Shown here: piece by piece, positions 1 to 64,000 of the stretch | Layout: each line of letters begins with the position of its first letter | Position numbering within the stretch: the stretch's first letter is position 1 | NCBI RefSeq assembly: GCF_014058705.1 | Contig: NZ_CP059692.1 | Coordinates: 1,679,001 to 1,743,000 of the forward strand | From: Aureimonas mangrovi | GTDB lineage: Bacteria; Pseudomonadota; Alphaproteobacteria; Rhizobiales; Rhizobiaceae | Length of the DNA: 64,000 nt | Reading direction: 5' to 3' | Translations under genes and position numbers: made by a program | The notes under the pieces: generated by a model | What the model was told of the DNA's origin: nothing | Database searches by the model: none | Seen by the model: only the letters and a program-made list of their open reading frames with translations

Positions 1-150
1 GGGGTTTCGCGCCCGGTCTTCGATCCTGAGCGCTTCTCGGACCTTGCGATCGATCCGACCGCCTGGCCGCATGCGCGCAAGGCCGGGGAGGAAGGGGCAT
101 CGCGCGATGACAAGCCGACGGCTGGCGCGGCGCCGGCCACGGCGCGCTGA
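1..150 (+). CDS. C-terminal end of an unidentified protein (truncated by window edge)
   Basis: The frame beginning at base 1 is open for 49 codons and stops with TGA at 148-150. It reads as a hydrophilic tail containing PVFDPERFSDLAIDPTAWPH and ending in an Ala/Pro/Thr-rich stretch. Third codon positions are about three-quarters G or C, which fits coding sequence in this genome better than the other frames. I do not recognise the family. The start lies left of the window, so length and function cannot be judged. Confidence 0.45.
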   Translation, partial: GVSRPVFDPERFSDLAIDPTAWPHARKAGEEGASRDDKPTAGAAPATAR

Positions 151-230
151 CGGGAAAATCGTGCTGGCGACGATTGACTTCCGGCGTGAGACACCGCAGA
201 TCGCCGTTGTGGCTGGTTCGTCCAGCCATT

Positions 231-307
<77 letters not shown>

Positions 308-429
308 AATGCCAAGTATCGCACCGAACGCCGGTCGGTTCTGTACGGCAGATGGGTGGAATGACGTTTCAGAGCGCTTTCGCGTCCGCATGGGCGTCTG
401 CGCTCCAAAGCCGCCGACGGAGAGTTTCG

Positions 430-738
430 ATGGTCGCCCGCATCTATCGTCCCTCACGCACCGCGATGCAGTCCGGCAAGGGTAAGTCCCACGAGTGGGT
501 GCTCGTTTACGAACCCGCCGAGGCCAAGACGGTTGAGCCGCTGATGGGCTATACGTCCTCCGGCGACATGCGCTCGCAGATCCGCCTGACCTTCGAGACG
601 AAGGAAGAGGCTATCGCCTATTGCGAGCGACAGGAAATCGCCTTCGAGGTGGAGGAGCCGAACGCGCCGCGCTCACGGCCCAAGCTTTCCTATTCCGACA
701 ACTTCCGGTACGACCGCGTACAGCCCTGGACGCATTGA
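430..738 (+). CDS. ETC complex I subunit, NDUFS4-like
   Basis: A 102-residue protein of the ETC complex I subunit conserved-region family, the bacterial relative of mitochondrial NDUFS4 (18 kDa accessory subunit of NADH:quinone oxidoreductase). It starts MVARIYRP and shows the typical order: a basic segment before HEWVLVYEP, a central segment LMGYTSSGDMRSQIRLTF, the patch KEEAIAYCERQ, and the C-terminal SDNFRYDRVQPWTH. Longer upstream starts in the same frame run back over the tRNA flank and are unlikely. It probably stabilises the peripheral arm of complex I near the FMN/N-module, by analogy with NDUFS4. It sits alone between two tRNA genes, away from any nuo operon, as is usual in Alphaproteobacteria. 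Confidence 0.93.
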   Translation: MVARIYRPSRTAMQSGKGKSHEWVLVYEPAEAKTVEPLMGYTSSGDMRSQIRLTFETKEEAIAYCERQEIAFEVEEPNAPRSRPKLSYSDNFRYDRVQPWTH

Positions 739-759
739 CCCGCGGCCGGGGTCCGGTGC

Positions 760-835
760 GGCCCCGTAGCTCAGTGGATAGAGCACCGGCCTTCTAAGCC
801 GATGGTCGCAGGTTCGAATCCTGCCGGGGTCGCCA
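760..835 (+). tRNA. tRNA-Arg (anticodon TCT)
   Basis: The acceptor GGCCCCG pairs with CGGGGTC (one G-T wobble), the D arm contains AGCTCAGTGGATAGAGC, the anticodon loop CTTCTAA carries TCT, the T arm is GCAGG-TTCGAAT-CCTGC, and G-CCA is encoded at the end. The first anticodon-stem pair is a C/A mismatch, a small oddity. It reads AGA and AGG, codons that are rare in this GC-rich genome. Confidence 0.96.
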
Positions 836-995
836 GTCGTTTGCATGCTTCCCCCGGCCGTTGATCGCCGTCGCGAGTTGATGCCTTAACGTACCGAGGT
901 CAAGAACGCGGCAGAACGGCATCTGCACGATACTCATCACGCAGCATCGAGAGCGACGCTCCGGAACGGATCGTCGCTCGCGGGATTAGCTGCCC

Positions 996-1271
996 ATGGG
1001 CAAGAGATACACCGTCGAGACGGCTTTCAAGGCCGGCAAGGACGCACACGACCGCGGCGTGCTTCGCGCTCTCGGTCCGCATCGCAGAGGTTCGCCCGAC
1101 TATGAGGATTGGGTTCGCGGATGGGATGCGGCCCTGCGCGCCGGACGTGGCGATCCGTCGAGGCTGAACGAAAGGCCGGATATTCTCACGCTCAGGGACG
1201 CCCGGCTCCAAAGCGCGAACAGCGAGGACCTCAACATTCTCGGCGACCGTCCTCGACCGAGAGCGCGGTGA
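996..1271 (+). CDS. Small protein resembling ribosome modulation factor
   Basis: A 91-residue basic protein. Residues 8-50 show the spacing typical of ribosome modulation factor (Rmf): an N-terminal helix with A-x-x-A-G-x-x-A-x-x-x-G, then a proline-containing loop and the signature DYEDWVRGWDAAL, close to the W-L-x-G-W-x-x-A end of Rmf. In gammaproteobacteria Rmf drives 70S ribosomes into inactive 100S dimers in stationary phase; the role here is inference from this resemblance. The C-terminal 35 residues are an extra basic tail that E. coli Rmf lacks. The ribosome binding site is weak. A shadow frame exists on the other strand, but this frame has the recognisable motif. Confidence 0.6.
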   Translation: MGKRYTVETAFKAGKDAHDRGVLRALGPHRRGSPDYEDWVRGWDAALRAGRGDPSRLNERPDILTLRDARLQSANSEDLNILGDRPRPRAR

Positions 1272-1372
1272 TGTCAGCTCGTGTCTGAGCGCGCTAGCCT
1301 GGGCGCTCGCACATTTCGCGGGTCCGGCTCGGCTCGGGCGACTGTGCGGTGTCGATAGCCCGGCGGGCCGCA

Positions 1373-3145
1373 TCAGTAGTTCGCGAGCACCGCGTCATAG
1401 GTCGCCATCCGGATGCGGTCATATCCGAAGGGACGCAGGGCCAGCGTGTTGGCGAAGGGGTTCTGCGGATTCCCCATTGTCGGCGGCATGTGCATGATCG
1501 GCAGGATCCGGCTCAGGATCCGGCCCGCTGCCGGCACCGCGTTCCAGCCCGAGGTGCGGAAGCCGTGCGTACCCTCAACGGGTTTGGGCTCATCCAGAAT
1601 CACCAGGAAAAGGTACTTTGGGTCGTTCGCCGGGAGGATGCCCATGAAGGAGGTCATCACGCGCGTGCGCTCGTAACGACCATTGATCACCTTCTCCGCC
1701 GTCCCGGTCTTGCCGCCGATATAGTAGCCATCGAGGTTGGCGCCCTTGGCCGAGCCGGTGATGGCGTTCAGGCGCATCAGATAGCGTAGTGCCTCGCCGG
1801 ATTGCGGCGTCACGACATTGTCCTGAATGATGCGTGAGGCCGGATCGCTGCCCTTCACGAAGGTGGGCCGATAGAGGTGCCCGCCGTTGACGAGCGCGCC
1901 GATGCCCATCGCCGCCTGCAGGGGCGTGACGGCAAGGCCGTGCCCGAAGGCGATCGTGGCCGTGTTCACCGGCTGCCAGTTCCGCGGCACGATGGGGCTT
2001 GCGCTCTCGGGCAGTTCGGTCGTCAGGCGGTCGAGTTGGCCGAGCTTGCGCAGGAACGCCTGGTGGCCTTCCACGCCGACGCCCATCGCCATGCGGCCGA
2101 AGGCGATGTTGGAGGAGTGCAGGAACGCCTCCGGGACGTTGAGCGGCCGGTTTTCGCCGCGGAAGTCGTTGATGCGGAAACGGCCGAAGCTGAGCGGACG
2201 GCTGGCGTCCAGCACGGAATGGATGTTGAAGATGCCCGAATCGAGCGCCATCGCCGTCGTCATCGCCTTGAAGGTCGAACCCATCTCGTAGACGCCGACA
2301 TTGATGCGGTTGATGTTCTCCGGCTTCTGGGCCTGCGTGGCGTCGTTCGGGTCGAAATCCGGGATCGAAACAAGCGAGAGGACCTCGCCGTTCGTCACGT
2401 CGAGAACGAGCCCGGCGCCCCCGACGGCCTCGTACTTGTCGATCTCGGCCTTCAGGCTGTCGGTGAAGGCGTGCTGGACCTTCAGATCGACACTGAGCTC
2501 GACCGGGGTCAGGCTTTCGCTGGAAAGGTCCATGCCGGCCGTCTGCAGTGCTTCGAGGCCGCTGCGATCGATCCAGCGCTCAATGCCGGCGATGCCCTTG
2601 TTGTCGATGTTGACCGCGCCCAGCACCTGAGCGGCCGCGGGCCCGTTGGGATAGAGGCGGCGCGTCTCCCGGCGAAAGCCGACGCCCGGCACGCCCTGCT
2701 CCCACATCGCCTGCTGCTGGCGTGGGGTGATGGTGCGCTTGACCCAGGTGAAGCCGCCATTGCCGCTGAGACGCCGATGCAGCGTGCTCGCGTTCAGGTC
2801 CGGGAAGATCGCCATGATCTTTTCCACAGCCTCGTCGACGTCCACGATGCGGCGCGGCTCGGCATAGACGGAGAAGGACGGTACGTCGGTTGCCAGGATC
2901 TCGCCGTTGCGATCGAGGATATCCGGACGCGCGACAGAGGGCGGGGCGGGGTTGTAGCGCGCAACCGCCTCGTCGACCGCGCCGAACCAGACGAGGCGCG
3001 TGAGGATCACACCGTAGACGCCGGCAAAAAGCCCTGCGGCAAGGAGCGCCCGGACACGGTTGCGCGGCGGCTGGCTTGCACGCCTGTTGTGCGGGCTCTT
3101 CTGCGTTGCGTCTGCCTGCGTCGATGGCCCGGTCTGTCTTGTCAT
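1373..3145 (-). CDS. ftsI: FtsI/PBP3-type peptidoglycan D,D-transpeptidase
   Basis: A class B penicillin-binding protein of 590 residues that cross-links septal peptidoglycan. A proline- and arginine-rich cytoplasmic tail (1-30) is followed by one membrane anchor (about 32-54), a pedestal domain beginning ARPDILDRNG, and a transpeptidase domain with all three active-site motifs: STFK with catalytic Ser290, SSN at 344-346 and KTG at 479-481. Length and order fit FtsI rather than the elongation enzyme MrdA. It stands alone, while Hyphomicrobiales normally keep ftsI inside the mraZ-ftsA cell-wall cluster, so this may be a relocated or second copy. No mraW, ftsL or murE is adjacent. Confidence 0.9.
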   Translation of the reverse strand: MTRQTGPSTQADATQKSPHNRRASQPPRNRVRALLAAGLFAGVYGVILTRLVWFGAVDEAVARYNPAPPSVARPDILDRNGEILATDVPSFSVYAEPRRIVDVDEAVEKIMAIFPDLNASTLHRRLSGNGGFTWVKRTITPRQQQAMWEQGVPGVGFRRETRRLYPNGPAAAQVLGAVNIDNKGIAGIERWIDRSGLEALQTAGMDLSSESLTPVELSVDLKVQHAFTDSLKAEIDKYEAVGGAGLVLDVTNGEVLSLVSIPDFDPNDATQAQKPENINRINVGVYEMGSTFKAMTTAMALDSGIFNIHSVLDASRPLSFGRFRINDFRGENRPLNVPEAFLHSSNIAFGRMAMGVGVEGHQAFLRKLGQLDRLTTELPESASPIVPRNWQPVNTATIAFGHGLAVTPLQAAMGIGALVNGGHLYRPTFVKGSDPASRIIQDNVVTPQSGEALRYLMRLNAITGSAKGANLDGYYIGGKTGTAEKVINGRYERTRVMTSFMGILPANDPKYLFLVILDEPKPVEGTHGFRTSGWNAVPAAGRILSRILPIMHMPPTMGNPQNPFANTLALRPFGYDRIRMATYDAVLANY

Positions 3146-3329
3146 GCGAACTCGCTGGTGGAGGGCAGGCGAGCGAGGCCATGCCGCAGCAAATTGATGT
3201 AAATTCTATGTGCCAAGGTGGTTAAGAACGGGTTGATGGGCCGTCGACTCCGTCTGCGGAGCGGCTGCCGGATCGTCGGTGACCACAGGGTCGGTCGTGG
3301 GGTAGGAATGCGCGGACCGTCTCTTTAGG

Positions 3330-3347
3330 GTTGTGCCCGTTCACAAC
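3330..3347. promoter_or_regulatory. Inverted repeat upstream of the binding-protein gene
   Basis: GTTGTG at 3330-3335 and CACAAC at 3342-3347 form a perfect 6-bp inverted repeat with a 6-bp spacer, 16 bp before the ATG at 3364. Position and symmetry suit a repressor site controlling the betaine-type binding protein. No cognate regulator gene is adjacent, so this is only a candidate. Confidence 0.3.
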
Positions 3348-3363
3348 AGCCGAAGGCGATCGA

Positions 3364-4221
3364 ATGCAGAAAAGACGCTCCACCCTCATCCTCACGGGCG
3401 CGGCCCTTCTGGGCTTTGCCGCCGTGCCGCAGGCGAGCGCGCAACCCGGCGGCGAGATCAGGATAGGCATGAAGGAGTGGGCCGAGAACGTCGCCGTCTC
3501 CAACATGTGGAAGCAGGTTCTGGAGGAGAAGGGATACAGCGTCAGCCTGACGACGGTGGGCCGGGTCATCTCGTTTGCAAGCATGGCGACCGGCGACCTC
3601 GATCTCGACCTTGAGAGCTGGCTGCCTGCGACGGACGCGGAGCTTTTCGAGCGCTACGGTGACGACGTCGAAGCTGGAAGTGCCTGGTATGATGGTGCGC
3701 GCCTCGGCCTCGTGGTGCCGAGCTATGCGGACATCGAATCAGTCGATGATCTGCAGGACGCGAACGTCCTGGACAGCGCCTATTCCCAGGACGTCATCGG
3801 CATCGAGAGTGGCTCGGCTTTGATGGGCATGGCCGAGAGGGCGATGGGCAGCTACGAGCTTGATCGCGAGCTGATCACCGGTTCCGAGGCTGCGATGATG
3901 GCCGTTCTCAACCGCGCCTACGAGACCGAGCAGTCGATTGTCGTCACGCTCTGGAGCCCGCATTGGGCCTTCGCGCAGTATGACCTCAAATATCTGGACG
4001 ACCCGCAGGGCGTGTTCGGTGACGTGGAGCAGATCCACTATGTGACGCGCTCAGGATTCGCGGAGGATTTTCCGAGGGTCCACGAATGGCTGGAGGCATG
4101 GGAGATGGACGATCAGTCCCTCGGCAGCCTGATGGCGGCCGTCGAGGAGGGCGGAGAGGTCGAGGGCGTCTCTCAGTGGATCGACGAGAACCGCGAACTC
4201 GTGGACAGCTGGATTGAGTAG
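3364..4221 (+). CDS. Glycine betaine/choline-type ABC transporter substrate-binding protein (OpuAC/ProX family)
   Basis: A 285-residue periplasmic binding protein. Residues 1-26 are a Sec signal peptide ending ASA before QPGG. The mature part starts EIRIGMKEWAENVAVSNMW, the typical opening of OpuAC-family proteins, followed by GRVISFASMATGDLDLDLESWLP and a second-lobe segment VVTLWSPHWAFAQYDL whose tryptophans would form the aromatic box for a quaternary ammonium ligand. I chose the ATG at 3364 because the upstream TTG would add 11 residues ahead of the signal peptide. No permease or ATPase gene is next to it, so it is an orphan binding protein that must borrow a transporter encoded elsewhere. 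The exact ligand (glycine betaine, choline, proline betaine) cannot be told. Confidence 0.88.
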   Translation: MQKRRSTLILTGAALLGFAAVPQASAQPGGEIRIGMKEWAENVAVSNMWKQVLEEKGYSVSLTTVGRVISFASMATGDLDLDLESWLPATDAELFERYGDDVEAGSAWYDGARLGLVVPSYADIESVDDLQDANVLDSAYSQDVIGIESGSALMGMAERAMGSYELDRELITGSEAAMMAVLNRAYETEQSIVVTLWSPHWAFAQYDLKYLDDPQGVFGDVEQIHYVTRSGFAEDFPRVHEWLEAWEMDDQSLGSLMAAVEEGGEVEGVSQWIDENRELVDSWIE

Positions 4222-4268
4222 CGGGTCGGAATGCCGCCGGCAGGCTTTTACAGAGTCGGCCGGGGCTC

Positions 4269-5024
4269 TTATGCGCCTCCGCTCGCCTGCGGGTTGAAGA
4301 CGAGTTCCATGCGCTCCGCCGGAAATCGCGCGCGCTTGGCTTGGATCGGGCGGCCGTCGGGATCGACGTCGACGGCCGTCGATACAAGTACGATTCCATC
4401 GGCGGGCAGCAGCAGATGCTCGGCGTCCGCAGGATGCACCCGCTCGGCGGTGATCCGTGTCTCGCCGCGTCGGTAGTCCGAAAGCCCCTGAGCCTTGAAG
4501 GCTTCGGTGACGGAGCCCGTCTCGGCGTAGGCCTGCACGATGCCGGGAAAGCGATCGGCCTCGAAATAAGCGGTGGCAAGCGAGAGCGGCAGGCCGTTCG
4601 CCACATGCAAAGTCTCCAGGCGGTGGAGCGGCGTGCCGGGCGCGCATTCCAACATCGTTGCCGTGCGCCCGTCCGCGCGAACCGCGTCCGCCCGGATCAG
4701 GCGACCCGCGGCGCTGCGCCCGCCGGCCGCAACATTCTCCGAAAAGCGGGTGCGTGAGCCGACCGGATAGGGAAGGCGCGGCACAGGCGCGTTGACGAAG
4801 GTGCCGCGACCACGCTCGGCACGCAGAAGCCCCTCCTGCGCCAAAGCCTGTATGGCCCGCCGTACCGTGTGACGGTTGACCCCGTGCTCGTCAGCCAAGA
4901 CCGCCTCGGGCGGCAAGCGCTCGCCAATCGTACCGTCTCCGATCGCCGTTCGAATGCGATCCGCCACGCGCCGCCAGCGGGTGATCCCGTCATCCAGATC
5001 GTTCAAATCCCAACCTCCATCCAA
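4269..5024 (-). CDS. phnF: PhnF, GntR/HutC-family repressor of phosphonate genes
   Basis: A GntR-family regulator of about 250 residues: N-terminal winged helix (RWRRVADRIRTAI ... GVNRHTVRRAIQAL ... GRGTFV) and a C-terminal UTRA effector domain of the HutC subfamily. It is divergent from phnG, the usual position of phnF, which controls C-P lyase genes in response to a phosphonate-related ligand. The ATG at 5024 gives 251 residues. However, GGAGG lies inside codons 3-4 of that frame, 7 bp before an in-frame TTG at 5006, so the true start may be that TTG. A 20-bp inverted repeat at 5076-5095 is a good operator candidate. GntR-family identity is certain; the name PhnF rests on the context. Confidence 0.9.
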   Translation of the reverse strand: MDGGWDLNDLDDGITRWRRVADRIRTAIGDGTIGERLPPEAVLADEHGVNRHTVRRAIQALAQEGLLRAERGRGTFVNAPVPRLPYPVGSRTRFSENVAAGGRSAAGRLIRADAVRADGRTATMLECAPGTPLHRLETLHVANGLPLSLATAYFEADRFPGIVQAYAETGSVTEAFKAQGLSDYRRGETRITAERVHPADAEHLLLPADGIVLVSTAVDVDPDGRPIQAKRARFPAERMELVFNPQASGGA

Positions 5025-5042
5025 ACGTCATCATACAGTCAT
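5025..5042 (+). promoter_or_regulatory. Candidate Pho box upstream of phnG
   Basis: Two heptamers, ACGTCAT (5025-5031) and CAGTCAT (5036-5042), are separated by 4 bp and so repeat every 11 bp, the geometry of PhoB sites (consensus CTGTCAT-N4-CTGTCAT). They match the consensus at 5 and 6 of 7 positions. Activation by PhoB under phosphate starvation is the norm for C-P lyase operons. The site lies between phnF and phnG and points toward phnG. Confidence 0.5.
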
Positions 5043-5075
5043 CGTCGAGCCGCTAGAAACAACATATCAATATAG

Positions 5076-5095
5076 TTGTCTATACAAATAGACAA
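5076..5095. promoter_or_regulatory. 20-bp inverted repeat, candidate PhnF operator
   Basis: TTGTCTAT (5076-5083) and ATAGACAA (5088-5095) are perfect inverted 8-bp arms around the spacer ACAA. The first 12 bases also form TTGT-CTAT-ACAA, a shape like operators of HutC-type GntR regulators. It lies about 18 bp before the phnG start, where a bound PhnF would block transcription of the operon and could also control phnF itself. Confidence 0.55.
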
Positions 5096-5112
5096 ATAAT
5101 GGCTTTGGACCG

Positions 5113-5589
5113 ATGAGCGCGACGCAGACCCATACTAACGATGACGACCGCGCGGATCGGCGCCGGAAGATGCTCGGTACCCTGACCATCATGCCGGTCG
5201 CCGCGATGGCCGAACGCTATGCCGCGCTTGGCGCACTCCCACAGGCGCTGCCGGTGCGCGGGCCCGAAATCGGGCTTGTCATGCTCAATGGACGGATGGG
5301 TGGGGGCGGTGCGCCGTTCAAACTCGGCGAAGCGAGCGTGACGCGCGCCACCGTACGCATCGAGAGCGGTGAGATCGGTCAGGCGATGGTTCTCGGACGG
5401 GAAACGCACAAGGCGCAGATGATCGCCCATCTCGACGCGCTTTGGCAGCACGATGATTGGCGCGGGATCGTCGAGCGCGAGGTCGTCGTCCCCGCGATGG
5501 AAATCGAAGAGGCGGCCGTTCGAGACCGTGCGGAAGAGACGGCGGCCACCCGAGTTGACTTCTTCACCCTGGCGCGAGGAGAAGACTGA
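5113..5589 (+). CDS. phnG: PhnG, C-P lyase core subunit
   Basis: A 158-residue PhnG. With PhnH, PhnI and PhnJ it forms the carbon-phosphorus lyase core complex; with PhnI, PhnH and PhnL it takes part in making alpha-D-ribose 1-methylphosphonate 5-triphosphate from ATP and a phosphonate. Recognisable stretches are RRKMLGTLTIMP near residue 20, PEIGLVMLNGRMGGGGAPFKLGE, EIGQAMVLGR and the C-terminal VDFFTLARGED. It is the first gene of the plus-strand operon, and its TGA overlaps the phnH ATG by one base (TGATG). No strong Shine-Dalgarno precedes the ATG. It starts about 18 bp after the inverted repeat, so regulation by PhnF and PhoB is likely. Confidence 0.95.
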   Translation: MSATQTHTNDDDRADRRRKMLGTLTIMPVAAMAERYAALGALPQALPVRGPEIGLVMLNGRMGGGGAPFKLGEASVTRATVRIESGEIGQAMVLGRETHKAQMIAHLDALWQHDDWRGIVEREVVVPAMEIEEAAVRDRAEETAATRVDFFTLARGED

Positions 5590-6188
5590 TGGGATCTCCG
5601 ATGCAGACGGCCGTCGTCGGTGGCCTCGAAGACCCGGTCTTCGGGTCGCAGGCAATCTTCCGGCAGGTGATGAACGCCTTCGCCGCGCCCGGCACGATCG
5701 CCGATCTCGGCGATCTGGTTCAGGCTCCCGAGGGCGTCGTGCCGGCAGCTGCGGCCGTTCTTGCCGCGCTTGCCGATCAGGATACGCCGGTGTGGGTGGC
5801 GCAGACCGGTGCGACAGTGGGCGCATGGGTCGCGTTCCAGACGGGCGCCGAGGTGACGGATGAGCCACGCCACGCTGTGTTCGCGCTCCTGCCCGCCGGC
5901 ATGACCGTGGACGACTGGGCCGAGTTTCCCATCGGGACCGCGCAATACCCAGACCGTGGCGCGACATTGATCCTTCCCGTCGAGGCGTTCGAGGGTGGAT
6001 CGGAACTCCAGTTGACGGGGCCGGGCATCCAGACCGTGCGCTCGATCGCGCCCCGGGGTCTTCCAGCCGGCTTCGTCGCCGCCCGCGCAGCGGATCGCGA
6101 GCGGTTCCCGCTCGGCCACGATCATCTTCTCGTCTGTGGAACGCGCGTCATGGCGCTGCCGCGCACGACGCGCATCCAGGAGGTCTGA
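5589..6188 (+). CDS. phnH: PhnH, C-P lyase core subunit
   Basis: A 199-residue PhnH, the dimeric core component of the C-P lyase complex with a fold related to PLP-dependent transferases but no cofactor. The N-terminal pattern PVFGSQAIFRQVMNAFAAPG is characteristic (first contact of PhnH with the core), as is LILPVEAFEGG followed by LTGPGIQ and the C-terminal CGTRVMALPRTTRI. The length is normal. It starts on the last base of the phnG stop and is followed after 3 bp by phnI, so translation is probably coupled. Confidence 0.95.
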   Translation: MGSPMQTAVVGGLEDPVFGSQAIFRQVMNAFAAPGTIADLGDLVQAPEGVVPAAAAVLAALADQDTPVWVAQTGATVGAWVAFQTGAEVTDEPRHAVFALLPAGMTVDDWAEFPIGTAQYPDRGATLILPVEAFEGGSELQLTGPGIQTVRSIAPRGLPAGFVAARAADRERFPLGHDHLLVCGTRVMALPRTTRIQEV

Positions 6189-6191
6189 ATC

Positions 6192-7292
6192 ATGTATGTC
6201 GCCGTGAAGGGTGGCGAGGCCGCCATCCGCAACGCCCATGCGCTCTTGGCCGACCGTCGCCGCGGCCCGCGCGACGTGCCGGCGCTCACGCTCCAGCAGA
6301 TCGTCGGGCAGCTTTCGCTCGGTGTCGACCGCGTCATGGCCGAGGGCTCGCTCTACGACGCGGAACTGGCCGCGATGGCCGTGCGCCAGGCACGGGGTGA
6401 CCTGATCGAAGCGATCTTCCTCATCCGCGCCTATCGCACCACGCTGCCGCGCTTCGGCGAGGCGCTACCGTTAGACACGGCGGCGATGAGCATCGAGCGC
6501 CGTGTGTCGGCGACCTACAAGGATCTGCCGGGCGGCCAGCTTCTCGGGCCGACCTTCGACTATACCCATCGCCTGATCGACCCGGCGATGGCCGGTGACG
6601 AGCCGGTCGACGCCCCCGAAAAACGCGACGCCGAGGCGATGCAGCGCGTGCCGCGCGTGACCGACATCCTCGGCGACGAGGCGCTGATCGAGCCCGATGG
6701 AGACGGCGAGGGGCCGGCCGGCGACCTGACCCGCGATCCGCTAGAATTCCCGGCCGACAGAAGTCTCAGGATGCAGGCGCTTGCGCGCGGCGACGAGGGC
6801 TTCCTCCTCGCGCTCGGCTATTCCACGCAGCGTGGCTACGGGCGGACGCATCCCTTCGTCGGCGAGGTCCGCATGGGCCTCGTGGATGTCGAGGTCGAAC
6901 TTCCGGATGTGGGGGCGGTCCGGATCGGACAGGTCCGCGTCACCGAATGCCAGATGGTCTCCCAGTTCAAGGGCGCGACCGGCGAGGCTCCGCGTTTTAC
7001 AAGGGGTTACGGTCTCGTCTTCGGCCAGTCCGAACGCAAGGCGATGGCAATGAGCCTCGTTGATCGCGCCCTGCGGGCCGACGAGTTCGGCGAGGAGCGC
7101 CTTGCGCCCGCGCAGGACGAGGAATTCGTGCTGGAGCACTGCGACAATGTCGCGGCCACCGGTTTCGTCGAGCACCTGAAACTGCCGCACTATGTCGACT
7201 TCCAGGCCGAGCTCGACCTCCTGCGCAAGCTGCGCGCGGAGTTCGAGGACAGGGCAGGCGACGGGGACGCGCTGAAGGAGGCCGCCGAATGA
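6192..7292 (+). CDS. phnI: PhnI, C-P lyase core subunit (nucleosidase/phosphonylation)
   Basis: A 366-residue PhnI. In the characterised E. coli system PhnI, helped by PhnG, PhnH and PhnL, replaces adenine of ATP with the phosphonate to give 5-triphosphoribosyl-1-phosphonate; alone it acts as a nucleosidase. The start MYVAVKGGEAAIRNAHALL is nearly invariant in the family. Further recognisable parts are LRMQALARGDEGFLLALGYSTQRGYG (written here in part) and the C-terminal VLEHCDNVAATGFVEHLKLP with the cysteine and histidine expected for zinc binding. It ends in a 4-bp ATGA overlap with phnJ. Confidence 0.96.
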   Translation: MYVAVKGGEAAIRNAHALLADRRRGPRDVPALTLQQIVGQLSLGVDRVMAEGSLYDAELAAMAVRQARGDLIEAIFLIRAYRTTLPRFGEALPLDTAAMSIERRVSATYKDLPGGQLLGPTFDYTHRLIDPAMAGDEPVDAPEKRDAEAMQRVPRVTDILGDEALIEPDGDGEGPAGDLTRDPLEFPADRSLRMQALARGDEGFLLALGYSTQRGYGRTHPFVGEVRMGLVDVEVELPDVGAVRIGQVRVTECQMVSQFKGATGEAPRFTRGYGLVFGQSERKAMAMSLVDRALRADEFGEERLAPAQDEEFVLEHCDNVAATGFVEHLKLPHYVDFQAELDLLRKLRAEFEDRAGDGDALKEAAE

Positions 7293-8179
7293 GCGCCACC
7301 GCCGAACTGCCAGCCTACAACTTCGCCTATCTCGACGAAGGCACCAAGCGGATGATCCGCCGCGCGATCCTGAAAGGCATCGCGATCCCGGGCTACCAGG
7401 TGCCCTTCGCCAGCCGCGAGATGCCCATGCCCTACGGCTGGGGCACGGGCGGTGTGCAGGTGACGGCCGCGATCCTCGGGCCGGACGATGTCCTGAAGGT
7501 CATCGATCAGGGCGCCGACGACACCACCAACGCGGTTTCCATCCGCGCCTTCTTCGAGAAGACGGCGGGCGTCTCCACCACGACGAAGACGGGCGAGGCG
7601 ACGATCATCCAGACCCGCCACCGCATCCCCGAGGCGCCGCTGACGGCCGGCCAGACACTCGTCTATCAGGTGCCGATCCCCGAGCCGCTGCGCTTCCTGG
7701 AGCCGCGCGAAAGCGAGACGCGCACCATGCACGCGCTCGAGGAATACGGGCTGATGCACGTGAAACTCTACGAGGACATTGCGCATCACGGCCATATCGC
7801 GACTACCTACGCCTATCCGGTCAAGGTCGAGGGCCGCTACGTGATGGACCCTTCGCCCATCCCGAAATTCGACAATCCGAAGATGCACCGCTCACCGGCG
7901 CTGCAACTCTTCGGTGCCGGCCGCGAGAAGCGCATCTACGCGCTGCCACCCTTTACGGATGTCGCGAGCCTTGACTTCGAGGACCATCCCTTCGCGGTCC
8001 AGCAGTTCTCCCAAGCCTGCGCGCTCTGTGGCGCAAGGGCCGTATATCTCGACGAGGTCGTCACGGACGACAGGGGCGGGCGGATGTTCGTGTGCTCGGA
8101 CACCGACCATTGCGAAACGCGCCGCGCCGAAGGGCATGTCGGCGCCGACCTCGAGCGCGATAAGGAGAACGCCTCGTGA
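7289..8179 (+). CDS. phnJ: PhnJ, radical-SAM C-P lyase
   Basis: The catalytic subunit of the C-P lyase pathway (296 residues). It cleaves the carbon-phosphorus bond of ribose-1-phosphonate 5-phosphate, releasing the hydrocarbon (methane from methylphosphonate) and ribose 1,2-cyclic phosphate 5-phosphate. The unusual [4Fe-4S] ligand set is visible near the C terminus: C244-x2-C247-x21-C269-x5-C275. The IPGYQVPF motif carries the expected glycyl-radical position at Gly35. The middle part (VIDQGADDTTNAVSIR, ETRTMHALEEYG) is nearly invariant in the family. All key residues are present, so the enzyme should be active. It overlaps phnI and phnK by 4 bp on either side. Confidence 0.97.
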   Translation: MSATAELPAYNFAYLDEGTKRMIRRAILKGIAIPGYQVPFASREMPMPYGWGTGGVQVTAAILGPDDVLKVIDQGADDTTNAVSIRAFFEKTAGVSTTTKTGEATIIQTRHRIPEAPLTAGQTLVYQVPIPEPLRFLEPRESETRTMHALEEYGLMHVKLYEDIAHHGHIATTYAYPVKVEGRYVMDPSPIPKFDNPKMHRSPALQLFGAGREKRIYALPPFTDVASLDFEDHPFAVQQFSQACALCGARAVYLDEVVTDDRGGRMFVCSDTDHCETRRAEGHVGADLERDKENAS

Positions 8180-8952
8180 CCGATCTCCCCATCCTTTCGG
8201 TGCGTGGTCTCGAGAAACGCTACGGCGCCCGGATCGGCTGCACCGGCGTGACCTTCGACCTGTGGCCTGGTGAGGTTCTGGCCGTCGTCGGCGAATCCGG
8301 CTCGGGCAAGACGACGATGCTCAACTGCATCTCGGCGCGCTTGGAGCGCTCGGCCGGCAGCGTCCGCTACCGGATGCGCGACGGCGAGATGCGCGACCTC
8401 AGTGATCTGAGCGAGGCCGAACGCCGCTTCCTGATGCGCACCGACTGGGGCTTCGTCCACCAGAACCCGATCGACGGGCTGCGCATGCGCGTCTCGGCCG
8501 GTGCCAATGTCGGCGAGCGGCTGATGGCCGTCGGCGAACGACACTATGGGTCGATTCGCGAGACGGCGAGCGAGTGGCTGGGGCGCGTGGAGATCGCGCA
8601 GACCCGCATCGACGACCAGCCCGTCGCCTTCTCGGGCGGCATGCGCCAGCGCCTCCAGATCGCCCGCAACCTCGTCACCCATCCGCGGCTCGTATTCATG
8701 GACGAGCCGACCGGCGGCCTCGACGTCTCGGTCCAGGCGCGTGTTCTCGATCTCCTGCGCGGGCTCGTCGCCGATCTCGGCCTCGCGGTGGTGATCGTCA
8801 CCCACGACCTCGCCGTGGCGCGACTCCTCTCCCAGCGGATGATCGTCATGAAGGACGGCCGCGTCATCGAGGAGGGGCTGACGGACCGGGTGCTCGACGA
8901 TCCGCGCCACGCCTACACCCAACTCCTCGTCGCATCGATCCCGGAGTCCTGA
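8176..8952 (+). CDS. phnK: PhnK, ABC-type ATPase of C-P lyase
   Basis: A 258-residue ABC-family ATPase that docks on PhnJ rather than energising a membrane permease. It has Walker A GESGSGKTT (about residues 40-48), the signature SGGMRQRLQIARN, Walker B LVFMDEPTGGLDVS and an H-loop VTHDL, and resembles peptide-transporter ATPases as the family does. It overlaps phnJ by the ATGA junction and is followed by phnL after 3 bp. Length and motifs are complete. Confidence 0.95.
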   Translation: MTDLPILSVRGLEKRYGARIGCTGVTFDLWPGEVLAVVGESGSGKTTMLNCISARLERSAGSVRYRMRDGEMRDLSDLSEAERRFLMRTDWGFVHQNPIDGLRMRVSAGANVGERLMAVGERHYGSIRETASEWLGRVEIAQTRIDDQPVAFSGGMRQRLQIARNLVTHPRLVFMDEPTGGLDVSVQARVLDLLRGLVADLGLAVVIVTHDLAVARLLSQRMIVMKDGRVIEEGLTDRVLDDPRHAYTQLLVASIPES

Positions 8953-8955
8953 GCC

Positions 8956-9678
8956 ATGTCTTCCGACAAGAGCGTCAGCCTCGCCGTGTCCGGCGTCGCC
9001 AAATCCTTCCGGATGCATCTGCGCGGTGGTGTCGAGCTGCCCGTCGTCTCAAACGTCGATTTTGATGTCCATGCCGGTGAATGCGTCGTCCTCGGCGGGC
9101 CTTCGGGCGTCGGCAAGTCCTCGATCCTGCGCATGGTCTACGGCAATTACGGCATTGATGGCGGTCGCATCGAGGTGAGGGACCGCGAGAGCGGCGTCAT
9201 GCTCGACCTCGGCGCCGGCGATCCGCGTCTCGTGCTCGCGCTCCGCCGCACCAGTATCGCCTATGTGAGCCAGTTCCTGCGGGCCGTGCCGCGCGTTTCG
9301 GCGCTGGACGTCGTCGCAGAGCCGCTGACGATCCGGGGCGTCGAGCGGGACGAGGCGCGCGAGCGTGCGAACGCCATGCTGCGACGCCTCAACCTGCCGG
9401 CCGCGCTCTTCGACCTGCCGCCCGCGACGTTCTCGGGCGGCGAGAAGCAGCGCGTGAATATAGCGCGCGGCCTCCTGACCGATCATCCGGTGCTGCTGCT
9501 CGACGAGCCGACGGCTTCGCTCGACGCGGCCAATCGCGAGGTCGTGGTGGAGATGATCGGCGAGAAGCTTGCCGCTGGCGTCGCAATCCTCGGTATCTTC
9601 CACGATGAGGTCGTGCGCGACCGCGTCGCGAGCCGCATCGTCGATGTCTCGGCCTTTTCGGCGCGGGAGGCGGCGTGA
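8956..9678 (+). CDS. phnL: PhnL, ABC-type ATPase of C-P lyase
   Basis: A 240-residue ABC-family ATPase that acts with PhnGHI in forming the ribosyl-phosphonate triphosphate and stacks with PhnK on the core complex. Walker A is GGPSGVGKSS (about 50-59), the signature is FSGGEKQRVNIARG and Walker B is LLLDEPTASLDA. The helix before Walker A carries SNVDFDVHAGECV, typical of PhnL. Its stop codon overlaps the ATG of the acetyltransferase gene that follows. Confidence 0.95.
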   Translation: MSSDKSVSLAVSGVAKSFRMHLRGGVELPVVSNVDFDVHAGECVVLGGPSGVGKSSILRMVYGNYGIDGGRIEVRDRESGVMLDLGAGDPRLVLALRRTSIAYVSQFLRAVPRVSALDVVAEPLTIRGVERDEARERANAMLRRLNLPAALFDLPPATFSGGEKQRVNIARGLLTDHPVLLLDEPTASLDAANREVVVEMIGEKLAAGVAILGIFHDEVVRDRVASRIVDVSAFSAREAA

Positions 9679-10295
9679 TGGCCAAGCTCAGCGAAAACAC
9701 GCCGCTCGTCCATCCGACCGCCGAGGCGAGCGACACGACCCTCGGTCGCTACACCGAAGTGGAGGCGCGCTCGCGCATCTCGGAAAGCGAACTCGGCGAT
9801 TACTCCTACGTGATGCAGGACTGCCAGATCTGGGCGTCGCGCATTGGCAAGTTCGTCAACATCGCCAGCCATGTGAGGCTCAACGCCACCAATCACCCGA
9901 CGTGGCGCGCGACGCTTCACCACTTCACCTACCGCGCCGGCGACTATTTCGATGGTGCGTCGGACGAGGCCTCGTTCTTCGACTGGCGGCGCGAGAATGC
10001 CGTCACGATCGGCCACGACGTGTGGATCGGCCACGGCGCGACGGTGCTGCCGGGCGTGTCCGTCGGCAATGGTGCGGTGATCGGCTCCGGCGCTGTCGTC
10101 TCGAAGGATGTTGCGCCCTACACGATCGTCGGCGGCGTTCCGGCCAAGCTGATCAGGGAGCGCTTCGGCCCTGGCATCGGCGAGAGAATGGACGCGCTCG
10201 CGTGGTGGGACTGGCCGCACGATCAGCTCTTTCAAGCACTTGAGGACTTTCGCGGCCTCGATGCCGAGGCCTTCCTCGAACGCTACGCCGCCTGA
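9678..10295 (+). CDS. Hexapeptide acyltransferase of the phosphonate operon
   Basis: A 205-residue left-handed beta-helix acetyltransferase of the kind found inside C-P lyase operons of many Alphaproteobacteria (the phosphonate-metabolism hexapeptide family; not homologous to the GNAT enzyme PhnO). Imperfect hexapeptide repeats appear at ESELGDYSYVMQDCQI and again at VTIGHDVWIGHGATVLPGV, with a loop rich in aromatic residues between them (NATNHPTWRATLHHFTYRA) and the closing PAKLIRERFG typical of the xenobiotic acetyltransferase branch. It may acetylate aminoalkylphosphonates, easing their use or detoxifying them; this role is inferred from context. An in-frame GTG at 9675 is an alternative start. 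Confidence 0.88.
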   Translation: MAKLSENTPLVHPTAEASDTTLGRYTEVEARSRISESELGDYSYVMQDCQIWASRIGKFVNIASHVRLNATNHPTWRATLHHFTYRAGDYFDGASDEASFFDWRRENAVTIGHDVWIGHGATVLPGVSVGNGAVIGSGAVVSKDVAPYTIVGGVPAKLIRERFGPGIGERMDALAWWDWPHDQLFQALEDFRGLDAEAFLERYAA

Positions 10296-10302
10296 CGCGT
10301 GA

Positions 10303-10331
10303 GCGTCATCCAACCTTCATCGGATCATCAT
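10303..10331 (+). promoter_or_regulatory. Candidate triple Pho box upstream of phnC
   Basis: Three heptamers repeat every 11 bp: GCGTCAT (10303-10309), CCTTCAT (10314-10320) and TCATCAT (10325-10331). They match the Pho consensus CTGTCAT at 5, 5 and 4 of 7 positions. The only sizeable gap inside the cluster lies here, which suggests a second promoter feeding phnCDE and downstream genes under phosphate starvation. Confidence 0.4.
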
Positions 10332-10397
10332 CCCGCACACATGGCTCATGCCTAGATGGATGGTTCGGGAGCCCGCAGCATGGACGGAGACATCTCG

Positions 10398-11246
10398 ATG
10401 ACTGCGATCAAAGTCGCCAATCTTTCCAAACACTTCGGCCAGACGCAGGCGTTGAAGCATGTCGGGCTCGAGATCGCCGCGGGCGAGATGGTCGCCCTGA
10501 TCGGCGCATCCGGCTCGGGCAAGTCGACGCTCATCCGCCACATCGCCGGTCTGGAGCTCGGCGAGCGCGAGGGCGGGCGGATAGAGATCTTCGGCCGCCT
10601 CTTGCAGGAGGGCGGCCGGCACGGCGCGGCCGCGCGGGAACTGCGCGGCGAGGTTTCAGTAATCTTCCAGCAGTTCAATCTCGTCGGTCGGCTGTCCGTT
10701 CTGACCAATGTCCTCGTCGGACTGCTGGGACGTATCCCTCGCTGGCGAGGCACCTTCGGCCTTTTTGCGCGCTCCGAGCGCAGCGACGCCCAGCATGCGC
10801 TTTCGCGCGTCGGCATTCCGCAGGTCGCGCGTCAGCGGGCCTCGACGCTTTCCGGCGGCCAGCAGCAGCGCGCCGCGATCGCCAGGACCCTCGTCCAGAA
10901 GGCTCGTATCCTGATAGCCGACGAACCGATCGCCTCGCTCGACCCGGCGTCGGCGCGGCGCGTGATGGACGTCCTGTCGAGCATCAACCGGGACGAGGGG
11001 ATCACCGTCCTCGTCTCGCTGCATCAGGTCGAGTTCGCCAAGGCCTACTGCCCGCGGACCATCGCCATGCGTGACGGCGAGGTCGTGTACGACGGCCCTT
11101 CAGCGGCGCTCACCAACGAATTCCTGTCGGGCCTCTACGGCGCGGCATCGGAGGAACTGATCCTGCCGGATGGGCCGGCGGAGCATGCCGAACGGGCGCT
11201 TCCCGCCTGGACGGAAAAAAAGACCGCGACGCTTCAGACCGCCTGA
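10398..11246 (+). CDS. phnC: PhnC, phosphonate ABC transporter ATPase
   Basis: A 282-residue ATP-binding subunit of the phosphonate importer PhnCDE. It shows Walker A GASGSGKST, the PhnC-typical insert IFGRLLQEGGRHG, the Q-loop IFQQFNLVGRLSVLTNVLVG, signature LSGGQQQRAAIART, and Walker B ILIADEPIASLDP. I chose the ATG at 10398, preceded by GGAG with good spacing; the ATGs at 10356 and 10380 add a poor N-terminal tail. It is 30 bp from phnD. The C-terminal tail after residue 245 is slightly longer than usual. Confidence 0.94.
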   Translation: MTAIKVANLSKHFGQTQALKHVGLEIAAGEMVALIGASGSGKSTLIRHIAGLELGEREGGRIEIFGRLLQEGGRHGAAARELRGEVSVIFQQFNLVGRLSVLTNVLVGLLGRIPRWRGTFGLFARSERSDAQHALSRVGIPQVARQRASTLSGGQQQRAAIARTLVQKARILIADEPIASLDPASARRVMDVLSSINRDEGITVLVSLHQVEFAKAYCPRTIAMRDGEVVYDGPSAALTNEFLSGLYGAASEELILPDGPAEHAERALPAWTEKKTATLQTA

Positions 11247-11276
11247 GGCGCCGGCAACCTTACTATCGGAGACGAC

Positions 11277-12272
11277 ATGAACGCTTTTCTCGTCAGAATG
11301 GCGGCGCTTTCGCTCGCCTCGACTTTCGCCACCGGCGCCTACGCGCAGGAGACCATCAACTTCGGCATCATCTCCACCGAGTCGCAGCAGAACCTGCGCA
11401 CGCTGTGGGAGCCGTTCCTCGACGACATGGAAGAGAAGACCGGCCTGACGGTCGAGCCGTTCTTCGCGTCCGACTATGCGGGCGTCGTGGAGGCGATGCG
11501 TTTCGGCCAGGTCCAGATGGCCTGGTACGGCAACGCCTCTGCCATGCAGGCTGTCGACCGCGCCGATGGCGAGGTGTTCGTGCAGACGGTCGCGGCCGAT
11601 GGCAGCCCAGGCTACTGGTCGGTGCTCATCGCTCCGGTCGATTCTGAGCTGACGAGCCTCGAGGACGTGCTGGTGTGCGACCAGACGCTCGACTTCGGCA
11701 TCGGAGACGTAAACTCGACCTCCGGCTATCTCGTGCCGATGACCTTCGTTTTCTCGGCCAACGACGTCAATCCGCGCGACTGCTTTGCCAACGTCACCAA
11801 TGCCAACCACGAGACCAACGCCATGGCGGTCGCCAACGGCCAGGTCGATGTTGCGGCGAACAACACTGAATCGATGGCCCGCATCGAGCAGAACGACCCG
11901 GAAGCCTTCGCCCGGATCAAGGAAATCTGGCGCTCGCCGCTGATCCCGTCCGATCCGATCGTCTGGCGCACCGACCTGCCGGACGAGACGAAGGAGACCC
12001 TCCGCGACTTCTTCCTGACCTACGGGACCGACGAGTCCGACGGCGACGTTGAAGCCGAGCGCGAGAAGCTCGCCGCTCTGTCCTGGTCGAACTTCCGCGC
12101 CTCGTCAAACGATCAGCTTCTGCCGATCCGCATCATGGAGGCGACGCGCCAGATGAGCGGCCTCGAGACCGATACCACCATGTCGGACGAGGCCAAGGAG
12201 GCGCGTCGCGCCGAGCTGCAGGCCCAGATCGACGAGTACCAGGCCGCACTCGACGCCCAGCCGCAGGGCTGA
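11277..12272 (+). CDS. phnD: PhnD, phosphonate-binding periplasmic protein
   Basis: A 331-residue periplasmic binding protein with a signal peptide (1-23, ending AYA before QETINFGI). The mature protein shows PhnD hallmarks: ISTESQQNLRTLWEPFLDDM, FASDYAGVVEAMRFGQVQMAWYG (in part) with the tyrosine and conserved acidic residue that contact the amino group of aminoethylphosphonate, NSTSGYLVP, whose serine/threonine hydroxyls bind the phosphonate, and NHETNAMAVANGQVDVA. The C-terminal helix (about 290-325) is acidic and alanine-rich. It follows phnC with 30 bp containing a GGAG ribosome binding site. Confidence 0.95.
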   Translation: MNAFLVRMAALSLASTFATGAYAQETINFGIISTESQQNLRTLWEPFLDDMEEKTGLTVEPFFASDYAGVVEAMRFGQVQMAWYGNASAMQAVDRADGEVFVQTVAADGSPGYWSVLIAPVDSELTSLEDVLVCDQTLDFGIGDVNSTSGYLVPMTFVFSANDVNPRDCFANVTNANHETNAMAVANGQVDVAANNTESMARIEQNDPEAFARIKEIWRSPLIPSDPIVWRTDLPDETKETLRDFFLTYGTDESDGDVEAEREKLAALSWSNFRASSNDQLLPIRIMEATRQMSGLETDTTMSDEAKEARRAELQAQIDEYQAALDAQPQG

Positions 12273-12386
12273 GGCCGAAGACGGAGCTGCGGCGGCGGGA
12301 CCCAGCGCCCTGCCGCCGCCTCCGGCACACCTTCCATGAACGATGTCGTCCGCCGTCGGCGGAGACGAGACGGTAAGGACAGACCC

Positions 12387-13193
12387 ATGACCACTGCGAC
12401 GCAGAGCCAGCCGGCCGCTGCTCGGCCGGGCGACTCGGGACGGATGTTCTACAATGGCCTGATCTGGGCGGTCATCGTCGCGCTGCTCGTCTGGAGCTGG
12501 GGGCCGGCGCAGATGTGGCGGATCCCAATGCTGGGCTCCAATGCCGGCAACATGGCGGAATACGCTTCGGGCTTCGCCAGCCCCGACTTCTCCCACTGGC
12601 GATTCTATCTGGAAGAGATGATCGTCACGATCCAGATCGCGATCTGGGGGACCTTCCTGGCCGTTGTCTTCTCGGTGCCGTTCGGTATCCTGTCGGCGCA
12701 CAACATGGCGCCTGGCTGGGTCCTTCAGCCGGTGCGCCGTCTGATGGATCTCTTCCGCGCCATCCACGAGATCGTCTTCGCGGTGCTTTTCGTCGTGGCC
12801 GTCGGCCTCGGCCCCTTCGCCGGCGTCATGGCCCTGTTCATCCACACGACGGGCGTTCTCGCAAAGCTCTTCTCCGAAGCCGTCGAGGCGATCGATCCCC
12901 GGCCGGTGGAGGCGCTGCGCACGACCGGGGCGTCCCGCGTGCAGCAGGTGATCTTCGGCGTTATCCCGCAGGTCATCCCGCTCTGGATTTCCTTCTCGCT
13001 CTATCGGCTGGAATCCAATATCCGTTCGGCGACCGTCCTCGGCCTGATCGGGGCCGGTGGCATCGGCCAGGTGATGTTCGAGAACATTCGCGGGTTCTAC
13101 TATGAGGAGTCGGCCGCCATCCTGATCATCGTCGTCCTCACCGTCTCGCTGATGGACCTTCTGTCCCAGCAGATCCGCCGCCGCGTCATCTGA
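12387..13193 (+). CDS. phnE: PhnE, phosphonate ABC transporter permease
   Basis: A 268-residue inner-membrane permease with about six membrane segments (first at about 25-42, next from 70). The EAA loop that contacts PhnC is visible as EALRTTGASRVQQVIFGVIPQVIP. The ATG at 12387 has AAGGA upstream; an in-frame ATG at 12336 would add an arginine-rich stretch and is unlikely. Only one phnE is present, whereas some phosphonate transporters have two. The TGA overlaps the start of the next gene by one base, so the uptake and catabolic parts are translated as a unit. Confidence 0.94.
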   Translation: MTTATQSQPAAARPGDSGRMFYNGLIWAVIVALLVWSWGPAQMWRIPMLGSNAGNMAEYASGFASPDFSHWRFYLEEMIVTIQIAIWGTFLAVVFSVPFGILSAHNMAPGWVLQPVRRLMDLFRAIHEIVFAVLFVVAVGLGPFAGVMALFIHTTGVLAKLFSEAVEAIDPRPVEALRTTGASRVQQVIFGVIPQVIPLWISFSLYRLESNIRSATVLGLIGAGGIGQVMFENIRGFYYEESAAILIIVVLTVSLMDLLSQQIRRRVI

Positions 13194-13882
13194 TGCGCGC
13201 GGCGATCTACTACGCCCCGGCGCCCGGCACGGAGATCGCAGGCACTGCTGCCGAATGGCTCGGGCGCGATGCCTTCTCGGGAGAGGCGACCCGCGAGGCG
13301 GACGGCGGCATCGATCCACTGGTCGCCGAGCCGGCACGCTACGGCTTCCATGCAACGATGAAGGCACCGTTCCGGCTTGCCGATGGCTGCAATCTCGAAG
13401 TGCTGTCCGAGGCGCTGGCCGCTTTTACGGCGCGTCGCGACAGCGTGACGATCAACACACTCGCCCTGCAGCAGATCGACGGGTTCTTCGCGCTCGTTCC
13501 CGCGGATGCCGAACCGGAGCTGGATGCGCTTGCGGCAGAGACGGTCGAGGCCTTCGAGCCGTTCCGTGCGCCGCTGACGAGCGCCGAGCGAGACCGCCGC
13601 CGGCCGGAACGTCTGTCCGAGCGGGAGCGCGAGCTTCTCGACCGATACGGCTACCCGTATGTGCTCGACGCGTTCCGCTTCCACATGACGCTGACGGGGC
13701 GGATCGGGGACGGCGCCGAGGACGTCGGCCGCATCCTGTCCTCGCGCTTTGCCTTCGTCATCGACAGGCCCCTGCCCATCGACGCTCTCACGCTGTTCGT
13801 CGAGCCTGAGCCTGGCGCCCCCTTCCGCGCCCACGCCCGCCACGCATTCCAGTCCCCTGCATCCGAGCCTTCAGCCCCATGA
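13193..13882 (+). CDS. DUF1045 2H-phosphoesterase-like phosphonate operon protein
   Basis: A 229-residue protein of the DUF1045 family that accompanies C-P lyase genes. Two HxT motifs, HATMK near residue 51 and HMTLT near residue 163, place it in the 2H phosphoesterase superfamily, whose members hydrolyse cyclic phosphates and related phosphodiesters. No phnP (the metallo-hydrolase that opens ribosyl 1,2-cyclic phosphate, the product of PhnJ) is present in the cluster, so this enzyme may do that step. The fold assignment is firm; the substrate is inference. It is translationally coupled to phnE (TGATG) and phnM (ATGA). Confidence 0.88.
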   Translation: MRAAIYYAPAPGTEIAGTAAEWLGRDAFSGEATREADGGIDPLVAEPARYGFHATMKAPFRLADGCNLEVLSEALAAFTARRDSVTINTLALQQIDGFFALVPADAEPELDALAAETVEAFEPFRAPLTSAERDRRRPERLSERERELLDRYGYPYVLDAFRFHMTLTGRIGDGAEDVGRILSSRFAFVIDRPLPIDALTLFVEPEPGAPFRAHARHAFQSPASEPSAP

Positions 13883-15018
13883 CCGAGACCCTCTTCAAGA
13901 ACGCCTCCATCGTCCTGCCTGATGAGGTCATCCACGGCAGCCTGCTCGTGCGTGACGGTGTCATCGCCGATATCGCGTCTGGGGCTGCGGCCGGCGGGGG
14001 CGAGGACATGGGCGGCGACACGCTCATTCCCGGTCTCGTGGAACTGCACACCGACCATATAGAAGGCCACTATCTGCCGCGCCCGCGCGTGCGCTGGAAC
14101 ATGATGGCGGCGCTCCAGGCGCACGATGCGCAGATCGCGGCCTCCGGCATCACGACGGTCTTCGACGCCCTGCGCGTCGGCATGGACGAGGATGCCCAGC
14201 TCGGGTCCGAGGACATGCGGGCGATGGCCGACACGATCGAGGCCGCGAGCGAAGAGGGGAGGTTGCGCGCCGACCACTTCATCCACCTGCGCTGTGAGGT
14301 CTCTGCGCCCGACGTGACAGAGAGCTTCGAGGTGATCTCGGGCGGAAAGCGCGTTCGCCTGGCCTCGCTCATGGATCACGCGCCCGGCCAGCGGCAGTTC
14401 GTCGATCTCGACACGTACCGCACCTACTACCAGCGCAAGATGAAGATGACGGATGTCGAGTTCGAGGCGTTCTGCCACCGGCGCGTCGCTGAATCCGAGG
14501 CCAATTCGGCGCCGAACCGCCGCGCGATCGCGCAAGCGTGTCTTTCGGCCGGCATCGCCATTGCCTCGCACGACGACGCGACAGCCGAGCACGTGCGCGA
14601 AGGGGCCGAACTCGGTATCACACTGGCTGAATTTCCGACCACGGCCGAGGCGGCCGAGCATTCGGTGAAGGCCGGTATGCTGGTGCTGATGGGCGCACCC
14701 AATATCGTGCGTGGCGGCTCGCATTCGGGCAATATCTCGGCGGCCGCTCTTCTCGACAACGGCACGCTCGACATCCTCTCCTCGGACTATGTTCCGTTCA
14801 GCCTCGTCCAGGCGGCGTTCCATCTCGTGGAGAGCGGCAGCCTCGATCTTCCGGCGGCGATCCACCTCGTCTCGACCAATCCCGCGAAGGCGGCGCGTCT
14901 CGACGACCGTGGCGCCATCGCCATCGGCCGGCGCGCCGACCTCGTTCGCGTTCGCCGCGCCCCGGGGATGCCGCCGCTCGTAGCAGGCGTTTGGCGGGAG
15001 GGCGCCCGTGTCGCCTGA
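13879..15018 (+). CDS. phnM: PhnM, ribosyl-phosphonate triphosphate diphosphatase
   Basis: A 379-residue amidohydrolase-family enzyme that removes pyrophosphate from alpha-D-ribose 1-methylphosphonate 5-triphosphate, leaving the 5-phosphate that PhnJ cleaves. Metal-binding elements are ELHTDHIEGHYLPRPR (about 55-70), the conserved ASHDDATAEH (about 233-242) and SDYVPFSL near 300. Length and order are normal. Its N terminus overlaps DUF1045 by ATGA and its end overlaps phnN by 11 bp. Confidence 0.95.
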   Translation: MTETLFKNASIVLPDEVIHGSLLVRDGVIADIASGAAAGGGEDMGGDTLIPGLVELHTDHIEGHYLPRPRVRWNMMAALQAHDAQIAASGITTVFDALRVGMDEDAQLGSEDMRAMADTIEAASEEGRLRADHFIHLRCEVSAPDVTESFEVISGGKRVRLASLMDHAPGQRQFVDLDTYRTYYQRKMKMTDVEFEAFCHRRVAESEANSAPNRRAIAQACLSAGIAIASHDDATAEHVREGAELGITLAEFPTTAEAAEHSVKAGMLVLMGAPNIVRGGSHSGNISAAALLDNGTLDILSSDYVPFSLVQAAFHLVESGSLDLPAAIHLVSTNPAKAARLDDRGAIAIGRRADLVRVRRAPGMPPLVAGVWREGARVA

Positions 15019-15610
15019 GCCTCGGCCGCAAGACGCGGACAGTCCGGCCGCCGGATGCCTCGTGGCGGTGGTCGGGCCGAGCGGCGCGGGCAAGGACACG
15101 CTGATCGCTGGGGCAATCGCCGAGCTGGCGGGGGAGGACTGGGTGCGTTTCGCCCGCCGCGTCGTCACGCGCCCTGCGCACGCGGCCTCGGAGGACCACG
15201 ACAGCCTCGACGACGATGCCTTCGCGCGGGCCGAGGCGGCCGGCACCTTCGCCCTGACGTGGCGGGCACACGGCCTGCGATACGGGCTGCCGAGCGCCAT
15301 CGTGAGCGAGGTCCATAGCGGGCGGGTCGTCGTCGCCAATCTCTCGCGCCGCGCGCTGCCGGCGGCGGCCGCCTCCTTCGAGCGCATCAGCGTGGTCGAG
15401 ATCACGGCCGAGCCGGAGGTTCTCGTTGCACGTATCCTGGCGCGGGGCCGCGAGGACGAGGCAGCGGCTCGCAGGCGGGTGGCCCGCCGTGTCGACGTGA
15501 TCCTGCCCGAGCGATGCTGCTGCGTTCAGCGCATCGACAATTCCGGTGGCATCGAGGAGGCTCTCGGCGCGTTCGTGCGGCATTTGCGACAGGCGGGCGG
15601 ACAAGGCTGA
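15008..15610 (+). CDS. phnN: PhnN, ribose 1,5-bisphosphokinase
   Basis: A 200-residue P-loop kinase related to guanylate kinase. It phosphorylates ribose 1,5-bisphosphate to PRPP, returning the ribose scaffold of the C-P lyase pathway to nucleotide metabolism. Walker A is GPSGAGKDT (about 24-32); the lid-region segment RRVVTRPAHAASEDH is typical of the family. It starts at GTG inside the 3-prime end of phnM. It is the last recognisable gene of the phosphonate cluster. Confidence 0.93.
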   Translation: MSPEPRPQDADSPAAGCLVAVVGPSGAGKDTLIAGAIAELAGEDWVRFARRVVTRPAHAASEDHDSLDDDAFARAEAAGTFALTWRAHGLRYGLPSAIVSEVHSGRVVVANLSRRALPAAAASFERISVVEITAEPEVLVARILARGREDEAAARRRVARRVDVILPERCCCVQRIDNSGGIEEALGAFVRHLRQAGGQG

Positions 15611-15747
15611 CACGCGGCGCCTTCAAGAAGGCGACGCCGCAACAATTCGACATCGAAAGACGCCGTGCGAGGGCTTTCGGGCGTCTATCACCGGAGGCAT
15701 CACGCGGTGTCCGATCCGGCCCGCCTCCACCGATGCGGGAGCCCGTC

Positions 15748-16380
15748 ATGTCGCAAACCGCCCTTCTTCGACGCGATCTCGGCAGGGTGCAGTCGCAGCG
15801 CAAGACGACCATTCGGCTTCTCGTCCTCCTTGCCCTGCCGCTTTTCGTTCTGGCTACTGGCAACGCGCCGGCAGGCTCGTTGCAACGCGATACGACGGAG
15901 GCGATCGGGCTCGCCCTCGTGTTTCTCGCGATCCTCGGGCGGGCCTGGTGCACGCTCTACATCGGCGGGCGCAAGATCGACCGCCTGGTCGTGACCGGAC
16001 CGTACTCGATGATGCGCAACCCGCTCTACGGATTTTCCTTTATGGGGGCGGCCGGCCTCGGGGCGCAGACCGGCAGCGTCATGCTTGCCTGCGGTTTCGC
16101 ACTCGCGGCTTATCTGGTTTTCCTGCCGGTGGTGCGCCACGAGGAGCGCGCGCTTCATCGCATGTACGGCTCGACCTACGGCGACTACTGCCGCAACGTT
16201 CCGCGCTTCCTGCCGAAGCCGAGCCTGTGGCTGGAGGAGCGCTCGCTCGACATCGATCCCGTCCGCTGGCGCCAGACAGTGGTCGACGCGCTGCTCTTCC
16301 TGCTCCTCGTGCCAGCCGTACGTGGCCTCGCAGAGCTTCAGGCGGCATTGCCGGGCCTCACGCTCCTGCGTCTGCCTTGA
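15748..16380 (+). CDS. Isoprenylcysteine carboxyl methyltransferase-like membrane protein
   Basis: A 210-residue integral membrane protein of the ICMT/phospholipid-methyltransferase-like family. Four or five hydrophobic segments precede and surround the cofactor motif VTGPYSMMRNPLYGFSF (about 88-104), which matches the G-P-Y-x-x-x-R-N-P-x-Y SAM-binding pattern, and a later RHEERALHRMYGSTYGDYC with the usual E-E and Y residues. The start at 15748 has GGAG 6 bp upstream. Substrates of bacterial members are mostly unknown (lipids, isoprenoids or small thiols). It lies 137 bp after phnN and may be read from the same transcript, but nothing ties it to phosphonates. Confidence 0.8.
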   Translation: MSQTALLRRDLGRVQSQRKTTIRLLVLLALPLFVLATGNAPAGSLQRDTTEAIGLALVFLAILGRAWCTLYIGGRKIDRLVVTGPYSMMRNPLYGFSFMGAAGLGAQTGSVMLACGFALAAYLVFLPVVRHEERALHRMYGSTYGDYCRNVPRFLPKPSLWLEERSLDIDPVRWRQTVVDALLFLLLVPAVRGLAELQAALPGLTLLRLP

Positions 16381-16399
16381 TTCTTAGAGCGATGCGCCG

Positions 16400-16981
16400 T
16401 CAGTTGGCGGGGCAGGCCGTATCCGGACGACGAAGCCATCCGACCTGAAGCGCCTCGTCGAGCGTGAAGACACCGAGAGAGCACAGCTCATCCTGCGGTG
16501 GTGTGAAGCTGATCGAGAAGCCCGAATGGCCGGTCTCACGACCCAATGCGGCGTTCACATCTTCACGTAGAATGGAGGGCTCGGAGATGGCCAGCAACTG
16601 TCCACCGTGCCAGACGCCCACGAATGCGAGCTGTTTCTCCTCATCGCTCGGAACAGCCCAACCAGATATCGTCCCTCGGCTCGCACTGGTTGTGAGAGTG
16701 TCGACGTTTCCGAGGATCTGATAGTCGGCCGCAGGGAGGGTGATCCTGTCAGGACCACCGCTGTTGCCTGCAAGATGCCCGGCAAGTTGCGAAGGCTGGA
16801 TCCGGTAGGCCGGCGCGAGTTGTGCCGGGTCAGCGCCTGCTGCCAGCATGACAAGCCGCATCGCCGGTATCTGCGATAAATCAGCGGGAACCGCTAGCAT
16901 CGATCGGATGCCGACGACGTTGGCAACCGCCATGATTGCGACGATGACGACCATGCCGACCACGAGAAGGCCCCTGTTCAT
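16400..16981 (-). CDS. Membrane-anchored protein with glycan-associated beta-sandwich domain
   Basis: A 193-residue protein: one N-terminal membrane helix (about 5-27), a linker, then a domain from about residue 85. That domain shows the pattern G-x-I-S-G-W-A-V ... V-G-V-W-x-x-G-x-L-L ... R-E-D-V-N-A-A-L-G-R ... S-G-F-S-I-S-F, which I know as a small beta-sandwich module repeatedly attached to bacterial glycosyltransferases and surface-glycan enzymes. Here it is a separate protein facing the periplasm. Its ATG overlaps the stop of the DUF2142 gene (ATGA), so the two are probably partners. The catalytic role is unknown; binding of the acceptor glycan is a reasonable guess. Confidence 0.6.
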   Translation of the reverse strand: MNRGLLVVGMVVIVAIMAVANVVGIRSMLAVPADLSQIPAMRLVMLAAGADPAQLAPAYRIQPSQLAGHLAGNSGGPDRITLPAADYQILGNVDTLTTSASRGTISGWAVPSDEEKQLAFVGVWHGGQLLAISEPSILREDVNAALGRETGHSGFSISFTPPQDELCSLGVFTLDEALQVGWLRRPDTACPAN

Positions 16982-18309
16982 GCGAGTTTCCCCCGCAGTG
17001 AGGCATCGGGCTCATATGGTGGGCGCCGCCGTCCGAATAGCGAGGCGAATAGGAAGAGCGCGAATGGAAAGATCACGTAGAGATATCGTCCCTGCGGCTG
17101 CGGCAGGAGAGATTGCGAGCCGATGATGTTCAAAAGGATGACAGCGACTGACATGCTCCAGAACAAAACGGTGATCAACGGGACCCAAAGCGCCGCCAGA
17201 CCGTCTGCCCGCACTCTGACAAGCTCGCGCACCGATATCGCGATGCTGAAGAGGAAGAGCGCCGCAACCAGCGGGAAGAAGAATACCTCGTAGGCAACGT
17301 CGGGCAGAAAGACGTTCATCCACCCGAGGCCAAAGAAAAAGCTCTTCGAAGCGGTCGAGAGCCACCAGAGGAGGTTCTGGGTCTCGATCAGTGCGGAGGA
17401 GCAGTAAATGAAGCAGGGCGTTGTCTGATCCCCGATATGCATTTCGGTGAAGAGGATCTGCCCCTGAATGCCCGTGAACTCCCCGAAGTGAGCGTAGGTC
17501 GTACCCAAGGCTGGTATGGCGACAGCGAGTGCCCCGACCAGAGTAAGCGTCAGAAGACGAACGATCGGGAAGCACCTGACCGTGAGCCATTGGAACCCGA
17601 TCAAAGCGGCGAAGAAGACCAGCGCAGGGTAGAAATATATCTTCGATGACACGAGGAGGCCGCAGCTGAGGCCGAAGAACAGCATGGTGTCCGTGCGGGG
17701 ATTCGCGAGCGCCTTCAGGAGCAAGGCGAGCGACAGTGCCGTCACCGTCAACGCGAAAGCGTCGGCATTGAAGTAGCTGAAGAGGAAGGTCGCCTGCGGG
17801 ACAAGCAGGAACGCGACCGGGGCGAGATAGGCGAGAGCGCCACGAAGCCCCGCTGCACGAGCCGTGACAAGGAGCGCCACCGCGAAAACGGGCGCGAGAA
17901 GCCAGTTGAAGGCCCGCGCGGCGATGTAGCCGTAATTTTGCGGCAGGATGTCGGCGAACAATGCGGACAGTCCGGCCGCTCCCAGCGAATTGAGATAAGG
18001 CAGGCCGAAGTACCAGAACTGGTCTTTCGTCACCGGCCAGCCGCTCAGATCGCCTATGAACGGTTCTGCCGGGTCGACGCCCGGTGTCGGAACCGCTCCG
18101 AATCTGTAGAGATACTCCACCAGATACAGGTGCGTCCGCTCGTCAGGGGCACCGTGGAAAGGAATGACGAGCGACCACGCTACCACGAGGATGAAGAAGC
18201 AAGCCGCAACGATTGCGTATGGCACCGCACGCGCGTTGAAGGCCGGCGCGTTCGCTGCGGGCTGCGCCTCGACAATTCTGACTGGCGGAGAGCTTTCCAC
18301 TGATCTCAA
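16978..18309 (-). CDS. DUF2142 family membrane protein, probable GT-C glycosyltransferase
   Basis: A 443-residue integral membrane protein with about ten or eleven hydrophobic helices. After the first helix comes FHGAPDERTHLYLVEYLYR, an acidic first periplasmic loop with an E-R pair as in GT-C enzymes, and near the C terminus PQGRYLYVIFP, the Q-G-R-Y signature of DUF2142. GT-C proteins use polyprenyl-phosphate sugars on the outer face of the inner membrane. Next to GtrA and a GtrB-like enzyme it fits as the third, transferring component of a Gtr system. The TTG at 18309 is used; a GTG at 18300 is also possible. Confidence 0.8.
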   Translation of the reverse strand: MRSVESSPPVRIVEAQPAANAPAFNARAVPYAIVAACFFILVVAWSLVIPFHGAPDERTHLYLVEYLYRFGAVPTPGVDPAEPFIGDLSGWPVTKDQFWYFGLPYLNSLGAAGLSALFADILPQNYGYIAARAFNWLLAPVFAVALLVTARAAGLRGALAYLAPVAFLLVPQATFLFSYFNADAFALTVTALSLALLLKALANPRTDTMLFFGLSCGLLVSSKIYFYPALVFFAALIGFQWLTVRCFPIVRLLTLTLVGALAVAIPALGTTYAHFGEFTGIQGQILFTEMHIGDQTTPCFIYCSSALIETQNLLWWLSTASKSFFFGLGWMNVFLPDVAYEVFFFPLVAALFLFSIAISVRELVRVRADGLAALWVPLITVLFWSMSVAVILLNIIGSQSLLPQPQGRYLYVIFPFALFLFASLFGRRRPPYEPDASLRGKLA

Positions 18310-18325
18310 CTTTCACTTGGATGGC

Positions 18326-18721
18326 TTAGCGGCGTAGCAGCAGGCGTCCGACGATGAAGTTCGCGGCGGTCGTCGCGACCATCACCACGAGGATGCCGAG
18401 GCGCGGGGCGACGCCCGCGTAGGTCAACGCTTCCAGAAGAGCCAGGCCGAAGAGGAACATTCCGGCATAGCTCGCGCCGAGCGCGATGCGGTCGGACATC
18501 CCCGTGCGACCCCGCGGGAAAACGCGCGAGGGATAGACGATCATCACGAAGGCGATGCCGCTGGCCCATGCGAGCGCATAGGCCGCCTGATGCGGCACTA
18601 CGAACAGAAGCGCTTGGTAGACGACGAGAGTGAGGAGCGTATTCAGGCCCCCTGCTACGAGGAAGCGGGCGGCATCCGCCCCGAAAGACGTCCTCAGGCG
18701 GTGGAGCGGGCCCCCGCTCAA
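18326..18721 (-). CDS. GtrA family protein, probable polyprenyl-phosphate-sugar flippase
   Basis: A 131-residue membrane protein with four hydrophobic helices and the family opening F-L-V-A-G-G-L-N-T-L-L-T-L-V-V-Y, plus the later A-N-F-I-V-G-R-L-L-L end. GtrA proteins are thought to flip polyprenyl-phosphate-linked monosaccharides across the inner membrane. It starts at TTG in a 4-bp overlap (TTGA) with the stop of the WxcM-like gene; no better start precedes the conserved region. With the GtrB-like enzyme upstream and the GT-C candidate downstream it completes a three-part glycan-modification set. Confidence 0.87.
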   Translation of the reverse strand: MSGGPLHRLRTSFGADAARFLVAGGLNTLLTLVVYQALLFVVPHQAAYALAWASGIAFVMIVYPSRVFPRGRTGMSDRIALGASYAGMFLFGLALLEALTYAGVAPRLGILVVMVATTAANFIVGRLLLRR

Positions 18722-19701
18722 CGGCCTCGCCCTTCCTCCACGAGACGACGGAACTCGCTATAGTCGCGGATATAGTCCTCGCCCTCGTAGGGGCGCGAGG
18801 CTGCGACCATCAGGACGCTCTCGGGATCGAATTTGTACTGTACCCCCCAGACCATCGGCGCGAGATAGAGACCCATCGTCTGGTTCTCGAGGCGCACCTC
18901 GCGGCGATGCGTCCCGTCGTCCACGACCACCGACACGCTGCCATGCGCGGGCACGAGGAACTGTTCGCAGCGGTGATGAGCGTGTTCGCCGCGCACATGA
19001 TGGCTGGCGACACCATAAACGAGGAAGACGCGGGCCGGCGTGAAAGGGAGGCCGCGGCCCATCTCAAGAGGCGTCAGGCTGCCGCGCATGTCCGTGAAAT
19101 GCGGCAGGCGCTCCACGAAGCAGCGTCCGACGCCGAGCTCCAGGCGGCTGCCGATCGCACCACCCAGCGCGTTGCCCGCGATCGCCTCATCTTTTGCGCG
19201 CGGCGCCTCGCTGACGGCATTGTCCTGATAGCCGACGATCTTCGCCGGGTTGCCGACCACCGTGGCATTGGCTGGAACGTTGCGCGTGACGACGGCGCCT
19301 GCTCCGACCATCGCGCCGCGCCCGATCCGCACCCCCGGCAGGATCGTGGCATTGGCGCCGATCGAGGCGTCGTCCTCCACGACGGTCTGCAGGAACGCTT
19401 CCGGGTATTGCCGGGAGCGCGGGAAGCGGTCGTTCGTGAAGGTGACGTTCGGCCCGATGAACACACGGTCGCCCACGCGAGTGCCGTCCCAGAGCTGCAC
19501 ACCGCACTTCACCGTCACGCCGTCGCCGACGACGACGTCGTTCTCGATGAAGACATGGTCGCAGATGTTGCAGTCGGCGCCGATCCGCGCGCCCGGCAGC
19601 ACATGCGCGAAGGCCCAGACGCGCGTGCCCGCGCCGACGGTCTCGCTTTCGCAGAGCCCCCGCGGATGAACGAAGGGGCGGGTATCAGAAGCGGTGGACA
19701 A
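18718..19701 (-). CDS. WxcM-like bifunctional sugar acetyltransferase / 3,4-ketoisomerase
   Basis: A 327-residue fusion. Residues about 10-170 form a left-handed beta-helix acyltransferase with hexapeptide repeats (ARIGADCNICDHVFIENDVV in part, GRGAMVGAGAVVTRNVPANA, VVGNPAKIVGY). Residues about 190-320 are a cupin of the FdtA/QdtA type (DMRGSLTPLEMGRGLPF, GEHAHHRCEQFLV with the catalytic histidines). The same order occurs in Xanthomonas WxcM. The cupin would convert dTDP-4-keto-6-deoxyglucose to the 3-keto sugar; the helix would N-acetylate the product of the neighbouring aminotransferase, giving dTDP-Fuc3NAc or dTDP-Qui3NAc. I use the TTG with GAAGGAG 8 bp upstream; GTG at 19722, overlapping the upstream stop, is an alternative. 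Confidence 0.86.
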   Translation of the reverse strand: MSTASDTRPFVHPRGLCESETVGAGTRVWAFAHVLPGARIGADCNICDHVFIENDVVVGDGVTVKCGVQLWDGTRVGDRVFIGPNVTFTNDRFPRSRQYPEAFLQTVVEDDASIGANATILPGVRIGRGAMVGAGAVVTRNVPANATVVGNPAKIVGYQDNAVSEAPRAKDEAIAGNALGGAIGSRLELGVGRCFVERLPHFTDMRGSLTPLEMGRGLPFTPARVFLVYGVASHHVRGEHAHHRCEQFLVPAHGSVSVVVDDGTHRREVRLENQTMGLYLAPMVWGVQYKFDPESVLMVAASRPYEGEDYIRDYSEFRRLVEEGRGR

Positions 19702-19718
19702 ACCGGTCTCTCCTTCGG

Positions 19719-20714
19719 TCACGATTGCGGGTCGGAGGCAGCCTCGACGACACGGCTGATGATGCGCAGCGGGCGACGCTTGGTGTTCTCGAAGGTCCGC
19801 CAGAGATAAGAGCCGAGAATACCCTGTACGGCGAGGAGCGCCGAGGCGGAGAAGGTCATCAGTACGGCCAGCGCCGCATAGCCCGGCTCCGTCACGAAGC
19901 CGAAAATGCGCGCGAAGGCGATCACGAGGCCGACGGCGAGGCTCAGAAGGCAACCGAAGACGCCGAACCACAGGACGAACAGGATCGGCAGGTCCGAGAA
20001 GGAGAAGATGCTGTCCATCATGTAGCGCATGCGACGCGAGAAGTTCCAGGCGCTGGTGCCCTTCAAGCGTTCGCGCCGCTCATAGGGCACGAACCGGCGG
20101 CGGAAGCCGATCCAGAAGAGCTGGGCGATCAGGGAACTGTTCGGCTCCTCGAACTGGAGGACCGCATCGGCGGCCTGCCGGTTGCAGGCGAAGATATCGA
20201 CGCCGCCCTTCGGCACATCCTTGATGACGAGCTTTCGATAGAGCCACCAGAAGCCGTTCGACAACGCATCGCGAAGCGGTGAGTCATGACGGCCGGCGCG
20301 CTGCCCGAACACCACGTCCGCCTCGTCCCGCTCGAGCATGGCGAAGAACTCGCGGATCAACTCGGGCGGCTCCTGCAGGTCCGCCGCCATCACAGCCACG
20401 ACCTGACCGCCCGCGAGCTCCATGCCGGTGCGGATGGCGGTGAAGGAGCCGAAATTGCGGCTGTGGAAGGCGATCTTGGCGGAGAACGCCATGTCGTCGC
20501 GCGCGGCCAGCAGGAGCTCGCCCGAGCGATCCGGCGAGCCGTCGACGACAAAGACGACTTCCATTCCCCCCACGTCGCGATCCAGCGCGTTCAGAGCCTC
20601 GACGAGGTCGTCGATGTTCTCCTCGTTGCGATAGACCGGGATGACGAGCGAGCGGGCCGGCAGCACAGCCGGTTCGGCGAGCATGGTCGGCGAGGGGGCG
20701 GTCAGCTCTGCCAC
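19719..20714 (-). CDS. GtrB-like GT2 polyprenyl-phosphate glycosyltransferase
   Basis: A 331-residue GT2 enzyme of the GtrB/DPM1/ArnC branch. The catalytic domain begins SLVIPVYRNEENIDDLVEAL, has the donor-site FVVDGSPD, the NFG-type HSRNFGSFTAIRTGM and the DxD-equivalent AADLQEPPELI. Two C-terminal membrane helices (about 235-260 and 275-300) anchor it. Such enzymes load a sugar from a nucleotide donor on undecaprenyl phosphate. The gene lies between the aminotransferase and WxcM genes, so its donor is plausibly the dTDP-amino sugar made by them. It starts at GTG, overlapping the aminotransferase gene by 13 bp. Confidence 0.87.
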   Translation of the reverse strand: MAELTAPSPTMLAEPAVLPARSLVIPVYRNEENIDDLVEALNALDRDVGGMEVVFVVDGSPDRSGELLLAARDDMAFSAKIAFHSRNFGSFTAIRTGMELAGGQVVAVMAADLQEPPELIREFFAMLERDEADVVFGQRAGRHDSPLRDALSNGFWWLYRKLVIKDVPKGGVDIFACNRQAADAVLQFEEPNSSLIAQLFWIGFRRRFVPYERRERLKGTSAWNFSRRMRYMMDSIFSFSDLPILFVLWFGVFGCLLSLAVGLVIAFARIFGFVTEPGYAALAVLMTFSASALLAVQGILGSYLWRTFENTKRRPLRIISRVVEAASDPQS

Positions 20715-21823
20715 GAACCCAGCGCCTCGCAGACATGGGAAATCTCGTCCTCGCGCATGCCGGGAAAGCAGGGCAGCGTCAGGAGGCGCGGCACGCTCGC
20801 CCGCGCGACAGGCACGCCGCCCGGTGCCTCGCGATACGGCAGGTCGCGCCAGCCGGGCTGGTCGAGGTCAAGGACCGGGTAGTGAATATCGGTACCTACG
20901 CCCTTCTCGGTCAAGTGGCGCCGCAGCGCGTCCCGCTCGTCGGACAGGACCACAGCGAGATGAGCGACTGTGTCCGTGGACGCGCGCACCAGCGTTACGC
21001 CAGCGGGCGCCGCCGCCTCATAACGCTCAAGGACCGCCACACGGCGGGCGTTGGCTTCGTCGAGTTTGGGCAGGAGGACGGAGAGGATCGCGGCCTGCAC
21101 CTCGTCGAGCCGTGAATTGCGGCCGAAGGGCTGGCCGATCGTGTATTTCGAACTCCAGCCATACTGGCGCAGCGAGTTCGCAGCCGCTGTCAGCTCGGCG
21201 TCGGCCGAGACGATGGCGCCGGCATCGCCGAACGCGCCGAGATTCTTAGTCGGGTAGAAGCTGAAGGTCGCGATGTCGCCGAGACTGCCGACCCTGCGCC
21301 CCCCGACGCGCGCCCCATGTGCCTGTGCGCAATCCTCCAGGATCGCAACGTCCCTATGGCCGGCGTCGTCGAGGCGACGGCGCAGCTCAGGCACATCCAC
21401 CGCACCGCCGTAGAGATGCGTCGTCACCACGAAGGCGGTGTCCGGGCCGACGCAGGACAGGATCGAATCGAGCGAGGCGAGCTGGCTCGCCTCCTCGATG
21501 TCCGCGTAGACGGGAACCAGACCCGTCAGATGGCAGGCGATCGCCGAGTAACCGCCGGCGTTCGGCACCGTCACCACCTCGCGGCCACGCGGCTTGCGCA
21601 CCTCGACGAGCGCCCGGAAGGCAATCTCCAAAGCGTCCGAGCCGTTGGCGACACCGATGCACTGGCCCGCCCCGACATAGGCGGCGAACTCGGCACAGAA
21701 GGCTTCCGTCTTCTTGCCGTTCAGCCACCAGCCGGACGCGAGGGTCTCCTGCGCCGCGCGCAGCAACGGCTCGCCGCCGGACTCCAGAATGCGCTTCAGG
21801 TCATTGATGGGGATGTTCGTCAT
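20702..21823 (-). CDS. DegT/DnrJ/EryC1 sugar aminotransferase (FdtB-like)
   Basis: A 373-residue PLP-dependent nucleotide-sugar aminotransferase. The lysine forming the Schiff base lies in SFYPTKNLGAFGDAGAI, preceded by ILEDCAQAHGA, whose aspartate binds the pyridine nitrogen; GVANGSDALEIAFRAL near residue 57 is the phosphate-binding loop. It would aminate C3 of the 3-keto-6-deoxyhexose made by the WxcM cupin. The ATG at 21823 begins MTNIPINDLKR, the usual opening; the longer upstream frame is rejected. It is the first gene of the tight operon running to 16400. Confidence 0.88.
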   Translation of the reverse strand: MTNIPINDLKRILESGGEPLLRAAQETLASGWWLNGKKTEAFCAEFAAYVGAGQCIGVANGSDALEIAFRALVEVRKPRGREVVTVPNAGGYSAIACHLTGLVPVYADIEEASQLASLDSILSCVGPDTAFVVTTHLYGGAVDVPELRRRLDDAGHRDVAILEDCAQAHGARVGGRRVGSLGDIATFSFYPTKNLGAFGDAGAIVSADAELTAAANSLRQYGWSSKYTIGQPFGRNSRLDEVQAAILSVLLPKLDEANARRVAVLERYEAAAPAGVTLVRASTDTVAHLAVVLSDERDALRRHLTEKGVGTDIHYPVLDLDQPGWRDLPYREAPGGVPVARASVPRLLTLPCFPGMREDEISHVCEALGSWQS

Positions 21824-21958
21824 CTTCAAAATCCGGTTGCGGCTCGAAAACGGGTGCCGGCGCTGGCCCGGTCCGTCGACAGCCGGACTTGCCGTAGACA
21901 ATCCGGCGCGCTGAGGGCAGGGCGGCGATGCATCATGCAAGTGTTTTTCGGCTGGACA

Positions 21959-24280
21959 TTACAGGTGCTCAAGGGCGGCTGCCTCGGCTTGCCGATCTGG
22001 TTGCTTGCGTGCGAAACGTCCGATCCGCGGCGGGAATGCCGGAGAGTAGTCTGTGTAGCTGATCGACAGATTGACCGAATAATACGGGTCTCGCCGGATC
22101 AGAGCCGGCCATGTCGTCAGCATGTACTCGATCTCTCGATTGAAGCGCGCAATCTTTTCAGGGCTGTCCTCGCGACCGCGCGAGACGCTTTCCAGATGGT
22201 AGAGTTCGGCGAAGGGCGTGAAGACGTTGCGATAACCCTTCGTCATCACTTTCAGACAGAAGTCGACGTCGTTGAAGGCGACAGCGAGGTCGCGCTCGTT
22301 CAGGCCGCCGACCTCCTCGTAGATCGACCGGGATACCAGAAGACAGGCCGCGGTGACGGCCGAGCAGTTGTGGTGAACGCGTAGGCGACCGAAATATCCG
22401 TCGCGATCACGATGAAGGCGAAGGTGCGAATGGTTGGCAACGCCGCCGACGCCCAGCACTACGCCGCCGTGCTGGATGGTATCGTCCGCGTAGTAGAGCT
22501 TGGCGCCAACGCAGCCGATTTCGGGTTGAGCGGCGAAGGAGACCATTTCGCCGAGCCAGCCGGGCGCGATCACCTCGATGTCGTTGTTGACGAGGCCGAC
22601 GATCGAGCCTTTTGCTTCGCGCACCCCGAAGTTGTTGATCGCCGAATAGTTGAAAGGCTGGTCGTAGCGAAGAACGCGCACCTGCGGATGGTCGGCAAAG
22701 CTCTCGAACCAGGCAAGTGACTCCGGCTCAACCGAACCGTTATCGATGATCAGAATCTCGAAGGAACGATAGGTGGTCCGTTCGAGGATGGAACCGACGC
22801 AGTTGCGGATCAGTTCTAGGCGATCCCGCGTCGGGATGATCAGTGAAACCAGCGGCTCGGGAGAAGGGATTGCTGGCCTGTAGCGATAGAACGGCAGGCC
22901 CGCGACAGCTTCGACGGACGCACCGTCTTCGCAACGTGCGGCATGCTCCTGCAGAGCCTTCAAGCCGGCGTGGTAGGCATAGCCCTTCTCGTCACCCGAG
23001 GAGGCGGTCGAGCCCTCCACCGCACGCCAGTGGTAGAGCACCTTCGGGATATGGCGGATCTGTTCGCGCTGCAGGCGCTCCACCACCCTTAGGTTCAGGT
23101 CGTAGTCCTGGCTGCCTTCGAAGCCGCGGCGCCAACCGCCGACTTCGCGCACCAGATCCGCGCGATGGACGGTGAGGTGGTTGAAATAGTTCTGCGCGCG
23201 AAGCTGTTCGAGCGAGAAGTCCGGCTTGAAGAAGGCGTCGTAGCGCTCGCCGGTGCCGTTGATCTTGTCCTCGTCGGAGTAGATGAGACCGGCATCGGGA
23301 TGGGCCTCGATTTCCTGCGCAACCTCGAGGAGCGCGTGCGGGCGCAGAAGATCGTCGTGATCCAGCAGCGCGATCCATTCGCCTTTCACGAGTTCGAGCG
23401 CGCTGTTCGAGGCTTCGGAGATATGACCGTTCTTCGAGCGGTGCGCGACTGCGATGCGAGGTTCGCGCGCGGCATACTCGTCCAGCACCCTGCGCACAGC
23501 GGGATCGGTCGAGGCATCGTTGGCGATGCAGAGCTGCCAGTTGTCGTAGACTTGCGTCAACACACTGTCGATCGCCTCGCGAAGGAGCTTTTCGGGTGTG
23601 TTGTAGACCGGCATGAGCACTGAGATCAGCGGACGAATCGACAATGCTGCGGACTGTTCTGCGAACGCCGCAAGCTCCAAGGGCGTGATCTCGTCGTAAA
23701 GCGAGATCCATTCAGCATAACTGCGAACCATCGCACCTGCGCCATGGTCGACGGACCACTTCCGCATGGCTGTGCGAAGGCCGCGTATGCCTTCGCGGCG
23801 CAGCACTCCGCTCGCGCGGCCAGCCAGATGCAGAGCGTGGCCCGGCGAACGAACGCGATCGCGACCCAGGGTGACGAGCTCTCGGATCTGATGGTATCGG
23901 CGCGGCACGCGCACGATCGACACGCTCCCGAGGACGACCTCTCCGGGCCCATCGCTGGGGTCGAAGCGGAGGCGCAGGGCGCCCTTCGGCAGTTCGAATA
24001 CGGCGATCGACAGGCGCTCTCCGTTGAAGCGCAGATCGACGGTCTCGCCTTCGTTGAAGTCGTTTCCGCTGTCCACGTAGAGAACAGGCCGATGCATTGC
24101 CTTGCGGCCCTGCGGGGTTTCGACCCGCAGGACATAGACCCCTGCTGGATAGCTCGCAACGCCCTCCATGAGGAACGCGGGATCATTGTCCGTCATTCGC
24201 CAGGCAATGAAGCGTCCCTGCTCATGACCCTTTTCGACGTGGCTCAGCGGGTTCAGGACAAGATTGCGCTTCGTGAACAC
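21959..24280 (-). CDS. Tandem-domain GT2 glycosyltransferase
   Basis: A 773-residue protein with two GT-A domains. After an N-terminal beta-rich module (about 1-110) and a helical linker, the first domain begins LISVLMPVYNTPEKLLREAI (about 217) and has IALLDHDDLLRP as metal-binding DxD region. The second begins VSLIIPTRDRLELIRNC (about 480), with NNDIEVIAPGWLGEM and a catalytic NDVDFCLK. Such double GT2 proteins build two linkages of a surface polysaccharide, often with dTDP-rhamnose donors, in keeping with the rml genes just upstream. I prefer the GTG at 24280 (GAGG 8 bp upstream, 5 bp after rmlD); a TTG or ATG at 24331 would overlap rmlD by 46 bp. Confidence 0.84.
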   Translation of the reverse strand: MFTKRNLVLNPLSHVEKGHEQGRFIAWRMTDNDPAFLMEGVASYPAGVYVLRVETPQGRKAMHRPVLYVDSGNDFNEGETVDLRFNGERLSIAVFELPKGALRLRFDPSDGPGEVVLGSVSIVRVPRRYHQIRELVTLGRDRVRSPGHALHLAGRASGVLRREGIRGLRTAMRKWSVDHGAGAMVRSYAEWISLYDEITPLELAAFAEQSAALSIRPLISVLMPVYNTPEKLLREAIDSVLTQVYDNWQLCIANDASTDPAVRRVLDEYAAREPRIAVAHRSKNGHISEASNSALELVKGEWIALLDHDDLLRPHALLEVAQEIEAHPDAGLIYSDEDKINGTGERYDAFFKPDFSLEQLRAQNYFNHLTVHRADLVREVGGWRRGFEGSQDYDLNLRVVERLQREQIRHIPKVLYHWRAVEGSTASSGDEKGYAYHAGLKALQEHAARCEDGASVEAVAGLPFYRYRPAIPSPEPLVSLIIPTRDRLELIRNCVGSILERTTYRSFEILIIDNGSVEPESLAWFESFADHPQVRVLRYDQPFNYSAINNFGVREAKGSIVGLVNNDIEVIAPGWLGEMVSFAAQPEIGCVGAKLYYADDTIQHGGVVLGVGGVANHSHLRLHRDRDGYFGRLRVHHNCSAVTAACLLVSRSIYEEVGGLNERDLAVAFNDVDFCLKVMTKGYRNVFTPFAELYHLESVSRGREDSPEKIARFNREIEYMLTTWPALIRRDPYYSVNLSISYTDYSPAFPPRIGRFARKQPDRQAEAAALEHL

Positions 24281-24285
24281 TATGC

Positions 24286-25170
24286 TTACCTCGCCATCCG
24301 AGCGGCAAACCGCGCGACGCCGTTCTGCCAATGAGGCAGGGCGTGCCCGAAGACGCGCTCGAAGCGTGTGTTGTCCAGACGAGAATTGGCCGGGCGCCGC
24401 GCAGGTGTCGGATAGTCTGCCGTGGTGATCGGCTCTACATCCGCTGAGGCGCCACCCTGTGTCTTCGAATGGTCGAACACGGCCTCGGCAAAACCTGCCC
24501 AGGTCGTCTCGCCGCCTCCAGTCATGTGAAAGACCCCCCGCCAGTCTTGGGATGCGGGCGCCTTCGTGACGACCCGGGCCACGGCGATCACCGCCTCGGC
24601 GATGTCGGGAGCATAGGTCGGCGTGCCTTGCTGGTCCGCGACGACGCGCACGAGATCACGATCCATCGCCAAACGAAGCATCGTGCGCGCGAAATTGTGG
24701 CCCCAGGGTGCATAGACCCATGCCGTTCGCAGGATGACGTGCGCCGGGTTGGCCGCCTCGACGGCTTTCTCCCCCGCGAGTTTCGACGCGCCATAGACAC
24801 CTTGCGGGTCCGTCGGATCCGTCTCGGTGTAAGGGGCCGTCTTGTCGCCGGCGAAGACATAGTCGGTCGAGAAATGGATCACGGGCAGTCCGAGGTCGGC
24901 GGCGGCAGCTGCGACATGCCCGGCGCCGTCTCGGTTGATCGCGAAGGCGAGATCCCGTTCGCTCTCCGCTTTGTCGACGGCGGTGTAGGCGGCCGGGTTG
25001 ACCACGACGTCCGGCTTGTGGGTCGCGATCGCGCGGCGGATCGTTTCCGGCTCGCCGAGGTCGAGTTCGGGGCGGCCTATGCACATGACGGTGACGTCGT
25101 CGCCGGCATATTGCGCCAACGCCTGCGCGACTTGGCCCTCGCGGCCTGTCACGAACAGCTTGATGGCCAT
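24286..25170 (-). CDS. rmlD: RmlD, dTDP-4-dehydrorhamnose reductase
   Basis: A 294-residue short-chain dehydrogenase of the extended type, last step of dTDP-L-rhamnose synthesis (NADPH reduction of C4). It shows the Rossmann loop FVTGREGQVAQAL, the early DVVVNPAAYTAVDKAESE, the catalytic YGASKLAGEKAV (Y-x-x-x-K) and STDYVFAGDK. The start ATG at 25170 is one base after the rmlB stop; the longer open frame through rmlB is a shadow. Length is normal. Confidence 0.95.
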   Translation of the reverse strand: MAIKLFVTGREGQVAQALAQYAGDDVTVMCIGRPELDLGEPETIRRAIATHKPDVVVNPAAYTAVDKAESERDLAFAINRDGAGHVAAAAADLGLPVIHFSTDYVFAGDKTAPYTETDPTDPQGVYGASKLAGEKAVEAANPAHVILRTAWVYAPWGHNFARTMLRLAMDRDLVRVVADQQGTPTYAPDIAEAVIAVARVVTKAPASQDWRGVFHMTGGGETTWAGFAEAVFDHSKTQGGASADVEPITTADYPTPARRPANSRLDNTRFERVFGHALPHWQNGVARFAARMAR

Positions 25171-25171
25171 C

Positions 25172-26230
25172 TCAGCCGGCCTGTCCAAGGCGTTCTCCGC
25201 CATAGGCCTTCTCGCGGATCGGGCGCCACCAGGCCTCGTTGGCCAGATACCAGTCGATGGTCTTGGCGATACCGCTGTCGAAGTTTTCGCGTGGCTGCCA
25301 GCCGAGTTCGCGATCGATCTTCGTTGCGTCGATGGCGTAGCGCCGATCGTGGCCGGGCCGGTCGCGGACGAACTCGATAAGATCTCGATGGCTGGCGCCG
25401 CCCATGCGCGGCCGCTTTGCGTCGAGGAGGTCGCAGATCGTCTCCACCACCGAGAGATTGGTGCGCTCGGCGCGCCCGCCGATATTGTAGCTCTCGCCGG
25501 GAACGCCGGCGGTGGCAACAAGCTCGAGTGCTCTGGCGTGATCCTCCACGAACAGCCAGTCGCGAACGTTCGCCCCCTCGCCGTAGACGGGCAGGGGCTT
25601 CTCATGCAGCGCATTGAGGATCACGAGCGGGATAAGCTTTTCGGGGAAGTGATATGGCCCGTAATTGTTCGAGCAGTTGGATATGACTGTCGGTAGTCCG
25701 TAAGTGTGATGCCACGCCCGGACGAGGTGATCGGAGCCGGCCTTCGATGCCGAGTAGGGCGAGGAGGGGGCGTAGGGCGTCGTCTCGGTGAAGATGCCGC
25801 TGTCGAAGGGCAGATCACCGAACACCTCATCCGTCGAGATGTGCTGGAAGCGGAAGGCGTCGCGTGCCGCCCCCGGCAGCTCGCGCCAGTAGGCGAGCGC
25901 GGCGTTGAGAAGCTTGAATGTGCCGACGAGATTGGTCTCGATGAAAGCGCCGGGCCCGTCGATCGAACGATCGACATGGCTCTCGGCGGCCAGGTGCATC
26001 ACGTGGGTGATCGCCTCCTTACGCATGATCTCCAGCATCCGCGCATCGTCGCAGATGTCGTCCTGGTAGAAGCGGTAGCGCGACGAGCCCTCGGCCACGG
26101 CGACGGACGCCGGATTGCCGGCATAGGTCAGCTTGTCGACATTGACGACGGTGACGTCCTCGCGCCCGATCAGGTGCCGCACGACAGCCGAGCCGATGAA
26201 GCCTGCGCCGCCTGTGATCATGATACGCAT
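25172..26230 (-). CDS. rmlB: RmlB, dTDP-glucose 4,6-dehydratase
   Basis: A 352-residue NAD-dependent dehydratase giving dTDP-4-keto-6-deoxyglucose. It has the Rossmann motif [41 protein letters not shown] and [15 protein letters not shown] with the catalytic Y-x-x-x-K, plus [14 protein letters not shown]. Its product is the branch point of this locus: RmlC and RmlD take it to dTDP-rhamnose, the WxcM cupin and aminotransferase to a 3-amino sugar. It is 100 bp downstream of rmlC. Confidence 0.96.
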
Positions 26231-26330
26231 TGAAATTCCGTGTCCTGCTTGCGTGTGAGGCGCTCTGGATGCCCTGCGAGTACAAGTCGATCGGCCTTCC
26301 GCACGAAGCTGCGGTAAAGGGCCGTCTGGT

Positions 26331-26885
26331 TCAGTCGAAAAGGTCCGCCTCGGCCATCGGGCGTGCTTCCGCGTCCTTCTTCGACAACTGAAGGTCCTGC
26401 GCCGCCAGCGGCCATTCGATGGCGAGCTGCGGGTCGTCGTAGCGGATGTTGCGGTCGTGCTCGGGAGAGTAGAGATCCGTTACTTTGTAGACGACCTCGG
26501 TGCCGGGCTCGAGCGTCACGAACCCGTGCGCGAAGCCCTTGGGCACGAGAATCTGGTTCCATTTGGCTGCCGAGACTTCCAGCCCCACCCAGCGGCCGAA
26601 GGTTGGCGAGCCCTTCCTGATGTCGACGGCCACATCGAAAATCGATCCGCGCACCACGCGTACCAGCTTGTCCTGCGCGCGTGGGGCGAGCTGGTAGTGC
26701 AGCCCGCGCAGAACCCCCTTCGCAGCGGACAGGGAATGATTGTCCTGCACGAAGACGAGGTCGATGCCGGCCTCGGCCATCTTCTGCGCGTTGAAGGTCT
26801 CGGAAAAGAAGCCGCGTTCATCACCGAACTTTGCGGGTACGATCTCGAGCACGTCCGGGATGGCGAGTGGCCTGACTTCAACCAC
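26331..26885 (-). CDS. rmlC: RmlC, dTDP-4-dehydrorhamnose 3,5-epimerase
   Basis: A 184-residue cupin-fold epimerase. Signature elements are [40 protein letters not shown] with the catalytic histidine, [21 protein letters not shown] (in part), the substrate-binding [12 protein letters not shown], and the C-terminal [10 protein letters not shown]. It overlaps the end of rmlA by 8 bp, so both are translated together. The gene order rmlA-rmlC-rmlB-rmlD differs from the common BDAC order. Confidence 0.95.
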
Positions 26886-27756
26886 GCGGGGCCTCCGTCA
26901 GGCGGCGCAGATACGAGGCGTATTCCGTCTTGCCGAGCTGCGCCGCACGTTCCACGAGATGTGCATCGTCGACGTAGCCGAGTTCGTACGCGATCTCTTC
27001 CAGGCACATGACCTTGCCGCCTTGGCGATGCTCGATCGTGCGCACGAAGGAGGAGGCCTCGTGCAGGCTGTCGTGCGTTCCGGTATCGAGCCAGGCATAG
27101 CCGCGCCCGAGCCGCGCGACGTTCAACGTGCCGCGTTCCAGATAGGTGTTGTTGACGTCGGTGATCTCGAGCTCGCCGCGTGCCGAAGGCTGGACGGACG
27201 CGGCGATGTCGAGAACGTCGTTGTCGTAGAAGTAGAGACCTGTGACCGCCCAGTTTGATTTCGGCGCGGCGGGTTTCTCTTCGATGGCGAGCGCGCGGCC
27301 CGTCTCCTGGTCGAAGCTCACGACGCCGTAGCGCTGCGGATCGCTCACCCAGTAGGAGAAGACGGTAGCTCCGATCTCGCGCTCTCGTGCCTGGCGGCAG
27401 AGGGCGGAGAGCCCGGCTCCGTGGAAGATGTTGTCACCCAGGATCAGAGCGACCGGATCGTTGCCGACGAACTCGCGCCCGATGATGAACGCCTCGGCCA
27501 GACCGTTGGGTTCGGCCTGCTCGGCGTAGGAGAGCGAGATGCCGAACGCGCTGCCGTCGCCGAGAAGCGCCTGGAAAGTCGGTAGATCCCGAGGGGTGGA
27601 GATGATGAGAACCTCGCGGATACCCGCCAGCATCAAGACCCCCAGCGGGTAGTAGATCATGGGCTTATCGTAGATCGGGAGGAGCTGCTTGGAGACAGCC
27701 AGAGTCAGAGGATAGAGGCGCGTACCGCTGCCGCCCGCCAGAATGATTCCCTTCAC
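26878..27756 (-). CDS. rmlA: RmlA, glucose-1-phosphate thymidylyltransferase
   Basis: A 292-residue nucleotidyltransferase that makes dTDP-glucose, the first step of both dTDP-rhamnose and the amino sugar pathway here. It begins [20 protein letters not shown] (signature GGxGTRLxPxT) and contains [24 protein letters not shown]-type [10 protein letters not shown] and the regulatory-site [18 protein letters not shown]. Length is normal. It is the first gene of the minus-strand set, with a 566-bp region upstream. Confidence 0.96.
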
Positions 27757-28322
27757 GCGTCGCTCCTAGAAGTTGTCGCGGCGTGGCTGGTGGTGCCTTG
27801 GGGGAAGTTTGTCAACGTCGGTCTCCGGATGCGGCCTTGGATGCCCAAGTGCCTGCAATCCGGGCCTTTAAGCCCGCGATATGGACGAAATCAGACAGTC
27901 GAACGCAACCGAGCGTTGGGTCCGCCTCTTGCCTTCTATGTCGAATTTGAGCGAGGGTCGCGGAGAGCGCTTAAACCCAACGCGGGCATCACAAAGCTGC
28001 GTCGAAGCCGGCCCTTTGAGACCACGCGCCGTGCGTGTTCCGATATGTCGGTTTTTGGTCACGATGTTGCATTCGAGCAACGCGGCGCTCCGTTAATCGG
28101 CATCTTCGCCTAGACGTGGAGGAGCAAAAAAGAGCGAGGAAGCCATATCCGAAACGGTGGCTTTCCATATTTTGACCATCCGGATCGTGATCGGAGAGGC
28201 TGGGAATCTGCAGCGCGCCGATGATTCGCCGTCGGGGCGAACGCCTCGGCGGGCTCCGCTGGCTTGTAAGGTTAGAGCCGCTCCAATAACAACGGCGCTC
28301 CTCGTTTGCTGAACGGACGTGA
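27757..28322. other. 566-bp divergent intergenic region
   Basis: No convincing gene lies between rmlA (leftward) and the ABC permease gene (rightward). Short open frames at 27790-28113 on both strands lack ribosome binding sites and family features. The only local structure I see is a small hairpin CGGGC-CTTTAA-GCCCG at 27861-27876. The middle (27880-28110) is richer in A and T than its surroundings. The promoters of the two glycan gene sets must lie here, but no clear operator stands out. Confidence 0.5.
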
Positions 28323-29117
28323 ATGACGACTTTACTTCAAAACGCGCCGCTGACGCTCAAGCTGGCGCGGCGCGAGTTCGATCAGCGATTTCGGGGATCC
28401 ATGCTCGGCTGGTTCTGGGCGCTGATTGCTCCGCTCGCCATGCTCGCGGTGTTCTCGCTCGTCTTCGGGGTGATCTTCCAGTCGCGCTGGCAGCGGCCGG
28501 GCACCGAGATGCAGGCGGAATTCGCCTTTCCGCTGCTCCTTTTCTCCGGGCTCATCCTCTTCAATTTCTTCGCTGACCAGTTCAACCGTGCGCCGACGCT
28601 GATGATGGAGAACGTCTCCTACATCAAGAAGGTGGTGTTCCCGCTGGAGATCATGCCGATCGTCAGCATGCTGACGGCGCTCGCGACGGCCGCGATCTCG
28701 TTCATCGCCTTCCTCGTGATCTACGTGATCATGCATGGGGTTCCGCCCCTGACCATCCTGCTGCTTCCGTTCGCGGTTCTTCCGCTGGCTCTTCTCAGCC
28801 TCGGAATCAGTTACTTCCTGTCCTCGCTCGGGGTCTTCCTGCGGGATCTGAAACACGTCACGCCGCCCCTTTCGACGGCGCTCTTGTTCCTCTCGGCCGT
28901 ATTCTACCAGCCGGAGAACCTGCCCAAGCCCTACGACGCTATCGTCTGGATGAATCCGCTCACGCCCGCAGTCACGTACATGCGCGATCTGGTGTTCTGG
29001 GGGCGGTTGCCGGACCCCTTCGCCTACATCGCCTATCTCCTTTTCTCGATGATCGTGTTCATGCTCGGTTTTGCCTGGTTCAAGCGCACGCAAAAGGCCT
29101 TCGCCGATGTCATCTGA
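28323..29117 (+). CDS. ABC-2 type polysaccharide export permease (Wzm-like)
   Basis: A 264-residue inner-membrane protein with six hydrophobic segments and the amphipathic N-terminal helix LAWREF-like LARREFDQRFRGSMLGWFWA that marks polysaccharide/O-antigen exporters of the ABC-2 class. The sequence FLRDLKHVTPPLSTALLFLSAVFY is the typical re-entrant region before the last helices. With the ATPase that follows it forms the channel moving a lipid-linked polysaccharide to the periplasm. Its stop overlaps the ATPase start by 11 bp. Confidence 0.9.
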   Translation: MTTLLQNAPLTLKLARREFDQRFRGSMLGWFWALIAPLAMLAVFSLVFGVIFQSRWQRPGTEMQAEFAFPLLLFSGLILFNFFADQFNRAPTLMMENVSYIKKVVFPLEIMPIVSMLTALATAAISFIAFLVIYVIMHGVPPLTILLLPFAVLPLALLSLGISYFLSSLGVFLRDLKHVTPPLSTALLFLSAVFYQPENLPKPYDAIVWMNPLTPAVTYMRDLVFWGRLPDPFAYIAYLLFSMIVFMLGFAWFKRTQKAFADVI

Positions 29118-30435
29118 AGCCGTGATAGAGGCGAAGGGGCTGGGCAAGGCCTATCTCATCTACGCCAAACCTCAGGATCGCCTGAAGCAGATGATCTTCC
29201 GCTCGCGTCGGTTCTTCACCGAATACTGGGCTGTGCAGAACGTCGATCTGTCCATCTCGCGCGGCGAAACGGTGGCGATCGTCGGCCGCAACGGATCCGG
29301 CAAGTCGACGCTCCTTCAGATGATTGCCGGCACGCTCCAGCCGAATTCGGGAGCCCTCCGCGTGGAAGGCCGGGTCGCGCCGCTGCTCGAACTCGGCGCC
29401 GGCTTCAATCCCGAGTTCACCGGGCGCGAGAACATCCGCCTGTCAGCCGCGATCCTCGGCCTTTCCGGCGAGCAGATCGCGGCCCGCGAGCCGGACATCA
29501 TCGCCTTCGCCGGCATCGGAGACTTCGTCGACCAGCCGGTGAAGACCTTCTCGTCGGGCATGTATGCACGCCTCGCCTTCGCGGTCGCCGCCCATGTCGA
29601 TGCCGACATCCTGATCGTCGACGAGATTCTGGCTGTCGGCGACGCTGCCTTCACCCAGAAATGCATGCGCTACATTCACGATTTCAAGAAGCGGGGGACG
29701 ATCCTGTTCGTCTCGCACGACACGGGTTCGGTGAACGCCTTGTGCGACCGCGCGATCTGGATGGAGAACGGCCAGGTGCGGGCCGAGGGAGAGGCGCGCG
29801 ACATCACGCTGGCCTATCAGGCCGCACTCCACGGGGAGGCGGACGGCCAGACCTTCTCGATCGAAGGGCGGCGCCGTGACGCGCCGCGCCAGCGCCAGGA
29901 CGTGCGGCATGAGCTGATCAGTTCATCCGTGAAGCGCAACGACATCGAAGTCTTCGAATTCGATGCGCGAACGCCGTCATACGGGGCTGGGGGCGGACGC
30001 GTCGTCGACGTGACCCTGAGTTCCCTCGACGGGAGCAGCGGCGTGCTCGAGGGCGGCGCGGAGGTCCAACTGACGGTGGAGGCAGTAGCGGATCAAGCGA
30101 TGTTCAGCCCGATCGTTGGCTTCTTCGTGCGCGATCGCCTCGGCCAGAACCTCTTTGGTGACAATACCTATATCACGAACGCGCGCGCGCCACTCTCCCT
30201 CGAGGCGGGCGAGAGTTGCCGCGCTCGCTTCGTTTTCCGGCTGCCTTATCTGCCTGATGGCGATTATTCGGTCACTGTCGCCTTTGCCGCTGGCACCCAG
30301 GCCGAGCACGTTCAGCATCACTGGATTGACGAAGCGCTGACTTTCCGCGCCGTCGGCGGCGCTCACCAACAAGGATTGCTTGGTATCCCCATGCACGACA
30401 TCGAGATCATGGCCACGGGAGGTCGCGCCGCGTGA
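29107..30435 (+). CDS. Wzt-like ABC transporter ATPase with C-terminal glycan-binding domain
   Basis: A 442-residue ATPase. The N-terminal 240 residues are a nucleotide-binding domain with Walker A GRNGSGKST (60-68), the polysaccharide-exporter motif LLELGAGFNPEFTGRENI, signature FSSGMYARLAFAVA and Walker B ILIVDEILAVGDAAF. The remaining 200 residues are beta-rich (GGRVVDVTLSSLDG, ADQAMFSPIVGFFVRDRLGQNLFGDN in part) and match the Wzt carbohydrate-binding domain, which in O-antigen exporters recognises the modified non-reducing end of the finished chain. The start at 29107 is set by the family start and its overlap with the permease. The presence of this domain predicts a capped chain. Confidence 0.9.
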   Translation: MSSEAVIEAKGLGKAYLIYAKPQDRLKQMIFRSRRFFTEYWAVQNVDLSISRGETVAIVGRNGSGKSTLLQMIAGTLQPNSGALRVEGRVAPLLELGAGFNPEFTGRENIRLSAAILGLSGEQIAAREPDIIAFAGIGDFVDQPVKTFSSGMYARLAFAVAAHVDADILIVDEILAVGDAAFTQKCMRYIHDFKKRGTILFVSHDTGSVNALCDRAIWMENGQVRAEGEARDITLAYQAALHGEADGQTFSIEGRRRDAPRQRQDVRHELISSSVKRNDIEVFEFDARTPSYGAGGGRVVDVTLSSLDGSSGVLEGGAEVQLTVEAVADQAMFSPIVGFFVRDRLGQNLFGDNTYITNARAPLSLEAGESCRARFVFRLPYLPDGDYSVTVAFAAGTQAEHVQHHWIDEALTFRAVGGAHQQGLLGIPMHDIEIMATGGRAA

Positions 30436-31655
30436 ATTTCGCCACCAGGGCAGCCTTCATGAAACCTCGACGGATCGTCGAGCCCGGACCCTGGATTGGG
30501 CTCGTTCCATTCGCGTTCTGGCTCGTTGAGGCCGCTCGTCCGCGCACGATCGTGGAACTGGGTACACATACCGGCAATTCTTTCTGCGCGTTTCTCCAGG
30601 CGGCGGAGGCTGAGGGCCTCGATACGAAGGTTTTTGCCGTCGACCACTGGATGGGTGACGAGCATTCGGGGCATTACGGCGACGACGTGTATACGGAACT
30701 TCAAGCCTACGTAGACGCGGTCTACCCAGGTCGAGCGACGATGATCCGTTCATCTTTCGATGACGCGCTCGACGGCTTCGAGAACGGAAGCATCGACATC
30801 CTGCACATCGACGGCATGCACACTTACGATGCCGTTCGGAAGGATTTTGACAGCTGGCTTCCGAAGGTGGCGCCGAACGGCCTCGTGCTCCTTCATGATA
30901 CGGCCGTCAGGGCTCGCGACTTCGGCGTCTGGAAACTGCTCGAGGAAGTATCGGCAGATCACCGGACGGCGCAGCTTCACAACTCCCACGGGCTCGGGAT
31001 CGTCGCACTTGGAGAACAGCCGGCGCCGATTTCCGCTCTCCTTGACGGAAGTCGGGACCAGGCCGGTCTTTCATCGGACGAGGTCTTCGCGCCGCTCGGC
31101 GACGCCGTGATGGATGCGTTTCATCTGACGAAGTTTCTTGCCTACTCCGACCCCGGAGCGCCGGCGGCTAGCCTCAAACGGTCGCTGATGGAGCACGAGA
31201 GTCCGCAAAGCGTTCTCGCCGATATCTTCAGACAGGAAGCCCATCTGCGGTCGACCATCCGTTCGCAATATGTCGAAACAGGCCGGGTCCGGGACCTGCT
31301 GATACCTCAAATCCTGGCCACTCCTTTCTTCGTTCCGGCGCATTATGCAAGCCAGCGCGGCAGCGAGGGGATCTCGGCCTGGTCGCTCTGCGACGATTAT
31401 CTTGTCGAGGGTGAGAGGGAGGGGCACTCGCCTTCGCCGCTTTTCGACCCGGCATACTACCGAAGCTCGAACGCGGATGTCGCGGCTTCGGATTTCGGCA
31501 TGTTGGAGCATTTCATCCTTCACGGGCTGAGAGAAGGACGACCGCCGCTCCCACCTCAGGGATCGGTCTTCGACGAGGAAACCGGCCAGTGGATTGAAAG
31601 GGTGGCCGAACCTGAAGAGGACGGGCAGGTCGCGATCGGGCGCGAGCGGATTTAA
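30432..31655 (+). CDS. SAM-dependent methyltransferase with C-terminal glycan-locus domain
   Basis: A 407-residue protein in a GTGA overlap with the Wzt-like gene. Residues about 25-210 are a class I methyltransferase of the Methyltransf_24 type: TIVELGTHTGNSFCAFLQ (SAM loop), KVFAVDHWMGDEHSGHYG, DILHIDGMHTYDAVRKDFDSW. The C-terminal part holds FDPAYYRSSNADVAASDFG and FILHGLREGRPPLPP, a short motif often seen at the ends of enzymes from surface-polysaccharide loci. As the Wzt domain implies a modified chain end, this enzyme is a good candidate for methylating and so ending the exported chain. No kinase domain like that of WbdD is present. Confidence 0.8.
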   Translation: MNFATRAAFMKPRRIVEPGPWIGLVPFAFWLVEAARPRTIVELGTHTGNSFCAFLQAAEAEGLDTKVFAVDHWMGDEHSGHYGDDVYTELQAYVDAVYPGRATMIRSSFDDALDGFENGSIDILHIDGMHTYDAVRKDFDSWLPKVAPNGLVLLHDTAVRARDFGVWKLLEEVSADHRTAQLHNSHGLGIVALGEQPAPISALLDGSRDQAGLSSDEVFAPLGDAVMDAFHLTKFLAYSDPGAPAASLKRSLMEHESPQSVLADIFRQEAHLRSTIRSQYVETGRVRDLLIPQILATPFFVPAHYASQRGSEGISAWSLCDDYLVEGEREGHSPSPLFDPAYYRSSNADVAASDFGMLEHFILHGLREGRPPLPPQGSVFDEETGQWIERVAEPEEDGQVAIGRERI

Positions 31656-31668
31656 CCGAACGGCGCGC

Positions 31669-32838
31669 CTAGCGCGCCCGCTCCAGGATCGACACATAGT
31701 TGGCGACGGCAGCGCCGCCCATGTTGAAGACACCAGCACGTGTGGCGCCGTCGATCTGCATGTCGCCGGCATCGCCACAGAGCTGCATCGCCGCCATCAC
31801 GTGCATCGATACGCCGGTCGCGCCGATCGGGTGGCCCTTCGACTTCAGCCCGCCGGACGGGTTGACCGGCAGGCGGCCGTCCTTGTGCGTCGTTCCCTCC
31901 CGCGCCACGCGCCAGCCTTCGCCCGGCGCCGCCAGCCCCATCGCCTCGTATTCGATCATTTCGGCGATGGTGAAGCAGTCATGCGTTTCCACAAGGTCGA
32001 GATCGTAGAGGTCGAGGCCGGATGCCTCAAGCGCGGCCGCCCAGGCGCGGCGTGCCCCATCGAAGGCGATCGGGTCGCGGCGCGATAGGGCCAGCACGTC
32101 GTTGGCTTGCGAGCGCGCACGGAAGGCCACGGCCCGGTTCAGCGTCGCGGCCGTCTCGGCATCTGCCAGAACGAGCGCGGCCGCGCCATCGGAGATCAGC
32201 GAGCAGTCCGTTCGTCGCAGCGGTGCTGCGACGTAAGGATTCTTGTTCGAGACCGTGTTGCAGAACTGCTGCGAGAAATCCTTGCGCATGTGAGCATAGG
32301 GATTGGCCAGGCCGTTGCGATGGTTCTTGGAGGCGATCATCGCCAGTTCCTCGGAGCGGTCTCCGTAGCGCTGGAAGTAGCCCTGCGCGATCCGCCCGAA
32401 CAGGCCGGCAAAACCGCCGTCGACGCCAGCTTCCTCTTCACGGTAGGAAGCCGAAAGGAGGATGTCGCCGGCCCGCGCGGTCGCAACGCCGGTCATCTTC
32501 TCGGCGCCGACAACCAGTGCGATGCGTCCCCGGCCTGCCGCGATGAAGTCCATCGCGGCGTGGAGCGCCGCCGAACCCGTCGCGCAGGCGTTCTCCATGC
32601 GAACCGCCGGTTTGCGCGCCAGCGCGTCCGCCCCCATGCCGACGAGAGCGCCTTGGAAGTCCTGCCCAGTGAAGCCGTTGTTGAAGACGCCGACGAACAG
32701 CGCGTCGACATCTTCCGGCGGTACGCCCGCGTGCTCGAGGGCGGGCAGGGCGACTTCGCCCATCAGCGCCTGCGTGTCCTTCGCCCCGGACTTGCCAAAA
32801 TGCGAATGCGCCCACCCGACGATCTGCGGCTCGGACAT
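31669..32838 (-). CDS. Thiolase-family acetyl-CoA acetyltransferase (SCP2-thiolase type)
   Basis: A 389-residue thiolase-fold enzyme. The nucleophile Cys85 lies in VRMENACATGSAALHAA, typical of the SCP2/lipid-transfer thiolase branch; the later HDCFTIAE supplies the histidine and SKGHPIGATGVSMH the second conserved histidine, while the C-terminal catalytic cysteine of classical biosynthetic thiolases is replaced by the NMGGAAVANYVSILE end. The likely reaction is thiolytic cleavage or condensation of an acyl-CoA, but the substrate is unknown. The ATG at 32838 has GGGAGG upstream. It ends 13 bp from the convergent methyltransferase gene and stands alone on the minus strand. Confidence 0.87.
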   Translation of the reverse strand: MSEPQIVGWAHSHFGKSGAKDTQALMGEVALPALEHAGVPPEDVDALFVGVFNNGFTGQDFQGALVGMGADALARKPAVRMENACATGSAALHAAMDFIAAGRGRIALVVGAEKMTGVATARAGDILLSASYREEEAGVDGGFAGLFGRIAQGYFQRYGDRSEELAMIASKNHRNGLANPYAHMRKDFSQQFCNTVSNKNPYVAAPLRRTDCSLISDGAAALVLADAETAATLNRAVAFRARSQANDVLALSRRDPIAFDGARRAWAAALEASGLDLYDLDLVETHDCFTIAEMIEYEAMGLAAPGEGWRVAREGTTHKDGRLPVNPSGGLKSKGHPIGATGVSMHVMAAMQLCGDAGDMQIDGATRAGVFNMGGAAVANYVSILERAR

Positions 32839-32895
32839 GATCGTTCCTCCCAGAACATACGGCCTGCGGTCCGCTTCAACATATAACATGGGGGA

Positions 32896-33090
32896 TCAAG
32901 AGCGACGAATGATGGGAACGAAGTCCGCCGCCATGAATTTGATGCCCGAAGGCGGCATATGATGAACGAACTCCACAGACAAATCCGCAAGCTCGCGACC
33001 AACGAGAGCAATCGGCGCACTCTGCGTTCGCAGGCGCAATTTGCCGTGCCGCGCCAGGATGCGCAGGATCGGTTCGCCATACTCCTCCAC
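32896..33090 (-). CDS. Short hypothetical ORF, possibly the end of a decayed gene
   Basis: The minus-strand frame is open from 33165 down to a TGA at 32896 and reads like true protein (EYGEPILRILARHG, then LRLRTQSAPIALVGRELADL and VEFVHHMPPSGIKFMAADFV). There is no ATG; the GTG at 33090 is the best start and gives 64 residues, but the sequence upstream of it (AVQFRPILAGFSLIQT) looks equally protein-like. It could be a real small protein, or the 3-prime part of a gene that lost its front. A plus-strand frame at 32959-33147 overlaps it and has similar codon use, so the call is weak. Confidence 0.35.
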   Translation of the reverse strand: MEEYGEPILRILARHGKLRLRTQSAPIALVGRELADLSVEFVHHMPPSGIKFMAADFVPIIRRS

Positions 33091-33147
33091 CGTTTGGATA
33101 AGGCTGAAGCCTGCCAGAATGGGGCGGAACTGAACCGCGAGGCCTGA

Positions 33148-33562
33148 GCCCGACCGCGCGAGGCTTCAAAAGATTCATGTGGTGAAGCGCCCGGGGAGAT
33201 AGTCGTCAAAGCTGTTATGACACGTCGCCTGCCGGCGGGCGGCAAAGGCGAAGCCGTTGCCGCAGGTATGTTTAGGCGACCGGGGTGTTCCCGTTTTCGG
33301 TTCAATAGCGGCTGAACCTGATCGTTGTTGACCAAGGCGCTACGCTGTCGGGTTCGATCTGCTGACGATTTCGGGCGTGTATAACGCTGATGAGCGAGGC
33401 GCGTGATGTGCCGCCTTGCGACAATTCGGCAATTGTTTGCAGCAATTTCGTACAATTTCGGACGCCTCGGGCAACGGCGTGCGACAACGCCCTGCCATCC
33501 TGTCCTCGTCGAAACAGTGTCGGTCGCTCACAAGCGACGGAGACGGAACCGAGGACAATACG
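33148..33562. other. Intergenic region carrying the exported-protein promoter
   Basis: This 415-bp stretch holds no supported gene. Its right part contains four copies of CAATT preceded by A or G within 37 bp (33421, 33429, 33442, 33452), the last two forming an exact 10-bp-period direct repeat. The left part is ordinary GC-rich sequence. It acts as the upstream region of the small exported protein gene at 33563. Confidence 0.5.
33443..33460 (+). promoter_or_regulatory. Direct repeat CAATTTCG, 10-bp period, candidate response-regulator site
   Basis: CAATTTCG occurs at 33443-33450 and again at 33453-33460, so the same face of the helix is presented twice, as in OmpR-type binding sites. The core TACAATTT recurs upstream of the two-component operon at 34863. 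This site lies about 100 bp before the small exported protein gene and may make that gene a target of the nearby response regulator. Confidence 0.45.
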
Positions 33563-33868
33563 ATGACTATGAAGACCCTTCTCATCTTGACCGCTTCGCT
33601 TGCCGCGGTTGCGCCTGCTGCTGCCGAGACGACCTACTACGGCACGTCCGAGCGCATGCCAGTCGCTCGCCAGCAGAACAATGCCGATGCCGCCGCTACG
33701 GCGCAGTCTGCTTCGAATGACGCGCGTTTGAGCGGCATGAGCGAGGTTCGTTCCTTCGGCTATCCGGGGGCGCTGACGGCGGCCGGCGCGGGCCGTTCGG
33801 ACACCGCTAACGGCTTCACCGGCACGCGCTGGCGCACCGACGACAACGCCGATGACAACATGGGCTGA
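33563..33868 (+). CDS. Small exported protein of unknown function
   Basis: A 101-residue protein with a clear signal peptide (1-21, MTMKTLLILTASLAAVAPAA then AE). The mature part of about 80 residues is hydrophilic, low in cysteine and rich in Ala, Asn, Asp, Ser and Gly, ending RWRTDDNADDNMG. I do not recognise a family. GAGG lies 8 bp before the ATG. It is followed within 75 bp by a degenerate Fe-S gene and then DoxX and a two-component system; the shared promoter repeat suggests it belongs to that regulon, perhaps as an envelope stress-responsive protein. Confidence 0.7.
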   Translation: MTMKTLLILTASLAAVAPAAAETTYYGTSERMPVARQQNNADAAATAQSASNDARLSGMSEVRSFGYPGALTAAGAGRSDTANGFTGTRWRTDDNADDNMG

Positions 33869-33941
33869 GCCTCGCCTCCAGGGGCTGCCGACGACGTCGG
33901 CGGCCTCTCCTCCCGCAGGAACACCAGACAAGGAGGTCGCC

Positions 33942-34389
33942 ATGAGCGACGGAGAAATTTTCGATCGCGGCGGGGGCGGCCTCACCTGCGGCACGGAACC
34001 GGGCACCAGCGGCGGTGCCACCATCATGACCATTCTCCCGCTGGAACTGCGCGTGACGCGCGCGCGGCCTATAGCGGGGCCCGTATCCGGGCCGATCGTC
34101 CGGACAGAATTCACGGTCAATGGCGAGACGTTCACGCTGGATGTTGATGCCCTGGTTTCACTGCTCAACCTCTTGAGTGAAAGGCTCGGCCAGACAGACA
34201 TGAGGAACGGCGATCCCCGCAGGCGCGAGGCGTGCATCATGCATCTGGACGGCCCCACGGCGGTCTCCTGCCTTGGACTCGCGGCCGAGATCGAGGGGCG
34301 CACCGTCACGACCATCGAAGCCGTCGGCCACCGGAGGCGAATTGCAGCCCGTGCAGGTCGCGTTCACCGAGCACGGTGCCCATGATGGG
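33942..34389 (+). pseudogene. Degenerate [2Fe-2S] subunit of a molybdo-hydroxylase (xanthine dehydrogenase family)
   Basis: A perfect AAGGAGG precedes the ATG at 33942. The frame to 34385 gives 147 residues. Its middle reads RTEFTVNGETFTLDVD, LLNLLSERLGQT, ACIMHLDGPTAVSCLGLA and VTTIEAVG, clearly the N-terminal plant-ferredoxin domain of PaoA/IorA/CoxS-type subunits. Yet the canonical G-C-x4-C-G-x-C is replaced by GDPRRREAC, one residue short, leaving two of four cluster ligands. At about 34326-34335 the homology moves to the +1 frame (GGELQPVQVAFTEHGA), then stops before the second cluster domain. No partner large subunits are nearby. The truncated product may still be made, because the ribosome binding site is intact, but it cannot hold a normal cluster. 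Confidence 0.7.
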
Positions 34390-34432
34390 ACGAGTGCGCA
34401 TCCTGAACCCTTCCAGCCAAGGAGTGGCCACG

Positions 34433-34846
34433 ATGAACCCTCTCGCCAGCCTCGCCCCGCAGTTGTTCAGCATCCTGCGGATCGTCACCGCCGCAACCTT
34501 CTTCACGCATGGAACGATGAAGATCTTCGCCTGGCCCGCGCCATTCCCGTACCCGATGGGGCTGATGCTCTACACGGCCGGCGTGCTCGAGGTCGTTGGC
34601 GGCCTGCTTCTGATGGCAGGGCTCTTCTCGCGCCCGACCGCCTTCCTCATGTCAGGCCTCATGGCTTTCGCCTATTTCATTGGCCATGGTTCGGAAAGTT
34701 TCTTTCCGATCCTCAACGGGGGCGAGGCCGCTTTGATGTTCTGTTTTCTGTTTCTTTACGTCGCAGCGGCCGGGCCCGGACCCTGGAGCGTCGATGCGCT
34801 CTATTCGAACGGCGAGGAGCCGGAGTCGGCACTTTCACCGCGCTGA
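34433..34846 (+). CDS. DoxX family membrane protein
   Basis: A 137-residue membrane protein with four hydrophobic helices. It shows DoxX hallmarks: LFSILRIVTAATFFTHGTMK with the conserved arginine and F-x-x-H-G, GLMLYTAGVLEVVGGLLLMAG with the conserved E-x-x-G-G, and GEAALMFCFLFLYVAAAGPG at the end. DoxX proteins are linked to redox and envelope stress, often near thiosulfate or thiol metabolism. The ATG at 34433 has AAGGAG 9 bp upstream. Its neighbours are the decayed Fe-S gene and the two-component system. Confidence 0.88.
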   Translation: MNPLASLAPQLFSILRIVTAATFFTHGTMKIFAWPAPFPYPMGLMLYTAGVLEVVGGLLLMAGLFSRPTAFLMSGLMAFAYFIGHGSESFFPILNGGEAALMFCFLFLYVAAAGPGPWSVDALYSNGEEPESALSPR

Positions 34847-34860
34847 AGGATGAGTTCGAA

Positions 34861-34880
34861 CGTACAATTTGTTACATTTT
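34861..34880 (+). promoter_or_regulatory. Tandem TACAATTT/TACATTTT repeat upstream of the response-regulator gene
   Basis: TACAATTT at 34863-34870 and TACATTTT at 34873-34880 repeat with a 10-bp period, 55 bp before the response-regulator start. The preceding CG and the core match CGTACAATTT at 33449-33458. This is the arrangement expected for autoregulation by an OmpR-family regulator. Confidence 0.5.
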
Positions 34881-34935
34881 TGCGCGTGGAAGGCGTGGGG
34901 CGCTGGCGTAGGATCGCAAGAAAAGGAACGAGCCG

Positions 34936-35655
34936 ATGCCGGACGCAGCGCATGTCGTGGTGGTCGACGATCACAGCGAGATCCGAGATCTCGTTCGACA
35001 ATATCTCGAACAGCAGGGCTATCGTATCAGCGTGGCCAAGGATGGCGCCGAACTGAAGCGCATTCTCGAGCGCAAGGCGGTCGATCTGATCGTTCTCGAT
35101 ATCATGATGCCGGGAGAGGACGGGATTACGCTCTGCCGACAGATTCGGGCGGCTTCCGAGACGCCGATCATCTTCCTGACCGCCATGTCGGAGGATGCCG
35201 ACCGGATCGTCGGGCTGGAGCTGGGGGCCGATGATTATTTGGTCAAACCCTTCAACCCACGCGAGCTTCTGGCGCGCATTCGCGCCGTGCTGCGCCGCTC
35301 CTCGGCAACGCCGAGCGTTCAAGCCGCGCAGCGCAGCAAGACGGTTCGCATCGGCCAATGGCGGGTGAACATGAGCCAGCAGGAACTGTCCGGCGAGAAC
35401 GGCATCGGCGTGCCTCTCAGCACCGCGGAATTCCGGCTGCTGAAGGTGCTGATCGAGCGGCCCGGCTCGGTGTTGAGCCGGGAGCAGCTCCTCGACCTGA
35501 CCGTCGGCCGCACGGCCGACATCTTCGACCGCAGCATCGATAATCAGATATCGCGGCTGCGCAAGAAGATCGAGGAAGACCCGAAGAACCCCTCGATCAT
35601 CAAGACCCATTGGGGCGGCGGCTATAGTCTCTGCGCGGAAGTGAGCTTCGAATAA
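34936..35655 (+). CDS. OmpR-family two-component response regulator
   Basis: A 239-residue regulator: receiver domain (5-120) with the acidic pair D11/D12, phosphoacceptor Asp55 in LIVLDIMMPGEDG, Thr82 and Lys104, and a C-terminal winged helix (about 140-235) with LSTAEFRLLKVLIERPGSVL, SREQLLDLTVGR and RSIDNQISRLRKKIEEDP. It starts at ATG with AGGAA upstream and overlaps the kinase gene by one base (TAATG). It probably binds the 10-bp-period repeats at 33443 and 34863. The signal is unknown; a role in envelope or osmotic response is suggested by the OmpR/EnvZ likeness and the DoxX neighbour. Confidence 0.94.
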   Translation: MPDAAHVVVVDDHSEIRDLVRQYLEQQGYRISVAKDGAELKRILERKAVDLIVLDIMMPGEDGITLCRQIRAASETPIIFLTAMSEDADRIVGLELGADDYLVKPFNPRELLARIRAVLRRSSATPSVQAAQRSKTVRIGQWRVNMSQQELSGENGIGVPLSTAEFRLLKVLIERPGSVLSREQLLDLTVGRTADIFDRSIDNQISRLRKKIEEDPKNPSIIKTHWGGGYSLCAEVSFE

Positions 35656-37166
35656 TGAGCCTTTGGAAGCGCAGCCTCGCGACTCAACTCGTCGCCTTCC
35701 TGCTGACGGCGCTCGTCGTCTCGCAGGGGTTGACTTTTCTCATCTACTGGCAGGACCATTCCAAGGCGCTGGACGACGCGGCCAAGAGCGAGTTCTTCAG
35801 TCGGGCGCGCACGATGACGCTTCTGATGGAGACGATGCCGGCCCCGTTCCGCGAGCAGGCGCTGCTGGCAAGCGAGACGCGCGATTCGCGATTCTGGGTG
35901 ACGCGGGAGGACACGCGCGACCCGGCAGCTTGGCGCCAGAGCGCGGTTCAGCAGTTCTCCCGCCCGCTCGAAAATTTCGTGGATCTGGGCCAGTTCTACA
36001 ACGGTGGCCCCGCCGCGCAGCAATTGCCGGACGCACAGGCGGTCGCGGCCAAGAATGTCGGGGAGGGCTGGGAGGTGCCGTTCCAGAGCCTTTGGGCGTT
36101 GCCGCAGCCGGTGCGCTACGCCTATTTCGAGGGCACGCGCGGCTACGGTTTCGTCATCCGCCTCGACGACGGAAGCTGGCTGAACGCCGCCTTCTACTTC
36201 CGCGAACCAGGCGGCTGGTGGACCTCGACCTCACTTGCTTCACTGGGACTGACGGCCTTGGTGCTGGCGCTCATCGCCGTCCTCTCGGCCAACCACATTG
36301 CCCGCCCGCTGCGGCATCTGGCGCGTTCGGCGGAGGCGCTCGGCCGTGGGGAGAACCTGCCGCCGCTCGTCGAAGAGGGGCCGACCGAGGTCCGGCGTAC
36401 GGCCGAAGCCTTCAACCTGATGCGGGACCGGCTGCAGCGTTTCGTGCAGGATCGCACCAAGATGCTGGCGGCGATCGGCCATGACCTTCGCACGCCGCTG
36501 ACGACGCTGCGCCTGCGCGCCGAGTTCGTCGAGGACCGCGAAGTCCAGAGTCGGATGCTCTCCACCATCGACGAGATGCGTGGGATGACAGAGGCTGCCA
36601 TCGCATTCGCACGCGGCGAAACGGCGGACGAGCCCACGCGGGAAATCCAGCTCGACGCGCTCGTCGCCAGTGTCTGCGACGATCTTCAGGACCTTGGCTA
36701 CCCGGTTTCATGCGTCGAGGTCGCCGCCGTCAGCCATCGCTGCCGTCCCGACAGCCTGCGACGGGCGCTGAGGAACATCGTCGAGAACGCCGTGCGCTAC
36801 GGAGGCGAGGCGCGAGTCCGACTGCGGCACACGCCGAGCTTTGTCGAGATCGTCGTGGAGGATAGCGGGCCGGGGATTCCCGAAGCGATGCAGGAGATGG
36901 TCTTCGCGCCCTTTTTCCGCCTCGAAAGCTCGCGCAACCGCGATACCGGCGGCATCGGGCTCGGACTTTCCATCGCGCGTTCGGCGGCGCGCCGGCACGG
37001 AGGAGATATCGCCTTCGTGAACGGGGCGGGCGGCATGCAGGCGATCATTTCGCTGCCTCGCCAGGCCGAGGCCGCCAGACCTGTGCCGCGCTCGCGCCTG
37101 TTTGACCGGCGGAGTGAGGCGCCGGCGGCCCTCGTCCGTCCGGCGCTATCGCGCCGACTGAACTGA
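35655..37166 (+). CDS. EnvZ-like sensor histidine kinase
   Basis: A 503-residue membrane kinase. Two membrane helices (about 12-32 and 193-212) enclose a periplasmic sensor of about 160 residues rich in aromatic residues, with no named fold that I recognise. A HAMP linker (about 213-265) leads to the H-box MLAAIGHDLRTPLTTLRLRA with phospho-acceptor His276, N-box RRALRNIVENAVRYGG, and G1/G2 boxes VEDSGPGIP and TGGIGLGLSIARS. The tail after 460 is proline/arginine-rich. It is coupled to the response regulator gene and certainly its partner. Confidence 0.94.
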   Translation: MSLWKRSLATQLVAFLLTALVVSQGLTFLIYWQDHSKALDDAAKSEFFSRARTMTLLMETMPAPFREQALLASETRDSRFWVTREDTRDPAAWRQSAVQQFSRPLENFVDLGQFYNGGPAAQQLPDAQAVAAKNVGEGWEVPFQSLWALPQPVRYAYFEGTRGYGFVIRLDDGSWLNAAFYFREPGGWWTSTSLASLGLTALVLALIAVLSANHIARPLRHLARSAEALGRGENLPPLVEEGPTEVRRTAEAFNLMRDRLQRFVQDRTKMLAAIGHDLRTPLTTLRLRAEFVEDREVQSRMLSTIDEMRGMTEAAIAFARGETADEPTREIQLDALVASVCDDLQDLGYPVSCVEVAAVSHRCRPDSLRRALRNIVENAVRYGGEARVRLRHTPSFVEIVVEDSGPGIPEAMQEMVFAPFFRLESSRNRDTGGIGLGLSIARSAARRHGGDIAFVNGAGGMQAIISLPRQAEAARPVPRSRLFDRRSEAPAALVRPALSRRLN

Positions 37167-37218
37167 GGTCGCACTTGCGCGTCCGGGGCACGACCTCGGT
37201 CGATGCGCTGTATGCGGC

Positions 37219-38463
<1,245 letters not shown>

Positions 38464-38724
38464 GGGAGTTTTCCGTCGTTTTCCTGCGTGGCCCATTTTT
38501 CGGTGAAATGCGCTGTGCGCGCAAGGACGCCGTAAGGGAGCGGTGGCCTCCGGTTGACGCAGACATCGCGCCCTGCCAGCGTATCGCGAACCCACGAAGT
38601 GATCGCTTTCAGGGATCGTGCGCTGGCAATGGTGGAGAGCCATGAGATCCAGTGCGTCGCATAGGCCCGGTCTCGTCCACGGAATGCCGCCGGAAGCGGC
38701 TCACCGGATCCCGCCCGTCAACGC

Positions 38725-39321
38725 TTATTGGCCGCCGTACCGGTTGTCGCGCAGTGCCCGCCGCAGCCGCTGGCTCGCCTCGCGGCCCTCGCGGGTGTCG
38801 AAGGCGTTCTGCGCCGCCTCGTGCTTTCGCAGGTATTCGCGCGTTGCCGCATTCACGGCACGCTCCATCGCCGCGCAGTTGCGTCGCGGCTTCAGAACGC
38901 GCAGACCGCTTTCCATCCGTGCCAACCATTCCTTGGCGATCTCGGCGTGTTCCTGCTCGTGGCGGCGAATGTCGCGCTCGAGCGTACGCCAGATCAACGC
39001 CGTCTCGGCGCTGGCGCGGAACCGCGAACGCCAGCGCGGCAGCGTCATCTCAAGGTCGAGCGAGAGATGCGTCTCATCGACCTTGCACCAGCCATCGCCC
39101 GCCTCGTAGGTGACGTGACCGTCGAAGCGCACGCTCGTGGCGCCGGGATGGCGCGAGGCGCCGCCGATCGATGGCCCGCGCTCCTGCAACTGGCGATCCA
39201 ACTCTTCCAAGGTCGAGCCCTGCACCATGAAGTAGGTCGTGCGCTCGCGTATCTCGGTGGCCGAGGCGGGCAGGGCGCAGGCGAGCGCTGCGAGGACTGC
39301 TGTCACGGCAAGACGCGGCAT
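38725..39321 (-). CDS. DUF922 family secreted protein with HExxH motif
   Basis: A 198-residue exported protein with a signal peptide (about 1-20). The central part TTYFMVQGSTLEELDRQLQE and GWCKVDETHLSLDLEMTLPRW are typical of DUF922, whose members are predicted secreted zinc-dependent proteases. The metal motif is HEQEH at 121-125, followed by a long basic helix. Protease activity has not been inferred from more than the motif. GGAAGGAA lies before the ATG at 39321. Confidence 0.82.
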   Translation of the reverse strand: MPRLAVTAVLAALACALPASATEIRERTTYFMVQGSTLEELDRQLQERGPSIGGASRHPGATSVRFDGHVTYEAGDGWCKVDETHLSLDLEMTLPRWRSRFRASAETALIWRTLERDIRRHEQEHAEIAKEWLARMESGLRVLKPRRNCAAMERAVNAATREYLRKHEAAQNAFDTREGREASQRLRRALRDNRYGGQ

Positions 39322-39451
39322 CGACTTCCTTCCGTCTAGCGCTTGCAAGATCGTGACGAGACGCTATCGGGTTGGTTTCGCAAGAGATAGCCCTGGACGG
39401 TCAAAGCCTGAGCAATCTTTGGCGCTCGGCATCACGAACGCGGCATTCATC

Positions 39452-40318
39452 ATGCACATTCAATCGTTTCCTACGCGCATCTGGCGCCTTGCACATGGCC
39501 GCAGTCTCGAACTCGGCACGAGGACCGCCGTCATGGGTATCTTGAACGTGACGCCCGACAGCTTTTCGGATGGTGGCGCCTATGCCGGCTCGATCGAGGC
39601 GGCGGTCGCGCGTGCCGAAGCCATGATGGCGCAAGGGGCGGACATCATCGACATCGGCGGGGAATCGACACGCCCCGGCGCGGTCGCCGTGAGCGCGGCC
39701 GAGGAGCAGCGCCGTGTCCTGCCGGTGATCGAGGCACTGGCCAGTATGAAAGACGTGCTGATCTCGGTGGACACCTACCGCGCGGAAACAGCGAACCTCG
39801 CGATCCGGGCCGGCGCCCATATCGTCAACGATGTCTGGGGTGCGCAGAGGGAGCCGGATATCGCGAGAGTCGCGGCGGAAACGGGCGCCGGTCTGTGTCT
39901 GATGCACACGGGCCGCGAGCGTGAGAAGCAGGCGGACGTCATCAAGGATCAACTCGCTTTTCTGCGGCACTCCCTAGCGATCGTGGCGGAAGCCGGCGTG
40001 ATGGCGGAGGCGATCGTTCTGGATCCGGGTTTCGGCTTCGCCAAGGATGTGAGCGAGAACGTGGAACTGATGGTCCGCCTGCCTGAACTTCTGGCTCTTG
40101 GCCATCCGCTTCTGGTCGGCACGTCCCGCAAGCGTTTCCTGCGCGCGCTCGCAGGTCGCGAGGATCTGTGGCTCGACATTGCGACGGCGACAACGAGCGC
40201 CCTCTTACGTGAGCGAGGCGCCTCCATCGTGCGGGTTCACGACGTCGCGGCCAGCCGCGAGGCCTTGTCGGTCATCGATGCGATGCTAAGCGCCCGCGAT
40301 GGAGGGCAGCCGGCGTGA
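39452..40318 (+). CDS. folP: Dihydropteroate synthase
   Basis: A 288-residue TIM-barrel enzyme joining p-aminobenzoate to hydroxymethyl-dihydropterin diphosphate in folate synthesis, the sulfonamide target. It contains VMGILNVTPDSFSDGG, the pterin-site GADIIDIGGESTRPGA, VDTYRAETANLAIRAGA and IVNDVWG, with the basic VGTSRKRFL of the phosphate-binding site. The ATG at 39452 gives a short N-terminal extension; the frame is open further upstream but without support. It overlaps folK by 4 bp (GTGA). Confidence 0.95.
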   Translation: MHIQSFPTRIWRLAHGRSLELGTRTAVMGILNVTPDSFSDGGAYAGSIEAAVARAEAMMAQGADIIDIGGESTRPGAVAVSAAEEQRRVLPVIEALASMKDVLISVDTYRAETANLAIRAGAHIVNDVWGAQREPDIARVAAETGAGLCLMHTGREREKQADVIKDQLAFLRHSLAIVAEAGVMAEAIVLDPGFGFAKDVSENVELMVRLPELLALGHPLLVGTSRKRFLRALAGREDLWLDIATATTSALLRERGASIVRVHDVAASREALSVIDAMLSARDGGQPA

Positions 40319-40815
40319 CGACCGGCTATCTCGGCCTCGGCGGCAATATTGGCGATCCGGCCGCGACGATGGCCAAGGCGCTGCGGGCGCTCTCGCGCGA
40401 CGGTGCGATCCAGATCGCGGCCGTCTCGCGGCTCTACCGAACTCCGCCTTGGGGGAAGCTCGACCAGCCGGCATTCCTGAACGCCTGTGCGCGCATCGAG
40501 ACCGACCTTTCGCCCGAACCGCTGCTGGAGCGCTGCCTCGCGACCGAACATGCGCTCAAGCGCGAGCGGATCGAGCGCTGGGGGCCACGCACGATCGATA
40601 TCGACATCCTGCTTCTGGGGACAGCGCGCTTTTCGTCCGCACGGCTCACGCTCCCCCACCCGCGGATCACCGAGCGTGCCTTCGTGCTCATCCCTCTGGC
40701 CGAGATCGCGCCCGATCTCGTCGTGGAACGATGGCCGCTCCCGGTCTGGCTAGAGGGGCTCGATACGGCAGGGATCGTGCCGCTCGATGGCGACGCCGGC
40801 TGGTGGAAGGATTGA
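40315..40815 (+). CDS. folK: HPPK, 6-hydroxymethyl-7,8-dihydropterin pyrophosphokinase
   Basis: A 166-residue enzyme that activates the pterin for FolP. The N-terminal GYLGLGGNIGDPAATMAKAL, the aromatic SRLYRTPPWGKLDQPAFLNAC (split here) and the catalytic RWGPRTIDIDILLLG with LTLPHPRITERAFVLIPL are all present. It starts at GTG overlapping the folP stop. folB, which lies between folP and folK in most rhizobia, is missing here, so dihydroneopterin aldolase must be encoded elsewhere. Confidence 0.95.
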   Translation: MTTGYLGLGGNIGDPAATMAKALRALSRDGAIQIAAVSRLYRTPPWGKLDQPAFLNACARIETDLSPEPLLERCLATEHALKRERIERWGPRTIDIDILLLGTARFSSARLTLPHPRITERAFVLIPLAEIAPDLVVERWPLPVWLEGLDTAGIVPLDGDAGWWKD

Positions 40816-40826
40816 GGCCTCCGGCT

Positions 40827-41357
40827 TCAGTTCTCGAGCGCCGTCTGGCGCACGGCCGCGCCCTCGCGCTTGAGGTTCATGCCGATCACCGGGACGAGCT
40901 CTGAACCGACCTGAACCGATACGGTGACAGCGAGCTGATCCCTTTCGGCGAAACGCGCCACCATCGCCCCGTTGAGTTGCTTGCGGTCGAGCGCGAAGAC
41001 CATGCGGTCACCTTCGAGTGCGCCCGAGGTTACGTCGAGGCCGGCGCCGCTCGCACCGTCTAGGAAGGCGCCGACGAGTCGGCCGTCCTGGCGGGTGATC
41101 TTCGCCGTCATGCGCTGGCCGAACAGGCCGACGCGGCACGAGCCGTCAAGCGACATGCCGACCATCTCGGTCGGCCCGCCCGAAAGGTCGCAGACGAATT
41201 TGGTGCCTTTATACTTTCCGGCGACGATTTCCCCCGGCCCGACCCATCGCCCGGCAACGCTCTGGAAGAAGGCGGCCTCGGGATCGGCGGCGGCTGGCGC
41301 AGCGGCGCCGAGATAGAGAGCGGAAGCTGCGGCGAGGGCGGCGACTGAGCGGATCAT
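40827..41357 (-). CDS. Exported protein of unknown function
   Basis: A 176-residue protein with a signal peptide (1-24, ending PAAA before DPEA). The mature part starts FFQSVAGRWVGPGEIVAGKYKG, goes through FVCDLSGG and MSLDGSCRVGLFGQRM (two cysteines, likely a disulfide) and ends with alternating short strands, as in a lipocalin-like beta barrel. I do not know its role. It converges with folK at a 11-bp gap and is 55 bp downstream of the ycjF-like gene on the same strand. Confidence 0.75.
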   Translation of the reverse strand: MIRSVAALAAASALYLGAAAPAAADPEAAFFQSVAGRWVGPGEIVAGKYKGTKFVCDLSGGPTEMVGMSLDGSCRVGLFGQRMTAKITRQDGRLVGAFLDGASGAGLDVTSGALEGDRMVFALDRKQLNGAMVARFAERDQLAVTVSVQVGSELVPVIGMNLKREGAAVRQTALEN

Positions 41358-41412
41358 GGACGAGCTTTCCGATCGGGGAGGCGAGGGGCCGAGCCGCCCG
41401 CCGACCAACACA

Positions 41413-42513
41413 CTATCGCTCGTGAGGGTTAACCGATTCTTGCGATGGTGCGCGGGCGGCCTTGCCACCATCTCCCTGCGACGCTGCCAAGCGCGTGAGA
41501 TCGCTCACGAAATCTCCCGCGGTCGGGCGCTTGACCGCAAGGAACGGCATCGGTCGGCACAGGTCCATCGCCGCGATGCCGACGCGCGCTGTCAGGAGGC
41601 CATTGACCACGCCTTCGCCGAGTTTGGCGGACAGGCGCGAGGCAAGGCCGTGGCCGATGACCTGCTGCACGAGACCGTCGCCGATCGCGATCGAGCCGGT
41701 GACGGCGAGGTGCGCCAGAACGTCGCGCGTCAGCCGGATGAGGCCCACGGTGCCAGGTCTTGCGCCGTAGAGTTCCGAGATGCGTCGGATGAGCCGCACG
41801 GTCTCGAACAGAACGAAAATCAGATCCACCGCGGCGCGCGGGCTCAGTGCCGTCACGAGCGAGACGCGCTTGGCGGAAGCGAGCACCAACGCGCGGCCCT
41901 TCGCATCGAGCGGCAGAAGGAGGTCACGTTCGGCGACGACCATCCTGTCGCGACCGTCCATCACGTCGTCCTTGAGCGCGTCGAACGCTTTCAGGCGCGC
42001 GTCGAGCTCGGGCTTGCCTGCGAGGATCGACCGCAAACCGGCGATGGCCGCTGCGGCTTTCTCGTCGCTGTTGGTTTCGAAAGCCTCGGCGCTCGCCCGT
42101 CTTTCGGCCTCCACCGCGCGCAGGCGAAACAGCGCCAGCATTTCGCGCCCGACCAGCCCGAGGACGCTGATGACGAGCAGGACGGTGGCGGCGAGCGCCA
42201 CCCAGCCCAGCCATTCCGCACGCTGGAAGAGGTCGCGGATGAGGCTGTCGATCGCAAGGCCGATGCCGAGCGAGACGAGGGCACCGGCCGCTGCCATGAA
42301 GATGCCGCCGAAGGTCCAGCCACGCCGCTTCGGCCTGCGGCGCGCTGGTGCGGCGTCGAGCTCTTCCAACGCCTCGCGCTCCAGCGCGTCGTCTGGCTCG
42401 ATGGCGACGCGTTCCAGTTCGCCGATGGCACGCGGTGCGCGCGAGAGTGGGGGGGCGGCTGCCGCAGGCTGGGCGCTGGGGAAAGCGCGTGGGGCTCTCG
42501 GCTCGTCGCTCAT
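41413..42513 (-). CDS. YcjF/TIGR01620-family membrane protein
   Basis: A 366-residue protein: a proline/alanine-rich and acidic cytoplasmic N-terminal region (1-65), two membrane helices (about 70-90 and 100-122), and a C-terminal DUF697-type domain with SPRAAVDLIFVLFETVRLIRRI and LLTARVGIAAMDLCRPMPF. It overlaps ycjX by 4 bp. YcjX and YcjF form a conserved pair (part of the phage-shock region in enterobacteria) thought to sense or reinforce the inner membrane. The function is still unclear. Confidence 0.87.
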   Translation of the reverse strand: MSDEPRAPRAFPSAQPAAAAPPLSRAPRAIGELERVAIEPDDALEREALEELDAAPARRRPKRRGWTFGGIFMAAAGALVSLGIGLAIDSLIRDLFQRAEWLGWVALAATVLLVISVLGLVGREMLALFRLRAVEAERRASAEAFETNSDEKAAAAIAGLRSILAGKPELDARLKAFDALKDDVMDGRDRMVVAERDLLLPLDAKGRALVLASAKRVSLVTALSPRAAVDLIFVLFETVRLIRRISELYGARPGTVGLIRLTRDVLAHLAVTGSIAIGDGLVQQVIGHGLASRLSAKLGEGVVNGLLTARVGIAAMDLCRPMPFLAVKRPTAGDFVSDLTRLAASQGDGGKAARAPSQESVNPHER

Positions 42514-43964
42514 GCCAGCCGGTCTCCGATCAGGAACTGCATGGCACGGTCGAGCCGGATGTGCGGCAGGGACAAGGTCAGACCTTCCGCTGTGCGTTCG
42601 AGGCGCGGCGGCCGGAAGCGAACGAAATTGATGGGTACGGCGTCGTTCGCCTCACCGGAACGCTTGAAGAGCTCTCCGGGATCGTCCGGCAGGTCTCCGG
42701 GGAAGATCGCGGTCTCCGCAATGCCGTCGAAGGTCTCGCCGCCGATCCTCTCGCCGGCCATCGGCGTTCCGACGATGACCGGCAGGCGCTCGCCCTTGTC
42801 CTCGACGCTCGCCTCGCGCGTCGCGCGCACGGCCGCCATTGCCACGACATCGACGTCCGCCCCCGAGAACTCCGCGCGGCGCACGGCGTCGTCCACCAGC
42901 CGGCGCACGATCGCCTCGAGCTTGCGATGGCTCTCGCGATGAAGATGGTCGGCCTTCGTCGCAGCCACGAGGATGCGGTCGATGCGCCGTGAGAGCAGGC
43001 TGCCGAGCCAGCTCGCGCGGCCCGGGCGAAAGCAGGTGAGAATGTCGGCGAGGGCGGTTTCGAGGTCTCGCACGGCTTCCGGGCCGGCATTGATCGCCTG
43101 CATGGCGTCGACCAGCAGAATCTGTCGGTCGAGCCGGGCGAAATGGTCGCGGAAGAAGGGCTTCACCACGACCGATTTGTAAGCCTCGTAACGACGCGCG
43201 TGAACGGCGGCAAAGCTGCCTTTCACAGCCAGCGCTTCCTTCGATGCAGCGAGCGGAGCGAAGGTCAGCGCCGGCGAGCCCTCCAGGTCTCCTGGCATCA
43301 GGAAGCGGCCCGGGGGCAGGGTAGAAAGGGCTGTCGTGTCCTCGCGTCCGCGCCGCAGATATTCGGTGAAGGTCGCGGCAAGGCGCTGGCTCGTCGGCTC
43401 GTCGGCGGGCGCCGCAGGATCGACAGATCCGAGCGCTGCAAGGAAATCGCCCGCGATCGCGGCACGGGCTGGCAAGCGTGCGCGTTCGATGGCCTCGGCG
43501 CTGAAGGCGGCGAAATCCTTATCGAGAAGCGGCAGGTCGAGAAGCCATTCGCCGGGATAGTCGACGATGTCGAGCGAGATGCGCCCGGCCGAGAAGAGCC
43601 GCGACCAGCCCGATGCCGAATCGAACTCGATGGTCAGCCTCAGTTCGGAGATGGCACGCGTGGAGGCGGGCCAGAGCCGCTCCTCCACCATCTTGCGCAC
43701 GTGATCCTCATACTGGAAACGCGGAACGGCGTCGTCCGGCTGTTCCTCCAGATAGGTCCGGGTGATTCGTCCGCCGGCCTGCGCGGCGAAAAGCGGAAGG
43801 CGCCCGCCGTGCAGAAGATTGTGGACGAGCGCGGTGATGAAGACCGTCTTGCCGGCGCGCGAGAGCCCGGCGACACCGAGACGGAGCGTCGGATGCAGAA
43901 TTCCGGTCGCGCGATCGGTCAGATTGTCGAGGGCGATGCGGGCTTCGTCGGCAAGGGATGTCAT
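42510..43964 (-). CDS. YcjX-like P-loop NTPase (DUF463)
   Basis: A 484-residue DUF463 protein. Walker A is GLSRAGKTVF at 33-42; the motif RLGVAGLSRAGKTVFITALVHN and the later DIVDYPGEWLLDLPL, which resembles a G3-type Walker B, define the family. The C-terminal segment (IDRILVAATKADHLHRESH) looks like a G4-type base-recognition loop. It probably binds GTP and acts with the YcjF-like membrane protein encoded after it. It starts at ATG and is 77 bp from sixA on the same strand. Confidence 0.9.
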   Translation of the reverse strand: MTSLADEARIALDNLTDRATGILHPTLRLGVAGLSRAGKTVFITALVHNLLHGGRLPLFAAQAGGRITRTYLEEQPDDAVPRFQYEDHVRKMVEERLWPASTRAISELRLTIEFDSASGWSRLFSAGRISLDIVDYPGEWLLDLPLLDKDFAAFSAEAIERARLPARAAIAGDFLAALGSVDPAAPADEPTSQRLAATFTEYLRRGREDTTALSTLPPGRFLMPGDLEGSPALTFAPLAASKEALAVKGSFAAVHARRYEAYKSVVVKPFFRDHFARLDRQILLVDAMQAINAGPEAVRDLETALADILTCFRPGRASWLGSLLSRRIDRILVAATKADHLHRESHRKLEAIVRRLVDDAVRRAEFSGADVDVVAMAAVRATREASVEDKGERLPVIVGTPMAGERIGGETFDGIAETAIFPGDLPDDPGELFKRSGEANDAVPINFVRFRPPRLERTAEGLTLSLPHIRLDRAMQFLIGDRLA

Positions 43965-44041
43965 GAGCCCGTCGCGGTCTCCGATCTAAGGCGTGCCCGG
44001 CCGATATAGGCGCATGGCCGTGCCCGTGACAGGGCCGGCGC

Positions 44042-44533
44042 TCAAGTGGAGAAGGGCGGCTCGATGAGCTCTTTCAACACGAAGCGGGGGGAGGCCGCCT
44101 TTTCCTCCGTGACGATCGCCAGTGCGCATTTTCGCAATCCACGAGCGAAATCACCATTTGCAGCGGACGGCTGGACGAGCGTTAGCACGAAGTCGGAGAT
44201 CATCGGGTTATGGCCGACGATGAGAAGATCGTCGTCGCCATATCGATCAGCAACCGCACGGTATCGGTCGGTTTTGCCGTGATAGAGATCGTCATCGGTT
44301 GCGGGATTGATCCCAAAGCCGCCTGCGACCAGCGCATCGCAGGTCTGCCGCGTGCGCAGGGCTCCCGACGTCACCGTTCGCCGGACATGCATTTCCCGAT
44401 CGCGCATCAGGCGGCCAAGGGCCTTGCCGTCTTCCCAGCCGCGCGCGTCGAGGGCGCGGTCGTAATCGCGCTGGCCGGGGAGCGGGGCGGTGGCGCGTGC
44501 ATGGCGAAGGATGAAGAGCGTGCGCGTGATCAT
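44042..44533 (-). CDS. sixA: SixA-type phosphohistidine phosphatase
   Basis: A 163-residue histidine phosphatase. The RHA motif (R10-H11-A12) in TLFILRHARATAPLPGQRDYDRAL replaces the usual RHG, as in SixA; the second histidine sits in LIVGHNPMISDFVLTL. SixA removes phosphate from histidine phosphotransfer proteins such as ArcB or NPr. The gene precedes ycjX on the same strand. In the alphaproteobacterial setting the target may be the nitrogen-related phosphotransferase system, which is inference. Confidence 0.88.
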   Translation of the reverse strand: MITRTLFILRHARATAPLPGQRDYDRALDARGWEDGKALGRLMRDREMHVRRTVTSGALRTRQTCDALVAGGFGINPATDDDLYHGKTDRYRAVADRYGDDDLLIVGHNPMISDFVLTLVQPSAANGDFARGLRKCALAIVTEEKAASPRFVLKELIEPPFST

Positions 44534-44797
44534 GCCCGAGGCGTAGCCGGAGCCGCTGCGATGGGCAATTGGGAACTTACCGGCCGGCTCGCTTTACGCG
44601 CGCCCGGACAACAGTTGGATCGCCTGCCTCGGCCGTTTCACCGCTCTCTGCCTTATTCTGAGGCAAATGAAAAAAGTGAAGTCACCATGGGGAGTTACTT
44701 ATGCCGCGACTGTGTGCGTAGCGGCATGGAACGCGTCTTGTGGCTCCCCGCAACCGCCGTTATAAGCACCGCCACTCGCGGTTAAGGAGGACTTGGG

Positions 44798-45214
44798 ATG
44801 AGCGAAACCCTGCCGTTTGGCGATCATCTCAGCGAGGATGGGCCGTTCATGAATGACGGCCAGCGCGACTATTTCCGGCGAAAGCTTCTCGCCTGGAAAA
44901 GCGACATCCTGCGTGAGGCGCGCGAGACGCTGGAGGGCTTGGCGAGGGAGAACGCCAATCTCGCCGATGCGGCGGATCGAGCGTCCTCGGAGACGGACAG
45001 GGCGATCGAGCTGCGGGCTCGTGATCGCCAGCGGAAGCTGATTGCCAAGATCGATGCCGCTCTCGAGCGTATCGAAGAGGGTACCTACGGCTTTTGTGAG
45101 GAGACGGGAGAGCCCATCAGCCTCAAGCGGCTGGATGCGCGCCCCATCGCGACGCTGTCGCTCGAGGCGCAGGAGCGGCACGAACGCCGAGAGAAGATCT
45201 ACCGTGACGAATAG
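44798..45214 (+). CDS. dksA: DksA, RNA polymerase-binding transcription factor
   Basis: A 138-residue DksA/TraR-family protein that binds the RNA polymerase secondary channel and works with ppGpp. A coiled-coil (about 25-85) is followed by the zinc-finger region YGFCEETGEPISLKRLDARP. Only the first of the four usual cysteines is left, the others being T, S and A. This is common in alphaproteobacterial DksA, which acts without structural zinc. TAAGGAGG lies 7 bp before the ATG. A strong intrinsic terminator follows within 10 bp, so it is a single-gene unit. Confidence 0.94.
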   Translation: MSETLPFGDHLSEDGPFMNDGQRDYFRRKLLAWKSDILREARETLEGLARENANLADAADRASSETDRAIELRARDRQRKLIAKIDAALERIEEGTYGFCEETGEPISLKRLDARPIATLSLEAQERHERREKIYRDE

Positions 45215-45220
45215 ACAAGG

Positions 45221-45248
45221 CGCCGGCGGCTGATCCCGCCGGCGTTTT
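45221..45248 (+). terminator. Intrinsic terminator after dksA
   Basis: A perfect 9-bp GC stem (CGCCGGCGG at 45221-45229 and CCGCCGGCG at 45236-45244) with a 6-base loop is followed by TTTT. It lies 6 bp after the dksA stop. Confidence 0.9.
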
Positions 45249-45363
45249 CGTATTCCGGTTGAGACCGACGGTATCTATCGTCCGCTTCGGCCAAGAGCTG
45301 GAAGGTGCCGCGGAAAGGCGAGGTGATCTTGTCCGCCGTGTCGCAGCCAAGGAGGAGTAGGCG

Positions 45364-46908
45364 ATGCAGCGTCTTACCTTAATATCTGCAGTCATGACGA
45401 TGGTTCTGGCCCAGCCCTTGCAAGCCCAGACCGACGCTCCGGATCTGTCGCCCGAGCCAGCGCCGGCGGGTACCTCCGAGGAGGCTGGTAGGCTGCGCGA
45501 CGCCATCGCGCAGGTCACGACCCAGGCAGCCTTCGAGAACGGCCTTCTGCGCGTCCAACCGGCCGCCGCGGGCTATCGTGTCACGTTCGATCCGACCGAT
45601 CTTCTCTCCGATGCCCTGGGGATGGAACTCGGCTTCGCGCCGCTCTCGATCCTCGTCAGTGCGCGGGAGGATGGCGACTGGAACGTATTCTTCGACGACC
45701 CGATCGAGTTCTCCTACAGCATGGAGGAGGACGGCGTGCGCGAAGAGGAGTTCTACCGTCAGGACGACAACCGGATGAAGGGCGTATGGTCGCCCAGCCT
45801 CGCGACCTTCCTCATCGCCGAGGCGGTGGCGGGCCGGGCCGTCAGCCGCTCAAAGTACGACTTCCAGGAGGCGAGCACCATCGTTGACGAAACGGTCACG
45901 TCGATGGAAACGCGGCCCGGCGCCGCAGGGGGCGCCGACATCGAGTTCCGGCAGGTTTCCCGAGGCTATTCGCAGAGTATGGCGATGGAGATGCCCGGTT
46001 CGCCCGGCGTTCCACCTGTGTCGCTCGACTTCGAAGCGGTCGCGGAAAGCATCGAGGCCGATGGCGCGATGAGCGGTGTGCAGTCCAAGGCGCTGCTTGA
46101 CCTTCTGGCATTTGCCTTCGCCAATATCGACGTTCTGGAGAACGGCACCGATGCGCCTCTCGACGAGGAACGCTCGCACGAACTTGTTGAGCGTCTGCGC
46201 GCGGCCATGCCGCTCTGGACGCTCGTCGATGGTGGGGCGCTCGCGCGGGGGATGGCCGTTTCATCGTCCTATGGGAATCTTTCCATCGAAGAGGCTGCGC
46301 AGACGATCCGCATGACCGGCATCACAGAAGAGGCGCTTGTCGAAATGAATGTCGTTCTCAGCGGCATGAGCGTCTCGAGCCCGATGATCCCGCAATGGTC
46401 GCAGTCGCTGCTCCCGAACTTCGTGGAGATCGGTCTTTCGATGACGGGCGGCGACCTCGCGCGTCCGATGGAGATTACGCTCGACGAACTCGATTTTTCG
46501 GCCGAGCAACCGCTGTCCGACGCTGCGCAGGAGCGCATCGCGGCCTCCTTCGAGCTGGACCGCATCGATGTACGGCTTACGCCGAGCCGCATACGTGCGC
46601 AGGAGCTCGATATCGCCTTCAGCGGTGACATCCCGTTCCACGGCAATCCACGCGATGCCTCGATCGCGGTCGATGCGAGCGGGCTTGACGAGGCCATCGC
46701 CACGCTGCAAGCCGATGCGAACGCTGATATGAACGCGTTGTCGGCCGTGGGCATGATGCAGATCGCCAAGGGCATGGCCCGCACGCGTGACGACGGACGG
46801 CTCGAATGGCTGGTCGATGTGGGAGCGGACGGATCGGTGGCGCTCAACGGAAACGTCATCGTGCAACCGACGCCGCCTTCCGGCCCACAGTCTCTGCCCG
46901 TCGAGTGA
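45364..46908 (+). CDS. Large exported protein of unknown function
   Basis: A 514-residue protein with a signal peptide (1-20, ending LQA before QTDA). The mature part is acidic and beta-rich, with a proline/alanine linker (about 25-40) and no cysteine pattern. Segments such as ILVSAREDGDWNVFFDDPIE, VAMPL-like LWTLVDGGALARGMAVS and the C-terminal LEWLVDVGADGSVALNGNVI resemble the DUF2125-type proteins of Alphaproteobacteria, but I cannot be sure of the family. It follows the dksA terminator with its own start (GGAGGAG upstream) and is 107 bp before the AI-2E gene. Confidence 0.75.
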   Translation: MQRLTLISAVMTMVLAQPLQAQTDAPDLSPEPAPAGTSEEAGRLRDAIAQVTTQAAFENGLLRVQPAAAGYRVTFDPTDLLSDALGMELGFAPLSILVSAREDGDWNVFFDDPIEFSYSMEEDGVREEEFYRQDDNRMKGVWSPSLATFLIAEAVAGRAVSRSKYDFQEASTIVDETVTSMETRPGAAGGADIEFRQVSRGYSQSMAMEMPGSPGVPPVSLDFEAVAESIEADGAMSGVQSKALLDLLAFAFANIDVLENGTDAPLDEERSHELVERLRAAMPLWTLVDGGALARGMAVSSSYGNLSIEEAAQTIRMTGITEEALVEMNVVLSGMSVSSPMIPQWSQSLLPNFVEIGLSMTGGDLARPMEITLDELDFSAEQPLSDAAQERIAASFELDRIDVRLTPSRIRAQELDIAFSGDIPFHGNPRDASIAVDASGLDEAIATLQADANADMNALSAVGMMQIAKGMARTRDDGRLEWLVDVGADGSVALNGNVIVQPTPPSGPQSLPVE

Positions 46909-47015
46909 TCGGCAGCCGCCCGTCAAGTTACGGCAAGTCGCGCGCAATCCCCTGACGGGCGGGGAACGCGCAAGGCGCGGCCCGCGTTTCGCCCCGACGA
47001 TCAGAGGGGGCGAAA

Positions 47016-48221
47016 TTGACCAAGACTTCCAACAGTGAACCGACTGAAAAGGCGACGGTGGTCGCGCCCAATATCGGTCTCGTCAACCGTCAGGTGTTCC
47101 AGGTCGGCCCGCGCTGGGCCGTCATCGGTATCTTCGTGATGATGCTCGGGGGCTCGCTCTATCTGACAGCGAGTTTCACCCTTCCGGTCGTGTTCGCCTT
47201 TGTCTTCGCGCTTGTGCTCTCCCCGATCGTCCGGTTCGCCCGCCGAAGGCTGAAGGTCTGGGAGCCGATCTCGGCTGCCGTCCTCGTCGTCGGTACGCTG
47301 ATCGTCATCATCTCCGCCTTCTACGCCTTGAGCGGGCCGATCACGCAGATCGCGATGAACGCACCGGAATATACGCAGGCCGTGGAGCGGCAGGTGAACG
47401 CTGTTCGCGATCGGTTTTCCCGGCTGTCCGAGCGCTCCGTGGAAAGGTCGCCGGAAGAGGCCGCGGCGGCGCAGGTGGGACGCGCGGAGGACGAGCCCGA
47501 GGTGCCCGTCGAAGACGACCAGTCACAGGAGGTGGTGGTGCGCAGCCCGAGCCTCCTCGATAATGCCGCCTCGACCGTCCCTCAGCTCGGCGCAGCGGTC
47601 CTCTTCGCACTCATCTTCCTCTATTTCCTGCTGTCGTCCGGCTCGCTCTTCCACCAGAAGCTGATCGAGACGATGCCGACGTTCAGCGACAAGAAACGCG
47701 CGCTCGTGATCGCTCACGAGATCGAGCGGGAATTGTCGCGCTATCTCTTCACGATCACGGTCATCAATGCCGGCCTCGGCATCGTCATAGGCTTCGCCCT
47801 GTGGTGGGCGCAGATGCCGACGCCCGCGGTCTTCGGAGCCCTGGCCTTCATATTCAACTTCATTCCCTATATCGGCGCGATCGTTGGCATCGCCCTCGTC
47901 GGGGTCATCGCGCTCGCCGAGTTCGGGACGCTCGGCCAGGCCCTGATACCTGTCGCGCTTTATCTGGCCTGCACGAGCATCGAAGGGCAGCTCATCACGC
48001 CGATGGTCGTCGGGCGGCGTCTCGAGATGAACGCCGCCGCAGTCTTCCTGGCCGTGGCGTTCTGGGGTTGGATCTGGGGCGTCGTCGGCATGTTCCTCGC
48101 CGTGCCTATCATGGTCGGGGTGAAGATCCTGTCAAACTATGTCGACGGTCTCAGCACGTTTGGAAATTTCATCTCCTCCGAGCGCTCGCATGTGCCGGAA
48201 GATGACGCCGCCGCGAAGTAG
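47016..48221 (+). CDS. AI-2E family transporter (PerM-like)
   Basis: A 401-residue membrane protein of the AI-2 exporter/PerM superfamily with about eight helices: a pair near residues 28-75 and 85-110, a hydrophilic loop (about 115-180) and a C-terminal bundle with IFLYFLLSSGSLFHQKL, the typical F-x-F-x-P-Y segment FIFNFIPYIGAIVGIALVGV, and EGQLITPMVVGRRLEMN. The loop is acidic and longer than in PerM. Some relatives exchange sodium for protons, others move small molecules. TTG is the start, with GAGGGGG upstream. Confidence 0.88.
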   Translation: MTKTSNSEPTEKATVVAPNIGLVNRQVFQVGPRWAVIGIFVMMLGGSLYLTASFTLPVVFAFVFALVLSPIVRFARRRLKVWEPISAAVLVVGTLIVIISAFYALSGPITQIAMNAPEYTQAVERQVNAVRDRFSRLSERSVERSPEEAAAAQVGRAEDEPEVPVEDDQSQEVVVRSPSLLDNAASTVPQLGAAVLFALIFLYFLLSSGSLFHQKLIETMPTFSDKKRALVIAHEIERELSRYLFTITVINAGLGIVIGFALWWAQMPTPAVFGALAFIFNFIPYIGAIVGIALVGVIALAEFGTLGQALIPVALYLACTSIEGQLITPMVVGRRLEMNAAAVFLAVAFWGWIWGVVGMFLAVPIMVGVKILSNYVDGLSTFGNFISSERSHVPEDDAAAK

Positions 48222-48252
48222 GCGTACCTAAACAGAACGACCTCCTGAAACG

Positions 48253-48284
48253 AAGACGGCGACACCATATGGTGTCGCCGTCTT
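48253..48284. terminator. Perfect 32-bp palindrome, bidirectional terminator
   Basis: AAGACGGCGACACCAT and its exact complement ATGGTGTCGCCGTCTT are fused head to head without a spacer. The hairpin, with CATATG unpaired at the tip, is followed by T-rich sequence on both strands. It lies between the AI-2E gene (rightward) and the OmpA gene (leftward), so it can stop both transcripts. Confidence 0.85.
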
Positions 48285-48313
48285 TCACTTGTTGGGCCGG
48301 AGTTGTTCGCGCG

Positions 48314-50281
48314 TCAGTTGGCCTGTGCGCTCACGACCGGCTTCACCAGCGCCGTGATGCGACGAAGCGTAACGCGCCGATTCTCGGCGTTGGGCTCCTG
48401 GGTATCCACCTTCAGGTATTCCTCGCCATAGCCCTGCGTAACGAGGTTCTCCGGCGGAATGTCGAAGTAGTCCGTCAGCGCGATCGCCACGGCTTCGGCG
48501 CGGCGATCCGAGAGGGCAAGGTTTGCCGCGTTCGAGCCGACCGCATCCGTGTGACCTTCTAGGAGGAAGGTTTCGTCCGGATTTTCTTCGATCACCTGCG
48601 CGATCGCATCGGCCAGCGCCTGCAGATTCTCCACCTGGCCCTGATCGATGTCGGCCGAGCCAAAGGCGAAGTTGACCGTGTTCAGATCGATCCGCCGCAC
48701 TTTGTCTCGGATGCGTTCCGAACGACGAACCTCGTCGATCGAGTAGATGCGCTCCACCGTTTCGACCGGCGGGGCGACGATCGTGTCGTAGTAGAGCCGC
48801 TCGTCCGGCTGCGCGACATCCACGATGTAGCGGTCGCGCGGGATGGTGAGGTTGAGCGGCGGCAGGTCGGCGCCGACGTCGTAATAGTAGTTCGGGTCAG
48901 CCGCATCCTCGAGATACGGGTCGTAGAAGAGCACGACTTCTCGCCCGTCGGGCAGGATGCGGGAGCGTTGCACGACGTCGCCGTACTCGTTGTAGATGGT
49001 GACGACCTGCACGCCGTTGTCTCGCACGATGGTCTCGCGCGTCTGGCGGCGGGGCAGTTCCTCGACATAGAACTCCTGCGAATTTTCGCGCAGGCGCTCA
49101 TTGTCGTTCGACTTGATGAAGTAAGTGGCTGCGGCACCTGCCGCAGCGCCGGCCAACGCCGCTCCGGCGTAAGTCAGGATGTCGCGATTGCCGACCCGCT
49201 CGATCACCTGCACGTCCGGCGGCAGCACCGCGGCAGGCGCGGCCTCGATGCGGTTGCCCTCAATGTTGGTGACGGAATTGATGGTCACGCTCTGATCGAT
49301 GTTCTGAACGCGCGCATCGCTGGCCGCGACACCGCCCGGCTGGACGGCCTCGAGCTGGATGGCCTCGTCCACCGGCTGCGGGGCCTCCAGCGGTTCGGGC
49401 GGCGCAGCAAAGGACTGTGCGGGCGCTGCTTCGCCTTCGGGCGCGGGTGCTTCTGCACCGGTCGTGGGATCGACCGGCTGGCTCGTCCCTTCGTCGATGG
49501 GCGGCTGGGGCGGGGTCACATCGGGGGCAGCGGGCGATTCCTCGCTCGTGCCGTCCGGAGCCGGGGTCACCGCATCGGGCGCGACCTCCGGCGCGGGCGC
49601 GGCAGGCGCCTCGCCTTCGACGGGTGCACCGGTGGAGTCCTCGCCTACCGGTGGCTCCTCGGCCGGCGTGCTCGGGGCAGCTTCCGCCGGGGTTTGCGGT
49701 GCTGGGTCGGGCGCGGTCGGCGCTTCTCCCGCAGGCGGCGTCAAGGCCGGCTCTTCTGCAGCAGGCGCCTCTGGAGCAGGTGCGTCACTCGCCGTTCCCT
49801 CGTCGGTCGGGAGTTCCTCCGGCTGGCCAACGGGCGCGTCTTCGACCGGTGCGGTATCCTCCGGAGCGGGAACGGCGCTCTCGGCTTCGGGCGGCTGGAC
49901 GGGCTCCGGCGCCGGTTCGGGAGCGGGCTCTGGCTCAGGTTCGGGCTCCGCAGGGACGTCGAGAGCAGGTTCAGGGCTAGGCTCAGGCTCCGCTGCTGGC
50001 TCTGGCTCGGGTGCCGCTTCAGGCTCCGCTGCTGGTTCTGGTGCCGCTTCGGGCTCAGGTGCAGGTTCCGGCGCCGCCTGCGGCTCGGGAGGCGCCTCGG
50101 GCGCCGGCGCTGGAACCTCCTCGGAGGTCGGCGCCTCGGGGGCTGGCTGCTCGGGAGCTTGTGCCAGCCGAACGGGGCTGTCGGCGTCCTGCGCGTAGGC
50201 GGCGAGCGGCCCGCTGAGAGCCGTCGAGGTGGCCAGCGCGGCGACCGACAGGAACCTGCCTGTCCGGGTAAGTTTCGTCAT
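48314..50281 (-). CDS. OmpA-family envelope protein with a proline/glutamate/alanine-rich region
   Basis: A 655-residue protein. A signal peptide (1-30) is followed by a stretch of about 260 residues made largely of PEP, APEP and EPA repeats, then a short hydrophobic glycine/alanine helix (YAGAALAGAAAGAAATYFI near 372-390), a linker rich in charged residues and tyrosine, and a C-terminal OmpA domain with FAFGSADIDQGQ, EGHTDAVGSNAANLALSDRRAEAV (split here) and GYGEEYLKVDT. The OmpA domain should bind peptidoglycan; the Pro-rich part can span the periplasm. This architecture is often seen in Hyphomicrobiales. A strong terminator follows. No partner gene is adjacent. Confidence 0.88.
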   Translation of the reverse strand: MTKLTRTGRFLSVAALATSTALSGPLAAYAQDADSPVRLAQAPEQPAPEAPTSEEVPAPAPEAPPEPQAAPEPAPEPEAAPEPAAEPEAAPEPEPAAEPEPSPEPALDVPAEPEPEPEPAPEPAPEPVQPPEAESAVPAPEDTAPVEDAPVGQPEELPTDEGTASDAPAPEAPAAEEPALTPPAGEAPTAPDPAPQTPAEAAPSTPAEEPPVGEDSTGAPVEGEAPAAPAPEVAPDAVTPAPDGTSEESPAAPDVTPPQPPIDEGTSQPVDPTTGAEAPAPEGEAAPAQSFAAPPEPLEAPQPVDEAIQLEAVQPGGVAASDARVQNIDQSVTINSVTNIEGNRIEAAPAAVLPPDVQVIERVGNRDILTYAGAALAGAAAGAAATYFIKSNDNERLRENSQEFYVEELPRRQTRETIVRDNGVQVVTIYNEYGDVVQRSRILPDGREVVLFYDPYLEDAADPNYYYDVGADLPPLNLTIPRDRYIVDVAQPDERLYYDTIVAPPVETVERIYSIDEVRRSERIRDKVRRIDLNTVNFAFGSADIDQGQVENLQALADAIAQVIEENPDETFLLEGHTDAVGSNAANLALSDRRAEAVAIALTDYFDIPPENLVTQGYGEEYLKVDTQEPNAENRRVTLRRITALVKPVVSAQAN

Positions 50282-50450
50282 GTTTCGACCTTTTCATCTG
50301 TCCCTTGCAGACTCGGTCGGCACACAGTCCATGACGATGCGTCAGGTATGCGGGCCGTGCGGCCGGTTTGCCAGCCGTCTTGGGGCGATGAACTAGGCCT
50401 TGCGCACGCCAGTTCAAAGGCGCGTGACGAAAATCGAACCGGTACAGGCG

Positions 50451-51587
50451 TCAGGGGCGCCAGTCGTAGAGCCAGGAGAGGTCGGCGGCCAACGATTCGC
50501 GCGAGCGCATCGCGAGGGCCGCATTGCGGGCCCAGCCGAGCGTGCGGGGCAGGTGGTAGACGCGATCGTGGAAGGCCACACGCTTTCGAAGACGTTCGAG
50601 CCGGGGCAGACGCTCGGCCTCAAATCGTGCCAACGCGACGCGCATGTCCGGTTCGAACGCGAGTTCTCGCGCAAGAACATGCGCATCCTCGATTGCCATC
50701 GCGGCGCCCTGCGCCGCGAAGGGCATCATCGCGTGGGCGGCATCGCCGATGAGGCAGACGGCGCCGTGAACCAGCCGGCGATCCGGCTCGGTTTCGCGCA
50801 ATGTCCACGCTCCGGCGTAGTTACCCCGCGCGAGCATGACCTGCAGGCGCGCGTCCCAACCGGCGAATTGCGCTGCCGGGCTTTCGGTCGCTGAGGCTGC
50901 GCGCGACAGAAGCACCAGATTGATCCGTTCGCCGCCACTGATCGGATAGGCAACGGCGTGGGCCGCGGGCCCGAGCCATGCTTCGACGGGCCGGCCCTCA
51001 GCTTCCCCAGCGTCCGCATTCAGCAAGTACCGGTAAGCGACGACACCGGTTTCCCGGGCGGCTGGAAGCTCCAGCGATCGTGCCACCGTGGAATGAACAC
51101 CATCCGCGCCGATCACCAGCCAGTTGCTGCGCAGTGCCTTCTCTCCGTTCTCGGAAAGACAGGCCACCACTTCGTTCGTACCCGGCGTCAGGCCCTCCAG
51201 CGCCACGTCAAGGCGCAGCGCGATGAGAGGCTCTGCCTCGACGGCTTTCATCAGCGCGCCCTGCAGGGCGGCCCGGTGCAGAACGAGGTAGCCCATGCCG
51301 TCATCGGCCGTGACGGGTACTTCGGCAATCTGCCTGCCTGTTCGCCCGTCGCGCAGCGTCACGCGGTCGGCCGCGACGGCCTGCTCGCGCAGCGCCGCCA
51401 GGACACCGACCCGATCAAGGACACGCAGCGCATTGGGGGACAACTGAATACCCGCGCCGGTCTCTTCGAGCTTCGATGCGCGCTCGACGATCTCGACCTC
51501 GAAACCGGCACGCACAAGGCTGAGCGCGGCACAGAGCCCGGCGATGCCGGCCCCCACGACGAGGATGGGGCCGCGTTTGCTTGTCAT
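50451..51587 (-). CDS. FAD-dependent aromatic monooxygenase (salicylate hydroxylase-like)
   Basis: A 378-residue group A flavoprotein monooxygenase. It opens with PILVVGAGIAGLCAALSLVR (GxGxxG), followed by EETGAGIQLSPNALRVLD, the pyridine-binding DG motif WLVIGADGVHSTVARSL and the GD motif VCLIGDAAHAMMPFAAQGAA with the FAD ribityl contact. The substrate is not predictable; relatives hydroxylate salicylate, 6-hydroxynicotinate or similar. The start codon ATG is 268 bp before the CHCC protein gene on the same strand, probably in one unit. Confidence 0.87.
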   Translation of the reverse strand: MTSKRGPILVVGAGIAGLCAALSLVRAGFEVEIVERASKLEETGAGIQLSPNALRVLDRVGVLAALREQAVAADRVTLRDGRTGRQIAEVPVTADDGMGYLVLHRAALQGALMKAVEAEPLIALRLDVALEGLTPGTNEVVACLSENGEKALRSNWLVIGADGVHSTVARSLELPAARETGVVAYRYLLNADAGEAEGRPVEAWLGPAAHAVAYPISGGERINLVLLSRAASATESPAAQFAGWDARLQVMLARGNYAGAWTLRETEPDRRLVHGAVCLIGDAAHAMMPFAAQGAAMAIEDAHVLARELAFEPDMRVALARFEAERLPRLERLRKRVAFHDRVYHLPRTLGWARNAALAMRSRESLAADLSWLYDWRP

Positions 51588-51609
51588 CGCACCTGGTCCG
51601 CCGCGGCCC

Positions 51610-51855
51610 TCAAGCCGCTCGATCGAGGAAGATGCAGCCGGCCGGGATCGTCTCGTCGGCGGCGAGAGAGCGGTTCAGGCGGTACAGCGTGGAACAGTAG
51701 GGGCAGACCTTCTCCGCATCGTCGCCGAGGTCCAGGAACACGTGCGGGTGGTCGAACGGCGGATTGGCTCCGACGCACATGAACTCGGTGACGCCGATCT
51801 CGATCAGCGGATGACCGGCGTCGTTCTGGAAATGGGGGGTGCTCGTAGCGGCCAT
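51610..51855 (-). CDS. CHCC zinc-finger protein (NDUFS6-like)
   Basis: An 81-residue protein of the zinc-finger CHCC family, like the 13 kDa complex I subunit NDUFS6. Ligands are Cys27 (EFMCVGANP), His36 or His38 (DHPHVFLDLG) and the pair Cys51/Cys54 (VCPYCSTLYRL). In bacteria it probably supports complex I assembly. I chose the ATG at 51855, with GGAG 9 bp upstream; in-frame starts at 51870 and 51915 would extend into the upstream flank. It is 22 bp from the monooxygenase gene on the same strand. Confidence 0.88.
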   Translation of the reverse strand: MAATSTPHFQNDAGHPLIEIGVTEFMCVGANPPFDHPHVFLDLGDDAEKVCPYCSTLYRLNRSLAADETIPAGCIFLDRAA

Positions 51856-51990
51856 GCGGACCGTCTCCATCGCAGTGTTCTCGAAAGGCCGCGGCACGAT
51901 AGAGGCGCGCGGCACGGAAGAACAGGGTGGTTCCTATGCCGCCATTTGCGCTAAAGCACGGCCGACGACAAGGACCGAGATCACGCGACA

Positions 51991-52752
51991 ATGCCGACTT
52001 TCGAGACAGAGGGCTTCGAACTCTTCTATATGGACGAAGGGCCACGCGATGGCCCGCCGATCCTTCTCGTTCATGGTTTCGCGTCCAATATCATGGTCAA
52101 CTGGGTCGATCCGGGCTGGTTTTCGACGCTGACCGGCGCCGGCTACCGCGTTCTCGCCTTCGATCATCGCGGCCACGGCCGCTCCGATAAGCCCCATGAT
52201 AGCGCGCTCTATACCCCGCAAGCGATGGCGCGCGACGCCTTCGCGCTTCTCGACCATGCCGGCGTTCAGCAGGCCGTGTTCTTCGGCTACTCGATGGGCG
52301 CGCGTGTCAGCGCCTTCGCTGCGCTGGCAAGGCCCGAGCGCGTGCCGGCGCTCATTTTAGGCGGCCTCGGCATGGGGCTGGTCGAGGGCGTCGGCGATTG
52401 GGACCCGATCGCCGAGGCTCTTCTGGCATCCTCGATCGATGATGTGAGCGACGAGCGGGGACGCATGTTCCGGAACTTCGCCGATCGCACCAACAGCGAT
52501 CGCGAGGCGCTGGCCGCCTGCATCAAGCATTCGCGGGACGAACTGAGCGAGGAGGAGATCGCGCAGATCGACCAGCCGGTTCTCGTCGGCGTTGGCACCA
52601 AAGACGAGATCGCCGGCTCGGCCGAGGGGCTGGCGGCGCTTCTGCCGCACGGCAGGGCCTTTGCCATCGATCGCCGCGATCATATGCTGGCGGTCGGCGA
52701 CCGGTCCTTCAAGGCCGCGGTTCTGGCATTCCTCGCCGAGGTTGACGGCTGA
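51991..52752 (+). CDS. Alpha/beta hydrolase
   Basis: A 253-residue hydrolase. The oxyanion-site VHGFASNIMVNW comes early, the nucleophile Ser101 lies in FFGYSMGARVSAF (G-x-S-x-G), and the late DRRDHMLAVGD holds the catalytic histidine. HRGHGRSDKP is the typical active-site loop. It is divergent from the CHCC gene and 112 bp before cysE; the substrate is unknown. Confidence 0.9.
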   Translation: MPTFETEGFELFYMDEGPRDGPPILLVHGFASNIMVNWVDPGWFSTLTGAGYRVLAFDHRGHGRSDKPHDSALYTPQAMARDAFALLDHAGVQQAVFFGYSMGARVSAFAALARPERVPALILGGLGMGLVEGVGDWDPIAEALLASSIDDVSDERGRMFRNFADRTNSDREALAACIKHSRDELSEEEIAQIDQPVLVGVGTKDEIAGSAEGLAALLPHGRAFAIDRRDHMLAVGDRSFKAAVLAFLAEVDG

Positions 52753-52863
52753 ACTTGCGGCAGAGCGGGTTTCGCCCCGCCTGACGCGCATTATCTGAGA
52801 ACTTATCCGCCACCGGGCAACGAGGCCCGCGTCGGCGAGTACGCAGGAACGAGGAACTTCTCC

Positions 52864-53685
52864 ATGACCGTTCTCGGGCGGACCAACAGCGAGCGGCTCG
52901 AAAGCGTCGATCCGATCTGGCAATCGCTGCGCGAAGAAGCGCAGGCCGCTGCCGACAGGGAGCCGGCGCTCAGTGGCTTCCTCTATTCCACGATCCTGCA
53001 TCATCCGTCGCTGGAGGACGCGGTGATCCACAGGATCGCTCAGCGTCTCGACCATGGAGACATCCCGGCCGCGCTGATCGAACAGAGTTTCTCGCAGATG
53101 CAGGAAGCGACCGACGATTGGGGTGCGATCCTGCGCACCGATCTCCAGGCCGTCTTCGACCGCGACCCGGCCTGCGAGCGATTCATCGAGCCTCTGCTCT
53201 ACTTCAAGGGCTTCCACGCCATTCAGACGCACCGGCTGGCGCATTGGCTCTGGAGCGCGGGGCGTCGCGATTTCGCGCTGTACCTTCAGTCGCGCTCGTC
53301 CTCGGTCTTTCAGACGGACATTCACCCCGCCGCCCGCATGGGCCGTGGCATCTTTCTGGATCACGCGACGGGGCTTGTCGTCGGCGTGACGGCGACGATC
53401 GGCGACAACGTATCCATCCTGCAGGACGTGACGCTCGGCGGCACCGGCAAGGAATTCGGCGACCGGCATCCGAAGATCTCGGATGGCGTCCTCATCGGGG
53501 CCGGCGCGAAGATTCTCGGCAACATCCGTGTGGGACGTTGCTCAAAGGTGGCATCCGGCTCCGTCGTCCTGCACGAGGTTCCGGCCAACTCGACCGTCGC
53601 GGGCATCCCGGCCAAGATCATCGGGTCTTCCGGCTGCGAGGAGCCGGCTCGTGCGATGGACCAGTGTTTCGGGCGCGACGACTGA
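52864..53685 (+). CDS. cysE: Serine O-acetyltransferase
   Basis: A 273-residue CysE, first step of cysteine synthesis (acetyl-CoA to L-serine). The N-terminal helical region (about 10-140) is followed by the left-handed beta-helix: DIHPAARMGRGIFLDHATGLV, ILQDVTLGGTGKEFGDRHPK with the catalytic histidine loop, and VPANSTVAGIPAKIIG. The last residues, rich in C-F-G-R-D, form the tail through which CysE can contact CysK. GAGGAA lies before the ATG. Length is normal. Confidence 0.94.
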   Translation: MTVLGRTNSERLESVDPIWQSLREEAQAAADREPALSGFLYSTILHHPSLEDAVIHRIAQRLDHGDIPAALIEQSFSQMQEATDDWGAILRTDLQAVFDRDPACERFIEPLLYFKGFHAIQTHRLAHWLWSAGRRDFALYLQSRSSSVFQTDIHPAARMGRGIFLDHATGLVVGVTATIGDNVSILQDVTLGGTGKEFGDRHPKISDGVLIGAGAKILGNIRVGRCSKVASGSVVLHEVPANSTVAGIPAKIIGSSGCEEPARAMDQCFGRDD

Positions 53686-53783
53686 CCGCGACGTCTTTTT
53701 CGGCGCGGCCTCCTGCGTCTCGGCGCTTCCATAATGGCGCTGGGCGCTCTAGCTACGCCCCCACGACCAACCAGGAGATTCCC

Positions 53784-53993
53784 GTGAAGGGCGACGAAAT
53801 CCGCAAGCTCGAGACCTATCTCAAGACGACCCTGAAGAGCGCCGATGTCGAGGTGCGTGCAATGCCGCGCAAGAACGACACGGCGGAGGTCTACCTGTCT
53901 GGAGATTTCGCCGGGCTGATCTCGAAGGACACCGACGAGGGCGAACTGTCCTACCACTTCACGATGACGATCCTCGACATCGACCTCGAATAG
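53784..53993 (+). CDS. DUF3126 family small protein
   Basis: A 69-residue acidic protein of the alphaproteobacterial family DUF3126. It begins MKGDEIRKLETYLKTTLKSA, then VRAMPRKNDTAEVYLSGDFAG and ends SYHFTMTILDIDLE. GTG at 53784 with AGGAG 5 bp upstream is a clear start. Its function is unknown; it regularly lies downstream of cysE. It ends just before a strong terminator. Confidence 0.9.
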   Translation: MKGDEIRKLETYLKTTLKSADVEVRAMPRKNDTAEVYLSGDFAGLISKDTDEGELSYHFTMTILDIDLE

Positions 53994-54015
53994 CTGGTTC
54001 CACTTTCGATCATGC

Positions 54016-54056
54016 AACGAGAAAGGCCGGCGCTTTGGCGCCGGCCTTTCTCGTTT
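54016..54056. terminator. Strong intrinsic terminator between convergent genes
   Basis: The 18-bp arms AACGAGAAAGGCCGGCGC (54016-54033) and its exact complement (54038-54055) enclose a TTTG loop. The stem includes A-rich and T-rich ends in both directions, so it can end both the DUF3126 and the BTLCP transcripts. Confidence 0.93.
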
Positions 54057-54074
54057 CAGCTAGACTAGCGTCTC

Positions 54075-54671
54075 TCAGCGCACGCTACCCACCAGGACAT
54101 CCCGATCGTCGGCGATCCCGACCCACTGACCCCAATGGGCCTCGGCCTGGCGCTTCAGGAAGCGATACGGCGTGTCCTGCCAATCGAGGACGCGGTCCTC
54201 CAGGTTGTCGAGCACGAAGTCCCCACGATCGGTGCGCACGGTCAGGACGGCATGGCCGTCACCGTTCGGCTGACGGACGACGGTGATCAGGAGCGCGGAG
54301 CGCGGCAGGCCCGAGCGCTCCAGCATATACTGCTTGAGTAGCGCGTAGTCCTCGCAGTCGCCTTCGGTGGTGGGATAGGACCAGAGCTCGGGGACGCCAT
54401 GCATTTCCATGTCGGTGCGCGGGAAGATGGCGACGTTCACGGCGTTGTTGATCTCGACGATCGTCTGCCAGGTGGCATCACTCATGCGCACAACGCCGAC
54501 GGCGTCGTTCGACGTGCACTGGTCGGCGTAGGTCTTGCAGAACTCGTAGTGGCCGATCGGCTGCGAGGTCGCGCCGAGCGTCGGCATCTGCGCCTGGGCC
54601 GCGACGGCGGAAAAGCCCATCGCCGCTACCACTGCTGCTGCCCGCACCGCCTGAAAGATCATGTCGCGCAT
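54075..54671 (-). CDS. BTLCP, bacterial transglutaminase-like cysteine proteinase
   Basis: A 198-residue exported protein of the BTLCP family (peptidase C93). A signal peptide (about 1-27) is followed by YEFCKTYADQC and the catalytic triad: cysteine in EGDCEDYALLKQYML, histidine in GDGHAVLTVRTDRGDF and aspartate in FVLDNLED. In relatives such as LapG it processes a large adhesin and is controlled by c-di-GMP; no lapD or adhesin is adjacent, though a PilZ protein gene lies upstream on the same strand. AAGGGGA precedes the ATG. Confidence 0.9.
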   Translation of the reverse strand: MRDMIFQAVRAAAVVAAMGFSAVAAQAQMPTLGATSQPIGHYEFCKTYADQCTSNDAVGVVRMSDATWQTIVEINNAVNVAIFPRTDMEMHGVPELWSYPTTEGDCEDYALLKQYMLERSGLPRSALLITVVRQPNGDGHAVLTVRTDRGDFVLDNLEDRVLDWQDTPYRFLKRQAEAHWGQWVGIADDRDVLVGSVR

Positions 54672-55118
54672 TGCCGTGTCCCCTTTGACGGGATCGACAA
54701 TGGCAGGCGCGTTTTACCTCAAATCCAAGTCGGGAAGCGCAATTTTCATCGAATAATCTCCGGCCTGTTCACGCTCTATCCTTGCAATCATACGGCCGTG
54801 ATCGGTTGAATTCGAACGGCTGCATTAGCATATCGTCAACCATGCGAGGGCTGCGATTCACGTTGCTTTCCGGGCATCACGCCGAGGTTGCTAGGGCTCG
54901 GGGCCATTCGTTAACGCGAGAGGGTATGTCGGAGCCCGGCGCGTTAACCAAGAGGCGCTCTCTTGGATTCGGGCGGATCCGAGCGACCGCCACACAGGTT
55001 AACGAGGCGCGAGAATCGGGTTAACGCGACGCTGGGAAAGTGCCCTTCGCTGCCGTCGACCTCGTGAAATTTTTTCGAGAATTTTTTCATGCGGCGCCGA
55101 GAATGGGCGCCGAACGGG
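54672..55118. other. 447-bp intergenic region with four clustered GTTAAC sites
   Basis: The region between BTLCP (leftward start) and the tandem PilZ gene (leftward end) shows no supported gene. GTTAAC occurs at 54910, 54943, 54998 and 55020, four copies in 116 bp of a genome where the motif should be rare. Three of them read TTAACC on one strand, the CtrA half-site. The left part (54715-54790) is AT-rich and suits the BTLCP promoter. Confidence 0.6.
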
Positions 55119-55730
55119 TCAGTCTGTCCGGCTGGCGAGGGCTTCCCCGTCGCCGACGCGGGCGAATTCGACCGCAATCCCGTCTTCGAGATGGCGCACC
55201 ACGCGGCCGAGCGTCGTGCCGAGCATGATGCGCGTGCCGATGGCCGGCCGAACCTGGCACGAAACCGCCGCGCCCGAGAGCGAGAGATCGATGATCGTCG
55301 CACGGTAGCGGCGCTCGTCCTCGAGGGCGAGTTCCACGACCGGGTTGCGCGGCGCCATGCGCTCGTGTCGGCGATCCTCGGGCAGATTCAACTCGTGGCG
55401 GTTGGCGAGCCAGGTCAGCTGGGCGGCGAGCTTCTCGCGCTTGCGGTCGGAGGCTCTTACCGTGGCGGCAAAGCCGCCGGCGAAGAGACGCGATACGGCC
55501 GCCTCGATCCGCCCAACGTGATCGACGTAGAGTATCACCCGCTCCCCGACGCGCGGCGAGACGGGCGAGAGGGCTGCCAGATCGCCCGGAGACATGTTTT
55601 CAATGCGGCAAGGGTACTCGGCGCGGTTCTCCAGCATGAAGCGACCGAGGAGATCGACGTTCACGCGCTGGAAATGGCGACGTTCGTCGAAGGCTGCCGG
55701 TCGGTCGAGGAGCGTTTCGCTGGCCTGCAT
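55119..55730 (-). CDS. Tandem PilZ-domain protein
   Basis: A 203-residue cytoplasmic protein with two PilZ-like domains. The first (about 14-100) begins DERRHFQRVNVDLLGRFML and has ENMSPGDL; the second (about 115-200) begins DRRHERMAPRNPVVELAL and has IIDLSLSGAAVSCQV. The R-x-x-x-R and D/N-x-S-x-x-G motifs of the c-di-GMP site are best kept in the second domain. It may sense c-di-GMP; the target is unknown. No strong ribosome binding site is seen for ATG 55730, so an upstream start in the open frame is possible. A divergent rhomboid gene follows. Confidence 0.85.
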   Translation of the reverse strand: MQASETLLDRPAAFDERRHFQRVNVDLLGRFMLENRAEYPCRIENMSPGDLAALSPVSPRVGERVILYVDHVGRIEAAVSRLFAGGFAATVRASDRKREKLAAQLTWLANRHELNLPEDRRHERMAPRNPVVELALEDERRYRATIIDLSLSGAAVSCQVRPAIGTRIMLGTTLGRVVRHLEDGIAVEFARVGDGEALASRTD

Positions 55731-55878
55731 GGGTGTCGTCTGGTCGCCCGCAAGGCCAGGATGGCCGGTGGACAAATCGTAACCGGGGAAGATTAACGTT
55801 CGGTGTGCGGTGCGAGAGCATGGTGGTACGGCGGGCTTCCTGCGATACATCCCCAGAATTGCCGAGGACTGCTGCCGC

Positions 55879-56640
55879 ATGGAAAACCGCGCCGAAACCT
55901 ACCGACAGCCGCCGCGCGCCCAGCAGCCCGCCTTCAACGCGCCGACCGTCATCGTCGTCTCGATCGCGGTTCTCGCGGCATTGCATCTGTTGCGAACGCA
56001 GTTTCTCGGGCGCGAGGCGAACATAGACGTCCTTCTCAATTTCTCTTTCATCTCGGAGTGCTACAGCGCGCCGCCTGTCGACGTGTGCGCACTTCGCATA
56101 CCCGGCACGGGGTTCTGGTCGCCGCTGTCGCACGCCTTTCTCCACGCGGACTGGATGCATCTGGCTGCCAACTGCCTGTGGCTTCTGGCCTTCGGTACGC
56201 CCGTCGCGCGGCGGCTCGGGCTCGCGCCGTTCCTGATCTTCATGGCGATCGGAGCCATCGCCGGGGCGGGCCTCTTCTACCTCTTCAACCCGACGCTTCT
56301 TGCGCCGATGATCGGGGCGTCCGGTGTCGTGTCGGCATTGATGGGGGGCGCTGCGCGCTTCGCGCTCGGCGCTCCGGGGCGCATCGGACGCAGGGACGTC
56401 GCCTACGCGCCGCGCCTGTCTATCGCAGAAGCGCTCGCGGATCGCACGGTCATCATCTTCGTCGCCGTGTTCTTCCTCACCAATATCGCGCTCGGCTCGG
56501 GCTTCGGCGGCATCGCGATCGCCTGGGAGGCGCATCTGGGCGGCTTCGCCTTCGGCTTCCTCTGCTTCGGGGCGTTCGATCGCGGGGCACCGCGTCGTCC
56601 GCGCTTCGAGGATGGGGGCTTGCCGCCGCGCGCCGCCTGA
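55879..56640 (+). CDS. Rhomboid family intramembrane serine protease
   Basis: A 253-residue membrane protein with six or seven helices. The first large loop ends at SHAFLHADWMHLAANCLWLL, with His94 and Asn98 of the oxyanion site; the nucleophile is Ser148 in MIGASGVVSALMGG and the partner His219 in AWEAHLGGFAFG. All catalytic parts are in place. GAGGA lies before the ATG at 55879. Substrates are unknown. It is 77 bp before the CBS-domain gene, probably in one transcript. Confidence 0.9.
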   Translation: MENRAETYRQPPRAQQPAFNAPTVIVVSIAVLAALHLLRTQFLGREANIDVLLNFSFISECYSAPPVDVCALRIPGTGFWSPLSHAFLHADWMHLAANCLWLLAFGTPVARRLGLAPFLIFMAIGAIAGAGLFYLFNPTLLAPMIGASGVVSALMGGAARFALGAPGRIGRRDVAYAPRLSIAEALADRTVIIFVAVFFLTNIALGSGFGGIAIAWEAHLGGFAFGFLCFGAFDRGAPRRPRFEDGGLPPRAA

Positions 56641-56717
56641 CACACCATCACTCACGGCGTCGTCAGCGATTGACCGCACTGCGGGGCCGGACAGGGAAAA
56701 GGACGGGAGGCAGGTCG

Positions 56718-57149
56718 ATGACGATCCGGCACATATTGGAGGCGAAGGGCAGGGACGTCTTCACAACGACCGCGGACACGCCGATGGAGACGGTGGCCGC
56801 GCTTCTGGTGCAGCAGAAAATCGGTGCGATCGTGGTCACCGACGATCAGGGCGGCGTTGCAGGCATCGTGTCGGAGCGAGACGTGGTGCGGCTGGTCGTT
56901 TCCGAAGGCGCGGCCGGGCTTTCGATGCCCGTCTTCGAGCGCATGACGCGCGAAGTCGTCAAAGGCGAAGAGGACATGAGCCTCGACGAGGCGATGGAAC
57001 TCATGACGCGCGGGCGGTTTCGCCACCTCCCGATTTGCCAGGGCAAACACCTCGTTGGCATCATCTCGATCGGCGATGCGGTGAAGCGGCGGCTGGAGCA
57101 GGTCCAGCAGGAGGCCGAGGAGATGCGCACCTATATCCACACCGCCTGA
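56718..57149 (+). CDS. CBS-domain protein
   Basis: A 143-residue protein made of a pair of CBS domains (about 8-60 and 75-130), an adenosyl-ligand-sensing module. Clear parts are TPMETVAALLVQQKIGAIVV, GIVSERDVVRLV and RFRHLPICQGKHLVGIISIGD. The last 20 residues form a helix. It ends at 57149, adjoining but convergent with the patatin gene whose stop is at 57150. GGAGG lies upstream of the ATG. The partner protein is unknown. Confidence 0.92.
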   Translation: MTIRHILEAKGRDVFTTTADTPMETVAALLVQQKIGAIVVTDDQGGVAGIVSERDVVRLVVSEGAAGLSMPVFERMTREVVKGEEDMSLDEAMELMTRGRFRHLPICQGKHLVGIISIGDAVKRRLEQVQQEAEEMRTYIHTA

Positions 57150-58127
57150 TCAGCGGCGCATGGCCGCTTCCTGAAGGCGGTTGATTTCCTCGATCCGGTG
57201 CATCGTCTCCGCGTAGCCGAGTGCGATCGTTTCCTCGGCGCGGAAGAATTCCGACAAGCCGATTTCACGTACGCGCGGCTGAAGCGTCATGTCCGGGGGA
57301 TCGCCTGCCAGACGTGAGCGGGAAATCCGCTCCTGAACGATATTGAAGGCGTCGACCATCGAGCGGCCGATGCCGACCTTCTCGTGCCGGACGCGCGGAT
57401 CGCGCGTCGCGCCGTCATCCTCCTCGTCTTCATCGTGGTGGACGGGCCCGTCCTCGGCTGCCTTGAGGCGCAGGACGGCGGCGCGGCCGAAGAGATCGTA
57501 GTTCAGATTGACCGCGACGACGAGTGGCGCCTCGTAGGCTCGGCACACGGAGACGGGCACCGGGTTGACCAACGCCCCGTCGATGAGCCGTCGCCCGTTG
57601 CACTGGACGGGGAGGAACACGCCGGGCAGTGCGTAGGAAGCGCGCATGGCCAGCACCATCGATCCGCTGTCGATCCAGACTTCGTGGCCTTTGCGCGCCT
57701 CGGTGGCGATGCAGACGAAAGGCCGGTCGAGACCCTCGATCGTCTTGTCCTTCAAGACGTTGAGCAACCGCCGGTTCAGCCGCATCCCCCCGATGAGGCC
57801 CGCACCCGTCATGGAGAAGTCGAGAAGCCGCAGGATGCCGCGGCGCGTCAGCGAGCGGGCGAAATCCTCCAGTTCGTCGAGCCGCCCCGCGAGGTAGCAG
57901 CCGCCGACGAGCGCCCCGATCGACGTTCCGGCGATCATGGAGACGGGCACGCCGGCCTCGTCGAGAGCGCGCAGGACTCCGATATGGGCCCAGCCACGCG
58001 CGGCCCCGCCTCCGAGCGCCAACGCGATACCGGGGCGATGATGAACGTTCCGCCTTGTCGCGGACGCGGACGCGGCTTCGGCCTGCCTGACGGTGGGCCT
58101 GGAAAGGCGATGAACCAGATCCAGCAT
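57150..58127 (-). CDS. Patatin-like phospholipase (RssA type)
   Basis: A 325-residue cytoplasmic lipase-like protein. The oxyanion loop is ALGGGAARGWAHIGVL, the nucleophile Ser69 lies in AGTSIGALVGG, and the aspartate of the dyad is Asp183 in LIDGALVNP. A His/Asp/Glu-rich acidic insert lies near 235 (VHHDEDEEDDGA). I use ATG 58127, which has GGAG 9 bp upstream; the TTG at 58136 directly abuts that site. It lies 49 bp after hisI on the same strand. Confidence 0.9.
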   Translation of the reverse strand: MLDLVHRLSRPTVRQAEAASASATRRNVHHRPGIALALGGGAARGWAHIGVLRALDEAGVPVSMIAGTSIGALVGGCYLAGRLDELEDFARSLTRRGILRLLDFSMTGAGLIGGMRLNRRLLNVLKDKTIEGLDRPFVCIATEARKGHEVWIDSGSMVLAMRASYALPGVFLPVQCNGRRLIDGALVNPVPVSVCRAYEAPLVVAVNLNYDLFGRAAVLRLKAAEDGPVHHDEDEEDDGATRDPRVRHEKVGIGRSMVDAFNIVQERISRSRLAGDPPDMTLQPRVREIGLSEFFRAEETIALGYAETMHRIEEINRLQEAAMRR

Positions 58128-58176
58128 GTCGTTCAACTCCTACGCGACCCTTTTGCGTCGAAGTCCGACAATACAA

Positions 58177-58623
58177 TTAGGACGTTGCGGAGGAGGTATC
58201 GCATGTGTGGCCGCTGTCCATATCGACCACGAGCCGCGCGCTCCCATTTTCCCCGACGATACGCCGATAGAAGCAACTGCCGCGCCCGGTGTGGCAGGTG
58301 TCCTCGGGCTTGGCGACATCCACCTTCAGCCAGATCGCGTCCTGATCGCAATCGATGCGCATCTCCACCACGCTCTGCAGCGCTCCGGAGGTTTCTCCCT
58401 TCTTCCAGAGCGTCTTGCGCGAACGACTCCAGTAGTGGGCAATCCCGCTTTCGATGGTGAGGCGCAGCGCCTCGTCATTCATGTGCGCGACCATCAGGAG
58501 CCCGCCGGCGCGCGCATCGGTGACGACGGCCGTCACCAGGCCCTGCGCATCGAAGCGCGGGGACAGGGTCGAGCCTTCCTCCAGCGCGGCTTTCGCAGCG
58601 GAAGGATTTGGAAAGCCGGACAC
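58177..58623 (-). CDS. hisI: Phosphoribosyl-AMP cyclohydrolase
   Basis: A 148-residue HisI, opening the purine ring of phosphoribosyl-AMP in histidine synthesis. The zinc- and magnesium-binding elements are [12 protein letters not shown] and [15 protein letters not shown], with [17 protein letters not shown] and [15 protein letters not shown] before them. GTG at 58623, one base after the folE stop, is the likely start. The hisE domain is not fused, as usual in Alphaproteobacteria. Confidence 0.94.
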
Positions 58624-58624
58624 C

Positions 58625-59230
58625 TCAGGGCCGTCCCAACAGCGCGTGGAAGCGCATGCGCTCGCTCGCATCGTCACCGAAGACGCCGCGATAGGCGGTT
58701 GTGATGGTCATCGCACCCTTCTTATGAACGCCGCGCATCGACATGCATAGATGCTCAGCCTCGATCAGCACGGCGACGCCCCGGGCGTCGAGCGCGCCGG
58801 CCATCGCGTCGGCGATCTCCTGTGTCATCGCTTCCTGCGTGCGCAGGCGCCTTGCGAAGACATCGACGAGACGGCCGATCTTCGAGAGCCCCACGACATG
58901 CCCGTTCGGCAGATACGCGATATGGGCGCGACCGATCACAGGCACCATGTGGTGTTCGCAGTGGGAGCTGAACTCGATGTCGCGCACCAGCACGATATCG
59001 TCGTAACCGGCCACCTCCTCGAAGGTGCGCGACAGGATCTGCTCGGCATTCTGGCCATAGCCGGAGAACATCTCGTCATAGGCCCGCACGACGCGCGCGG
59101 GCGTCTCGCGCAGGCCCTCGCGATGCGGATCCTCGCCGATATAGCGAAGCAACGTCTCGACGGCGGCTTCGGCTTCGGTGCGGGTCGGACGCCGCGTGGC
59201 ATCCGCGAGACGAGCAATGGTCGTGGCCAT
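58625..59230 (-). CDS. folE: GTP cyclohydrolase I
   Basis: A 201-residue FolE, first enzyme of tetrahydrofolate synthesis. Zinc ligands are the cysteine/histidine pair of [16 protein letters not shown] and the cysteine of [37 protein letters not shown] supplies the substrate loop. Length is normal. It is followed at once by hisI, a conserved alphaproteobacterial neighbourhood, and lies divergent from the IscU-like gene. Confidence 0.95.
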
Positions 59231-59350
59231 GGGGGACCTTTCGCAACAGGGCGCCGGGCGACTTTCGCGCGCGCTCCGGCGTGCCTATATATCGCGTTCG
59301 GACGAGGGGCTGTTTAGAGGGCCGCCCGTCGAATTGGAAGCGACACCGCC

Positions 59351-59794
59351 ATGATCGACGACGTCTACAACACGCGCATCCTCGACCTTGCAGGCAATAT
59401 CCCGCGTATCGGACGACTGGAAGCGCCGGATGCGACGGCCACGGCCCACTCCAAGCTGTGCGGCTCGACCGTTACGATCGACCTGAAGGTAAAAGACTGC
59501 AAGGTGGTCGATTTCGCCCATGACGTGCGCGCCTGCGCGCTCGGGCAGGCGTCGTCTTCGATCATGGCGGCCAACATCATCGGTGCGGACGCGCAGGAGC
59601 TTCGCACGGTGCGCGCGCAGATGCTGGCGATGCTAAAGGAGAACGGCCCGCCGCCGCAGGGCCGCTTCGCGGACCTGAAGTTCCTCGAGCCGGTGCGCGA
59701 CTACAAGGCGCGCCATGCGTCCACCATGCTGACCTTCGACGCCGTGGTGGATGCGCTCGACCAGATCGAGCGCCGGCAGAGCGTGGCCGCTTGA
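59351..59794 (+). CDS. IscU/NifU-like iron-sulfur scaffold protein
   Basis: A 147-residue protein of the IscU N-terminal family. Cys37 (SKLCGSTVTID) and Cys62 (DVRACALGQASSSI) are present; the third cluster cysteine, near residue 106 of IscU, is missing, the equivalent region reading YKARHASTML. Such stand-alone forms occur next to folE in other alphaproteobacteria. With only two cluster cysteines, normal scaffold function is uncertain. It overlaps yidD by 4 bp (TTGA). Confidence 0.85.
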   Translation: MIDDVYNTRILDLAGNIPRIGRLEAPDATATAHSKLCGSTVTIDLKVKDCKVVDFAHDVRACALGQASSSIMAANIIGADAQELRTVRAQMLAMLKENGPPPQGRFADLKFLEPVRDYKARHASTMLTFDAVVDALDQIERRQSVAA

Positions 59795-60060
59795 GAAGGG
59801 CGGGCCGCAACTATGTGGGTCTGTGGCCGAAGACGCCCGGCCGTCTTCTCGGCATCGGCGCCGTCCGGCTCTACCAGTTGACGCTGTCGCCGCTCGTCGG
59901 CGGCCATTGTCGGCATGTGCCGACCTGCTCGGAATACGCCTACGAGGCCGTCGCGGTCCACGGCCTGCTCAAGGGCGCCGTGCTCGCGGGCCGGCGGGTG
60001 GCGCGTTGCGGGCCCTTCGGCAAGGCCGGACACGACCCGGTTCCCCCACGTACGCCCTGA
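59791..60060 (+). CDS. yidD: YidD, membrane protein insertion efficiency factor
   Basis: An 89-residue YidD. The family pattern is clear: RLYQLTLSPLVGGHCRHVPT with the first cysteine, CSEYAYEAVAVHGLLKG with the second, and RRVARCGPFGKAGHDPVP with the third. It assists YidC-dependent insertion of membrane proteins. TTG at 59791, overlapping the IscU-like stop, is the best start. It is not next to rnpA or yidC. Confidence 0.92.
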   Translation: MRRAGRNYVGLWPKTPGRLLGIGAVRLYQLTLSPLVGGHCRHVPTCSEYAYEAVAVHGLLKGAVLAGRRVARCGPFGKAGHDPVPPRTP

Positions 60061-60191
60061 GCGCGAGCGCCACTTGCGCTGACGTTCGGCAATGGTAGAA
60101 CGCGCCCCTGCGCGGGCCGAAGGCTGCCTTGCGCCCTCGATCGAAAAAGCTTCCCCGCATGGTAGGCGGGAGTGAGCGGAAAGGACAAACG

Positions 60192-62186
60192 ATGATCGAC
60201 CTTCGCTTCCCCGACGAATCCGTCCGCTCCTACGAGGCCGAGGCCACCGGCGCCGAGATTGCCGCTGGCATCTCTAAGTCGCTCGCCAAGAAGGCGGTCG
60301 CCTACGCGCTCGACGGCGAGCTGCGCGATCTGTCCGATCCGGTCGGGCGCTCCGGCTCGATCGAGATCGTCACGCGCGACGATCCGCGCGCCCTGGAGCT
60401 GATCCGCCACGACGCCGCGCACGTCATGGCAGAGGCCGTGCAGGAGCTCTGGCCGGGAACGCAGGTGACGATCGGCCCGGTCATCGAGAACGGCTTCTAC
60501 TACGACTTCGCTCGCGACACGCCCTTCACGCCCGACGACCTGCCGGTCATCGAGAAAAAGATGGCGGAGATCGTGCGCCGCAACGCGCCCTTCCGGAAAG
60601 AAGTCTGGACGCGTGACAAGGCCCGCTCGGTCTTCGAGGCGAAGGGCGAGGCCTACAAGGTCGAGCTTCTGGACGCGATCCCCGAGGGCGACGATGTCAA
60701 GATCTACAGCCAGGGTGACTGGTTCGACCTGTGCCGCGGGCCGCACATGGCCTCCACGGGGCAGGTGGGCGAAGCCTTCAAGCTGATGAAGGTGGCCGGC
60801 GCCTACTGGCGCGGCGATTCCAACAATCCGATGCTGACGCGCATCTACGGGACGGCCTGGCAGACGCCGGAGCAGCTCAAGGCCTATGTCCACATGCTGG
60901 AAGAGGCCGAGAAGCGCGACCATCGCCGCCTCGGCCGCGAGATGGACCTGTTCCATTTCCAGGAGGAAGGACCGGGTGTCGTATTCTGGCACGCCGGTGG
61001 CTGGCGCATGTTCCAGCAGCTCGTCTCCTACATGCGTCGACGGCTCGACGGAGTCTACGACGAGGTGAACGCGCCGCAGATCCTGGACAAGAGCCTGTGG
61101 GAGACCTCCGGGCACTGGGGCTGGTATCAGGAGAACATGTTCGCGGTGAAGTCGGCGCACGCCTTCACGCATCCCGACGACGAGGAAGCCGATCACCGCG
61201 TCTTCGCCATCAAGCCGATGAACTGCCCCGGGCATGTGCAGATCTTCAAGCACGGTCTGAAGAGTTATCGCGATCTTCCTATTCGGTATGCAGAATTCGG
61301 TACGGTCCATCGCTACGAGCCGTCCGGCGCCCTGCACGGTCTGATGCGCGTGCGCGGCTTCACCCAGGACGACGCTCACGTCTTCTGCACTGAAGACCAG
61401 ATGGCCGCGGAGTGCCTGCGCATCAACGAGCTTATCCTCTCGACATACGCCGATTTCGGTTTCGAGGAGATCACAATCAAGCTCTCTACGCGCCCCGACA
61501 AGCGCGTCGGCTCCGACGAGAGCTGGGACCATGCGGAAGAGATCATGCGCGGGGTGCTGGAGGAGATCGAACGCCGGTCGAACGGCAAGATCAAGACGGG
61601 CACCCTGCCGGGCGAAGGTGCGTTCTACGGCCCAAAGTTCGAATACACGCTGCGTGACGCTATCGGACGCGAATGGCAGTGCGGCACGACGCAGGTGGAC
61701 TTCAACCTGCCAGAGCGCTTCGGCGCCTTCTATATCGACAAGGAGTCCGACAAGAAGACGCCCGTCATGATCCACCGCGCCATCTGCGGCTCGATGGAGC
61801 GGTTTCTCGGCATACTGATCGAGAATTTCGCCGGCCACATGCCCCTGTGGTTCGCGCCGGTGCAGGTCGTGGTCGCGACGATCACCTCCGATGCCGACGA
61901 CTACGCCACCGAAGTCGCCGCTTCGCTGAAGCGCGCGGGGCTGCAGGTCGAGACCGATCTTCGCAACGAGAAGATCAACTACAAGGTTCGCGAGCATTCG
62001 CTGGCCAAGGTCCCCGTTATCCTCGTTTGCGGCAAGCGCGAGGGGGAAGAGCGCACGGTCAACATGCGCCGCCTCGGCTCGCGCGACGGGCAGTCGCTCG
62101 GTCTGGAGGAGGCCGTGGCGCTTCTGGCCGAAGAGGCCGTGCCGCCGGACCTTCGCCGTGCGCGAGCGGACCAGGCCTCGGCCTGA
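60192..62186 (+). CDS. thrS: Threonyl-tRNA synthetase
   Basis: A 664-residue class II synthetase. It has a TGS domain (1-60), the editing domain with [17 protein letters not shown] and [13 protein letters not shown], the catalytic core with motif 1 around [31 protein letters not shown], motif 2 ([21 protein letters not shown] in part) and motif 3 [17 protein letters not shown], and a C-terminal anticodon domain from about 555. The ATG at 60192 has AAGGA upstream. A 130-bp leader with a hairpin CCCGC/GCGGG at about 60157-60171 may carry control elements, but no T-box is visible. Confidence 0.97.
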
Positions 62187-62213
62187 GGTGGCTCGGCGTC
62201 CGGGAGAAGCGAC

Positions 62214-63086
62214 ATGACCGTGGACCCTCTGCTCGTCGGCGTCGATGGCGGCGGGACGAATTGCCGGGCGCGGATCGTCACCATCGGTGGCGATCCCGTG
62301 GGTGAGGCCAAGGGCGGCAGCGCCAATATCTTCACCGATCTCGAAGGCGCGTGCGCGACGATCGTCGCCACCGTGCGCGAAGCGTTGGAGGCGGGCGGCC
62401 TGAATGAAGGCGATCTTGCGCGGTGCCATGCCGGGCTCGGTCTGGCCGGCGCCAACATCCCCGATGTCGGGCGGCGGTTTGCCGAAATCGCCATGCCCTT
62501 CGCGGCCTGCCGTTTGGCGAGCGATGCCATCACCGGGTGCCTCGGGGCCCATGACGGCGCCGATGGCGGTATCGCGATCCTGGGCACCGGGGCGGCTTAT
62601 GTCTCGCAAGTGGGCGGGACGTTCTCTGTCTTCGGCGGATGGGGCACTACGGTTTCCGATCAGGGCAGCGGGGCCGATGTCGGACGCGCGGCGCTTCGCG
62701 CGACCTTGCTTGCCCATGACGGCGTCTTCGAGGGTAGCGAGTTCACGGAGGCGGTTCTCGCTCGCTTCGATGGCGATCCCTCGCGGCTGGCGGGCTATGC
62801 CGGCACCGCTCGTGCTCGTGACTTCGGCATCTTCGCGCCGCTCGTCTTCGATGCGGCCGAGGCTGGCGACGTTGTGGCGGGGCGAATCGTCACCGAAGCC
62901 TTCGTGGTGGTGGAGGCCTCTCTCCGCAGGCTTGAGGCGCTGGGTGCCGGGCGCATCGCGCTTCTCGGCGGCGCGGCGGAGCGCTATCGCCGGCTGATGC
63001 CAAGAGACCTTGCGGCCCTCCTCGTTCAGCCGAAGGGCAGCGCGCTCGACGGCGCGCTGATCCTCGCCCGACAGACGGTTCAGTAG
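62214..63086 (+). CDS. BadF/BadG-type sugar kinase (N-acetylglucosamine kinase-like)
   Basis: A 290-residue ASKHA-fold kinase. The phosphate loop GVDGGGTNCRARI opens the protein, the second is GIAILGTGAAYVSQ, and GGWGTTVSDQGSGADVGRAAL (in part) is typical of the GlcNAc/glucosamine kinase branch of the BadF/BadG/BcrA/BcrD family. It probably phosphorylates an amino sugar from peptidoglycan or chitin turnover. It ends 7 bp inside the convergent sugar-transferase gene. Confidence 0.86.
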   Translation: MTVDPLLVGVDGGGTNCRARIVTIGGDPVGEAKGGSANIFTDLEGACATIVATVREALEAGGLNEGDLARCHAGLGLAGANIPDVGRRFAEIAMPFAACRLASDAITGCLGAHDGADGGIAILGTGAAYVSQVGGTFSVFGGWGTTVSDQGSGADVGRAALRATLLAHDGVFEGSEFTEAVLARFDGDPSRLAGYAGTARARDFGIFAPLVFDAAEAGDVVAGRIVTEAFVVVEASLRRLEALGAGRIALLGGAAERYRRLMPRDLAALLVQPKGSALDGALILARQTVQ

Positions 63087-64000
63087 GCGCCTTCTCTTTT
63101 GAAGAGGCTGATGGGAGTGATCGCGAGGATATAGAGGTCGAGGAAGATCGACCAGTTCTCGATGTAGTGCAGATCGTATTCGAAGCGCTTCTTCAGCTTT
63201 GCCGGATCGTCGATCTCGCCGCGCCATCCGTTGACCTGCGCCCAGCCCGTGATTCCGGGCTTCACCTTATGGCGACCGAAATATCCGTCCACGATCTCGA
63301 CGAAGGCCTCGTTCATGCTGGACTTGGCATAGACGGCATGTGGCCGGGGGCCTACGAGCGAGAGTTCCCCGCGCACCACGTTGATGAGCTGCGGAAGTTC
63401 GTCGATGGAGGTTCGGCGAATGAACTTTCCGACGCGCGTGACGCGCTTGTCGCCCTTCGTCACGATCCGGCTGGCCGTCGGATCGGCCATCGCGTGATGC
63501 AGCGAGCGAAACTTGATGACGTCGATTTCCTGATTATTGAAGCCGTGCCGCTTCTGGCGGAAGAAGATGGGGCCCGGGCTGTCCAGCTTGATGGCGATGG
63601 CCGTCGCGATCATCAGCGGCGATAGCGCCACGAGCGCCAGGATTGCGATCAGGACGTCGAAGCCGCGCTTGGCGATCCAGTCCCATTCCGCCAGCGGCTT
63701 GTCGACGACGTCAATGAACGGGACGGTACCAACATAGGAATAAGTACGCGGGCGGAAGGCGAGGTCGGAGGACTGCGTCGAGAGGCGAATATCAAGCGGC
63801 AGCACCCATAGATCCTTCAGCATCTTCTGGATGCGTTGCTCGGCCGATAGCGGCAGCGTCACGATCAGCATGTCGATGCGGGCGATGCGGGCGAACTGGA
63901 CGAGCTGGCGCACGCTGCCGAGCTTGGGGTAGCCGGCGACGAGCGGCGGCGAGCGTGCATCGTCGCGGTCGTCGAAGATGCCGCAGATTCGGATGTCGCT
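63080..64000 (-). CDS. Polyprenyl glycosylphosphotransferase (WcaJ/PssA-like), truncated by window edge
   Basis: The frame is open to the right edge, so the N-terminal part with its membrane helices is missing. Visible are the CoA-binding-like region SDIRICGIFDDRDDA to LVQFARIARIDMLIVTLP, then the catalytic bacterial sugar-transferase domain from WIAKRGFDVLIAILALVALS: PGPIFFRQKRHGFNNQEIDV, FRSLHH, RRTSIDELPQLINVVRGE, SLVGPRPHA and KPGITGWAQVNGWRGE. Such enzymes load a sugar-1-phosphate, usually glucose or galactose, on undecaprenyl phosphate to start exopolysaccharide repeat synthesis. It likely opens an exopolysaccharide locus beyond the window. Confidence 0.92.
   Translation of the reverse strand, partial: SDIRICGIFDDRDDARSPPLVAGYPKLGSVRQLVQFARIARIDMLIVTLPLSAEQRIQKMLKDLWVLPLDIRLSTQSSDLAFRPRTYSYVGTVPFIDVVDKPLAEWDWIAKRGFDVLIAILALVALSPLMIATAIAIKLDSPGPIFFRQKRHGFNNQEIDVIKFRSLHHAMADPTASRIVTKGDKRVTRVGKFIRRTSIDELPQLINVVRGELSLVGPRPHAVYAKSSMNEAFVEIVDGYFGRHKVKPGITGWAQVNGWRGEIDDPAKLKKRFEYDLHYIENWSIFLDLYILAITPISLFKREGAY

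Follow-up and report, generated by a model that had tools for sequence, protein, structure and literature searches.

A putative Gtr-type operon of Aureimonas mangrovi that joins a wxcKLMN-type donor cassette to a DUF2142-like protein

The operon and its genome setting

We analysed a 64,000-nucleotide stretch of the Aureimonas mangrovi genome (contig NZ_CP059692.1, positions 1,679,001 to 1,743,000), referred to here as the window. Six tightly packed open reading frames were confirmed on its minus strand; their start codons are of our choosing. The first encodes P0006 (20702..21823, ATG at 21823), a WxcK/FdtB-like PLP aminotransferase predicted to place an amino group on C3 of dTDP-3-keto-6-deoxyhexose. 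It is followed by P0005 (19719..20714), a GtrB/WxcL-like GT2 protein and putative polyprenyl-phosphate sugar synthase; by P0003 (18718..19722, GTG start), a WxcM/FdtD-like fusion of an N-terminal hexapeptide N-acetyltransferase with a C-terminal cupin 3,4-ketoisomerase; and by P0004 (18326..18721, TTG start), a small GtrA/WxcN-like membrane protein and putative flippase. The last two genes encode P0001 (16978..18309), a DUF2142-like polytopic membrane protein and putative transferase in the GT-C (GtrC/WxcO) slot, and P0002 (16400..16981, ATG start), a small protein that is predicted to be anchored by a single N-terminal membrane helix and to carry a soluble domain. Six minus-strand genes with overlaps or gaps of less than 20 bp had been predicted, and the coordinates agree: the aminotransferase and GtrB genes overlap by 13 bp, GtrB and WxcM by 4 bp, WxcM and GtrA by 4 bp, a gap of 16 bp precedes the DUF2142-like gene, and this overlaps the P0002 gene by 4 bp, with the P0002 start codon lying over the preceding stop. 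A scan for promoters and terminators gave a signal no higher than in shuffled sequences.

Upstream on the same strand lies a double-GT2 glycosyltransferase gene (21959..24331; two PF00535 stretches, E 4.7e-47), whose product probably acts in backbone synthesis. The genes rmlD, rmlB, rmlC and rmlA (24286..27756, minus strand) were named from their Pfam domains (PF04321, E 7e-102; PF16363, 3.7e-85; PF00908, 4.8e-70; PF00483, 3.3e-74) and their order, and would supply dTDP-4-keto-6-deoxyglucose as well as dTDP-rhamnose. RmlB, expected next door, was indeed found by its Pfam domain at 25172-26230, near the operon together with RmlA, RmlC and RmlD. Divergently, on the plus strand, wzm and wzt (28323..30435; PF01061, E 7e-23; PF00005 and PF14524 Wzt_C, E 1.4e-30) would encode an ABC exporter for the polysaccharide that we presume to be the acceptor.

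The labels aminotransferase, GT2, WxcM-like and GtrA of the original prediction were upheld by Pfam, but two labels, DUF2142 for P0001 and beta-sandwich for P0002, were weaker than stated. PF09913 matched P0001 with 25.5 bits (E 7.3e-6), below the curated cut-off of 30.1, and with 19.7 bits in the genome search; for P0002, Pfam and the PDB gave no match that would point to a beta-sandwich. P0005 carries PF00535 (E 3.3e-22) and two C-terminal hydropathy helices (235-261 and 277-302), and its relatives in the PDB include 5ekp (sll0501, E 2.6e-42), which we take to be the structure of a GtrB. P0004 matched PF04138 with 31.5 bits (cut-off 26.1), has four helices by hydropathy and shares 35% identity over 115 aa with the Xanthomonas protein in the WxcN position, itself a PF04138 protein (E 1.2e-20). 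The classes and roles of the GtrB-like and GtrA-like proteins are thus supported by homology.

Conservation of the cassette and exchange of the last gene

The original prediction had proposed a search for the same gene order in other genomes. We used 80 loci, the best WxcM relatives retained from one scan, selected for their resemblance to five WxcM proteins with Gtr linkage, which biases the tally toward such linkage; the order aminotransferase-GtrB-WxcM-GtrA was present in 57 of the 80, which is far beyond chance. The 57 loci belong to Alphaproteobacteria (28), Gammaproteobacteria (14), Betaproteobacteria (11) and Actinomycetes (1), three having no class label, and the donor cassette occurs in at least three phyla. 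In 63 of the 80 loci all three partners are co-oriented and lie within 4.5 kb; in 9, neither GtrB nor GtrA lies within that distance. Rml genes scored above our limits in 22 of the 80 and Wzm/Wzt in 20; 21 of the loci are shorter than 20 kb. The predicted six-gene order held in part: the first four genes recur, whereas P0001 and P0002 were found in none of 84 related loci (E 1e-5 for P0001).

The distribution of the cassette is sporadic. At 1e-40, 8 of the 297 genomes searched from the order gave a WxcM match, the window's own included, and of the seven others five showed neither GtrB nor GtrA, one of them on a 5.4-kb contig; at E 1e-60, the search of 385 genomes of the class returned the window's own WxcM only. 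On a plasmid of Sphingomonas aerolata, WxcM stands beside an O-antigen translocase. The proteins of Aureimonas altamirensis are 79% (aminotransferase), 79% (GtrB), 81% (WxcM) and 66% (GtrA) identical to those of the window, and the membrane protein adjacent to its cassette gave no BLAST match to P0001 at E 1. At the DNA level, only 18752-21826 of the entire window matched this A. altamirensis locus at E 1e-10 (73%).

An adjacent membrane candidate is present in 50 of the 71 Gtr-linked loci, some of other families, and these 50 proteins, not all of which are transferases, fall into 20 sequence clusters. The largest BLAST cluster has 18 members, 15 encoded after the cassette and three before it, and 18 of 54 adjacent membrane candidates are PF14264 GtrII proteins. 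On a WxcM tree with 46 labelled rows and 19 classes, at least 23 changes in the class of the neighbouring protein are needed (floor 18), a count inflated by the candidates that belong to other families; scored as GtrII versus other, the number is 8 (floor 1). What varies in these systems is the transferase gene; the other components are conserved. The occupants of the variable slot in the window, a DUF2142-like protein of a little-studied type together with a small anchored protein, are unusual.

Predicted pathway, sugar and acceptor

We consider it likely that the operon combines a wxcKLMN-type donor cassette with an exchanged transferase gene and forms a Gtr-type three-component periplasmic glycosylation system, probably adding Fuc3NAc to the O-polysaccharide encoded next door and exported by Wzm/Wzt. 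RmlA and RmlB would produce dTDP-4-keto-6-deoxyglucose, the cupin domain of WxcM would isomerise this to the 3-keto sugar, the aminotransferase would aminate C3, and the hexapeptide domain of WxcM would N-acetylate the product to dTDP-Fuc3NAc. The GtrB-like enzyme would transfer the sugar to undecaprenyl phosphate, GtrA would flip the lipid-linked sugar, and the DUF2142-like protein, possibly aided by the small anchored protein, would add it as a periplasmic side branch; the transferase role of the DUF2142-like protein, the lipid carrier, the precise sugar and the identity of the acceptor are what we infer here. A Gtr-type route with donor enzymes of its own, as first proposed, is supported by the order conserved in many genomes and by the relatives with an adjacent GtrII-family transferase.

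Donor synthesis is supported by homology. P0006 belongs to PF01041 (DegT/DnrJ/EryC1/StrS, E 1.1e-78), and its best PDB relatives are 7b0d, annotated as 'glutamine--scyllo-inositol transaminase' (3.3e-64), 2oga (1.9e-59), QdtB 3frk (1.7e-57) and 5u1z (3.7e-54); 2oga and 5u1z are presumably DesV and WlaRG, which we take to be C3 aminotransferases too. In P0003, Pfam found an FdtA domain (E 6.8e-45) and hexapeptide repeats, and residues 18-327 of 334 match the WxcM-like protein 4mzu (E 5.3e-97), so that the hexapeptide and FdtA cupin parts span the full length. These domains and the conserved gene order bear out the claim that dedicated enzymes for a dTDP-3-acetamido-3,6-dideoxyhexose lie between the Gtr components.

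The galacto product, Fuc3NAc, is favoured over the gluco product, Qui3NAc, by sequence comparison of the cupin domain. This domain scores 94.6 bits with 2pa7, presumably FdtA, and 65.3-71.6 bits with the QdtA entries, the highest scores being those with 4zu4 and 4mzu, whose product we take to be galacto. Arg213 of P0003 aligns with Arg17 of 2pa7; the gluco determinants of QdtA are, we assume, Tyr17 and Arg97. A system that makes Qui3NAc and otherwise works as described above would agree with the good match of P0006 to QdtB and with the loss of His97 of FdtA, where P0003 has Gly293. Since glycine at this second site is common to 4zu4 and 4mzu as well, and the scores and Arg213 point the other way, we regard Qui3NAc as unlikely.

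P0001 has nine hydropathy helices, with a DExxH motif after the first. We chose motif sharing with undoubted DUF2142 members as the test feature: in a four-row alignment with DUF2142 proteins, QGRY near the C-terminus is invariant, as is the Glu of DExxH, its Asp and His being present in three of the four rows. With phmmer at E 10, P0001 matched none of the open frames longer than 150 aa in five loci that came from the DUF2142 search and of which three have over-cut-off members; hhalign against these three gave a probability of 12.8% and an E of 0.0022 over 68 columns. Relatives of P0001 were found in its own genome only among 61 genomes; none was confirmed in the search of genome contigs, and there was none in plasmids at E 1e-3 or in the PDB at E 10. 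At E 1 it had no BLAST match to the fifth proteins of two Xanthomonas loci (L064 and L065), which stand in the WxcO place and cluster separately from P0001. P0002 has a single hydropathy helix (1-27) and matched no Pfam family or PDB chain even at E 10; 2 of 60 other genomes gave matches, none better than E 8e-4. The predicted models have a pLDDT of 46.5 (P0001) and 41.6 (P0002), the latter being confident for the first ~20 residues only.

Its position and motifs suggest that P0001 may be the transferase. We propose, quite tentatively, that P0001 and the translationally coupled P0002 form a two-subunit enzyme and represent a new family of glycosyltransferases for 3-acetamido-3,6-dideoxyhexoses. 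The integral part would bind the lipid-linked sugar, and P0002 would provide a periplasmic acceptor-binding domain that, in relatives, may be fused to the C-terminus of the longer proteins encoded beside the cassette. P0001 might instead be a polysaccharide polymerase or block transferase, as proposed for lactococcal WpsI/WpsJ, with the Fuc3NAc transferase encoded elsewhere; DUF2142 proteins from the cell wall loci of lactococci and streptococci are described as putative side-chain transferases or polymerases (PMC12599335, PMC9746298). In Aureimonas fodinaquatilis the frame after GtrA resembles an ABC-2-type exporter (Wzm match) and no large membrane protein comes next, so an unlinked transferase is possible. 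A polymerase is nevertheless improbable in the window, because the neighbouring exporter is of the Wzm/Wzt type, whose pathways polymerise the backbone inside the cell (PMC11127046), and because the DUF2142-like gene directly follows gtrA, where relatives have GtrII.

An Arn-like modification or protein O-glycosylation, in which the sugar would go onto lipid A/core or proteins and not onto the O-polysaccharide, appears very improbable. The Arn pathway likewise couples amino-sugar synthesis, a GT2 enzyme, small flippases and a GT-C protein, and P0005 also matches ArnC (E 2.7e-28); it is, however, closer to the sll0501 structure, and no ArnA-, ArnD- or ArnT-type domain was detected in the six proteins (Pfam, E 0.01). 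Moreover, the adjoining rml, wzm and wzt genes are of O-antigen type, and in the relative studied by experiment the target is O-antigen (PMC4878081). The O-polysaccharide remains the preferred acceptor, and the rml and wzm/wzt neighbours are compatible with Fuc3NAc branches on a rhamnan.

Relation to known systems and significance

The closest described arrangement is wxcK-wxcL-wxcM-wxcN-wxcO in region 3 of the Xanthomonas LPS cluster; our Xanthomonas loci had no gene names and were matched to wxc by order, domains and size, with the gene list taken from PMC12573098. The first four genes are homologous to those of the window and in identical order, the X. hortorum pv. cynarae proteins (L069) being 42% (aminotransferase), 47% (GtrB), 59% (WxcM) and 35% (GtrA) identical. 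In contrast, the fifth protein of the window is not WxcO-like, a sixth small gene is added, and the adjoining genes are for dTDP-rhamnose, whereas the rhamnan precursor in Xanthomonas is GDP-rhamnose. Transposon mutants in wxcK and wxcN lose the N-acetylfucosamine branches of the rhamnan O-antigen; polar effects of these Tn5 insertions were not excluded, FucNAc traces were mentioned for wxcN, and no clear function could be assigned to this gene (PMC4878081). In two other Xcc strains, wxcO is swapped for an unrelated ORF (PMC2238763). The claim that the combination is undescribed was therefore dropped, as the wxcKLMN arrangement is already in print together with the LPS chemistry of mutants (PMC4878081). 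In the open-licence literature we found no paper on Fuc3NAc together with GtrA, and among the matches listed none with both wxcM and GtrA. The four-gene donor cassette being known, what is unusual and new is that a DUF2142-like protein fills the last slot and that an extra small protein accompanies it.

Like the GtrA/GtrB/Gtr(type) systems for O-antigen glucosylation in Shigella and Salmonella, the cassette of the window has a GT2 polyprenyl-phosphate synthase, GtrA and an exchangeable last transferase, and its relatives carry PF14264 GtrII itself. The window differs in its donor, a dTDP-amino sugar with the enzymes encoded within the operon instead of UDP-glucose, and in having a DUF2142-like protein as its last component. 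The three-component pentofuranose systems of Citrobacter youngae O1/O2 (PMC11127046) likewise add side chains to an ABC-exported O-polysaccharide and have donor-tailoring enzymes in the locus, but they use a MATE-family flippase, a polyprenyl phosphoribose synthase and a GT136 transferase, and no amino sugar, a term that does not occur in the text of that paper. The DUF2142 proteins of lactococcal and streptococcal rhamnose polysaccharides (WpsI/WpsJ) are polytopic like P0001 and are thought to be side-chain transferases or polymerases; the texts of PMC12599335 and PMC9746298 do not mention GtrA, and the window protein is DUF2142-like only.

In the light of this comparison, wxcKLMNO of Xanthomonas becomes a Gtr-type system. 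In three Xanthomonas loci the protein in the WxcN position belongs to PF04138, and since WxcN is GtrA-like, the labels 'sugar transferase' and 'sugar translocase' given to the last two wxc genes (PMC12573098) look reversed. A single amino-sugar donor cassette, repeatedly joined to differing last genes, is a simple route to altered surface antigens and phage receptors, and the operon of A. mangrovi gives a direct test case for a DUF2142-type protein as a glycosyltransferase.

The operon and its neighbourhood

The host genome comprises 3,485,124 bases in one contig, in which the window occupies positions 1679001-1743000. All six genes of the predicted tightly packed operon are present, and their ORF coordinates show overlaps of 4–13 bp and a single 16-bp gap. 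Pfam placed the first four products in the DegT/DnrJ/EryC1/StrS aminotransferases, GT2 (GtrB-like), the hexapeptide and FdtA families (the WxcM-like P0003) and GtrA (31.5 bits, cut-off 26.1). The last protein, P0002, has a single N-terminal helix and gave no Pfam match even at E 10. Upstream, on the same strand, lie a gene for a double-GT2 protein and rmlD-rmlB-rmlC-rmlA. Divergent from the operon are wzm, wzt, whose product carries the Wzt C-terminal domain, and a methyltransferase gene. At 29107-31655 a Methyltransf_24 protein directly follows Wzt with its C-terminal carbohydrate domain, possibly a chain-terminator pair. At 11277-15610, on the plus strand, genes resemble those for phosphonate transport and use; their ORF translations, judged by eye, are PhnD-, PhnE-, PhnM- and PhnN-like.

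The DUF2142 label proposed for the fifth protein, P0001, holds in part. By a simple hydropathy rule it has nine helices; the motif PDERTH follows the first, and QGRY stands close to the C-terminus. When P0001 was aligned with three DUF2142 proteins of the order, QGRY and Glu were kept in all four rows, and the Asp and His of the DExxH-type motif in three. Pairwise and profile comparisons with DUF2142 proteins were negative or weak, and a single-sequence structure model was unusable. Judged by its sequence, P0001 can be called DUF2142-like; at 25.5 bits, below the Pfam cut-off of 30.1, it does not qualify for the family under Pfam's own threshold. Across the order, 297 genomes yielded 6 with a DUF2142 match, its own included, three of them over the cut-off.

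The donor sugar

The WxcM-like protein 4mzu matches residues 18-327 of the 334 in P0003 (E 5.3e-97). QdtB is among the close solved relatives of the aminotransferase, third of those listed, and Qui3NAc is a live alternative to Fuc3NAc as the donor sugar. The cupin domain of P0003 scored 94.6 bits with 2pa7 (FdtA), against 65.3-71.6 with QdtA entries. QdtA has Tyr17 and Arg97, and these positions decide between gluco and galacto products. Arg17 and His97 of 2pa7 align with Arg213 and Gly293 of P0003; at the second position, Gly is also found in 4mzu/4zu4. The cupin scores and the residue comparison therefore favour dTDP-Fuc3NAc as the predicted donor. The GT2 protein, with two C-terminal hydropathy helices, matched the sll0501 structure 5ekp (E 2.6e-42) better than ArnC (2.7e-28); GtrA has four such helices.

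Conservation of the cassette and exchange of the last gene

Genome contigs were scanned with five WxcM proteins and the best 80 of 556 relatives were kept; since all the queries were Gtr-linked, the resulting fractions lean to Gtr linkage. The adjacent order aminotransferase-GtrB-WxcM-GtrA was found in 57 of the 80 (55 Pseudomonadota, 1 Actinomycetota, 1 Nitrospirota). A looser count, with some contigs ending close by, gave 63 with all three partners, 6 without GtrA, 2 without the aminotransferase, 8 with the aminotransferase alone and 1 with none. The six-gene order thus recurs for its first four genes, and P0001 and P0002 had no relative in 84 related loci. In two Cellulomonas loci the GtrA match does not follow WxcM: it lies between GtrB and WxcM in L102, and upstream, overlapping the WxcM frame, in L095.

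At E 1e-40, relatives of P0003 occur in 4 of the 21 genus genomes and, among those sampled from the order, in 8 of 297; both counts include its own. P0003 is 81, 74 and 73% identical to those of three genus members and 82, 73 and 72% to those of three Aureimonas loci, a close correspondence that makes Aureimonas the probable genus. Two of the seven other positive genomes of the order (G245, G105) have the cassette; the remaining five are without GtrB and GtrA in the stretch read. A plasmid of Phyllobacterium sp. A18/5-2 carries the four genes with a 708-aa membrane protein. Azospirillum argentinense plasmid AbAZ39_p5 (L014, 9042-14828) encodes GtrB, WxcM, the aminotransferase and a membrane protein of 743 aa; a small EamA/SMR-like protein takes the place of GtrA, so the flippase, too, seems exchangeable. 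Plasmids of Sphingomonas aerolata and Aminobacter aminovorans have the sugar genes without an annotated GtrA.

Our hydropathy rule identified a neighbouring membrane ORF in 50 of the 71 Gtr-linked loci. The Pfam set comprised the window's protein and 54 adjacent proteins of relatives, namely 52 of 56 hydropathy-rule ORFs (four short upstream ORFs omitted) plus L013 and L014. At E 1e-3 these 55 gave 18 GtrII, 3 Alg9-like, 2 PMT_2, 2 DUF6056, 1 YfhO and 2 ABC2_membrane; the flippase-like, LptF/G, acyltransferase and VTT families were each matched once. No family was matched by at least 21, and DUF2142 was matched by the window's protein only. The 50 of at least 330 aa, the window's included, formed 20 BLAST clusters, some of non-transferases; of the 18 in the largest cluster, 15 follow the cassette and 3 precede it. 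On a WxcM tree, made by a quick method and starred at 22 of its 77 inner branches, the class of adjacent protein changed at least 23 times (46 rows in 19 classes; floor 18), and the largest class, taken as GtrII, against the rest 8 times (floor 1). In Mesorhizobium, rows L038 and L041 hold a different class amid GtrII rows.

Aureimonas altamirensis L024 shares the four donor proteins with the window at 66-81% identity. The membrane protein next to them in L024 (448 aa, with a weak PMT_2 match) is encoded before the cassette, and BLAST at E 1 did not match it to that of the window. When 21 kb of L024 DNA were compared with the whole 64-kb window, 18752-21826 was the sole alignment at E 1e-10. 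These comparisons point to a discrete donor cassette joined to differing last genes, and a conserved cassette with differing adjacent proteins follows the logic of Gtr systems.

The Xanthomonas counterpart

Steffens et al. 2016 (PMC4878081) attribute the N-acetylfucosamine branches to region 3. Tn5 mutants of Xcc wxcK and wxcN lost FucNAc and had more rhamnose, with traces of FucNAc noted for wxcN; polar effects may play a part. The wxcN product is a small membrane protein to which that study gives no clear function. In PMC12573098, wxcK, wxcL, wxcM, wxcN and wxcO stand one after another among the genes that Tn-seq in X. hortorum pv. vitians showed to be needed for phage infection, with confirmation by wxcK and wxcO mutants; wxcN is labelled a sugar transferase and wxcO a sugar translocase. 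An unrelated ORF replaces wxcO in two Xcc strains, according to PMC2238763.

Xanthomonas loci L064, L065, L066, L069 and L085, which lack gene names and were equated with wxcKLMNO by gene order, domains and size, have the matching order with a membrane frame of 754-761 aa last. At the WxcN position, the proteins encoded in L064, L069 and L085 match PF04138 (E 1e-20 to 5e-20); that of X. hortorum pv. cynarae (L069:10794-11342; E 1.2e-20) belongs to the GtrA family, so the two labels in PMC12573098 look reversed. PMC11127046 sets out the three-component concept and how it applies to O-polysaccharides exported by ABC transporters, one case being galactose in Klebsiella. Among the open-licence papers searched, none linked Fuc3NAc with GtrA.

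The original prediction of an undescribed Gtr-type system with its own sugar stands as to the cassette order and falls as to novelty, since Xanthomonas wxcKLMN was already published. On sequence grounds, the operon is probably a wxcKLMN donor cassette within a Gtr-type system, shared with Xanthomonas wxcKLMNO, from which it differs in its last slot. The novel part is the DUF2142-like protein with its small coupled protein in that slot; the rest is of known type.
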